From a virus: a stretch of DNA of 31,400 nucleotides. Positions 1-31,400 of the stretch are shown here, in pieces. The notes under the pieces are model-generated. The model had not been told where the DNA came from, did not search any database, and saw nothing but the letters and a program-made list of their open reading frames with translations. The stretch lies in the IMG/VR virus record IMGVR_UViG_3300021091_000264, positions 1 to 31,400 of that record; one strand, 5' to 3'. How positions within the stretch are numbered: the stretch's first letter is position 1; each line of letters opens with the position of its first letter. The position numbers and the translations under genes were made by a program.

Positions 1-34
1 CGATGTGAGGTGGGTTCGATCCCCTCAAGGAGCA
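1..34 (+). tRNA. 3' end of a tRNA, cut by the window edge
   Basis: Only the T arm and the 3' acceptor strand are present. The T loop is TTCGATC at 15-21, closed by a 5-bp stem (10-14 with 22-26) containing one T-T mismatch. The 3' acceptor strand AAGGAGC follows at 27-33, with A at 34 as discriminator. No CCA is encoded. The anticodon lies outside the window, so the amino acid cannot be assigned. The next tRNA begins only 7 nt later, which supports a tRNA cluster cut from a common transcript. Confidence 0.8.
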
Positions 35-41
35 CCTACAC

Positions 42-125
42 GGGAGCGTGATGGAATCGGTAGACATCTCAGACTTAAAATCTGACGGGCACATGCCCAT
101 GCGAGTTCAAGTCTCGCCGCTCCTA
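42..125 (+). tRNA. tRNA-Leu (anticodon UAA)
   Basis: The cloverleaf is complete. Acceptor strand GGGAGCG (42-48) pairs with CGCTCCT (118-124), with one G-T pair, and the discriminator is A125. The anticodon stem TCAGA/TCTGA encloses the loop CTTAAAA, giving anticodon TAA. A long variable arm (GGG...CCC around 87-97) is typical of class II leucine tRNAs. The T arm is GCGAG-TTCAAGT-CTCGC. It reads UUA, a codon common in the AT-rich late genes of this window. CCA is not encoded. Confidence 0.95.
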
Positions 126-130
126 TTCTC

Positions 131-138
131 ACTAAATA
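131..138 (+). promoter_or_regulatory. possible degenerate late-promoter box
   Basis: ACTAAATA lies just after tRNA-Leu and 20 nt before the ATG of the next gene. It matches the last six bases of the T4-type late box TATAAATA. The same ACTAAATA occurs at 18374-18381 ahead of the first oxygenase gene. The match is weak and the AT-rich context makes chance hits easy. Confidence 0.2.
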
Positions 139-157
139 TATTGTAGTGGGAAATGTT

Positions 158-424
158 ATGAAATACACACTATCACAAGCATACTGTTTCTATATGGGAC
201 AGGTTGTACGTATGTATTTCATACAGGGTATTCCGTATACATTTGATGAACTTCCTCAAATTATACAAGATCACCCTTCAGTACAAACTCAAGCATTACA
301 AGGACGTGATTATGATGATGAAGATTTATATAAATGTTCTGCATATTTAATTGATGAAGGAGCACATCCTTTAATGTTCGATGTTCAAGTTGAAAATCCA
401 GAATTATTACCTAAAGATGATTAA
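158..424 (+). CDS. hypothetical protein, 88 aa
   Basis: Unrecognised small acidic protein. It begins MKYTLSQAYCFYMGQ and ends with a run of acidic residues. The C-terminal half has an acidic stretch (DYDDEDLY) and one Cys near residue 60. I chose the ATG at 158; the frame stays open back to a GTG at 146, but the ATG leaves a normal leader after tRNA-Leu. The last bases overlap the start of cpeT by 8 nt (cpeT ATG at 417, this TAA at 422-424), so the two are probably translationally coupled. No membrane segment or known motif is visible. It could be accessory to cpeT, but that rests on position alone. Confidence 0.75.
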   Translation: MKYTLSQAYCFYMGQVVRMYFIQGIPYTFDELPQIIQDHPSVQTQALQGRDYDDEDLYKCSAYLIDEGAHPLMFDVQVENPELLPKDD

Positions 425-941
425 TACTTTTTTAGAGTGGTTTGAGGGAACTTGGGAAAATAAAATTCAAGCATTTTCCCGCCCTTCGTACTTTGCTATG
501 ATACGTGTTGTACATATGAAAGTTCCTGGTACAGATAATATGTTTTATGGAGAGCAAGCATACAATTATTCCTTACAGTCTCCATATAGACAGTTTGTAC
601 TCAAAATAGAAGAAGTAGATAATAAGATTGTAATTAAAAATTACAATTTTAATGCATCTGAGTATAAAGGATTTATAAATCTAGAGACAATCCCAAAAAA
701 ATTGACATATAAACAAAATTGTGATACATTACTTACGTTTAATGGAACTGAGTTTTCTGGAGGAATAGAAGGTTGTGAATGTTATGTAAAATGGTCAGAT
801 CAAAATACATACTTTAAAAATGTTGTAATTTTGGGAAAAGATTATTATAATGTTATGGATCAAGGGTTTCATGTAGAGACAAATCTTCAAATTTGGGGAT
901 CTCAGCATGGATTATTTGAATTTAAAAAAATGCCTGAGTAG
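417..941 (+). CDS. cpeT: CpeT/CpcT-family phycobiliprotein lyase
   Basis: This 174-aa protein resembles the CpeT/CpcT family of chromophore lyases, which attach bilins to cysteines of phycobiliproteins in the cyanobacterial antenna. Visible family features are the N-terminal LEWFEGTWENKIQA, the motif FYGEQAYNY, SPYRQFVLKIEE, the LTYKQNCDTLLTF stretch, a Gly/Cys-rich GGIEGCECYVKW, and the C-terminal WGSQHGLFEFKK. The length is that of a single CpeT domain. I chose ATG 417, which overlaps the upstream stop, over the ATG at 381 inside the previous gene. Phage-borne cpeT is a known auxiliary gene of marine cyanophages and would modify host light harvesting during infection. The last codons overlap the 5' end of tRNA-Thr by 10 nt, which is unusual. 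Confidence 0.88.
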   Translation: MINTFLEWFEGTWENKIQAFSRPSYFAMIRVVHMKVPGTDNMFYGEQAYNYSLQSPYRQFVLKIEEVDNKIVIKNYNFNASEYKGFINLETIPKKLTYKQNCDTLLTFNGTEFSGGIEGCECYVKWSDQNTYFKNVVILGKDYYNVMDQGFHVETNLQIWGSQHGLFEFKKMPE

Positions 942-1005
942 CTCAGCTGGATAGAGCAACGGTTTTGTAAACCGTAGGTCGTCGGTTCAAGTCCGACCTT
1001 GGGCT
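932..1005 (+). tRNA. tRNA-Thr (anticodon UGU)
   Basis: Acceptor GCCTGAG (932-938) pairs with CTTGGGC (998-1004), with two G-T pairs, and the discriminator is T1005. Anticodon stem ACGGT/ACCGT encloses TTTGTAA, giving TGT. The T arm is GTCGG-TTCAAGT-CCGAC. It reads ACA. Its first ten bases are also the last codons and stop of cpeT, so 5' maturation by RNase P would remove the stop codon from that copy of the cpeT message. Confidence 0.95.
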
Positions 1006-1200
1006 TTGGTAGTCGCTAGGCAGATAGCCTAGAAAGACGCCAAGATCATCAGATGCCGTTTGGTAGTTTCCATAGTCTGGTGTGATAAAAATTGAAACTA
1101 CTGTCCTGTAGGTGCCAAAACCTCTCCTCATTCCTAGTATACTATGGGTGAGTGAATGTAAAGATTGGGGACATAGGTAAAGTCCCCAACGCCTACCACA
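1006..1200 (+). ncRNA. candidate structured RNA between tRNA genes
   Basis: This 200-nt gap has no supportable + strand gene but dense complementarity. A long-range helix pairs 1007-1015 with 1190-1198 (8 of 9 pairs) and closes the whole region. Inside are hairpins 1016-1021/1027-1032 (6 bp, 5-nt loop), 1063-1070/1094-1101 (8 perfect bp), 1110-1113/1120-1123 (4 bp) and 1165-1172/1182-1189 (8 perfect bp, 9-nt loop). The first and last hairpins directly abut the closing helix with no unpaired base, as in coaxially stacked junctions. The ends match the ends of the gap between tRNA-Thr and tRNA-Leu, so tRNA processing would release it almost exactly. T4 has two stable RNAs of unknown function (RNA C and D) inside its tRNA cluster, a possible parallel. 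I do not recognise it as RNase P RNA, tmRNA, SRP or 6S RNA. Confidence 0.5.
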
Positions 1201-1204
1201 ACCT

Positions 1205-1286
1205 GTCGATATGGCGGAATTGGTAGACGCGCTGGGTTTAGGTTCCAGTGGGGTATCCCGTGGAGGTTCAAGTCCTCTTATCGACA
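1205..1286 (+). tRNA. tRNA-Leu (anticodon UAG)
   Basis: Acceptor GTCGATA (1205-1211) pairs perfectly with TATCGAC (1279-1285), and the discriminator is A1286. Anticodon stem CTGGG/TCCAG encloses TTTAGGT, giving TAG. A long variable arm marks it as class II. The T arm has TTCAAGT in the loop with one G-T pair in the stem. It reads CUA. No CCA is encoded. Confidence 0.95.
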
Positions 1287-1309
1287 TTATCCATTATTAA
1301 GGATAAATC

Positions 1310-1480
1310 ATGTCACTCATTTCACAAAGAGACAGAGAAGTTGCTATTAAAGCACTTGAAATGTATGCTGCTGAGGCAGAAACATCTGAATATTATTCAG
1401 GCACACCACATTATTCATCATCTGAAATTCATGCCCTTCTCAACTGGATTAGACTTGAACATTTCAAACATGAAAATTAA
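1310..1480 (+). CDS. hypothetical protein, 56 aa
   Basis: Short gene between tRNA-Leu and tRNA-Asn, running from ATG 1310 to TAA 1480. A good ribosome binding site (AAGGA at 1299-1303) sits 6 nt before the ATG, which supports this frame over the overlapping longer frame. The product starts MSLISQRDREVAIKALEMYA and ends LNWIRLEHFKHEN. It looks mostly helical, soluble and charged, with no cysteine and no membrane segment. I do not recognise a family. It overlaps the next gene by 11 nt, so the two are probably coupled. Confidence 0.7.
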   Translation: MSLISQRDREVAIKALEMYAAEAETSEYYSGTPHYSSSEIHALLNWIRLEHFKHEN

Positions 1481-1640
1481 CCTGTGGTATTGTTCTGTGA
1501 TGAAGCAGTGGCGTTGGTCTCTCACAGATGACCACCGCCCAGTTGTCAGACAAGAATCTGGTCAACAACCACACCTACGGGATGCAATGAATGACATTGC
1601 AAATACTGTAGAATATATGATGGATTGTAAGCAATCCTGA
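1470..1640 (+). CDS. hypothetical protein, 56 aa, Trp-rich N-terminus
   Basis: Starts at ATG 1470 inside the end of the preceding gene. The same frame is open back to 1248, but that would run through tRNA-Leu(UAG), so the internal ATG is the better start. The product begins MKINLWYCSVMKQWRWSLTD, has three Trp in its first 16 residues, and its second half is probably helical (DAMNDIANTVEYMMD). No family is recognised. The stop lies 6 nt before tRNA-Asn, so the message and tRNA are likely co-transcribed. Confidence 0.65.
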   Translation: MKINLWYCSVMKQWRWSLTDDHRPVVRQESGQQPHLRDAMNDIANTVEYMMDCKQS

Positions 1641-1646
1641 TTTCAT

Positions 1647-1719
1647 TCCCTTATAGCTCAATTGGCAGAGCACGGAGCTGTTAACTCTGGGGTTCCTGGT
1701 TCGAGTCCAGGTGGGGGAG
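1647..1719 (+). tRNA. tRNA-Asn (anticodon GUU)
   Basis: Acceptor TCCCTTA (1647-1653) pairs with TGGGGGA (1712-1718) using two G-T pairs, and the discriminator is G1719. Anticodon stem CGGAG/CTCTG encloses CTGTTAA, giving GTT. The T arm CCTGG-TTCGAGT-CCAGG is perfect. It reads AAC/AAU. It is the last tRNA before the structural block. Confidence 0.95.
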
Positions 1720-1729
1720 TTAATTTGGT

Positions 1730-1737
1730 TATAAATA
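1730..1737 (+). promoter_or_regulatory. T4-type late promoter TATAAATA
   Basis: Perfect 8/8 match to the late promoter box recognised in T4 by gp55 with the gp33/gp45 coactivator system, and reported with nearly the same consensus in T4-like cyanophages. It lies 38 nt before the ATG of the giant structural gene and just after tRNA-Asn, so late transcription of the fibre block probably starts near 1743. No sigma70-type -35 is needed or seen. Confidence 0.82.
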
Positions 1738-1775
1738 ACTTGAAGAAGAAAGCACTATTTTAGGTTAGGCTAATT

Positions 1776-4700
1776 ATGGCTCTTACTAGACTTGATAATC
1801 TTTATTCAAGCAAGACTGGCAAATATCTATACGTATCTCCAGACGATTTCAATGCAACCGATGAATTAGATAATAGAGGAAATTCTCCTCTACGTCCTTT
1901 TAAGACAATTCAAAGAGCTTTTATTGAAGTAGCACGTTATTCGTATCTTCCTGGTAGAAATAACGATAGATTTGATCAATTCAGCATCATGCTGATGCCT
2001 GGTAATCACTATATTGATAACCGTCCTGGTTTGATTGAATCTTCTAATCCAGAGCAAAGATATCTAGATGGTGCTAACCTAATTGAACTTAATAGACAGG
2101 AAATCATTGATAGATCTGCTGCTGAGGTTGCTGTACAGCATCCAGATTTTTCATATCCTAATGATCCTGTAACTGGTTCTTACTCTAGATTTAAAGATGC
2201 TTATCGTCTAATTCAACTAAATCGTGCTGAAATTGTAACATCTGCATACGATCAAATTGCAATTTCCCATCCAACATTTGTAAATCCAGATCCAGCAAAA
2301 TGCCAGCGTGATATTGGATATTTTATTGATGCTCTATCGTTAGATATTGCACAAGCTGGTGGTAATGTTTATACTCGTAAATTTATTTTACAGTATTTTG
2401 ATAGTGCTGGTGCTCTCACTTCAAATGGTCTTCAAGGAGAGATTACAGAATCTATCACTGGTTTTAATAAAGCACGTGATGAAATGATCAAAGCGATGAC
2501 CAATCAGCTTACGATCAAAGATCTTTCGATAACTGCTGATCCTTTAACTGGATCAAATACTAACCCAAATTCTTGTGCAAACGTCGCCAGTGCAATTACA
2601 ACTCTTGCACTACAGGTATCAACTGTACTTACTGCAGGAAATCTGTCATCTCTACAAAACGAACAGATTTCTACTAATATTCCTGCTGGCGAACTAAAGT
2701 GCCGTAGAGATATTGGTTATATTATTGATGCAGTACAAGCAGATTTGAGAACAGGTGGTAATAGCAACATTATCTCTGCTACAAAAGCATATTTTGATAG
2801 AGATGGAAATCCAATCAACAATGGACTTGTAAACGAAACTGCAGAATCTATTACTGCTTTTAATAAAGCACGTGATATGATGAAGTTAGCTGTGACTAAT
2901 TCATTATATGGAAAAGATCTTACAATTGCTGTTGGTCCTGCAATTGCTGGAGCATCAACACCTACAATTACATATGGTTCTTCTGGTAATGTTGCAACAT
3001 GTGTTGATGTTCAAAATACCATCACTACATTAATTGCAATTCTTACTACATCTGTTGGTGCTGGAAATCTCACATCACTAGCTGCTGTTACAGCAACAGG
3101 AAATATTCCTGTATTTAACTTTAATAGAGCACTTCAGGAATGGCAAGACAATTCTATTCTAGATCTCAGCAATCCCGACAACGTTCTTTATAAATTTAAT
3201 GCAACTTCTGGTGGTTGTATTGTACCTAGAGGTTGTTCACTGATTGGTTATGATCTTCGTAGAACAATTATTCGTCCACTATATGTTCCTGATCCTGCAG
3301 ATGGAAATCAGGAAAGAACTTCTGTCTTTAATTTAACTGGCGGTTGCTATATCTGGCAGTTTACCATTAAAGATGGTGACCTCTCTTCAAATTCACCACT
3401 GTTTGATGCAACCGCTGGAGTTGGTAAAGTTTACTTCCAGAAGGGTAATACAACTAATTTAGCAGTTCCTGAATTCTCTCACCATAAGATCACCATCATG
3501 ACTTATGCTGATACAGAGGAACTCGATCGTTACTATGAAAAGGTTGGTAGATCTTTTGCACAATTCCAACCAACAATTGATGATGGAGATTTTGAAGCTC
3601 TTGTACAAGAAAATCGTATTGTTGGTCCTCTATCAGATACAAGAAGAATTGAAAGCATTAAAGTACAAGATTCCATTTCATTTACTGGTACTGCAGTAAA
3701 TAATAATGCTGCTATTACAAATGTTTCTAGTGTTGCGGGATTAAATCTTGGAGATGGCGTAAGAAGTAATAGTCCAAGTATTACAATTCCAACAAATACT
3801 GTAATTAATTCTATTGTAGGAACAACAGTAACTTTATCAAATCCTGTAACTGGATCTGGTAGTGTCTCTCTATCAGCAACAACTGGAAAAATTACTGCAA
3901 CTGTAACTACTAAGATTGATCATGGATATTTTGTTGATCAGTATATTGCAATTTTAAATTCTGGTTTAAATGAGCAAATAAATGGTACTTTTAAAGTATA
4001 TTCAATTGATCCAACAAATCCAAAAGTATTCCAATATCAGATTCAAGCAACTACTGCTGCTCTTGGATTGACCGATGGAACTACATATACTATTTCTAGT
4101 GGATTAGGAACAAATGCTGTAGCACAAGCAGAAATTGATAGCGTCGAATCTGCTTCTCCATATGTTTTCAACTGTTCAATTAGATCTACTTGGGGCATGT
4201 GTGGTGCCTGGGCAGATGGATCAAAAGCAACAGGATTTAAGTCCATGGTTGTTGCTCAGTACACGGGTGTTTCTCTACAGAAAGACGATAGAGCATTCAT
4301 TCGCTACGACAAACTAACTAATACTTGGAACCAAGCATCACTAACTGATGCTTTTGCTACTGTTCCTTATCACGCAAAAGGTGACGCTTATTGGAAAGAT
4401 GATTGGAGAAACTTCCATATCCGTGCTTCTGATGACGCATTCGTTCAGAACGTTTCTGTGTTTGCTGTAGGTTTCTTTGATCACTTCCTGATGGAGAGCG
4501 GTGGTGACATGTCAATCACCAACTCCAACTCTAACTTTGGCAATACTTCTCTACACGCTATTGGTTATAAAGGATTTGCTTTCAACCAAGATAAGGGTGG
4601 ATATATTACTGATATTATTCCTCCAAAAGTTATTCGTGAGAGTGTTCAAGATAAAATTCAATACTATACTCTTGATATTCAAGCATCAAATAGTGCAGCA

Positions 4701-7700
4701 AATAATACCAGACTTTACTTAGGTTCTGATGATCTAAATGATCCTGCTGATCGACCAGCAGTAACTGTTTCTGGATATAGAGTTGGATCAAGAACAAATG
4801 AAAGATTATATGTAAAACTTGATAACGGAACTTATTATTCAACTTTAGAACCAACAGGATTTTTACGTTACACTGCTTCTATTGATACTTTAAATCCATC
4901 TGGTATCTCTATCAATAATTTAGCACAAGATGCAGCAAACTTAATTAATTTAAATAAGCAATTCATTCAAAGCGAAGCATATAACTATATCATACAAAAA
5001 TATCCATATTTAACTACTAGAACTTCAATTAATATTGGCAAGTGTGAAAGAGATATTGGATACTTTGTTGATGCTGTAGTATCAGACTTGAGACTTAGTG
5101 GCAATATTAATACTATCCAAGCAGCAGAAGCATATTTTGTTGGGGGTGCTCTAACATATATTCCAAACGAACTTGGGGAAAGTTTAGAAACTTATGATTA
5201 TGTGAAGAATATGTCTATTGCTGCAATGAGGAATTGGGATTTCCTTATTCGCAACTGTACTATTACATCTGGATCCAACATTGTTGATGTAGGAAGCACT
5301 GCAGGATTGCTCATTGGAATGAGTGTTAAAGAGTATTCTGCTGCATCATTTAATGCAGATGGTCAACTTATCGGAACTCCATCACAAATTACAACTGCTA
5401 TTCCTGCAAATACTTACATTAGAAGAGTTCTTGATGCAAGTAGAATTGAACTTGGTGTTCTTGGTAGTAAGTTAACCACAGGATCAACTGTAAATGCTAG
5501 TGCATCCCGTCCAGGTAGTGCGTCTCTGTACTTTGAAATTACTGATGGATCATTCTCCACTACATTAGATCCGCAGAAAGATACTACTGTATCTACAGTA
5601 AATGCTGGATATCCAGAATGTGCTGCTATTGCAACTACAATCACTGGTTATTTCAATAATATTTCTGTTATTCTTAATCAAGGATTAACTCCTCTTGGTG
5701 GTAGAGAAGCTGATGCTCATAATTTAATTCTAGCAAATAAAGCATTAATCGCTGAAGTTGCTGTTGCTAGAATGTTAGCAAACTTCCCAGGTTTCTCTGT
5801 TCCAGGTGGTAATCAAGAATGTGTTGATGATATTATTGCTTCAATTGAAACAATCGCATTTAATGTTAAGTACGGCGGAAATAGCAGAGTTTATGATGCA
5901 GCTGCAATTTATGTAACTAATCCTAATTATCTTGATGGCGAAGAAACACAAGCAGTTTATGCTTATACTCAAGCAAGAGATATGATGATCCAAGCAATGC
6001 GTAATGAAGCAATTACGATTACTGGATCTACTAGAACTCAATTTACCGATTCTACTATTGTTGCTGATCCGCTCTCTCCTGCTTGTGCTGACATTGCTAA
6101 TACGATCACTACATTAACGAGTATTATTACTCAAGGTATTGGAACTTCTTCTACTAACGGTAATTTAACTGGCATTACAAGAACTGCTCCAGTTATTACT
6201 TCAGTAACTAGAGTTGAACCTGTTTTAGACCTTGCTAATCTTGCAAAAAGAGCAACTATTTTTACAATTAATACTGGTAGTGGCACAACAAATCCACATA
6301 ACTTTGAGACTGGTACACCTGTTAGATTGGTTCCTAGGGCAAAAGCAGGAAGAAATCCAGATAAAAGAGTTATCAGATTACCAATAGGATTTTCTACAAA
6401 TGAGAAGTACTATGTAATTGCTCCTGGTAGAGGTACAAAACCAGAAGACTATGCATCTACAACTGCATTTAATGGTTCTGCTCAAACTAAGTTGATGCTA
6501 GCATCAACAAAAGAAAATGCAGCTGCGGGTATTTACATCTATTCACCAGAGACAGATAGCGTTGATCCAAATATTGAAATTGAAATTCAGCAGTATGTTC
6601 TTGATGATGTATATGATCTTCATAAGTATACTTGCAATATTGCTGGAGCAGGAGAGATTGAAACAGATGTCGCACACATCTTTGATCTTCCAAATGCTTC
6701 TGTAACTCCACAAAAAGTATTTTTCCGCTTAGCAACAGATATCATTGGTTCTGATTTACCAGAAATTGCTGGCTTTGGAACTATTAATACTAGAACATAT
6801 TACTTTGCTCGTTATATTACTGCTAAGAAGTTTAGTATTCATAATAGTCATTTAGAGGCTATTGCTGGAACGAATGCAGTTTCATTTGTTCCTGCCAGTG
6901 GTCAAAACTTCTATGTCTTTGCAGACAAGAGAAGAAGTCCTATTAGATTTGATGCTAATTATAGTACAGCAACAAATACCAGTGGACTTTGGTATGTTCA
7001 GGTTAAAGACGAATCTACTGCAGGTCCAACATTTAGAGCAGATTCTATTTTAACAAGGTTCCACGATCCTATTGCTTATGGTCCTGGGTCTGGTAAAATT
7101 AGAACTCTTGATACATGGATTAATCGTGTAAGAGATGATAGAACCGAGGGTGATCGTGTCTATCGTCTAAGATATGTTATTCCATCATACTTAACTACTG
7201 TTAGGGATCCTCTCAATGGATTTGTTCTAAAAACAAGAACAGATGATAAGAGAAGATTAGTATCACAAAAGTTTATTTTGATTCCTATTGCTGGAGCTCC
7301 AGCAGTTGCTAGGTTTGATAACCCAGCACAACCAGGAGAAATTCTTGGATCCACACGAGCAGAATTTACTTCTGCGGGCATTAGTCCAACATATGATCCA
7401 TATCTAAGAGCAAAAGTTGTAGAAAGCACAAGAACTCAAAGTAGAATTGCATTCTCTATTCAATCTGCAAGAAAAGTAACAGTAAGCGGCAATCAAAGAT
7501 TAGAAATTGTAGCGTATGATCATACAATTACAGTTGATGCTCTGAAGAATGAAATTTTTACAATTGTAGAAATAAATGCACCTCAGGGAGGATCATTTGT
7601 AGTAAGTAATTCTACTGCATCTAGTGCAAACCGAGTTACTTGGACTGGAAATACTAACGGTTCTGGATTTATTCAAGGATACTTTAATGTAGGAACTAAG

Positions 7701-10700
7701 CATTACTTAGTATTGAAGAACACAACTGGATCTATTGCTTACAATAGACTAGTCAATACTAGATTTACGCAAGGTGCAGTATATGCAGATCTTCTTGCAA
7801 AACCAAATAGTATTGGAGATCCTGCAGGAAAAGATAAATCAAGCAGAAAAGATTATCTTTATAGAATAGAAGGTGCTAACGTTTATACTTTAGTTCCTGG
7901 GGATATTGTAACAGATGATCAATCTAATCAGTATCGTATTGAAAGTGTTGAAGATGTTGGAGAACTTCAAGATACTTTCTACATTTTTGATATTGATACA
8001 ATTCAAGAAAGAATTTCAGGACAGCAAGATGGAGTTTACTATCTAACTTGCTTGCGTGGTAATATTTCGCCATATCCTCAAGGTGCTGGTGTAGGTGAAA
8101 ACTTCCAAAACTTTAGGTTCTCGCAACCAATCTCGCAGTTGTATCCACAAAATTACAAGAATGATCCTGTTTGGTTCAAACAAATTAATCCAAACTACAA
8201 TGATGTTCCTGCAACAAAATCTGCTGCAGATAACTATATTCATGGATTGGTGACTGTTAATGATGTGAAGTTCAGTGAAACCAAAGAGATGGTCGAAGAT
8301 TTAGTTAGACAACCTGCTCTCTCTAGATTTACTTTTGTAAGTTCAGATACTCTTAGTAGCCCAACTTTAAATCCTGCTGGTGGATCTAATATTATTCAAG
8401 CACAAAATGGAAATGCTGCTTCTGGATCAGAAGATCGTCGTATTCCAATTTCTGGAGATTCTGCTTATCCACTAGAGCAAAAACTCTATGTAGAACTTCG
8501 TAGACCATCTATTGCTCGTTCTGGTAACCACACGTTTGAATATCTAGGTTTTGGTCCTGGTAACTACTCAACTGGTTTTCCATTGCGCCAAGAAGTTGTT
8601 CTTGAAGATGTTCAAGACTTCTATGCACAATCGAAGAGAGAAGATGGTGGCATCGTTTTCTACACTGGTCTAAACTCTAATGGTGATCTTTATATTGGTA
8701 ATCGTAAAGTTAATGCTATCACTGGTGAAGAAACATTTCTTGAGAGAGCAATTCTAGAAGAAAGTGCAGATGATAGTACTGATGACCTTGGTGGACTTGT
8801 AACCACATTTGATACTCCAGTAACCTTTAATAGTAGAATTACTGTAGAAGGAGATTCGGTCTTTAACAATCCTGTATCAATTGTTATGGATGCTACCGAG
8901 GGTCCCGCTCTCACAATTCCTAGCGTAATTGATCCAACTTCTGGACTTGATCAATCAATTAGCACTGCAAATACTGGATCTATTATCATTCATAGAAATA
9001 GAGTTGCTGCGGCTGTTTATGCAATCAATCCTCGTCAGATACTTGGAGACAACGGTCAACCATATACGCTAAGAACACATTATACTACAACACTGGGTCC
9101 AACAAACGTTTCACCTGATCAAAGCGCAACATTTAATGCTTCTCAAAATGTAAATTATGGTTCATCTGAAACTCCAAGATCTGGTGATATACTATTCAAA
9201 GGTGATGAAGTTGGACTTTCTGGATCTATTGGTTGGATATATGCTAACTATTATACAGAAATTGTAGCAGCAAATCTCGCAACTTTAACTAGTGATGGAG
9301 TGTACATTACTGTTAATCTTGCCCCTGGTATTACAAATTCTGCTATTAATATAAGTGCAAATTCTATTATTAGAATATCTGGATTTACAGCAAACCCAAA
9401 TCTAAATGGAAACTGGCAAGTTGTTTCTACTGGAACTCCTCTATTCTCACCATCTGGAACATCATTTAGATTCTTACCAACAGTTCCTCCAGCATCTGCT
9501 ACTACTTATACTTGGTCAACTGTAACTGGGGCAAAACTAGAAGTTTCAAGAGAAAAGTGGAAAGAGGTTGGTGTTGTTGGTGCTGAAACTCTCCGAACAA
9601 ATACCGAAATTTGGGGTGATTATAAACTTGGTATTAATACCCTTGCCAGGGCGACTGATAATGCATATCGCACAGCATTTATTGAGAGCGCAACTTCTCC
9701 TAGAGCAAATCTTGATGTAGTTGGAAACACATTTATTTCTGGTAAATCTACAGCAATCACAGTTTCTGGCGGTGCTCAATCTAAAGTTGTTTCTAATTTA
9801 GATAATGCTTTAATTGTAGGAGGAGATAGTGCAACTCCAAATAATGAAGCAGTCTTTAGAGTTTCTACAACTCCTGGTCCTTTAGGAAAAGGAAGAGTTG
9901 GAATTAATGCTTCTGTCGCTCAACTAACAACTGCTGCTACTGATGTTGTTGTTTTCGGAAGCACCAGTTTCAATGGAAACATGTTGCTTACTGGCACATT
10001 TACAACAAATATTGGTACTATTGACACTAATAGCACTACTTTAGATCTTGCAGCAACTCCAACAACAGTTAGATTTGCAGCTGCTGCGACTACTGTACAA
10101 ATTGGAAATGCTATCGGAACAACTGGTAGTCAGACTATTGACGTTGGAAATTTTGCATTAACTTCAAACGTTAAAATTGGTGATGCTGCACAAACAAGCA
10201 CTTTATTCATACACAGAAATTCTAGAAATGCACAAGTTGATATTGCTTCTGTAGATAATACAAATGCTGCATATGTTTGCAGCGTTATAATTGGTGGTGC
10301 TTTCTCTAATTCTTCTTCCGCAACATCAATCAAAACTAGAAATATTAATCTAGATGGAGATGTAAATGTTGGTTCTGGATTTACGGCAGGTTCTGGAACT
10401 GGTAAGTTATATTCATTAAATTCTAGATTTGAACTTCTTGCTGCAAGCGGTGGACCAGCAATTGTTAAATTTGCTACTACTGCTTCTGATCTTGAGATGG
10501 CATCTCAAGGTGGAACTACAACTATTAATAATGCTTTGCGAGTAAAAGCCAGAGCAGATTTTGATGGAGATATTAAACTTTCTGGTGGTCTAAATTCTGG
10601 TGGAGTTAGTGTAGAGAGGGGAGTTTTTGGAACAACTCCTGCTGCCCAAGCAGTTGGATCTTTACCATCTAATTTTAACCTAGATTTATACAGAAAAGTT

Positions 10701-12896
10701 AGCATTGGAAAAACTCTTGACACTGGTGGTTTCTCAACACTCACTTCAACAGATACTATTATTAAATTAAATCAAGTAGTTGCTCCTGGTGAAATTAATC
10801 TTGGTGATTATTTACTACTTGATGAATCTGCGGCATTCCCTGGAGCTCCTGTTCCTTACACTCCAAACGAAGATAATTCTGAGATTGTAAGAGTTACTGA
10901 CCTAACAAACTTAACAAATACTACAGATCCAGATGGTATTCGAGTAACAGTAACTAGAGGAGTTGATGGAACAACAGCAAGATCTCATTCAGATAATCTT
11001 CCTATTGTAAAACTTAATAAGTCTTCAAACGTTAGTTTCTCAACTGTAGCAATGACAGCTAGTTCTACTGTATTACAAACAGCAGAATTTGGTGGTTCTT
11101 TACTAGTAAATGATTTTATTAGAATTAATAGCAGTACTTCTAGCGAGTATTTAAAAGTTGCTTCTCTAATCTCTGCTCTAACATCAGTTCAATCTCTAAA
11201 CATTACTGATGGCGGAACTCCAGAAGTTCTATCCTTTAAAGTTACTTCAACTACAGGAGAAACTTATATTAGAGGAGCAACTGAAGTACATAATAATCTT
11301 ACATTGGTTGGATCATCAACTCCAAATAATAGAAAATTAACAATTACAGATGGTGTATTCGCATCACCAACCACTACATTTACTGTAGATAGTGCAACGG
11401 GAAATACTAGCATTCTTGGTAATTTAAACATTGGACAATCTTTTAATAAATTAACAATCAATGCAACAAATGGAAGTATTATATCAAATGGTGGAGACAT
11501 TACAGTTAATGATAATGCAGCATCTGTTGTTACTTCAACTGTAGCAGCAACTCTTACTATTAATGTAAGACCTGATGGCGCTACTGCAGATTTACCCGCG
11601 ACTGGTGGTACAGCACCCGTTTCAATGCTTGGAAATGATCCAATCGGAACATTAATTGCTGGTGCTCAGAATAGAAATCCTGCTGTTACTTGGACAGCAA
11701 CATTACCCGCAGCAGTTACTGCAGCTGGCATTTCTATTGGAAGTTATACTGTTTATTTGGAAGATTTAAGTTCTGTTGATCCTATAACTGGAAGACCAAA
11801 AATACATTGGTTTGTTGAAAATATTCCTTCTTCTACAACAACTATTGCAGCAAACGCAACTTCTTTACCATCTGGAACAAATATTAGAAATAATTATATT
11901 GGAGCAGTTGGTTCTTTAGGAGTTAGTGCAGTTGGATATGCTGGACCACAACCACCAGCTGGTCGAAATCACACCTTTAGATTAACTGTAATTGCAGTTC
12001 TTTCTGGAACTAGAACTACATCTACATTAAGATCTTCTATTGAGTTTAATTATGATCCTGCAGGCGCAGCTGCTGCAGTAGTTCCACCAACATATTCAAA
12101 TAATTTAAATGTTCAAATTTTTGGCGTTGCTACTAGAAAGTTACTTTTCCAAAATACTACTGCAAATCTATCAATTGGAGGTCTGTTCACGAGTGAAGCG
12201 ACTACAGGAACAAACTTGTTCTCAAGTGATTTAAGACTTGATGGTGGCGATTTGATCGTTAATAGAGGAAATGCATGGGCAGCATCTACTGCAGTTGCTG
12301 TTGGAGATATTCTTCTTGCTGGAGGAACTACCTACAGAGTTACACAAGCTGGAACTACAGGAACTGGTGCTCCAACTCATACAACTGGATCAGCATCAAA
12401 CGGAGGAGCAATATTACTTGTTGCTCCACACTTTAGAGCAAAGAATAATGGAACTATTGATATGGGAGGCATAGAAAACTTCTATGGTCCTTCTGGTGCT
12501 AGAAGGTGGGATTACTTAGCGACTGGATCTGGAGATGGCGGAGTTATTAGATCAAATCTAAATTATTTCCTAGTTGTAAGTGGTGATTTATATGTCAAAC
12601 TTCCAACAGATGCAAGAAGTGGTGATGTAATTAGATTTGTTGATCTAAGTGGTTCTCTTGCATATAACGTTAAATTTATCGTTCGTGCTCCAACTGGCGT
12701 TTCAATTCAAGGAGATAGCACAAATATTGCACCAACTGCTGTCGGAGTTCCATTAGTAGGATATAATGGAGGTGAATTGATTGTAACTACTCCAAATGCT
12801 GCTTTTGGACTTATCTATGCTGGTCCATTAAATAATGATGGCACTTCTTCTGGAATACCTACTGCTCAACAAGGTTGGTGGTTAATGGAGATCTAA
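1776..12896 (+). CDS. giant fibre-like virion structural protein, 3706 aa
   Basis: Very long Ser/Thr/Asn/Gly-rich beta-type protein behind a late promoter and ahead of three collar-domain fibre genes, so almost certainly part of the tail fibre or baseplate periphery. The N-terminus carries RGNSPLRPFKTIQRAFIE (34-51), which resembles the first turns of pectin-lyase-type beta-helices; helix-like stretches recur near 478-540 and 880-950. Four copies of a unit with a C-x-R-D-I-G-Y type motif lie at about 140-440 and 1045-1470. A 'VSSVAGLNLGD'-type module at 634-702 recurs inside copy 3 at about 1160-1252. Residues 3281-3411 resemble the PEBP/YbhB fold. Residues 3497-3549 look like the W-A-S-T...Y-R-V-T-Q-A-G-T carbohydrate-binding-like repeat of other fibres. 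The end (about 3590-3706) is a compact beta domain. No endosialidase-type autoprotease is visible. Similar giant proteins occur in other cyanophages; the exact virion position is unknown. Confidence 0.9.
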   Translation: MALTRLDNLYSSKTGKYLYVSPDDFNATDELDNRGNSPLRPFKTIQRAFIEVARYSYLPGRNNDRFDQFSIMLMPGNHYIDNRPGLIESSNPEQRYLDGANLIELNRQEIIDRSAAEVAVQHPDFSYPNDPVTGSYSRFKDAYRLIQLNRAEIVTSAYDQIAISHPTFVNPDPAKCQRDIGYFIDALSLDIAQAGGNVYTRKFILQYFDSAGALTSNGLQGEITESITGFNKARDEMIKAMTNQLTIKDLSITADPLTGSNTNPNSCANVASAITTLALQVSTVLTAGNLSSLQNEQISTNIPAGELKCRRDIGYIIDAVQADLRTGGNSNIISATKAYFDRDGNPINNGLVNETAESITAFNKARDMMKLAVTNSLYGKDLTIAVGPAIAGASTPTITYGSSGNVATCVDVQNTITTLIAILTTSVGAGNLTSLAAVTATGNIPVFNFNRALQEWQDNSILDLSNPDNVLYKFNATSGGCIVPRGCSLIGYDLRRTIIRPLYVPDPADGNQERTSVFNLTGGCYIWQFTIKDGDLSSNSPLFDATAGVGKVYFQKGNTTNLAVPEFSHHKITIMTYADTEELDRYYEKVGRSFAQFQPTIDDGDFEALVQENRIVGPLSDTRRIESIKVQDSISFTGTAVNNNAAITNVSSVAGLNLGDGVRSNSPSITIPTNTVINSIVGTTVTLSNPVTGSGSVSLSATTGKITATVTTKIDHGYFVDQYIAILNSGLNEQINGTFKVYSIDPTNPKVFQYQIQATTAALGLTDGTTYTISSGLGTNAVAQAEIDSVESASPYVFNCSIRSTWGMCGAWADGSKATGFKSMVVAQYTGVSLQKDDRAFIRYDKLTNTWNQASLTDAFATVPYHAKGDAYWKDDWRNFHIRASDDAFVQNVSVFAVGFFDHFLMESGGDMSITNSNSNFGNTSLHAIGYKGFAFNQDKGGYITDIIPPKVIRESVQDKIQYYTLDIQASNSAANNTRLYLGSDDLNDPADRPAVTVSGYRVGSRTNERLYVKLDNGTYYSTLEPTGFLRYTASIDTLNPSGISINNLAQDAANLINLNKQFIQSEAYNYIIQKYPYLTTRTSINIGKCERDIGYFVDAVVSDLRLSGNINTIQAAEAYFVGGALTYIPNELGESLETYDYVKNMSIAAMRNWDFLIRNCTITSGSNIVDVGSTAGLLIGMSVKEYSAASFNADGQLIGTPSQITTAIPANTYIRRVLDASRIELGVLGSKLTTGSTVNASASRPGSASLYFEITDGSFSTTLDPQKDTTVSTVNAGYPECAAIATTITGYFNNISVILNQGLTPLGGREADAHNLILANKALIAEVAVARMLANFPGFSVPGGNQECVDDIIASIETIAFNVKYGGNSRVYDAAAIYVTNPNYLDGEETQAVYAYTQARDMMIQAMRNEAITITGSTRTQFTDSTIVADPLSPACADIANTITTLTSIITQGIGTSSTNGNLTGITRTAPVITSVTRVEPVLDLANLAKRATIFTINTGSGTTNPHNFETGTPVRLVPRAKAGRNPDKRVIRLPIGFSTNEKYYVIAPGRGTKPEDYASTTAFNGSAQTKLMLASTKENAAAGIYIYSPETDSVDPNIEIEIQQYVLDDVYDLHKYTCNIAGAGEIETDVAHIFDLPNASVTPQKVFFRLATDIIGSDLPEIAGFGTINTRTYYFARYITAKKFSIHNSHLEAIAGTNAVSFVPASGQNFYVFADKRRSPIRFDANYSTATNTSGLWYVQVKDESTAGPTFRADSILTRFHDPIAYGPGSGKIRTLDTWINRVRDDRTEGDRVYRLRYVIPSYLTTVRDPLNGFVLKTRTDDKRRLVSQKFILIPIAGAPAVARFDNPAQPGEILGSTRAEFTSAGISPTYDPYLRAKVVESTRTQSRIAFSIQSARKVTVSGNQRLEIVAYDHTITVDALKNEIFTIVEINAPQGGSFVVSNSTASSANRVTWTGNTNGSGFIQGYFNVGTKHYLVLKNTTGSIAYNRLVNTRFTQGAVYADLLAKPNSIGDPAGKDKSSRKDYLYRIEGANVYTLVPGDIVTDDQSNQYRIESVEDVGELQDTFYIFDIDTIQERISGQQDGVYYLTCLRGNISPYPQGAGVGENFQNFRFSQPISQLYPQNYKNDPVWFKQINPNYNDVPATKSAADNYIHGLVTVNDVKFSETKEMVEDLVRQPALSRFTFVSSDTLSSPTLNPAGGSNIIQAQNGNAASGSEDRRIPISGDSAYPLEQKLYVELRRPSIARSGNHTFEYLGFGPGNYSTGFPLRQEVVLEDVQDFYAQSKREDGGIVFYTGLNSNGDLYIGNRKVNAITGEETFLERAILEESADDSTDDLGGLVTTFDTPVTFNSRITVEGDSVFNNPVSIVMDATEGPALTIPSVIDPTSGLDQSISTANTGSIIIHRNRVAAAVYAINPRQILGDNGQPYTLRTHYTTTLGPTNVSPDQSATFNASQNVNYGSSETPRSGDILFKGDEVGLSGSIGWIYANYYTEIVAANLATLTSDGVYITVNLAPGITNSAINISANSIIRISGFTANPNLNGNWQVVSTGTPLFSPSGTSFRFLPTVPPASATTYTWSTVTGAKLEVSREKWKEVGVVGAETLRTNTEIWGDYKLGINTLARATDNAYRTAFIESATSPRANLDVVGNTFISGKSTAITVSGGAQSKVVSNLDNALIVGGDSATPNNEAVFRVSTTPGPLGKGRVGINASVAQLTTAATDVVVFGSTSFNGNMLLTGTFTTNIGTIDTNSTTLDLAATPTTVRFAAAATTVQIGNAIGTTGSQTIDVGNFALTSNVKIGDAAQTSTLFIHRNSRNAQVDIASVDNTNAAYVCSVIIGGAFSNSSSATSIKTRNINLDGDVNVGSGFTAGSGTGKLYSLNSRFELLAASGGPAIVKFATTASDLEMASQGGTTTINNALRVKARADFDGDIKLSGGLNSGGVSVERGVFGTTPAAQAVGSLPSNFNLDLYRKVSIGKTLDTGGFSTLTSTDTIIKLNQVVAPGEINLGDYLLLDESAAFPGAPVPYTPNEDNSEIVRVTDLTNLTNTTDPDGIRVTVTRGVDGTTARSHSDNLPIVKLNKSSNVSFSTVAMTASSTVLQTAEFGGSLLVNDFIRINSSTSSEYLKVASLISALTSVQSLNITDGGTPEVLSFKVTSTTGETYIRGATEVHNNLTLVGSSTPNNRKLTITDGVFASPTTTFTVDSATGNTSILGNLNIGQSFNKLTINATNGSIISNGGDITVNDNAASVVTSTVAATLTINVRPDGATADLPATGGTAPVSMLGNDPIGTLIAGAQNRNPAVTWTATLPAAVTAAGISIGSYTVYLEDLSSVDPITGRPKIHWFVENIPSSTTTIAANATSLPSGTNIRNNYIGAVGSLGVSAVGYAGPQPPAGRNHTFRLTVIAVLSGTRTTSTLRSSIEFNYDPAGAAAAVVPPTYSNNLNVQIFGVATRKLLFQNTTANLSIGGLFTSEATTGTNLFSSDLRLDGGDLIVNRGNAWAASTAVAVGDILLAGGTTYRVTQAGTTGTGAPTHTTGSASNGGAILLVAPHFRAKNNGTIDMGGIENFYGPSGARRWDYLATGSGDGGVIRSNLNYFLVVSGDLYVKLPTDARSGDVIRFVDLSGSLAYNVKFIVRAPTGVSIQGDSTNIAPTAVGVPLVGYNGGELIVTTPNAAFGLIYAGPLNNDGTSSGIPTAQQGWWLMEI
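2190..3110 (+). repeat. Cys-pair repeat units 1 and 2 in the giant protein
   Basis: Two tandem protein-level units. Each has an L-I-x-L-N or equivalent lead-in, then K-C-x-R-D-I-G-Y-x-I-D-A (Cys 176 and Cys 309), D-hydrophobic-x-x-G-G-N, an A-Y-F/Q-Y-F block, the F-N-K-A-R-D-x-M helix, and a second Cys (267 and 409) before an I-T-T-L helix and G-N-L-x-S-L. The Cys-Cys spacing is 91 and 100 residues. The DNA is diverged, so these are old duplications, not recent slippage. Confidence 0.8.
4900..6190 (+). repeat. Cys-pair repeat units 3 and 4 in the giant protein
   Basis: Unit 3 has K-C-E-R-D-I-G-Y (Cys 1090) and its second Cys at 1282. Unit 4 has E-C-V-D-D-I (Cys 1349), A-R-D-M-M-I-Q-A-M and its second Cys at 1437. 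Unit 3 is about 90 residues longer because a separate beta module is inserted between the two halves at about 1160-1252. Unit 4 has lost the R-D-I-G-Y core but keeps both cysteines. Confidence 0.75.
11621..12010 (+). other. PEBP/YbhB-YbcL-like domain inside the giant fibre protein
   Basis: Residues about 3281-3411 follow the order of motifs of phosphatidylethanolamine-binding proteins: N-P-A-V-T-W-T, then a strand with S-Y-T-V-Y-L-E-D, then H-W-F-V-E-N-I-P (His 3344), an S-L-P-S-G segment, G-Y-A-G-P-Q-P-P-A-G (3387-3396), and N-H-T-F-R-L-T-V (His 3399). The two His correspond to the anion-pocket histidines of the family. The D-P-D of the usual D-P-D-A-P is changed here, so the pocket may bind a different ligand. 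The identification is by motif order only. Confidence 0.7.
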
Positions 12897-12899
12897 TAG

Positions 12900-14168
12900 A
12901 TGGCAAATTACGGTAGATTAAAAACTATGAAAGCGGCAGCGATCGGTACGATCCTGCCCTGGACGGGTGATATTACAAGAATACCAAAAGGTTGGTTGAT
13001 ATGCAATGGTGCTGCAATACAAGCAGCAGATTATCCTTTATTAGCTCAGGCAATTGGTAATACATATGGAGGAGCAGGATTTAATTTAGCAGATTTTCCT
13101 ACATTTCCTGCACAAACAATATCTTTGCCCAATATTGATCAAAAAGCATTGATGGATTGCGATCCATCTTATTTTGGCGCTGGTGCAATTGATGCAAATA
13201 TTGATACAACTGCAGCAGGAACTGTAGTAACACCATTTATTGGTGCAAACACGGATATTGCTGCCCCGAATAGAACTCCAGATGCAAATACAGATATTTT
13301 ATTTCAGTATGCACCACAAACTCTTTCTGGAACAATTACTGGTGCTACTTTCAATCCTGGATTTGGGGTTAGAACAATTTATACTGGAGCAAGAAAATTA
13401 GGAAGAAGACATTTACCATCTCACTCTCACCCAACTGAAGTTCCTAGTACTATTGGACTTAATCTTATACAACCAGGAGCAGGAGTTTCATGTTCAAGAA
13501 CAGTAACTTATAATTTTATTAAAAGAGGTGGAGATGATATAGATGGAAACCCTCAAATTCAATGGCAAATTAGTTATCCTGGCAGTACTGGATTTGGAAA
13601 TGGAAGTGCTGGAGTTGTTCTTGGAAACATTGTTGGTGAAAATCCTGGACCAAACCTAATCCCGAAAGAGGCCTATTCTCATGGAATATCTAATTGGATC
13701 GGAAGCGCAGATGCACCAGAACCTCCAGATCCTTTTAAAGGTCCATCTAATCCCCCTGCACACAATAGAAATTTTAATATAGCTGATCCAGGATGTCCAT
13801 ATGGTTTGGGCGGAACAACAGTTCCTACACAAAATATAAATTTCGATTCTGGCGGCAATCCAAATACTGGTGATGGAACAACAGGAGATCAACATTTACC
13901 ATATGAAACATTTTTTAATCATTCTGGAATAGAATTTAATAAAACAGTTTCTACTCCAGGAGTGACTGATATAATTAATGCCCATGATCATGCAACTTTT
14001 GATATTTCTTACGATAGAACTGGATCTTCTTTAGGTATGCCAGGAAGTTTAACATCTAATAATGTAGTTGCAAATATTACTCCTGATAATCTTCCAGGTG
14101 CTCTAAATATTACAGTTACGCAACCAACTCCCAAAGTAATCGTTATTTACATAATCAGAGCATATTAA
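12900..14168 (+). CDS. tail-collar-domain fibre protein, 422 aa
   Basis: The N-terminal 15-85 matches the phage tail collar domain: IGTILPWTGD, then P-K-G-W-L-I-C-N-G-A, Y-P-L-L-A-Q-A-I-G-N-T-Y-G-G and a Pro-rich strand ending in L-P-N-I. The middle is Gly/Asn/Pro-rich with His clusters (H-L-P-S-H-S-H near 175, H-D-H near 364) of the kind that bind metal in fibre tips. The C-terminus ends V-I-V-I-Y-I-I-R-A-Y, shared with the next two proteins. A ribosome binding site (GGAG) precedes the ATG by 9 nt, and the gene starts 3 nt after the giant gene's stop, so it is in the same late operon. Likely role: short or distal fibre contacting the host surface. Confidence 0.85.
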   Translation: MANYGRLKTMKAAAIGTILPWTGDITRIPKGWLICNGAAIQAADYPLLAQAIGNTYGGAGFNLADFPTFPAQTISLPNIDQKALMDCDPSYFGAGAIDANIDTTAAGTVVTPFIGANTDIAAPNRTPDANTDILFQYAPQTLSGTITGATFNPGFGVRTIYTGARKLGRRHLPSHSHPTEVPSTIGLNLIQPGAGVSCSRTVTYNFIKRGGDDIDGNPQIQWQISYPGSTGFGNGSAGVVLGNIVGENPGPNLIPKEAYSHGISNWIGSADAPEPPDPFKGPSNPPAHNRNFNIADPGCPYGLGGTTVPTQNINFDSGGNPNTGDGTTGDQHLPYETFFNHSGIEFNKTVSTPGVTDIINAHDHATFDISYDRTGSSLGMPGSLTSNNVVANITPDNLPGALNITVTQPTPKVIVIYIIRAY

Positions 14169-14173
14169 TAAAA

Positions 14174-15040
14174 ATGCCAAAGTTTTACACAGCAGAAAAA
14201 GGAAAATATGGCGGCATTGTTGGAACAATACATTGCTTTACTAGTCAATTACCTCCAGCTAATGACCCTATTGCATTTAAACCAAAATTACCAGCAGGTT
14301 TTTTGAGATGTGACGGATCTATTTTAAATGCTTCTTCTTATCCTGCTTTAGCTGATGTATTAGGTGTTGGTAGTTTGTCTAAATTTGCAAAAGATCCTAC
14401 AACTCTATTAAGTACTCAATTTCAACTTCCAGATCTGGGGTCAAAATATATGGTTCCAGGAAATTCATCTGGAACATATTTGTCAACTTATTTAAGTGAT
14501 GGAACAACCAGAAGAGTTGGAGCTGAATTTGAGATAACATCAAATGTAGGAACAAGTGAAACTATATCTTGGTCTGGTAATTTTTCCGTTGGTGGAGCAA
14601 ACGATAGATTGACTGGAAATCCTCTTTATGCTGGACCCTCAACTAGAGTTACATCACAAGCAGTATTAACTGATACAAATTTTCAAGGTCATGGGCACCT
14701 TGCTAATCAACAAGTTTTTAACTTTACAGGAAATTACGTAGTAGAACAAAGTATTCCTAGTAATTCTAGCACTGCTTCTGCATGTCGTCCATATGGAGGA
14801 AATGCTTTATATTTTATTAGACAACCTGATGGTGCTAGTGGTGCTCCAAGACATGAGCATACAATTACATTACCAACTGCATCCAGTTCTTATACTCATA
14901 ATTTTAGGTATACATATCCAACAACGTCTATTCCTCCTACGGCATTAAGAACGACAGTAAATATAACAACATCTGCTGTCAAAACTTTTGACAGCACAGT
15001 TGCTCCATTTATATTAATAGAATACATTATTAAATTTTAA
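14174..15040 (+). CDS. tail-collar-domain fibre protein, 288 aa
   Basis: Carries a collar-type core at about 13-95: G-G-I-V-G-T-I-H-C-F, P-A-G-F-L-R-C-D-G-S-I-L-N-A-S-S-Y-P-A-L-A-D-V-L-G and F-Q-L-P-D-L-G. His motifs H-G-H (about 174) and H-E-H (about 236) fit metal-binding fibre trimers. It ends F-I-L-I-E-Y-I-I-K-F like its neighbours. The gap to the previous gene is 5 nt and to the next 2 nt. There is no clear Shine-Dalgarno sequence, so translation may depend on coupling. It lacks the long insertions of its neighbours and may be the minimal form of the three. Confidence 0.85.
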   Translation: MPKFYTAEKGKYGGIVGTIHCFTSQLPPANDPIAFKPKLPAGFLRCDGSILNASSYPALADVLGVGSLSKFAKDPTTLLSTQFQLPDLGSKYMVPGNSSGTYLSTYLSDGTTRRVGAEFEITSNVGTSETISWSGNFSVGGANDRLTGNPLYAGPSTRVTSQAVLTDTNFQGHGHLANQQVFNFTGNYVVEQSIPSNSSTASACRPYGGNALYFIRQPDGASGAPRHEHTITLPTASSSYTHNFRYTYPTTSIPPTALRTTVNITTSAVKTFDSTVAPFILIEYIIKF

Positions 15041-15042
15041 AA

Positions 15043-18000
15043 ATGGCACTTTTAACACTTCAGTATCTAACCCCAGGAAGAACACCAATTACGTTACCAT
15101 CAACTGTAACTACTTTTACATATACAGTTGATGGTGCTGGTGGCGGTGGCGGTGGCGTTGATGCAGGAAGTCCTGGTGGTCCTGGTGGCAGGGGCGCCCG
15201 TATTCAAGGAACAATAACTGGTATTACTGGAGGATCACTTGAAATTTATGTTGGCGGCGGCGGCGGTGCGGGTGCATCTGGTGGAGGTGCAGCAGGAGGT
15301 GCGGGTGGAACGAATGGTGGCAACGGTGGTGGAGGACGTGGAGCCAATTCTGGTCCTCAAGGATCCTCTGGAGCGGGCGGTGGAGGCGGCGCTGCATCAT
15401 ATCTAGTTCTTAATGGAACAATTATTGTCGCTGCAGGCGGTGGAGGCGGCGGCGGTGGTGGTGGAAATGACGGAGGACCCCTTCAGTCTTTCCAAATAGC
15501 AGGAAATGCTACTACCTCTTTGTCTACCAGCAATACTTTAGCATCTGGTGCTAATGCTACAAATCATCCTACTGATGGAGGTGGCGGTGGTGCTGGCGGT
15601 GGCGGATCGGGACCTGGAGGTGCTGGATTTACTCCTACGGTTGCAGGAGCTGGTGGTGGAGATACTGATGCAGGTGGAGGATCTGGTGGAGGTAATTATT
15701 ATAATAATACATCTCATACTGCTGCCCCATCTGTATCAATAGCAGGTGGCATTGGTGGAGGATCTTCGTCTTCGGGATCAAATGGAGCAATTACAATTGT
15801 TTATGATGACACTGATGATACACCAAATCCTGTTGCAAATTTCGCGACAATTCTGAATGCAACTAGAAGCACTGCTTACACTACAACAAATTCGGTTACT
15901 GTTTCTGGAATTAATGTTTCTGTTCCAGCGATAGCAAATAATAGCGCAATTATTGTTAAAAATGGAGCATCTACAGGAAGTTCTAGTACTACAGTGGTCA
16001 ATGGAGATACTTTAGCTCTTACTCAAACATCTTCTTCTTCCTATTCTACTCTTGTGTCAACAAATTTAACGATTGGACCCACTGGTCGCAGTGTTGATGC
16101 AATCTTTAATATCGTTACAGAAGATGCACCAGTAAATAGACCAAATTCTTTTGATTTTGTTGATGTTGTAGATGCACCACTGAATACATTTATCACAAGT
16201 AATTCCGTAACAATTACTGGATTAACTGCAACTGCTTCTGTAACTGCCACTGCTAGCGCAGCTGGGGCACCTGTTACTAACATAACAGTTGTTATAAATG
16301 GAGTAGATACTGGATCAAATACTGGAAATATTAGCAATGGACAAACATTGGCTTTGCGTTTGAGAACTAGTAATGCTGTAAATACTACCACTACAGCATC
16401 TGTGGTAGTAGGAAGTGGCGGTGCGGTTGATTGGAATGCAAGAACAGTTGTATTTGAAGATACTGCACCAGATTTGTATAATTTTACTGATATTACAAAT
16501 GCTGCTGCATCTTCTGTAGTAACAAGCAATGTCCAATCAATTTCGGGAATTAATACAAGTGCTCAAGTTTCTATTACAGCAGGATTTGAAGTTAGTATTA
16601 ATGGTGGGGCATTTGTTACACCCACTGCGGCAACTACAATTAGCAATGGTCAAACATTGCAGTTGAGAGGAACTGCTTCTGCAATTCCTGGTGCATCAGT
16701 AACAGCAACTGTTAATATTGGCAATCCAGTTACAGGAGAACTTGCAGACACTTGGATTATAACTTCTGGTTTGGCAGGAGATACTACACCAGATCCATTT
16801 ACTTTTGCAGATAGATTTAATCAATTAGCAGCAGTACTTGTTTACAGTAATCAAGTTACCCCCAGTGGATTTACTGCATCTTCTACTTTAACTGTAACTA
16901 GATCTGGAGCGTATCTTGCTGCAAATCCAGAAGTTTCTGTTGATGGTGGTACTACTTGGACTGCTCTAGGTGTAGGATCTTATACAAATACTTCCTTTAC
17001 TCCAGGTATGACAATACAATTGAGAGCTACTTCTTCTGCTTATGGGTCAGCAACTAGTACATTGAGTATTACTCTTGGATCTTATTCTACAACTTGGGCA
17101 ATTAGAACTTTGTCTGCAGCACCCGTTGGAGCAAATAAGTCAACTTGGTATAACTCTACTCCAGGAGCTAAAATTGATGGATATGCAATTGGAACAATTA
17201 TTACTACTTTTAAAGATGCATCTGGTAACTTTGGAACTTTAGATGGTAGCTTATCTTCAAGATATCCTGGATTTATTGAATGTGATGGTAGACTTTTAAA
17301 TGCATCTGAATATCCAGCATTATTTGATATTCTTGAAAATACTTATGGAGGAACAGGATCCAAAGTTCTTGCAGGAGGTACATGGACATACTCTGGACAA
17401 TTTAATATTCCTAAAATTAGAAATAGAAGATTGTTTGGAGTGGGTCAAGTTGATGGTAATTCTCCTGCTTCACCAGCGGTTCCTACAAGAAAAGGACCAG
17501 CTGGAACTGGAGCAGGATCTGTGAATACTGTTGGTTCTGTTGGAGGAGATTGGTACATTGCTACAGTAGATGCTGCTGGAACTTTACCATTAGAACAGGT
17601 AGAGGGAACTCCGCCATCAGGAACAACAGGTCAATTTTTTGCTTTAGGAACAGTAACAACAATAGGATATTCTAGTATTTCTGGCACTGTTAATTTTAAT
17701 GTGGCAGGGGATATAAGAGCTTCTGTAGGACCACTTTTAGGAACATTTGTCGATGCACCATCACATACCCATACAATAATAACGGGACAAAGTTTGTCAG
17801 CAACAACAGGATTAGTTCCATGGGGATCGAGAGCTACAGTTGGTAATTCTGGTACTATTTCAGGAACTAATTCTACTGCAAGTCAATTTCCAGGCGGCCC
17901 AAGTTTTTCACCATCTAATCTTTCACTTGCAGATCAAACTGGAAGTGTTACATATAATAATTTTTGGTCTTCTCCAAGAGATACTACTGTTCAATTAGAT

Positions 18001-18378
18001 AATTCGGCGCCTGGTCTCATTATCTGGATGGGAGCATTAGATACACTTCAGACAACTGCAACAACTAGAGTTTACAGTGCAACTGGTGGAACTTTGACAC
18101 ATACTCATTATTTGTCTACTACAGATTTTGGTAACACTTCAAATATTTTCAGTTGGGGAAATGTAAATGGTGCTGGTGTTAAAACAGGTGGAATGGGAGG
18201 CGGTAATACAGTAGATGTTAACTTTACACATACTGAAATGGGATCTAGAGTTAATCCTGGAACTTTTACTTTAAGTAGTGCAACTGCTATATTACCACAA
18301 GTAGCACTTAGACCGAACAGAACAATTCCATTGATACAACCATTTTTCAGAGTAAAGTACTTAATCAAAGCATACTAA
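15043..18378 (+). CDS. adhesin-like tail fibre: Gly-rich head, four Ig-like repeats, collar domain, 1111 aa
   Basis: Four regions are visible. Residues about 29-250 are extremely glycine-rich, with ...GAASYLVLNGTIIVAAGGG, the layout of ALK/LTK-type glycine-rich domains and reminiscent of the polyglycine-II adhesin of T-even gp38 proteins. Residues about 258-687 hold four Ig-like repeats of 106-109 aa. Residues about 706-770 are a collar domain (Y-A-I-G-T-I-I, P-G-F-I-E-C-D-G-R-L-L-N-A-S-E-Y-P-A-L-F). The rest is a beta-rich tip with H-T-H-T and T-H-T-H-Y, ending F-F-R-V-K-Y-L-I-K-A-Y. It starts 2 nt after the previous stop without a clear ribosome binding site. It is the best candidate here for the receptor-binding protein, by inference. 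Confidence 0.85.
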   Translation: MALLTLQYLTPGRTPITLPSTVTTFTYTVDGAGGGGGGVDAGSPGGPGGRGARIQGTITGITGGSLEIYVGGGGGAGASGGGAAGGAGGTNGGNGGGGRGANSGPQGSSGAGGGGGAASYLVLNGTIIVAAGGGGGGGGGGNDGGPLQSFQIAGNATTSLSTSNTLASGANATNHPTDGGGGGAGGGGSGPGGAGFTPTVAGAGGGDTDAGGGSGGGNYYNNTSHTAAPSVSIAGGIGGGSSSSGSNGAITIVYDDTDDTPNPVANFATILNATRSTAYTTTNSVTVSGINVSVPAIANNSAIIVKNGASTGSSSTTVVNGDTLALTQTSSSSYSTLVSTNLTIGPTGRSVDAIFNIVTEDAPVNRPNSFDFVDVVDAPLNTFITSNSVTITGLTATASVTATASAAGAPVTNITVVINGVDTGSNTGNISNGQTLALRLRTSNAVNTTTTASVVVGSGGAVDWNARTVVFEDTAPDLYNFTDITNAAASSVVTSNVQSISGINTSAQVSITAGFEVSINGGAFVTPTAATTISNGQTLQLRGTASAIPGASVTATVNIGNPVTGELADTWIITSGLAGDTTPDPFTFADRFNQLAAVLVYSNQVTPSGFTASSTLTVTRSGAYLAANPEVSVDGGTTWTALGVGSYTNTSFTPGMTIQLRATSSAYGSATSTLSITLGSYSTTWAIRTLSAAPVGANKSTWYNSTPGAKIDGYAIGTIITTFKDASGNFGTLDGSLSSRYPGFIECDGRLLNASEYPALFDILENTYGGTGSKVLAGGTWTYSGQFNIPKIRNRRLFGVGQVDGNSPASPAVPTRKGPAGTGAGSVNTVGSVGGDWYIATVDAAGTLPLEQVEGTPPSGTTGQFFALGTVTTIGYSSISGTVNFNVAGDIRASVGPLLGTFVDAPSHTHTIITGQSLSATTGLVPWGSRATVGNSGTISGTNSTASQFPGGPSFSPSNLSLADQTGSVTYNNFWSSPRDTTVQLDNSAPGLIIWMGALDTLQTTATTRVYSATGGTLTHTHYLSTTDFGNTSNIFSWGNVNGAGVKTGGMGGGNTVDVNFTHTEMGSRVNPGTFTLSSATAILPQVALRPNRTIPLIQPFFRVKYLIKAY
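15127..15790 (+). other. polyglycine-rich adhesin-like domain
   Basis: About 220 residues dominated by runs of Gly (up to ten in a row near residue 135), broken by short hydrophobic strands such as S-L-E-I-Y-V and T-I-I-V-A-A. Codons GGT, GGC and GGA are mixed, so it is not a simple nucleotide repeat, although it is visibly more GC-rich than the rest of the late block. Such lattices can present variable loops for host contact. Confidence 0.7.
15814..17104 (+). repeat. four tandem Ig-like repeats of about 107 aa
   Basis: Units begin near residues 258, 366, 475 and 582, at P-x-x-F/Y-x-F-x-D or similar, followed by V-x-S-N-x-V-x-I-S-G-I/L, a variable strand, and N-G-Q-T-L-x-L-R (N-G-D-T-L-A-L in unit 1) and a closing x-V-x-I-G. 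The spacing is 109, 109 and 107 residues. They would form a rod between the glycine-rich head and the collar domain. Confidence 0.8.
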
Positions 18379-18381
18379 ATA
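18374..18381 (+). promoter_or_regulatory. possible degenerate late-promoter box
   Basis: ACTAAATA overlaps the stop codon of the adhesin gene and lies 30 nt before the next ATG. It is identical to the sequence at 131-138 and matches six of eight bases of TATAAATA. Evidence is weak. Confidence 0.2.
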
Positions 18382-18411
18382 TTAATATCATTAAATTGAA
18401 GAAGATCTTTT

Positions 18412-19032
18412 ATGATACCACCGATTAAACCATTAGAAATAATGAAAGATGAAAATATCACTGAGTTTGAATTTTCTGATTTTATTGGAGTTTGGGATAA
18501 ATTTGTTCCCGCATATCTTTGCGAAACATTAATCAATCATTACGAAGAAGTTATTACTACAGGATCTTTTTTAGTTGGAGAAAATCAATTTCCAGAAAGA
18601 AACTTAGGAAGATCCGATTTATCTATTTTGTTAAATCAAACTGATAATGAACTAGCTAGCAGTATAAATCAATATTTGCAAGCATGTGGAACACATTATG
18701 TTGATAGATTTTCACAATTAAAAAATATAAAATTATTTTCAAGTGATTTGAAACTTCAACGTACACAACCAGAAGGTGGATATCATGTTTGGCATTATGA
18801 AAATAGTGAATATTCTGTATGTACTAGAGAACTTGTGTGGATCATTTATTTGAATGATATTCCAGATGGTGAAGGAGAAACAGAATTTTTATATCAACGT
18901 AGAAGAATTAAACCAACACAAGGAACTGTTGTAATCTGGCCTGCGGGAATGACACATGTACACAGGGGATTAACTGTTTATACTAAAGATAAATATATAT
19001 TGACTGGATGGTATCTAAAGGTTCCGAAATGA
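18412..19032 (+). CDS. 2OG-Fe(II) oxygenase, 206 aa
   Basis: Prolyl-hydroxylase-like member of the 2-oxoglutarate/Fe(II) dioxygenase superfamily. The iron-binding triad is probably His128-x-Glu130 in the stretch YHVWHYENSE and a distal His at 182 or 184 in TGMTHVHRG-like context (here A-G-M-T-H-V-H-R-G). A Lys or Arg a few residues on would bind 2-oxoglutarate. E-G-E-T-E-F-L-Y lies between, at the place of the usual G-G-x-x-x-F. It has Glu where most relatives have Asp. The ATG at 18412 follows a purine-rich GAAGAAG. The next gene overlaps by 4 nt (ATGA). Its place right behind the fibre genes suggests a fibre or host protein substrate, which is inference. Confidence 0.8.
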   Translation: MIPPIKPLEIMKDENITEFEFSDFIGVWDKFVPAYLCETLINHYEEVITTGSFLVGENQFPERNLGRSDLSILLNQTDNELASSINQYLQACGTHYVDRFSQLKNIKLFSSDLKLQRTQPEGGYHVWHYENSEYSVCTRELVWIIYLNDIPDGEGETEFLYQRRRIKPTQGTVVIWPAGMTHVHRGLTVYTKDKYILTGWYLKVPK

Positions 19033-19955
19033 CAGAGATAGTTTCAAATAGATTAGATGAATCTCAACGTTCATTAAAAACATCTATTTTAGAAGTTAAT
19101 TTTTCTAATAGAATTGTTGTTCGTGGTACAGTAGCTACAGAGATTAAAGAAGATGTTTGGAATGATATTATCCTTACTCAACTTGGCACTACTTGGCATG
19201 ATCCTAATAAAGATGAGATAGAATTTTTCATTTATAATGATGATGGAACATATTTTTGTCAAAGAAAAAGATCCAGAATGGATTTTAAAACAGGATTTTT
19301 TTATTGGAGATCTTATCAATATTATGAAGCTTCTGATGAAGAAGCTTTAAGAATATATAATATTTTTCGTGATTTTGCTGAAATTCAACGTTTTGACAGA
19401 ACGACAACTTATATTGAAGAAGCACAAAAATTATTTGATTCGCAATCATACTTTCAAGATAAGTATCAAAAAAGAAGAAGACAAATTTCGCTAATGCTTC
19501 TTTATTCTGATTGGAGAATGACTATTGATTATGAAGAGGAATTTGAAGGCGAACAAGAAATGTGGAAAGAATGGAGAAGAAGACTTAGAAGATGTTTGCC
19601 AGATTATGAAACTTTTGACAATCCATATGAAGCATTTAAATTTGTTTCAGTTCTAAAATATCCTATTGATCCTAATGTTTATTTTGAAAGATATCCAGAA
19701 GGTAAAAATGCTGATGGAGATGAAGTTGCTTACTTGTCAACTGACGATCAATATGATAGACTAGATTTTATTGTATCTAAAGACTTTGTTGCTGCTAGTA
19801 TGGAAAATATATTAGATCTTGTCAATAATTTTGCTGATCAAGAAGTAGAAATTACTTTACAAGTAAAACAAATTTTAGATGATTTGAATGCCTGGGATTA
19901 CTTCCCAACATTGCGTCAAGATTTAATTAAGGTCATGCATGATACAAGTTCTTAA
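19029..19955 (+). CDS. probable tail/fibre assembly chaperone-like protein, 308 aa
   Basis: No full-length family is recognised. The core R-R-R-Q-I-S-L-M-L-L-Y-S-D-W at about 155-168, then an acidic stretch, W-K-E-W-R-R-R-L-R-R at about 184-193, resembles the phage tail assembly chaperone pattern (R-x-x-L-L-x-x-S/C-D-W ... W-x-x-Y-R-x-x-L-R) of proteins encoded next to fibres. A second half (Y-P-I-D-P-N-V-Y-F-E-R-Y-P-E-G onward) is helical and acidic. I chose ATG 19029, overlapping the previous stop as ATGA and preceded by AAAGG, over an ATG 21 nt upstream. It may help fold or attach the collar-domain fibres. Otherwise its function is unknown. Confidence 0.6.
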   Translation: MTEIVSNRLDESQRSLKTSILEVNFSNRIVVRGTVATEIKEDVWNDIILTQLGTTWHDPNKDEIEFFIYNDDGTYFCQRKRSRMDFKTGFFYWRSYQYYEASDEEALRIYNIFRDFAEIQRFDRTTTYIEEAQKLFDSQSYFQDKYQKRRRQISLMLLYSDWRMTIDYEEEFEGEQEMWKEWRRRLRRCLPDYETFDNPYEAFKFVSVLKYPIDPNVYFERYPEGKNADGDEVAYLSTDDQYDRLDFIVSKDFVAASMENILDLVNNFADQEVEITLQVKQILDDLNAWDYFPTLRQDLIKVMHDTSS

Positions 19956-19987
19956 ACAGAACAAAGATTAACAAGATAGAATAATTA

Positions 19988-19995
19988 TATAAATG
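19988..19995 (+). promoter_or_regulatory. late-promoter-like box TATAAATG
   Basis: Seven of eight bases match TATAAATA. It lies in the 57-nt gap before the second oxygenase gene, 18 nt ahead of its ATG. This is the only gap over 10 nt between 18412 and 22377, so an internal late start is plausible. Confidence 0.35.
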
Positions 19996-20012
19996 AGCTT
20001 ACAATTTCACCT

Positions 20013-20660
20013 ATGATCTACACACTTGATTTATTAGATATTGTAGCTGTAAAAACTATTAATGAGTTTTATAATTTTTGTGATTTTGTAGATGGGTCTA
20101 TTTCTGGATCTCATAATAAAAATAAAAAGCACAATGAACAGTTACAGGATACAATTCATCAGTCATCACTGACAGATTTTGTTGATAGAGAAATTAAAAA
20201 ATGTGAAAAATTATCATATTTGTTTGTTCCTAGAGCAACTACATATCCTATATTTTTAAGATATACAGAAGGTATGCATTATGCATACCATAATGATTTT
20301 TATCAAATGTTTGGAGTTAAAACAGATTACAGTGTTTCTTGTTTTTTAAGTTCTCCTGATGATTATGAAGGAGGAGAATTAGTTTTAAATATTGGTGATA
20401 GAGAATTAGAATATAAGTTAAATCCTGGAGAATGTGTTGTTTATCCAACAGGAACACTTCATAAGGTAAATGAAGTTACATCTGGACAGAGAAATGTAAT
20501 GGTTTTTTGGATAGAATCTTGTATTGTTGACAGCAGAGTAAGATCAATATTTACAGAGTATTCAAATTTGATGTTGAAGAGATCAGATCTTGTTCAACAA
20601 AGTTCAGCAGATTTTGAAGCAATTAGATATCAAATCATGAGAGAATATGGACAATTCTAA
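20013..20660 (+). CDS. 2OG-Fe(II) oxygenase, PKHD-type hydroxylase-like, 215 aa
   Basis: The dioxygenase signature is clear: His93-x-Asp95 in YAYHNDFYQM, the E-G-G-E-L strand at about 119-123, Y-P-T-G-T-L-H with His150, and Arg160 in S-G-Q-R-N for 2-oxoglutarate. This layout is that of the PKHD/PiuC-type hydroxylases. The N-terminal 40 residues contain a Lys/Asn/His-rich linker. The C-terminal 30 residues are helical. It overlaps the next gene by 14 nt. It is a different branch from the 18412 protein, so the two are unlikely to be recent duplicates. The substrate is unknown. Confidence 0.87.
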   Translation: MIYTLDLLDIVAVKTINEFYNFCDFVDGSISGSHNKNKKHNEQLQDTIHQSSLTDFVDREIKKCEKLSYLFVPRATTYPIFLRYTEGMHYAYHNDFYQMFGVKTDYSVSCFLSSPDDYEGGELVLNIGDRELEYKLNPGECVVYPTGTLHKVNEVTSGQRNVMVFWIESCIVDSRVRSIFTEYSNLMLKRSDLVQQSSADFEAIRYQIMREYGQF

Positions 20661-21174
20661 ATTTGGTATATCAGATATTAAAAGATATACTAATGTTTTT
20701 ACAGAACTTGAACACCAAAGTATATTAAAATATTTAGAAAGACCAAAGTGGAGGTATGGTCATGTTTCTTCCACTATTGATTTTAAAAATGCTCCGCCAT
20801 TTTGGTCCATGACTTTAATATACGATGAATTTTTTACTAAGCATTTACTAAATAGGATATGTAAAATTACTGGTGATGATTTAGAACTTGATACTGTTTA
20901 TGCAAATGGTCAAACATATGGTCAAAGCGGACAACCACATCAAGATTCTTTACAAGATAATGAAAGAACATTTATATATTATCCAGAAACTTTTTGGGAT
21001 ATTAGGTGGAATGGCAAAACTGTTTTTATGACAAATGAAGGTATAACCTATACAATTCCAAACCCAAATACTGCGGTTTATTTTCCTGGAATAATTAAAC
21101 ATTATGCAGAGGAAACTGCAAGAGCATTTGGAGGATTAAGAAAAACAATAGCTTGGAAATTGCGTTTAAAGTAA
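20647..21174 (+). CDS. 2OG-Fe(II) oxygenase, 175 aa
   Basis: His98-x-Asp100 in QPHQDSLQDN, P-G-I-I-K-H with His152 and R-K-T-I-A-W-K-L with Arg165 form the expected triad plus 2-oxoglutarate Arg. A Trp/Phe-rich segment (F-W-D-I-R-W-N-G) lines the middle. Relatives with P-N-x-A-V-x-F-P-G before the distal His are common in cyanophages and marine bacteria. ATG 20647 lies inside the previous gene, whose stop is 14 nt further on, which suggests coupled synthesis. The next gene begins 1 nt after its stop. Confidence 0.83.
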   Translation: MDNSKFGISDIKRYTNVFTELEHQSILKYLERPKWRYGHVSSTIDFKNAPPFWSMTLIYDEFFTKHLLNRICKITGDDLELDTVYANGQTYGQSGQPHQDSLQDNERTFIYYPETFWDIRWNGKTVFMTNEGITYTIPNPNTAVYFPGIIKHYAEETARAFGGLRKTIAWKLRLK

Positions 21175-21175
21175 T

Positions 21176-21529
21176 ATGGATTATCAAATTTTTTCAATAG
21201 AAACTGAAAAACAAATTTTTTCTGGGTATGCACAGCATACAGGGAGACCATTAATTCTTGTTGATAGAGTAGGAATTAATAATTCAGAAGACCAAGAAGC
21301 AATTGATAGAGCATTTGCTTTTTATGAGAAAATCATGGCACCTGAAATATTTTCAACGTTGAAAGTAAATAAAATGTTTTCAATATTATTTCACTCAAAT
21401 GATTATGCAGTAGAATATGCTAGTGATAATTTTCCAGATAGAGATGAAAAATTAGCATTTCCAGAGTTAAAAATTATTGTTACTGTTATGGATGCAGAAG
21501 GACACACTAGATATACGAATGCATCATGA
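21176..21529 (+). CDS. hypothetical protein, 117 aa
   Basis: Unrecognised. It starts MDYQIFSIETEKQIFSGY. Alternating strands and helices are suggested: a helix with E-A-I-D-R-A-F-A-F-Y-E, a strand M-F-S-I-L-F-H-S, and a final strand L-K-I-I-V-T-V-M-D. No cysteine, membrane segment or catalytic motif is evident. It is packed between an oxygenase and another unknown gene (4-nt overlap with the latter), so it likely belongs to the same late function as its neighbours, such as fibre maturation. That rests on position only. Confidence 0.72.
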   Translation: MDYQIFSIETEKQIFSGYAQHTGRPLILVDRVGINNSEDQEAIDRAFAFYEKIMAPEIFSTLKVNKMFSILFHSNDYAVEYASDNFPDRDEKLAFPELKIIVTVMDAEGHTRYTNAS

Positions 21530-22377
21530 TTAGAGATCACTACAGAGCATTTAATGTATTTGATGTTAAAAATAAAACGCAAATTGCTTATGCAACTTGC
21601 GTTCCATATGAATTTGCAAATATAGAACCTCCATATATTGACGAGAGATGTTTAAGTTCGATTAATAAGATGGAGGAGATTTTGAAAGTTGAACAACCAA
21701 CACGATATAAATCACCATATTATAATCAAAAAAGATTATTTCGTGAGTTACAAACATATTTTGTAGATAGCAACTTACAAGAAGTTTTTGGATATAGAGT
21801 TCTCACAAAACAATTGCTGCCATATGATCATGCAGATTTCAGTGAAATTATTGGAGATGAACCAGAAATAATTGTTAAATTAAAAGAAAATCCTTATACA
21901 CAACCAACAATAGATTGTATATATTTTTCTGCTGGTGGAACGCCAAGATATATTGGACTTAGAGTGGAAACTAATGATGCCGAGTTACCAACCCTTCAAG
22001 AATTTTCTCATTTAGAAAATTTTAATAGGATTAGAAATGCTAGTCTGTTATTTCGTAGTGTTTTTCCTGTAAAATATTGGATTGATTTGCAAAATCCTGA
22101 AAATATTTCTATCATGCTTGTTTCTCCTACTCCAGAAGCATTAAAGATGCCAGAGTATGTGTATGAAAATGTTAGATGGGATTTTTATGAAGATTTAAAG
22201 AAAGATTGGTACGAATTTTTACAGATTGAAAACGTAATTACAGAAGAAGATTTAAATTATATTCTTAAAGTAAGTCCAGGAATTCAACAGTCTAAATTAA
22301 AATATCTCTGGGTAAATGGAAAAATTGAAAATATTGAACTGGAAAGCGTCTGCGTGCATGAATTTGAAGACGTTTGA
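21526..22377 (+). CDS. hypothetical protein, 283 aa
   Basis: Unrecognised soluble protein, rich in Glu, Asn and aromatic residues. It opens MIRDHYRAFNVFDVKNKTQI, which recalls the opening of the upstream 117-aa protein in having an early strand and a Lys/Thr turn. Features include Y-D-H-A-D-F (about 100-105), whose H-x-D spacing recalls an iron-binding pair, but no matching distal His/Arg pattern is convincing. It has an N-terminal ATGA overlap with its neighbour and is the last gene before the switch to a host-type promoter. It might be structural or an assembly factor. No stronger statement is possible from sequence. Confidence 0.75.
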   Translation: MIRDHYRAFNVFDVKNKTQIAYATCVPYEFANIEPPYIDERCLSSINKMEEILKVEQPTRYKSPYYNQKRLFRELQTYFVDSNLQEVFGYRVLTKQLLPYDHADFSEIIGDEPEIIVKLKENPYTQPTIDCIYFSAGGTPRYIGLRVETNDAELPTLQEFSHLENFNRIRNASLLFRSVFPVKYWIDLQNPENISIMLVSPTPEALKMPEYVYENVRWDFYEDLKKDWYEFLQIENVITEEDLNYILKVSPGIQQSKLKYLWVNGKIENIELESVCVHEFEDV

Positions 22378-22386
22378 GTGAGGGGG

Positions 22387-22415
22387 TTGACAAGCACCTC
22401 AAGATCTGGTAGGAT
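22387..22415 (+). promoter_or_regulatory. sigma70-like promoter, TTGACA-17-TAGGAT
   Basis: Perfect -35 TTGACA at 22387-22392, 17-nt spacer, -10 TAGGAT at 22410-22415 (4/6). It begins 10 nt after the last late-block gene and 22 nt before the next ATG (22437), giving a leader of about 15 nt. It fits an early phage promoter read by host RNA polymerase. Confidence 0.6.
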
Positions 22416-22433
22416 TGCAGCACCGACTTGAGG
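22397..22433 (+). promoter_or_regulatory. inverted repeat across promoter and start region
   Basis: CCTCAAG (22397-22403, within the -35/-10 spacer) and its exact complement CTTGAGG (22427-22433, at the ribosome binding site) are separated by 23 nt. The left arm lies before the expected transcription start, so it cannot be an RNA hairpin of this transcript. A DNA-level operator or a hairpin in read-through transcripts masking the ribosome binding site are both possible. Confidence 0.4.
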
Positions 22434-22436
22434 AAG

Positions 22437-22676
22437 ATGACCAAATTTCCCTATGAAACAATGCCGTTTCGACTGGAACACAAAGAAGGAAAGCAAACCA
22501 AAGTCTGTTTCTTTGCATGTAAAGAGCATCTGGAAAAGTATTTGACCAGAGCAAAACTTTCTCCTAAAGATTGCAAAGTAGAAGTAATGGATGGAGTATA
22601 TATTATTTCTAAATCTTCACCCAAACGTAAAACCAAAGGAAAACTTTTTTCATCTATTGAGGACTTTTTTGTATGA
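22437..22676 (+). CDS. hypothetical protein, 79 aa, basic
   Basis: Short basic protein starting MTKFPYETMPFRLEHKEGKQ. It has two Cys (C-F-F-A-C region has one pair spaced four apart near residue 30 if counted from both ends) and a Lys/Arg-rich stretch (S-P-K-R-K-T-K-G-K) before an acidic end E-D-F-F-V. The ATG at 22437 sits just after GAGGA, slightly close for ideal spacing. The frame is open 9 nt further up from a TTG. First gene behind the sigma70-like promoter, so probably early. No family is recognised; the charge suggests nucleic acid or polymerase contact, as speculation. Confidence 0.7.
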   Translation: MTKFPYETMPFRLEHKEGKQTKVCFFACKEHLEKYLTRAKLSPKDCKVEVMDGVYIISKSSPKRKTKGKLFSSIEDFFV

Positions 22677-22972
22677 CTATTGAAGGACGCCCAGAAATTG
22701 ATCATGATTGGAACGAAGGGTATCGTAAACAAATTCGTAATCGCCTTGCAGATGTAATTGGTGAATATGTAAATGATGATGATCTGAGTGCATTATCTTT
22801 TTTTCATGATCTTAAAGATGAACTTGCTGGATGGGTTGATTACCATCAAAATTATGCAGATAAAACAACTGCTATTCTTCATCTTATTGACGGACACAAA
22901 CAACCAGAGTTTCTAGCAGAAGATCGAAATAGCAATTTTCCAAACGAAAACACTGTGCCCACTAGGTTTTAA
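22673..22972 (+). CDS. hypothetical protein, 99 aa
   Basis: Acidic, mostly helical protein starting MTIEGRPEIDHDWNEGYRKQ, coupled to the previous gene by an ATGA overlap. Central helices are suggested around N-R-L-A-D-V-I-G-E-Y and F-F-H-D-L-K-D-E-L-A-G-W. No motif is recognised. The C-terminus is polar and probably flexible. An early, host-directed role would fit its promoter context, but there is no direct evidence. Confidence 0.72.
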   Translation: MTIEGRPEIDHDWNEGYRKQIRNRLADVIGEYVNDDDLSALSFFHDLKDELAGWVDYHQNYADKTTAILHLIDGHKQPEFLAEDRNSNFPNENTVPTRF

Positions 22973-23024
22973 TCAAAATCTGTAAACCAATAATTAAAAC
23001 AACATTAAAAATCCAATTATCTTG

Positions 23025-23032
23025 TGTAAATA
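23025..23032 (+). promoter_or_regulatory. late-box-like TGTAAATA
   Basis: Seven of eight bases match TATAAATA, 40 nt before the ATG at 23072. Immediately after it, GTTAG-AGTATG-CTAAC (23034-23049) forms a short inverted repeat containing TATGCT, which might be a -10. Both signals are weak. The gap 22973-23071 has no gene. Confidence 0.25.
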
Positions 23033-23071
23033 GTGTTAGAGTATGCTAACAATCATACGAGGTCAAATTCT

Positions 23072-23236
23072 ATGACATTTCCATCAGGTCAAAATAATAA
23101 ACTTACAGATGATGAGTGGGATGAAATGTCTGCATTAAAAGATGCAATAAATGTACGTCCACAATCTGTGATACCTGAAAAAATGGAAAAGTTCACAGAA
23201 TATTTTGTCCGTAGTTTAAAAGAACGAGGGTTGTGA
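23072..23236 (+). CDS. hypothetical protein, 54 aa
   Basis: Starts MTFPSGQNNKLTDDEWDEMS. The ATG at 23072 has a good ribosome binding site (CGAGG at 23059-23063, 8 nt away), so I prefer it to the GTG at 23033 in the same frame. The product is a small charged helical protein ending F-V-R-S-L-K-E-R-G-L. It stands alone between a weak promoter and a strong terminator, so it appears to be its own transcription unit. No family is recognised. Confidence 0.75.
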   Translation: MTFPSGQNNKLTDDEWDEMSALKDAINVRPQSVIPEKMEKFTEYFVRSLKERGL

Positions 23237-23259
23237 GACAGTTGTAAAACTGCCACATT

Positions 23260-23283
23260 CGCCCCTCCACAGGGGCGTTTTTT
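23260..23283 (+). terminator. rho-independent terminator
   Basis: A perfect 7-bp GC-rich stem, CGCCCCT (23260-23266) with AGGGGCG (23271-23277), closes a CCAC loop and is followed at once by TTTTTT. It lies 23 nt after the 54-aa gene and 24 nt before the helicase gene, separating the two units. Confidence 0.9.
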
Positions 23284-23306
23284 GCTGTATATTATTTTTT
23301 ATCGAC

Positions 23307-24560
23307 ATGAGTTTGCCTGTGACATCTTTTGCTCTTCGTCCTCACCAAGAACGTGCTGTTGCTGCTATGCAAAAGTACAACAAAGGTCAAATAATTGTGC
23401 CCACTGGCGGCGGCAAAACCCTCAAAATGATTTTTGATGCTATTCGCCAGTTTCAATCTGCCACTCCTCAAACTATTGTAGTTTGTGCCCCACGCATTCT
23501 TCTGGCAGAGCAATTGTCTAGCGAGTTTCTTGAGTATATCACTAATGCCGAGGTTATGCACGTTCACTCTGGCGAAACCCATCATTTCAGCACTACCAAA
23601 CCTGCTGATATTGTTGTTCATACTGCCATGTGTATCGCTGCTAATCGTCACCAACTGATTTTCACTACCTATAATTCTTTGCAGCGTCTACAGCAAGCAG
23701 ATATTGATGTGAACACCATCTATTTTGATGAAGCACACAACAGTGTCAAGCGTAATTTTTTTCCTGCTACTGAGCACTTTGCTGCTGTTGCTGACCGCTG
23801 CTACTTTTTTACTGCAACGCCGAAGCATTCTGTCACTGTCGGCAAACCTGGCATGAACGATGCTTATGTTTATGGTCAGATTATTTGTAAGGTTCCTGCT
23901 CCCGAACTTATCAAAGGTGGTTTTATCATTCCCCCTAAAGTTGTCGTCAAGCAACTTCCTATGGTCACTGGCAAGCAAACTAACTACGATCGTGATGCAG
24001 AAAATCTGCTGGAAACTATTGACGAGAACAAAGTAGGTAAGATCCTGATTTGCGCCAAGGCAACTAAGCAAATCGTTGCTCTTATTGCTGAGACTGATTT
24101 TTGCAATGAGTTGCAACAGCGTGGGTACTCTTACATGTATATCACTGCCAAGACTGGTGCTGTAATTGATGGTCGTAAGGTCAATCGCGAGGTGTTTTTT
24201 GACATTCTCAGTGCATGGGGCAAAGATGACAGTAAGAAATTTGTGGTTCTTCACCACAGCATTCTGTCTGAAGGCATTAACGTGTCTGGTCTTGAAGCAG
24301 TGCTCTTCATGCGTAACATGGACTACATTGGTATCTCTCAGACTATCGGACGTGTGATTAGGTTGCATCATTCCGACGCGAAAGGTCTTCGTGATGGTTC
24401 AATCCAACCTGGCAACCTCAGTCAGTATACCAAATCTTTCGGTCTGGTGTGTATTCCTGTGTACAGTAGCACTGGTATTGCTACTGCTCGCTCTGTTCAG
24501 GCGGTCGTTGATACTATATTTGAGCGTGGCGAACCTGCTATCAGCGTCGTTCGCAAGTGA
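23307..24560 (+). CDS. SF2 DEAD/DEAH-type helicase, 417 aa
   Basis: ATP-dependent nucleic acid helicase or translocase. Visible motifs are Walker A V-P-T-G-G-G-K-T (31-38), motif Ia-like C-A-P-R, motif II D-E-A-H (141-144), motif III T-A-T-P (169-172), and motif VI Q-T-I-G-R-V-I-R (345-352). A Q-motif-like L-R-P-H-Q-E-R lies near the start (10-16). It is shorter than T4 UvsW (587 aa) and lacks its extra N-terminal domain, but the layout with R-P-H-Q near residue 10 fits UvsW-type and type III restriction helicases. It may act in recombination or replication-fork repair. The gene uses visibly more G/C-ending codons than its neighbours. It starts 24 nt after a terminator, so it needs its own promoter; a TATATT at 23288 is too close to the ATG to be sure. 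Confidence 0.9.
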   Translation: MSLPVTSFALRPHQERAVAAMQKYNKGQIIVPTGGGKTLKMIFDAIRQFQSATPQTIVVCAPRILLAEQLSSEFLEYITNAEVMHVHSGETHHFSTTKPADIVVHTAMCIAANRHQLIFTTYNSLQRLQQADIDVNTIYFDEAHNSVKRNFFPATEHFAAVADRCYFFTATPKHSVTVGKPGMNDAYVYGQIICKVPAPELIKGGFIIPPKVVVKQLPMVTGKQTNYDRDAENLLETIDENKVGKILICAKATKQIVALIAETDFCNELQQRGYSYMYITAKTGAVIDGRKVNREVFFDILSAWGKDDSKKFVVLHHSILSEGINVSGLEAVLFMRNMDYIGISQTIGRVIRLHHSDAKGLRDGSIQPGNLSQYTKSFGLVCIPVYSSTGIATARSVQAVVDTIFERGEPAISVVRK

Positions 24561-24570
24561 GACGCAATAA

Positions 24571-24609
24571 GACCCTAGTTCAGCACTGGGGTCAAAACCA
24601 TATTTTTTT
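24571..24609 (+). terminator. probable terminator hairpin after the helicase
   Basis: GACCCTAG (24571-24578) pairs with CTGGGGTC (24586-24593), 8 bp with one G-T, around a 7-nt loop. The T-run (24603-24609) is 9 nt downstream, further than in a canonical terminator. The stretch 24561-24681 holds no gene; it also contains the small hairpin ATTCT-GTC-AGAAT (24613-24625). Confidence 0.5.
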
Positions 24610-24681
24610 GAAATTCTGTCAGAATGGTGCTAGTGCTCATGGCGTGTAATCAGATCCTCGATTTTTTTAAAAGTATAACCC

Positions 24682-25173
24682 ATGACCAGAATAGTAGATA
24701 ACTTTTTGCCAGAAGACACGTTCAAAACAATTACAGACGTTTTGTTAGGTGTTGATTTTCCGTGGTATTATTATCCATATGTGAATACTAGATACGAACA
24801 GAGTGAACATATACAATTTACTCACGGGTTTTATCATTATTTGCACGAAAATCCATGGAATAGCCCTTACTGCGACTTAATTGCTCCAATCATGGATAAT
24901 TTTGAATGGCAAGAAATTTTACGGGTGAAAGCAAATCTTATTCCTAAAACCTCATCACATATTGTATCAGGATATCATGTCGATGATAATTTTCCACATA
25001 ATGTAGCTATCTTTTATTTGAATACTAATAATGGGTTTACTTCTTTTGAGAATGGTGATACAATAGACTGTGTGAACAATCGTATGCTATTTTTTGATGG
25101 TGTGACTAAACATAGCAGTGTAACATGCACTGACAAAAATGTTAGAGTTGTTCTTAATATTAACTATCGGTAA
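24682..25173 (+). CDS. 2OG-Fe(II) oxygenase, 163 aa
   Basis: The triad is clear: His99-x-Asp101 in SGYHVDDNF, distal His144 in T-K-H-S-S-V, and Arg155 in V-R-V-V-L-N-I-N for 2-oxoglutarate. F-F-D-G lies before the distal His as in many small phage oxygenases. At 163 aa it is the shortest of the five in this window and is little more than the double-stranded beta-helix core. It lies apart from the fibre cluster, next to a membrane protein and dam, so its substrate may differ. The start ATG has no strong ribosome binding site; the leader has a T-run and AAAAGTATAACCC. Confidence 0.85.
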   Translation: MTRIVDNFLPEDTFKTITDVLLGVDFPWYYYPYVNTRYEQSEHIQFTHGFYHYLHENPWNSPYCDLIAPIMDNFEWQEILRVKANLIPKTSSHIVSGYHVDDNFPHNVAIFYLNTNNGFTSFENGDTIDCVNNRMLFFDGVTKHSSVTCTDKNVRVVLNINYR

Positions 25174-25176
25174 ATT

Positions 25177-25395
25177 ATGAAAAAACTTATTCGTAAAATC
25201 AAATCAAATGTTTCTGCAACTCGCATGACATTTCTTTCAGTTGCTCTTGTAGTAGCAATTGGAAATACTCTTACTGGTTGGGGGGTAGTTAGTTGGGTTC
25301 TTTACATTCCTCCTATTGCTCTCTCGTTTGCAGCAATTACTGGTGTATGCCCATTTAAAATTATCTTTGAAAAACTGGGATTTGCAAACGACTGA
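25177..25395 (+). CDS. small membrane protein, DUF2892-like, 72 aa
   Basis: A basic N-terminus (M-K-K-L-I-R-K-I-K) is followed by two membrane segments at about 17-34 and 37-58, then T-G-V-C-P-F-K-I-I-F-E-K-L-G. The T-G-x-C-P motif after the second helix is characteristic of DUF2892 (the membrane part of YgaP-like proteins). In bacteria it is often joined to a rhodanese domain; here it stands alone. It starts 3 nt after the oxygenase and its stop overlaps the dam ATG (TGATG). Its role in the phage is unknown. Confidence 0.75.
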   Translation: MKKLIRKIKSNVSATRMTFLSVALVVAIGNTLTGWGVVSWVLYIPPIALSFAAITGVCPFKIIFEKLGFAND

Positions 25396-26240
25396 TGAAA
25401 CCAATTATCAAATATCAAGGTGGCAAAACCAAAGAACTTTCAATTATTCGTAATTACATTGGAAAAAACCATAAACGAATTGTGGAACCATTCTGTGGCG
25501 GCGCTGCCGTAAGTTTTGATGCAGAAATTCCAGCAGTTCTAAACGACATCAATAAAGATGTTATTAACTTATATCAATCTGTTGCTAATTACAAAACCTA
25601 TGTTCTAATTCAAGAAAAAGTTGATCTATTAAAAGATATGGATCATGATGCTCTTGAATTAGAATATTATGCTGCTAGAGAAGCAATCAATCAACCATGG
25701 GAATGTGTTGATCCATGCCAACGAGCATTGTCATATATTATTGTAAGGCAGTTGTGCTTCTCTGGTATGGAGAGATACAATGCCAAGGGCGAATTTAATG
25801 TTCCATTTGGTCATTATAAGAAGTTTTCTTGTAATCTATCACACAATCATCATTTATTCTTGAAGCAGTGTGATATTCGCTTTGGTGATGCAATATCATT
25901 ATTTGATAGTATTCAAGATAATGATTTTGTTTTTGTTGATCCTCCGTATCTAGATCGCTTGGGATATACTACTGGTGATGGTGGTGCTAAATTACATGTA
26001 AATCTTGCAGACGTACTTCATAATTGTAATGCTGACTGGTTACTTATTCACTGTGACGATGATTTTTATCGTGAAGAGTATAGCACATACACTATTGTAG
26101 ACAAAGACTTTAATTATTCACAACGATGGGGGAAAAATAAAGACCACAGTAATAGTAAAGTAAATCATCTGTACATATCTAATGTGCCAGTTGCTCAACT
26201 GTCTACAACAACTGTGACAGCATTTTTGGAAGCAGTATAA
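25395..26240 (+). CDS. dam: DNA adenine-N6 methyltransferase, D12 class (Dam-like)
   Basis: Methylates adenine using S-adenosylmethionine, probably in GATC. Residues 4-12 I-I-K-Y-Q-G-G-K-T and V-E-P-F-C-G-G-A-A-V (about 30-39) form the SAM-binding part, and F-V-D-P-P-Y (about 180-185) is the catalytic D-P-P-Y. The order (SAM motif before D-P-P-Y, with a helical target domain between) and 281-aa length are those of T4 Dam and bacterial Dam. No cognate endonuclease is seen nearby, so it is an orphan, likely protecting phage DNA or marking it. Translation is coupled to the membrane protein upstream. A consensus-like promoter overlaps its stop. Confidence 0.92.
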   Translation: MKPIIKYQGGKTKELSIIRNYIGKNHKRIVEPFCGGAAVSFDAEIPAVLNDINKDVINLYQSVANYKTYVLIQEKVDLLKDMDHDALELEYYAAREAINQPWECVDPCQRALSYIIVRQLCFSGMERYNAKGEFNVPFGHYKKFSCNLSHNHHLFLKQCDIRFGDAISLFDSIQDNDFVFVDPPYLDRLGYTTGDGGAKLHVNLADVLHNCNADWLLIHCDDDFYREEYSTYTIVDKDFNYSQRWGKNKDHSNSKVNHLYISNVPVAQLSTTTVTAFLEAV

Positions 26241-26241
26241 T
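26214..26241 (+). promoter_or_regulatory. sigma70-like promoter, GTGACA-16-TATAAT
   Basis: The -35 GTGACA (5/6) lies at 26214-26219 within the end of dam, then a 16-nt spacer, and a perfect TATAAT at 26236-26241 overlapping the dam stop codon. Transcription would begin near 26248, leaving a leader of about 40 nt before the ATG at 26287. A second -10-like TACAAT follows at 26259. Confidence 0.45.
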
Positions 26242-26286
26242 AACGCTGTCAAACCCCCCTACAATCTCCTCCAGCGCATTTTACTT

Positions 26287-26481
26287 ATGTCAAGCATCAA
26301 CTATTCTGTTGTTACTAAAGTGACCTTAAATACGCAGCAAATTAAGTTTCTGATTGATTTGCTGTGGGGATCTCCTGAGAAACTAGTCAATGATATTGCA
26401 CGGCGTCATAATGTCAATGATGCTGAAGTAGAAAACGAGTTGCAATTTTGTCTCGGTTCTGCTCTTTCTGAACTGCTATGA
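26287..26481 (+). CDS. hypothetical protein, 64 aa
   Basis: Starts MSSINYSVVTKVTLNTQQIK. It looks like a strand followed by helices (F-L-I-D-L-L-W and V-E-N-E-L-Q-F-C-L-G-S-A-L-S-E-L-L). One Cys, acidic C-terminus, no membrane segment. It is the first gene behind the promoter that overlaps dam and is coupled to the next gene by ATGA. No family is recognised. Confidence 0.7.
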   Translation: MSSINYSVVTKVTLNTQQIKFLIDLLWGSPEKLVNDIARRHNVNDAEVENELQFCLGSALSELL

Positions 26482-26738
26482 TAAAAGATATTCATACTGC
26501 TCCGACTGGATATTTTTACACATCAGAAAAATTTGATGCAAAGCATGATATTATTTGGTTAAATCATGAGAGAGTATATGATTACAATCTAGGTAAACCA
26601 GTTAAAACTGTGTGGGGATTTTTTCGTCTCAAAGATAGAAAAATTATCTCTCCAGTAAATGCAAAGAAACCAGGGAAACAAATTGCATTTATTAATACCA
26701 CACCATATACTGCTATGCCAAAACCAGTGTGTCAGTGA
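26478..26738 (+). CDS. hypothetical protein, 86 aa
   Basis: Coupled to the previous gene by a 4-nt overlap. It begins MIKDIHTAPTGYFYTSEKFD and contains aromatic strand-like stretches (I-I-W-L-N-H-E-R-V-Y-D-Y, V-W-G-F-F-R-L-K-D-R-K-I-I-S), so a small beta fold is likely. The C-terminus is polar and rich in Pro. No known motif. A hairpin follows its stop by 15 nt. Confidence 0.7.
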   Translation: MIKDIHTAPTGYFYTSEKFDAKHDIIWLNHERVYDYNLGKPVKTVWGFFRLKDRKIISPVNAKKPGKQIAFINTTPYTAMPKPVCQ

Positions 26739-26753
26739 TTGTAGTGGCACAAG

Positions 26754-26774
26754 ACCACCCCAGATCTGGGTGGT
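26754..26774 (+). terminator. hairpin, possible terminator
   Basis: ACCACCC (26754-26760) pairs perfectly with GGGTGGT (26768-26774) around CAGATCT. Only two T follow directly (then CACCC), so it may be an inefficient terminator or a message-end stabiliser. It lies between a gene end and the next -10-like box. Confidence 0.45.
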
Positions 26775-26782
26775 TTCACCCT

Positions 26783-26788
26783 TATAAT
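26783..26788 (+). promoter_or_regulatory. -10-like TATAAT without a clear -35
   Basis: Perfect TATAAT, directly downstream of a terminator-like hairpin and 26 nt before the GTG start at 26814. No good -35 is found at 16-18 nt, so it would need an activator, or it is chance. Confidence 0.35.
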
Positions 26789-26813
26789 TACAAGGTAATC
26801 GAGAGACACTCAA

Positions 26814-27002
26814 GTGCTCACCTCCTCCCAGTCCAAACCGTTTATCGTGTCCACCTTCTCGCGTAATGTTTCGGGTGATTTCTTCACGTTCTTCGCAGAC
26901 ACCTATGAGGAGGCAGTCCAGCTTGCCGAGGACTTCTACCTGAAGACTGGTCGCGTTGTGGCAGTTGAGAAAGTGTCCCCTGCAGGCATCGGTCACGCCT
27001 GA
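26814..27002 (+). CDS. hypothetical protein, 62 aa, GTG start
   Basis: The frame is closed upstream at 26796-26798 and has no ATG or TTG, so the GTG at 26814 is the only reasonable start; GAGA lies about 10 nt before it. The product (after Met) has a strand S-G-D-F-F-T-F-F-A, a helix T-Y-E-E-A-V-Q-L-A-E-D-F-Y and a final strand V-V-A-V-E-K-V. It is visibly richer in G/C-ending codons than the flanking small genes, like the next gene. No family is recognised. It may be of different origin from its neighbours. Confidence 0.6.
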   Translation: MLTSSQSKPFIVSTFSRNVSGDFFTFFADTYEEAVQLAEDFYLKTGRVVAVEKVSPAGIGHA

Positions 27003-27009
27003 TCCATCC

Positions 27010-27015
27010 TATACT
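27010..27015 (+). promoter_or_regulatory. -10-like TATACT in a recurring context
   Basis: CCTATACTA just after the 62-aa gene, 24 nt before the next ATG. The same CCTATACTA occurs at 28129-28137, also 26 nt before a start codon. No -35 match is found at the right distance. -10-only promoters with an activator would resemble T4 middle promoters. Confidence 0.4.
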
Positions 27016-27038
27016 ACATTCATTCACACAAAACACTC

Positions 27039-27449
27039 ATGGCAACCCGCTCACGCATCGGTATTCAACTCGCAGACGATTCTGTGCTCTCAGTGTATTG
27101 CCACTGGGATGGTTACCCTGCCTTCAATGGTGTCAAGCTTCAGCAGCACTTCAACACTCGTGAGAAGGTTGCTGAGTTGATTGACGGTGGTGACATCAGT
27201 GCTCTCCACACCAACGTCGGTTGGGATAATGAGACGCTGCCTGAAACTGGTCCTCTTTACTATTCTTCTCGTGGTGAGAATTGTCCTCCTCGCCTTGACT
27301 GGCGCATCAGTGACTATCTCACGCAAGATGCAGAAGAGTATGCCTATCTCTTTACCACCGATGGAGAGTGGTTGTGCTACGATACTTGTAAGTGGCACGA
27401 TGTAACTTATCTCGAACTTCAAGAAATTCCTCAACAGGTAGCGGCATGA
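27039..27449 (+). CDS. conserved phage protein of unknown function, 136 aa
   Basis: Begins MATRSRIGIQLADDSVLSVY, followed by C-H-W-D-G-Y-P (21-27), a G-x-x-L-x-x-H-F region, R-E-K-V-A-E-L-I-D-G-G-D-I-S-A-L and a C-terminal acidic domain with aromatic residues (E-Y-A-Y-L-F, W-L-C-Y-D-T). From memory, proteins with this Y-C-H-W-D-G-Y opening and a following K-V-x-x-L-I-x-x-G-D-x-S-x-L helix are widespread in phages and their hosts, with no known function. Codon use is GC-richer than the flanking genes. Its end overlaps the next ATG as ATGA. A small TATACT box precedes it. Confidence 0.8.
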   Translation: MATRSRIGIQLADDSVLSVYCHWDGYPAFNGVKLQQHFNTREKVAELIDGGDISALHTNVGWDNETLPETGPLYYSSRGENCPPRLDWRISDYLTQDAEEYAYLFTTDGEWLCYDTCKWHDVTYLELQEIPQQVAA

Positions 27450-27607
27450 AATATTATCTTTTCTTTACAGTTCTCTTTGGTCTGATGCTTGGTTGGCAAG
27501 CATTTCTAATTACTCGCGATAATAAAATGTTTGAGGGTTACAAAAATCGTCAAGAACAAATTTGCAAAGAAATTAAATCATTTCAACCAGATTGTCATGT
27601 AGAATAA
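27446..27607 (+). CDS. single-pass membrane protein, 53 aa
   Basis: The start at ATG 27446 overlaps the previous stop. A hydrophobic helix at about 2-22 (Y-Y-L-F-F-T-V-L-F-G-L-M-L-G-W) follows a single Lys, then a charged tail with two Cys (about 37 and 50). It could be a membrane anchor or a signal peptide with a short mature part. No family is recognised. The frame is open further up to 27392, but that would lie inside the 136-aa gene. Confidence 0.65.
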   Translation: MKYYLFFTVLFGLMLGWQAFLITRDNKMFEGYKNRQEQICKEIKSFQPDCHVE

Positions 27608-27638
27608 CTACATACATTCATCAGTTCATTTAATTTGC

Positions 27639-27788
27639 ATGATAAACTTGGAACAAGCAGAATCCTTGATTAAAGAGTTAACTACTCTTCTTGCAGAAGA
27701 ACGTAAAGCAATCTGCTCTTTACAGGAGGAGATTAACATCCTCAAAAAACTACTGGAAGAAAAAAATAATCGTGTTTACGATGTATGA
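27639..27788 (+). CDS. small coiled-coil protein, 49 aa
   Basis: Starts MINLEQAESLIKELTTLLAE and ends K-N-N-R-V-Y-D-V. Leu/Ile fall at heptad spacing over about 40 residues (L-I-K-E-L-T-T-L-L-A-E-E, then I-N-I-L-K-K-L-L-E-E-K), so it should form a short coiled coil. It overlaps the next gene by 4 nt. There is no strong ribosome binding site. No family is recognised. Confidence 0.65.
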   Translation: MINLEQAESLIKELTTLLAEERKAICSLQEEINILKKLLEEKNNRVYDV

Positions 27789-27973
27789 TCTTTCCAATTG
27801 GTACAAAAATTGAATATAAAGGAATGATTGGTACTGTAGCATTTACTACAGATACTCAAATGAGTGTTACTCTTCGATCTTTCGATGAAAGAGTTCGGGA
27901 GGTCAGGATTATAATCCACCGTTCCGAATATGAAAATGTTTCTCTAATTACTGGCAACCACCAACGGGATTGA
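27785..27973 (+). CDS. hypothetical protein, 62 aa
   Basis: Begins MIFPIGTKIEYKGMIGTVAF. Alternating hydrophobic residues and Gly turns (G-T-K-I-E-Y-K-G-M-I-G-T-V-A-F) suggest a small SH3-like beta barrel, a fold common in small phage regulators; that is a visual guess. The ATG overlaps the previous gene and the stop is 3 nt before the next ATG. No membrane segment. Confidence 0.68.
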   Translation: MIFPIGTKIEYKGMIGTVAFTTDTQMSVTLRSFDERVREVRIIIHRSEYENVSLITGNHQRD

Positions 27974-27976
27974 ATT

Positions 27977-28123
27977 ATGATTGATGTTGACGAAGTGATC
28001 CTTGATCGCAAACTTCTTGATTTGATTGATAGTGCTGAGATAGATTGGGATGATGATGTGCCTGATCTGAATGATCAGTGGGCACTTGAAGAACTGTCAC
28101 AAGAGGTCTGGGATTTGCTCTAG
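27977..28123 (+). CDS. very acidic small protein, 48 aa
   Basis: Starts at ATG 27977 and ends at TAG 28123. The sequence opens MIDVDEVILDRKLLDLIDSA, then D-W-D-D-D-V-P-D-L, and ends E-L-S-Q-E-V-W-D-L-L. Of 48 residues about 19 are Asp or Glu against only 2 basic residues. Such strongly acidic phage proteins can act as DNA mimics or inhibitors of host factors, but there is no direct evidence here. It is the last gene before a TATACT box. Confidence 0.65.
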   Translation: MIDVDEVILDRKLLDLIDSAEIDWDDDVPDLNDQWALEELSQEVWDLL

Positions 28124-28130
28124 GGCACCC

Positions 28131-28136
28131 TATACT
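28131..28136 (+). promoter_or_regulatory. -10-like TATACT in a recurring context
   Basis: CCTATACTA at 28129-28137 repeats the sequence at 27008-27016. It is 26 nt before the ATG of the 148-aa gene. No recognisable -35 is seen. Confidence 0.4.
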
Positions 28137-28161
28137 AACTACATACCAAGCAACCCCACCA

Positions 28162-28608
28162 ATGACTGCCACCTTCGCCCAGTTCCAAGCAGAGAGAGAT
28201 GCTCGTAACACTCTTCAACTTAATGTAATTAAGTGGTGTTTCATGCTGACTGATGCTCTGTGTCAGAATTATATTGACCATGCAATTCGTGGTCATTATC
28301 GTGCGATCAAAGATACGAATCAAGATGTACTGTACCACGAAATTGCTGCTGATAAACTTAAGGCAGGCATTTGCCCTGTTAGGTATGACATCATCTCTGG
28401 TAAAAAGTATCACAAAATTGTCTTTGTTGATGGTGGTGGTCAACGTTCTGCACATGCTTTTGTTGATAAAAAGACTGGTGAGGTCTATAAGACTGCATCT
28501 TGGAAGTCTCCTGCTAAAGGTGTACGATACGATTTGCGTCTCATTAAAGATCGCGAGTATCTCTTTGAGAATGCTGACTGGTCGGGTGGTTATCTCTACA
28601 TGCGATAA
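28162..28608 (+). CDS. hypothetical protein, 148 aa
   Basis: Starts MTATFAQFQAERDARNTLQL. An N-terminal helical half (to about 70) precedes a beta part: K-Y-H-K-I-V-F-V-D-G-G-G-Q-R-S-A-H-A-F-V-D (82-102), then K-T-G-E-V-Y-K-T-A-S-W-K-S-P-A-K-G-V-R-Y-D-L. The K-T-G-D/E-V-Y-K-x-A-S-W-x-x-P-A-K-x-x-R-Y pattern is one I have seen in small proteins of unrelated phages, without known function. Two Cys lie in the helical half and one near residue 71. It is a stand-alone unit between a TATACT box and a strong promoter. Confidence 0.75.
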   Translation: MTATFAQFQAERDARNTLQLNVIKWCFMLTDALCQNYIDHAIRGHYRAIKDTNQDVLYHEIAADKLKAGICPVRYDIISGKKYHKIVFVDGGGQRSAHAFVDKKTGEVYKTASWKSPAKGVRYDLRLIKDREYLFENADWSGGYLYMR

Positions 28609-28611
28609 CGC

Positions 28612-28640
28612 TTGACATCGGTCCGCTTCTCGTATAAAAT
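28612..28640 (+). promoter_or_regulatory. strong sigma70-type promoter, TTGACA-17-TAAAAT
   Basis: Perfect -35 TTGACA (28612-28617), 17-nt spacer, -10 TAAAAT (28635-28640, 5/6). It is the best host-type promoter in the window. Transcription would start near 28647, which rules out the upstream start of the following frame and decides for ATG 28663. Confidence 0.75.
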
Positions 28641-28662
28641 ACTTACAGAGTTTGCTTCTACT

Positions 28663-28890
28663 ATGCACTACATCGTAACTAACGGCACCGCTTACGCAAT
28701 CGATCATCCTCAGGATGCCATTTATGCTGCTCCTGTGCTCGATAATGGCATTGTAGATTGGGACAATGCTTATGATATTGCGTGGGCAAATTTAGATGAG
28801 GAAGAGCAAGAATATATTGCTCACGTTGCTTATCATCTGCAAGAGATTGCTAAACTGTCTGAAGAACACCAGGAGGTTTTCCTTAAATGA
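28663..28890 (+). CDS. hypothetical protein, 75 aa, acidic
   Basis: Begins MHYIVTNGTAYAIDHPQDAI. The frame is open back to 28612, but that region is the -35/-10 of a promoter, so ATG 28663 is chosen. The product is acidic with a helical C-terminal half (E-E-E-Q-E-Y-I-A-H-V-A-Y-H-L-Q-E-I-A-K). It is the first of a chain of coupled genes (ATGA overlap with the next). It should be expressed early and strongly from the host polymerase. No family is recognised. Confidence 0.75.
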   Translation: MHYIVTNGTAYAIDHPQDAIYAAPVLDNGIVDWDNAYDIAWANLDEEEQEYIAHVAYHLQEIAKLSEEHQEVFLK

Positions 28891-29111
28891 ATTTTATTGT
28901 AGATCACGTTAAAGAACTGCTAGCACCTCTCAGTGTTACAGATCTTCAACCTAAACCAAAGCAAACTCTTTCTGACGAAGAAGTACAAAAGTTTTGGTCT
29001 TATTTTGCTAAGTTTCCTAACGAATTTGCTGCTGCTGTGGTACAATCGCTGCCCAGTGATGTAGAATTTGTTCAATACGATCACCTTTCAAATCTGGTTA
29101 CCATCAAATGA
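28887..29111 (+). CDS. hypothetical protein, 74 aa
   Basis: Starts MNFIVDHVKELLAPLSVTDL, coupled by 4-nt overlaps at both ends. AGGAGG-like GGAGG at 28871-28875 gives a good ribosome binding site. The middle has L-S-D-E-E-V-Q-K-F-W-S-Y-F-A-K-F, probably helical. No motif is recognised. Same early operon as the 28663 gene. Confidence 0.72.
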   Translation: MNFIVDHVKELLAPLSVTDLQPKPKQTLSDEEVQKFWSYFAKFPNEFAAAVVQSLPSDVEFVQYDHLSNLVTIK

Positions 29112-29311
29112 ATTACACTGAACAAGAACAACAATCTGTCTCTAATCAGGTTGATATGATTACTGATCATGCTCATAATCGTTTTAAAGATCTTCTTCAA
29201 GAAGGTCGTCGTGAAGATGCTATTGCCATTGGTGATGAGTATTTTGAGTGGTTGGCAGATATTGATGAGGAAACTCTTCTGTTCTTCAATGAAAATGAAT
29301 TGTTTCAATAA
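29108..29311 (+). CDS. hypothetical protein, 67 aa, acidic helical
   Basis: Starts MNYTEQEQQSVSNQVDMITD and continues as charged helices (R-F-K-D-L-L-Q-E-G-R-R-E-D-A-I-A-I-G-D-E-Y-F-E-W-L-A-D), a pattern like a single TPR-type helical hairpin. It is strongly acidic at the C-terminus (D-E-E-T-L-L-F-F-N-E-N-E). Overlaps the upstream gene by 4 nt and ends 3 nt before the fifth oxygenase. Function unknown. Confidence 0.72.
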   Translation: MNYTEQEQQSVSNQVDMITDHAHNRFKDLLQEGRREDAIAIGDEYFEWLADIDEETLLFFNENELFQ

Positions 29312-29314
29312 AGT

Positions 29315-29947
29315 ATGACAAATGGTTGTGTTGGGTGGAATACTAGAATTCCTGACGAATTAGTAACTAGAATTATAGAAAGTGCAGAGCATCATGTTCA
29401 TACTGAGCATGATGCTACAGTTGTTTTGACAAAAGAAGATTTTAACTCCAAATCTAAACCACAAGTAAGATCAGCAAAATCTTTATGGATACCAACAAAT
29501 GAATGGGTAGCACCATACATATGGTATTATGTTTTACTTGCAAATAGATCAAATTATAGATTTGATATCACTGCATTTGATAATGAACGAGTTCAACTTG
29601 TTACATATAATGTTGGTGATCATTATATTTGGCATTGGGATCACAACTCACAAATGAATTCTTCACCAGAGACAATCTATTGCTCTGCAGGATATAATCT
29701 CCAAAAAGAATTAATAGCAGATATGGAATTCTCAAGAAAGTTATCTTTCTCTTTGCAATTAACTGATGACACTCAGTATACTGGTGGGGATCTTGAATTT
29801 CGTGAATACAATAATACATATACTGCTCCCAGAGAAAAAGGAAGTTTGGTTATATTTGATAGCAGAATAGAACATCGTGTTACTCAAGTTAAATCAGGCA
29901 CTAGAAAATCATTAGTTGGATGGGTGATAGGTCCGAGATGGAGGTAA
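29315..29947 (+). CDS. 2OG-Fe(II) oxygenase, PKHD-type hydroxylase-like, 210 aa
   Basis: Clear prolyl-hydroxylase-like signature: His107-x-Asp109 in YIWHWDHNSQ, the T-G-G-D-L-E-F strand at about 165, His187 in S-R-I-E-H-R-V, and Arg197 in G-T-R-K-S-L-V-G-W for 2-oxoglutarate. The N-terminal 60 residues carry His-rich H-H-V-H-T-E-H-D. It is closest in motif layout to the 20013 protein. It sits within an early-type operon behind a strong promoter, unlike the three oxygenases of the fibre cluster, so its timing and target may differ. It overlaps the next gene by 10 nt. Confidence 0.87.
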   Translation: MTNGCVGWNTRIPDELVTRIIESAEHHVHTEHDATVVLTKEDFNSKSKPQVRSAKSLWIPTNEWVAPYIWYYVLLANRSNYRFDITAFDNERVQLVTYNVGDHYIWHWDHNSQMNSSPETIYCSAGYNLQKELIADMEFSRKLSFSLQLTDDTQYTGGDLEFREYNNTYTAPREKGSLVIFDSRIEHRVTQVKSGTRKSLVGWVIGPRWR

Positions 29948-30102
29948 AAATTATTTTAGGTGAAGACCTACAAGAGGATTATTTGTCATGGATTGCCGTA
30001 AAGGAGAGCTTAGATATTGATAGATCCATCAATTCTTTTCTACATTATATTCATTACTATGGTACATTTAAAAATTCTAAAATTCCAAAAGATGACGAAT
30101 AA
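29938..30102 (+). CDS. hypothetical protein, 54 aa
   Basis: Starts at ATG 29938 inside the end of the oxygenase gene; an upstream ATG at 29920 in the same frame is less likely. Begins MEVKIILGEDLQEDYLSWIA; a strand then helix, followed by aromatic F-L-H-Y-I-H-Y-Y-G-T. Its stop overlaps the next ATG by 1 nt (TAATG). No family is recognised. Confidence 0.62.
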   Translation: MEVKIILGEDLQEDYLSWIAVKESLDIDRSINSFLHYIHYYGTFKNSKIPKDDE

Positions 30103-30269
30103 TGGAAAACAACAAATTAACATATGCAAGATTAGTAGGAGATATTGAAAGCATCATGTCTGTACTTGAAGGTATGGATGAATATGAAGATGCTGATATT
30201 TTATCAATTTTGCGGGACAAATATTTAAACATCTATCTTTCGATGACCAGCAAACTTTATGACAGTTAG
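30102..30269 (+). CDS. hypothetical protein, 55 aa, helical
   Basis: Starts MENNKLTYARLVGDIESIMS and ends with T-S-K-L-Y-D-S. Mostly helical, acidic in the middle (E-G-M-D-E-Y-E-D-A-D). The ATG shares one base with the previous stop. It appears to end the operon that starts at 28647, since a new promoter follows 19 nt later. No family is recognised. Confidence 0.62.
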   Translation: MENNKLTYARLVGDIESIMSVLEGMDEYEDADILSILRDKYLNIYLSMTSKLYDS

Positions 30270-30287
30270 GATACTGTCACACATGAG

Positions 30288-30316
30288 TTGCATTGTCGCA
30301 TATTCTATGCTATATT
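30288..30316 (+). promoter_or_regulatory. sigma70-like promoter, TTGCAT-17-TATATT
   Basis: -35 TTGCAT (4/6) at 30288-30293, 17-nt spacer, -10 TATATT (5/6) at 30311-30316. It lies in the 70-nt gap ahead of a five-gene coupled set; the leader to ATG 30340 would be about 17 nt. Confidence 0.5.
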
Positions 30317-30339
30317 AGATTGGTAATGAGAATTTTGTC

Positions 30340-30480
30340 ATGACCTACGTCGTTAAACTCTATGTTGGTGGTAAAGTATTTGAAGAAGAAGTGCAGGCAA
30401 CTAATCCACAGGATGCACGAGAAACTGCACTTGCTCGTAATCCCAAAGCAAAGGTAGTAGGAGTAAATGTTAGACTATGA
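30340..30480 (+). CDS. hypothetical protein, 46 aa
   Basis: Begins MTYVVKLYVGGKVFEEEVQA and ends K-V-V-G-V-N-V-R-L. The pattern of strand, strand, helix (N-P-Q-D-A-R-E-T-A-L-A-R-N-P) and strand suggests a tiny beta-beta-alpha-beta fold. First gene of the last operon in the window, with the stop overlapping the next ATG. No known function. Confidence 0.68.
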   Translation: MTYVVKLYVGGKVFEEEVQATNPQDARETALARNPKAKVVGVNVRL

Positions 30481-30743
30481 CTAAATTGATATATGAATCT
30501 CCAGATAGAGGTAAAACTGTTCGCGAACGTCAATTTCACACACCTATGAAACAAGTAAAATCGCATTGGTACTATTATTTTTGGGGACTGATGGCACTTG
30601 CTGTTGTTGGCGGTCAAATTTATGTTGGCACTGGTTACCGTAAGATGGCAGCAGCATATGATAATACACAAATTGTTGTTACATGTTCCGTACCAAATGA
30701 AACATCAGTTCATCGTATAAATCCAGTTGGAGCATTTGAGTGA
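30477..30743 (+). CDS. single-pass membrane protein, 88 aa
   Basis: Basic N-terminus (M-T-K-L-I-Y-E-S-P-D-R-G-K-T-V-R-E-R), then one membrane helix at about 31-52 (Y-Y-Y-F-W-G-L-M-A-L-A-V-V-G-G-Q-I-Y) and a polar tail. The positive N-terminal side suggests the N-terminus stays in the cytoplasm. It is coupled at both ends by overlaps (ATGA and TGATG). No family is recognised. Confidence 0.7.
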   Translation: MTKLIYESPDRGKTVRERQFHTPMKQVKSHWYYYFWGLMALAVVGGQIYVGTGYRKMAAAYDNTQIVVTCSVPNETSVHRINPVGAFE

Positions 30744-30895
30744 TGGACTGTAAGGAAGAAGAAGATGGATCATTTACTATTACATGGAATCCAGATGATC
30801 CAGTAGAATCAATTTTTAATGATTGGACAGAGCAAGATTTTATTGATGTAATCATGGCAAAATGTAAAGAAGTTTTAGGGGAAGAAAATGTCTAG
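30743..30895 (+). CDS. very acidic small protein, 50 aa
   Basis: Starts MDCKEEEDGSFTITWNPDDP. The sequence has a strand S-F-T-I-T-W-N-P-D-D-P and a helix W-T-E-Q-D-F-I-D-V-I-M. About 17 acidic against 3 basic residues. Two Cys. The ATG overlaps the previous stop by one base and its end overlaps the next gene by 8 nt. Function unknown. Confidence 0.66.
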   Translation: MDCKEEEDGSFTITWNPDDPVESIFNDWTEQDFIDVIMAKCKEVLGEENV

Positions 30896-31103
30896 AGCTC
30901 AAACACTCATGGATCAAATTTGGCATGAGAGAGATGCTTGGGCAGATACTGAAGAAAAACTCGTTGCCGCTATTATTCGCAAAACCATAGATCACGTTCG
31001 CACACTCACTGCTGCAAAACTCGGCAATTTATCTGTTATAGATAAAAATGATTTGATTGCTCTTTCAAAGGAAATAGAGGAACTCCGCAATGCAACTAAT
31101 TAG
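30888..31103 (+). CDS. hypothetical protein, 71 aa, helical
   Basis: Begins MSRAQTLMDQIWHERDAWAD, preceded by GGGGAAGAAA. Almost all helix: T-E-E-K-L-V-A-A-I-I-R-K-T-I-D-H-V-R and a C-terminal L-S-K-E-I-E-E-L. A two-helix hairpin or short coiled coil is likely. It overlaps both neighbours (8 and 14 nt). No family is recognised. Confidence 0.7.
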   Translation: MSRAQTLMDQIWHERDAWADTEEKLVAAIIRKTIDHVRTLTAAKLGNLSVIDKNDLIALSKEIEELRNATN

Positions 31104-31395
31104 GTTCAAAAAACGTGATGATTTTGGTAAGGAAATTTACTTTCAAATCATAAACTTTGGCAGACATTGGCCTAGACCATTCAAGCGTCGTTCTGTGCTA
31201 CAGGTATCTGTATCTTGGAATGATGATCCTGGTTGGCCTTACATTCAAATTACTAGTGGGAATAGCGGACTGCTCGGTATTCTCATTTGGGTTTATAAGT
31301 TTGGATTTGATCTAGACTTCATAAGTAGGACTTGGAATTTTGATTATTTGCAAGAAGTAGATGAAAAAGAACACGACTACACTAAACTGGATTGA
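31090..31395 (+). CDS. hypothetical protein, 101 aa
   Basis: Starts MQLIRFKKRDDFGKEIYFQI. Strand-rich with many aromatics (W-P-R-P-F-K-R-R-S-V-L-Q-V-S-V-S-W-N-D-D-P-G-W-P-Y-I-Q split by Gly turns). A basic first half and acidic tail (E-V-D-E-K-E-H-D). Its start overlaps the previous gene by 14 nt with GAGGAACT as ribosome binding site. It ends 5 nt before the window edge. No family is recognised. Confidence 0.72.
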   Translation: MQLIRFKKRDDFGKEIYFQIINFGRHWPRPFKRRSVLQVSVSWNDDPGWPYIQITSGNSGLLGILIWVYKFGFDLDFISRTWNFDYLQEVDEKEHDYTKLD

Positions 31396-31400
31396 GTATT

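Follow-up and report, generated by a model that had tools for sequence, protein, structure and literature searches.

The interval between tRNA-Thr and tRNA-Leu(tag) in the IMG/VR viral record IMGVR_UViG_3300021091_000264 carries three small RNA modules, M1, A and I, and comparison with homologues indicates that M1 and module I represent new RNA families. The 31.4 kb of this record (hereafter, the window) resemble T4-like cyanophages such as S-PM2, S-CAM1, S-CAM3 and S-RIM32 in the CpeT gene, the giant tail-fibre gene and the tRNA array. On the plus strand, ARAGORN placed tRNA-Thr(tgt) at 932–1005 (Rfam RF00005, 67 bits) and tRNA-Leu(tag), which closes the interval 1006–1203, at 1204–1287. The 3′ end of the CpeT gene (381–941) shares 10 bases with the start of tRNA-Thr, and a small ORF downstream of the interval (1310–1480) had no Pfam or PHROG match. 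Rfam at the gathering threshold found only tRNAs in the window and no ribozyme, riboswitch or other family, a permissive search of 900–1310 returned only a chance-level match to enod40 (E 1.9), and none of M1, module A and module I matches Rfam. Inspection by eye lent no support to a hammerhead, hairpin ribozyme, k-turn or attC reading. In the literature consulted on structured RNA in phage tRNA clusters, we found no report of any of the three modules.

The first-pass annotation had proposed a new structured RNA in this gap, and the proposal was borne out, with a different partition of the structure. The minimum-energy fold of the whole gap is −59.7 kcal/mol (z = −3.0 on the plus strand and −2.9 on the minus strand), and only one of 200 shuffled sequences folded equally well. 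Compensatory changes were present at the homologous loci for M1 and for one helix, P3, of module I. The two 8-bp hairpins (1063–1070/1094–1101 and 1165–1172/1182–1189) and the 6-bp hairpin (1016–1021/1027–1032) that had been pointed out were all confirmed, and they are distributed over three separate modules.

M1 is a hairpin of 38 bases at about 1006–1043 on the plus strand, identified by its fold, by covariation and by its covariance model R1 (67.2 bits), and it begins at the base next to the end of tRNA-Thr. The outer stem, UUGGU-(A)-GUC/GAC-GCCAA, pairs 1006–1014 with 1036–1043 and has a bulged A1011, whereas the inner stem, CUAGGC/GCCUAG, is the confirmed 6-bp hairpin and has a five-base loop, AGAUA; G1015 and the opposing AAA (1033–1035) form an internal loop between them. 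Folded alone, M1 reaches −17.0 kcal/mol (z −4.87). In an alignment of 43 distinct sequences, 95.8% of the cells were paired and eight of the 14 pairs showed double changes, amounting to 52 double-change cells against 10.3 in shuffled alignments (0 of 500 as high), and the slid controls collapsed to 1–17 cells. Some letters were fixed in the scan patterns, so that their constancy does not count as separate evidence; each of the two stems covaried in the scan that left that stem free. M1 is a conserved structured RNA, having compensatory changes beyond both the shuffled and the slid controls. Two positions often hold a U-G pair, which points to an RNA of the tRNA-sense strand.

A pattern scan found the inner core of M1 in 42 IMG/VR contigs and the outer-stem pattern in at least 119 IMG/VR stretches, the latter including some chance matches and the contigs, here as in the other counts, being partly redundant and fragmentary. 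In GTDB, the exact core matched once where about 0.9 matches were expected by chance according to our arithmetic, and by these counts the exact core belongs to viruses. The analysis revealed no host counterpart of any of the three modules, GTDB having been scanned for the exact M1 core. An archaeal GTDB match (L048, 24 bits) was at chance level, and matches in R12, Atu_ph07, Lak-A2 and a Streptomyces plasmid were short and attributable to chance, that of Lak-A2 being unsupported by R1. The named carriers are S-SZBM1, DSL-LC02, DSL-LC03, S-EIVl and S-B05, with a weaker match in B23; a 211-base query aligned with S-SZBM1 at 91% along the gap's initial 96 bases and with DSL-LC02 along the initial 39. 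M1 was not detected in S-PM2, S-CRM01, T4, S-CAM1, S-CAM3, S-RIM32 or S-H9-2. The phages that carry it include T4-like cyanophages, phages with a Phage_cap_E capsid, and phages with terminases like those of Sinorhizobium or Pelagibacter phages. Usually there is a single M1 in a record, and two records have two copies. Judged from these sequences, M1 is present in many unrelated aquatic viruses at about one copy per genome. One M1 contig, L069, also encodes a DUF2828/DUF7788 protein (4151–5614) and a class II tRNA synthetase of the D, K, N type (8783–10261).

The position of M1 relative to tRNAs is precise. A tRNA adjoins it within 3 nucleotides (nts) in 92 of the 108 copies found, the gap being 0 or −1 in 89 of the 108, and 13 tRNA species precede it exactly. 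In 11 copies the next tRNA follows within 10 nts, indicating that M1 can form a complete unit by itself. A second form retains the outer stem, UUGGUAGUC/GACGCCAA, and has a different tip around GAUUAA (for example, CUUAG-CGAUUAA-CUAAG); it occurs in L219 and about 30 other contigs and adjoins a tRNA exactly in 32 of 33 copies.

M1 is also located outside tRNA arrays. It lies upstream of the Phage_cap_E major capsid gene in S-EIVl-like phages and within a larger RNA that precedes a terminase gene, and in S-B05 and its relatives it forms the tip of P2 in a glnA-like leader that resembles the glutamine riboswitch (RF01739; 16.3 bits, cut-off 35). Such a leader is not present in the window. Sub-threshold leaders of the same kind, with M1 as the P2 tip, were seen just after promoter-like sequence in L157 (5983–6061) and also in L079, L123 and L148. 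In addition, a permuted tmRNA gene (L058, 721–919; RF04321, 68.5 bits) has an M1-like hairpin at 830–866 in its intervening segment, although this match is weaker (27 bits).

Module I occupies 1106–1200 on the plus strand and is predicted to form a three-way junction of P1 (1108–1114/1190–1196), P2 (1125–1155) and P3 (1165–1189), the last with a constant loop, AUAGGUAAA; its fold has a z of −2.56. A pattern taken from the 5′ half detected it in 31 IMG/VR contigs. Among 23 sequences, P3 had double changes in six of its eight pairs and one pair of P2 covaried; since the search pattern partly fixed the 5′ strands of P1 and P2, the covariation result is that of P3. By the compensatory changes in this one helix, module I qualifies as a conserved structured RNA. 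It is preceded by M1, by module A, by the second M1 form or by unrelated segments. An exact 34-base pattern from its 3′ end was found in no viral contig, and blastn of its consensus against the named phages gave no match.

Module A (1045–1101, plus strand) consists of two crossing helices, S1 (1047–1053/1076–1082) and S2 (1063–1070/1094–1101), and is therefore a probable H-type pseudoknot. Its core was found in 10 IMG/VR contigs, and it follows M1 in S-SZBM1, L015, L020, L038 and L040. S1 showed two double-change pairs among only five sequences, and 33 of 500 shuffles scored as high, so that covariation across these five homologues is no more than suggestive. In S-CAM1 and S-CAM3 only 3–4 nts separate tRNA-Thr from tRNA-Leu, and an inserted and shuffled set of modules is therefore the best reading of the gap; the interval in these marine relatives is consistent with insertion of M1, A and I as a cassette.

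Other structured RNAs share these arrays. The abiF RNA (RF03085) scored above the cut-off in seven of the 26 records searched, most records and the window being without it. Like M1, this RNA of about 37 nts is structured and lies beside tRNAs in cyanophage arrays, even in the same gap: abiF RNA (55.7 bits, cut-off 37) is accompanied by M1 and module A between tRNA-Pro and tRNA-Ala in S-SZBM1, and L040 has the three in one gap as well. Unlike M1, which directly follows a tRNA at its 3′ side, abiF RNA has another sequence and structure and precedes the tRNA, ending 4–7 nts before it in all eight cases compared (S-SZBM1, L015, L023, L040, L049, L101, L222 and S-CREM1). Copies were located in L001 (5242–5278), L015 (2895–2945), L023 (2874–2910), L040 (1093–1129), L049 (3779–3815), L101 (4850–4886), L222 (5766–5802) and L312 (1900–1936). 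It belongs to a known family of RNA antitoxins, the protein partner of which is known in bacteria; since S-SZBM1 and S-CREM1 yielded no Abi_2 protein, the RNA looks orphan there. The link of abiF RNA to the function of M1, A and I is one of association only. The leaders wcaG and manA are present in the same arrays too, and for S-CREM1, wcaG, manA and abiF were previously reported (PMC9964418). We also noted tRNA-like RNAs that lack annotation and possess acceptor, D-arm and T-arm in L151 (2521–2592), L195 (about 1821–1890), L001 (about 5109–5176), L045, L049 and L052, which by eye have an 'anticodon' arm of 3 bp that ends in a conserved GAYAA loop, and further ones capped by UUCG in L050 and L131.

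Comparison with other known RNAs gives partial likenesses. The stable species 1 and 2 RNAs of T4 (rnaC and rnaD) are likewise non-tRNA RNAs in a T4-like tRNA cluster, and the analogy drawn in the first-pass annotation is apt in kind; it does not extend to sequence and structure, as R1 and the module I model, R2, had no match in T4 (NC_000866) in a one-way comparison of the gap models against T4. Type III antitoxins (ToxI, CptI, antiQ; PMC5086642) and the phage pseudo-ToxI (PMC3475682) are small RNA pseudoknots, as module A probably is, but no match of the modules to a known antitoxin was seen, the M1 core was found once in the window with no tandem copies, and no adjacent toxin was identified there. 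The ornate RNAs GOLLD and ROOL are also phage-linked and structured and are known to lie near tRNAs, but they are several hundred nts long and had no Rfam match here.

What these RNAs do is considered in terms of release and action in trans. The three small RNAs would be co-transcribed with the tRNA array, cleavage at the 3′ end of tRNA-Thr would leave M1 with its exact 5′ end and not a base to spare, and the 3′ end of the cassette would come from RNase P acting at tRNA-Leu. Release by tRNA processing had been anticipated in the first-pass annotation, and it could take place, as the exact position of M1 at tRNA ends suggests. Once freed, the RNAs may act as antitoxin-style ligands or decoys on RNA-controlled defence nucleases of the host, as part of an array-borne set of small RNAs that would include the orphan abiF RNA. 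We put forward this reading, to which we assign a probability of about one in three, because abiF RNA is present in related arrays, because AbiF of Clostridioides difficile is neutralized by direct binding of an abiF-motif RNA (PMC12373285), and because phage PhiTE evades ToxIN by a mimic of the ToxIN RNA antitoxin (PMC3475682). The single copy, the constancy of M1 across phages with unrelated capsids and terminases, and the copies closely flanked by tRNAs on either side suggest a trans-acting unit, and the spread over unrelated phages favours a host partner. M1 may thus be part of a viral RNA toolkit against host defences. A wider version, that tRNA arrays also serve to deliver a shuffled collection of small anti-defence RNAs, each freed by tRNA processing and each directed at a different RNA-gated host nuclease, is doubtful; its members would be M1, A, I, orphan abiF RNA and the tRNA-like RNAs without a normal anticodon arm.

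Counting against a role in trans, M1 is also found in apparent mRNA leaders, and the wcaG and manA leaders indicate that RNAs of these arrays need not act in trans. An equally likely explanation is that the modules are cis elements of the primary transcript and are inactive once released, serving as an insulator of tRNA folding or processing, as 5′-end protection of the downstream RNA or as an antitermination-type element. Both the contact with tRNAs and the placement in 5′ leaders are in line with this, as are the occurrences by promoter-like sequence in the glutamine-riboswitch-like leader, upstream of the capsid gene and inside the permuted tmRNA, and the company of the wcaG and manA cis elements. 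However, there is usually one M1 per record despite the many tRNAs per array, no constant downstream gene was found across the M1 arrays, and in the 11 copies with a closely following tRNA nothing is left to be protected.

It is improbable that M1 acts as DNA, as a mobile or recombination hairpin of the integron attC type that shuffles tRNA cassettes. The modules do reassort beside tRNA ends, the short interval in S-CAM1 and S-CAM3 would fit, and GTTAGGC resembles an attC core. Nevertheless, G-U pairs are tolerated on one strand only, many M1 copies have GTTATGC instead, and the bulge and the internal loop are conserved.

The single 195-nt RNA of the first-pass annotation, with its 5′ and 3′ ends paired and its hairpins coaxially stacked in a multibranch junction, is very unlikely, and three independently occurring modules take its place. 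The closing helix (1007–1015/1190–1198) does exist, with eight of nine pairs and a T1013–C1192 mismatch, and it is favoured by the single-sequence fold (pair probability about 0.9); but 1007–1015 is the 5′ strand of M1 itself and 1190–1198 the 3′ strand of P1 of module I, two helices conserved across homologues. Dozens of contigs have one of M1 and module I and lack the other, in both combinations, and each local helix is found again in places without the other module. For this reason the closing helix was rejected as a conserved unit. The modular fold without it has a computed energy of −58.8 kcal/mol, only 0.9 worse with the pseudoknot uncounted, and by these models the energies do not decide between the closed and the modular fold.

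Aquatic phages carry M1 and module I, which have been overlooked since annotation stops at the tRNAs. Should the RNAs be set free and work in trans, the tRNA arrays of phages would be more than helpers of translation. S-SZBM1, which has M1, module A and abiF RNA, and S-CREM1, which has abiF RNA, both infect the laboratory strain Synechococcus CB0101, and, if the proposal is true, the role of non-tRNA RNAs in tRNA clusters, such as RNAs C and D of T4, would become testable in culturable phages.

Follow-up and report, generated by a model that had tools for sequence, protein, structure and literature searches.

The window analysed here, the whole 31.4 kb stretch of IMG/VR virus record IMGVR_UViG_3300021091_000264, carries the gene of a giant tail fibre, with a CpeT-like gene and four tRNA genes upstream of it. 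The giant fibre belongs to T4-like cyanophage gene cluster 734 (PHROG 4527), and the genes in the window are arranged as T4-like gene clusters 734–737 are in cyanomyoviruses. The closest DNA matches of the window are with Synechococcus phages, e.g. S-PM2. The virus is a marine cyanomyovirus, whose host we infer. The relevant features, all on the plus strand, are as follows.

1776..12896, plus strand: giant tail fibre gene, 3706 residues (phrog_4527, E=0; synteny with S-PM2, Syn1 and S-CAM1)
11547..12062, plus strand: predicted PEBP-fold module, residues 3258–3429 (Pfam match inside it; AlphaFold2 model; PDB fold matches)
11763..11765, plus strand: Asp 3330, aligned with pocket Asp70 of PEBP
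11805..11807, plus strand: His 3344, aligned with pocket His86
11934..11963, plus strand: GYAGPQPPAG pocket loop, aligned with the G110-P111 region; GPQP is a signature of the phage family
11970..11972, plus strand: His 3399, aligned with pocket His118
12063..12115, plus strand: C-terminal linker AGAAAAVVPPTYSNNLN, recognised by inspection of the flanks, end approximate
12162..12893, plus strand: fibre C-terminus 3' of the module, with the AWAASTAVAVGD insertion and a conserved C-terminal end (alignment)
12900..14168, plus strand: gp12-like short tail fibre (PHROG 4591, Collar), without a PEBP copy here; the homologue in locus L107 has one
15043..18378, plus strand: fourth gene of the cassette (PHROG 4924/30655, Collar), without a PEBP copy here; the homologues of most other loci have one

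The module comprises about 170 residues and lies in the C-terminal part of the fibre, some 280 residues from its end, with beta-repeat modules on either side. The original prediction of a PEBP (phosphatidylethanolamine-binding protein) domain at this place was based on four motifs, all of which were recovered in the translated reading frame in the predicted order (NPAVTW starting at residue 3301, HWFVENIP at 3344, GYAGPQPPAG at 3387 and NHTFR at 3398), with histidines at 3344 and 3399. The unusual fusion to a giant tail fibre, close to its C-terminus, was also borne out; the predicted extent (11621–12010) was correct in location, but the domain is somewhat larger, at about nt 11547–12062. A P-x-[FY]-x-x-N linker, similar to that of the window, follows several other copies described below, suggesting that the linker may travel with the module. 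The same giant fibre contains phycobiliprotein-like repeats, in which a K-C-x-R-D motif is invariant.

Assignment to the PEBP superfamily could be made by both profile and predicted fold. The Pfam-A family PF01161 matches fibre residues 3296–3408 (nt 11661–11999) with an E value of 4e-10 and a score of 40.6 bits, against a curated cut-off of 24, and it matches the homologous domain of locus L004 with an E value of 5.1e-12. Searched against the PDB by sequence alone, a profile made from 11 relatives finds YbcL at 7.4e-8 and H. pylori HP0218 at 8e-5. An AlphaFold2 model built from the alignment of these 11 relatives had a pLDDT of 85.6 and a pTM of 0.84, and was used in place of an earlier, weak model from two sequences (pLDDT 55.7), for which PEBPs were nevertheless at the top of the fold search. 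In a Foldseek search of the PDB with the 11-sequence model, all 11 matches at E<0.001 belong to the PEBP family, including YbcL (5e-8), Rv2140c (2e-7), YbhB (4e-7), CT736 and the florigens of rice and Arabidopsis; query-normalised TM values against bacterial PEBPs are 0.60–0.66. Pairwise identity to solved PEBPs is only about 20%, as might be expected if a generic Ig-like domain or fibre repeat resembled the PEBP motifs by chance. Such a reading is extremely improbable and in practice refuted by the Pfam match, the YbcL profile match and a fold search that yields only PEBPs at E<0.001.

The phage domain is nevertheless not a typical free-standing PEBP. The closest known relatives, YbhB (1fjj) and YbcL (1fux) of E. 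coli, share with it the core fold and the order of the motifs, and in the window copy also the pocket Asp/His/His and the G-P loop, but they are proteins of roughly 160–200 residues on their own, whereas the phage domain is a module in a fibre of 3706 residues. The NCBIfam model of that subfamily, TIGR00481, scores the window domain at 30.0 bits (3.7e-7), below its curated cut-off of 57.75; by profile and modelled fold the domain belongs to the PEBP superfamily, but by the NCBI cut-off it falls outside the YbhB/YbcL subfamily. The PF01161 match stops at profile position 101 of 135 in the window copy and at 100–105 in nearly all relatives, while that of the L118 copy reaches position 132. The C-terminal helix of PEBP (helix and strand, profile positions about 102–135) is absent from the AlphaFold2 model of the window copy, which, together with the end of the match, reads as a shortened PEBP. 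Further differences from YbhB/YbcL are the variable pocket of the phage relatives and their near-invariant Q112 and R121. The best PHROG match of the domain is PHROG 5139 (2.7e-7), a family of phage proteins for which a profile of 161 positions suggests small proteins, the comparison being by profile only.

The domain is an insertion in the fibre. Fibres of six cultured cyanophages align on both flanks but lack the PEBP domain in the alignment; the AWAASTAVAVGD insertion is likewise missing from cultured homologues. Among 80 IMG/VR fibre loci, 30 had a complete, canonical C-terminus and were used for counting; the domain was found in three of these 30 and was lacking in the other 27. IMG/VR records are fragments, relatives were located by means of short peptide patterns, and these prevalences come from small samples. 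Compared with the site occupied in L004, L106 and L107, the window copy is shifted downstream by one beta-repeat module (alignment). Two different sites in the fibre suggest separate insertions or local shuffling; the domain tree does not decide between them.

A scan with the 11-sequence alignment identified 55 viral loci, which, combined with loci found earlier and clustered at 90%, gave 40 non-redundant phage domains from IMG/VR. Their distribution over different proteins goes beyond what the original prediction could have seen. Only five of the 40 reside in the giant fibre, at the two sites. The majority (28 of 40) are found in the PHROG 30655/4924 virion structural protein, encoded three genes downstream of the fibre; the L122 copy is also in a protein of this family, but its domain falls in a different clade. 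The gp12-like Collar protein carries two copies (L107 and L120), each in a record that also has a fibre copy. The L121 copy is in a podoviral nozzle protein (PF25675), on a contig of which the capsid gene is 66–72% identical to those of Prochlorococcus and Synechococcus podoviruses. The copies of L118, L123 and L124 are in proteins with Laminin_G_3 or baseplate-like sequence; proteins with Collar domains are likewise among the carriers. Wherever the annotation of a carrier is informative, it names a tail or virion structural protein. A more remote copy was found in a 'cell wall/surface repeat protein' of AP013547, an uncultured podovirus (Autographiviridae).

Outside these metagenomic records few candidates emerged. 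The window domain had no tblastn match among phages at E 0.01, nor was there a convincing tblastn match in cultured phages; matches in the E. coli phages PhiR34_1, PhiR68_2 and PhiR70_1, at E 0.8–1, are not evidence. MT835538 encodes a free-standing PEBP beside glycosyltransferase-like genes, is probably a bacterial contig, and was not taken as a phage tail homologue. One scan of genome contigs gave only two MAG-binned matches (L169 and L170); to judge from their tail-cassette gene order, these are apparently contigs of phages that ended up in MAGs, and they were rejected as cellular homologues. A remote protein (L011), found when viral contigs were searched with the fibre C-terminus, was set aside.

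In a tree of the domain, the phage copies are separated from 19 bacterial PEBPs, taken from one phylum sample, with a support of 100/100, and they share a signature, W-x-x-x-x-I-P ... G-Y-[SA]-G-P-Q-P ... H-x-Y-R. Among the phage copies, the class of host protein must have changed at least four times. The domain is sporadic, occupies varied positions and occurs in several families of virion protein, and its copies in several tail proteins and its sporadic absence indicate that it behaves as a mobile tail module, in the manner of phage Ig-like domains; its best fold matches are PEBPs and not immunoglobulins. As judged from sequence comparison, the domains represent a phage-specific PEBP subfamily, an accessory module that has been shuffled from one tail protein to another in uncultured marine phages.

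Ig-like domains are known as mobile accessory modules on phage virions (Fraser et al. 2006, as cited in PMC6949934). Both they and the PEBP module are accessory beta-sandwich domains that occur sporadically in unrelated phages, in virion proteins of several kinds, but the present module has a different fold and carries a former ligand pocket. The BACON repeats in tail proteins of crAss-like phages (PMC6949934) are likewise domains of bacterial type, recruited by phages and found via metagenomes; their fold differs, and they form tandem arrays in gut phages, whereas the PEBP domains are single copies in marine phages.

The pocket varies considerably among the phage copies. Residues are numbered as in human PEBP1, a family numbering transferred by alignment. 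In the window copy the pocket is complete (D70, H86, G110-P111, H118 and an aromatic residue at 120, here Phe), and the same residues, with an aromatic at 120, are kept in L004 and L106. D70, H86, H118 and Y120 are invariant in all 19 bacterial PEBPs. Over the 40 phage domains, position 86 is His in 19 (otherwise Leu, Gln, Asn, Ile or Cys), with at least nine changes between His and non-His on the tree, position 70 is Asp in 27 (otherwise Asn) and position 118 is His in 33. Even among the five giant-fibre copies, two (L107 and L120) have lost H86, which is Leu in L107, and have Asn at position 70. Conversely, W87, the Tyr, P111 and Q112 are invariant in all 40 and R121 is present in 38. These alignments show a constant scaffold and G-P-Q-P loop but drifting putative anion-coordinating residues, a pattern that argues against a fixed phosphate ligand and is compatible with changing ligands.

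This bears directly on the suggestion, made in the original prediction, that the domain binds a phospholipid head group or phosphate of the host. A classic PEBP function, with Asp/His/His binding such an anion, agrees with the intact pockets of the window copy, L004 and L106, but is not supported as a general rule: H86 is lost in 21 and D70 in 13 of the 40 phage copies, and neither is lost in any of the 19 bacterial proteins. Cyanobacterial membranes, moreover, consist mainly of glycolipids and phosphatidylglycerol, not phosphatidylethanolamine. Membrane lipid is also covered by the saccharides of LPS. Finally, the lipid A of marine Synechococcus WH8102 and CC9311 is reported to be without phosphate (PMC4515613), which weakens a phosphate receptor further, as far as the presumed host of the window virus is concerned. 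We regard a classic anion or phospholipid binder as decidedly unlikely.

The erosion of the pocket would fit a purely structural insert equally well, i.e. a robust, beta-rich spacer that lengthens or stiffens the fibre and has no specific ligand. Sporadic presence and a position that is not strict fit such a role, and BACON domains have been described as linkers (PMC6949934). A spacer would, however, not obviously need the residues of the pocket loop (GY.GPQP and Y120), which are better conserved than the rest of the domain, although they are perhaps held for folding. A spacer or stabiliser seems unlikely.

We propose, as the reading that is rather probable, that a PEBP scaffold serves here as an accessory module for binding the host surface, its pocket having been re-tuned. 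The shuffling among several proteins and the altered pocket make host-surface contact more probable than a dedicated phospholipid binder, and the annotated carriers belong to the tail or are structural proteins of the virion, the parts that make contact with the host; from its location, a host-surface-binding role is likely. Phage fibres are usually trimeric with a distal C-terminus. The module would most likely be on the fibre surface, and a trimer would display three copies near the tip, where tip exposure is assumed from the C-terminal position. The copies may contribute a contact with the host envelope that is weak and multivalent; some of them (including that of the window) keep the anion pocket, whereas in others it would be re-tuned whenever receptors change. 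The identity of the domain, its modelled fold, its insertion, its spread over several proteins and the variation of the pocket are observed, while we infer that the module is exposed at the distal tip, is displayed as a trimer and binds the host, as well as the class of its ligand.

Mobile accessory domains of virions are already known, but the open-access literature searched contained no account of a PEBP domain in a phage tail, and the PEBP fold appears undescribed there in such a role. To our knowledge, little is established about the domains with which marine cyanophages recognise their receptors. It is conceivable, and we suggest it tentatively, that there is a PEBP-fold class of phage receptor-binding module: a captured cellular fold for binding small ligands, spread among tail proteins of marine cyanomyoviruses and cyanopodoviruses, with a pocket that tracks changing surface glycans or other receptors. 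The copies in both types of contig suggest that tail modules cross between cyanophages of the myovirus and podovirus types. A small-ligand-binding fold that is present in some fibres but not in close relatives, and for which natural pocket variants exist, offers a testable handle on adsorption specificity.

The giant fibre contains, besides its PEBP module, repeats that resemble phycobiliproteins.

Window 2151-2960 and 4893-5303: phycobiliprotein-like repeats inside the giant fibre gene (Pfam PF00502)

The Pfam match has an E-value of 3.8e-9 in the window and 4.5e-12 in L004, a relative whose fibre also carries a PEBP domain, and homologues of the repeats are present in L004 and in IMG/VR fibre loci. 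In a PDB profile search, all 43 matches at E<0.01 bear phycobiliprotein-type names, most frequently phycocyanin alpha (best E-value 1.8e-6), and they cover the region containing KCxRDIGY. The K-C-x-R-D residues are invariant across 21 aligned copies, which is partly by construction, as these were selected by a CxRD pattern. Among copies collected without requiring the cysteine, it is conserved in 106 of 107, and [KR]CxRD was seen in 53/53 fibres. In phycocyanin the bilin is attached at this site, on Cys84.

A second insertion follows the PEBP module.

Window approx. 12162-12350: second insertion NRGNAWAASTAVAVGDILLAGGTTYRVTQAGTTGTGAPTHTTGS, downstream of the PEBP module

In the fibre alignment this insertion is found in L004 too and is absent from cultured homologues; it resembles fibre modules of the carbohydrate-binding type. 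Elsewhere in the window, several small genes (18412-21174, 24682-25173, 29315-29947) look like 2OG-Fe(II) oxygenases, as confirmed through Pfam PF13640 for 20013-20660, the other calls being judgements by eye alone.

Many tRNAs are annotated within the fibre CDS of Synechococcus phage S-PM2 (NC_006820.1, 168556-173383); since ARAGORN found no tRNA in 169825-183264 of this record, they look like annotation errors. MT835538.1, filed among phage records, resembles bacterial DNA and is probably misassigned; its PEBP is free-standing, with glycosyltransferase-like genes as neighbours.

The window and S-PM2 share a CpeT-family gene a short way upstream of the fibre gene.

Window 381-941: CpeT-family gene, just upstream of the giant fibre gene
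S-PM2 163952-164479: CpeT-family gene, just upstream of the S-PM2 fibre gene

This proximity is notable because the fibre holds phycobiliprotein-like repeats; the CpeT family is bilin-lyase-related. The fibre may be a bilin-carrying or light-sensing structure, and purely structural reuse of the repeats is just as likely. Adsorption of S-PM2 is reportedly light-dependent. A bilin-carrying or light-sensing fibre would be a subject worth separate study.
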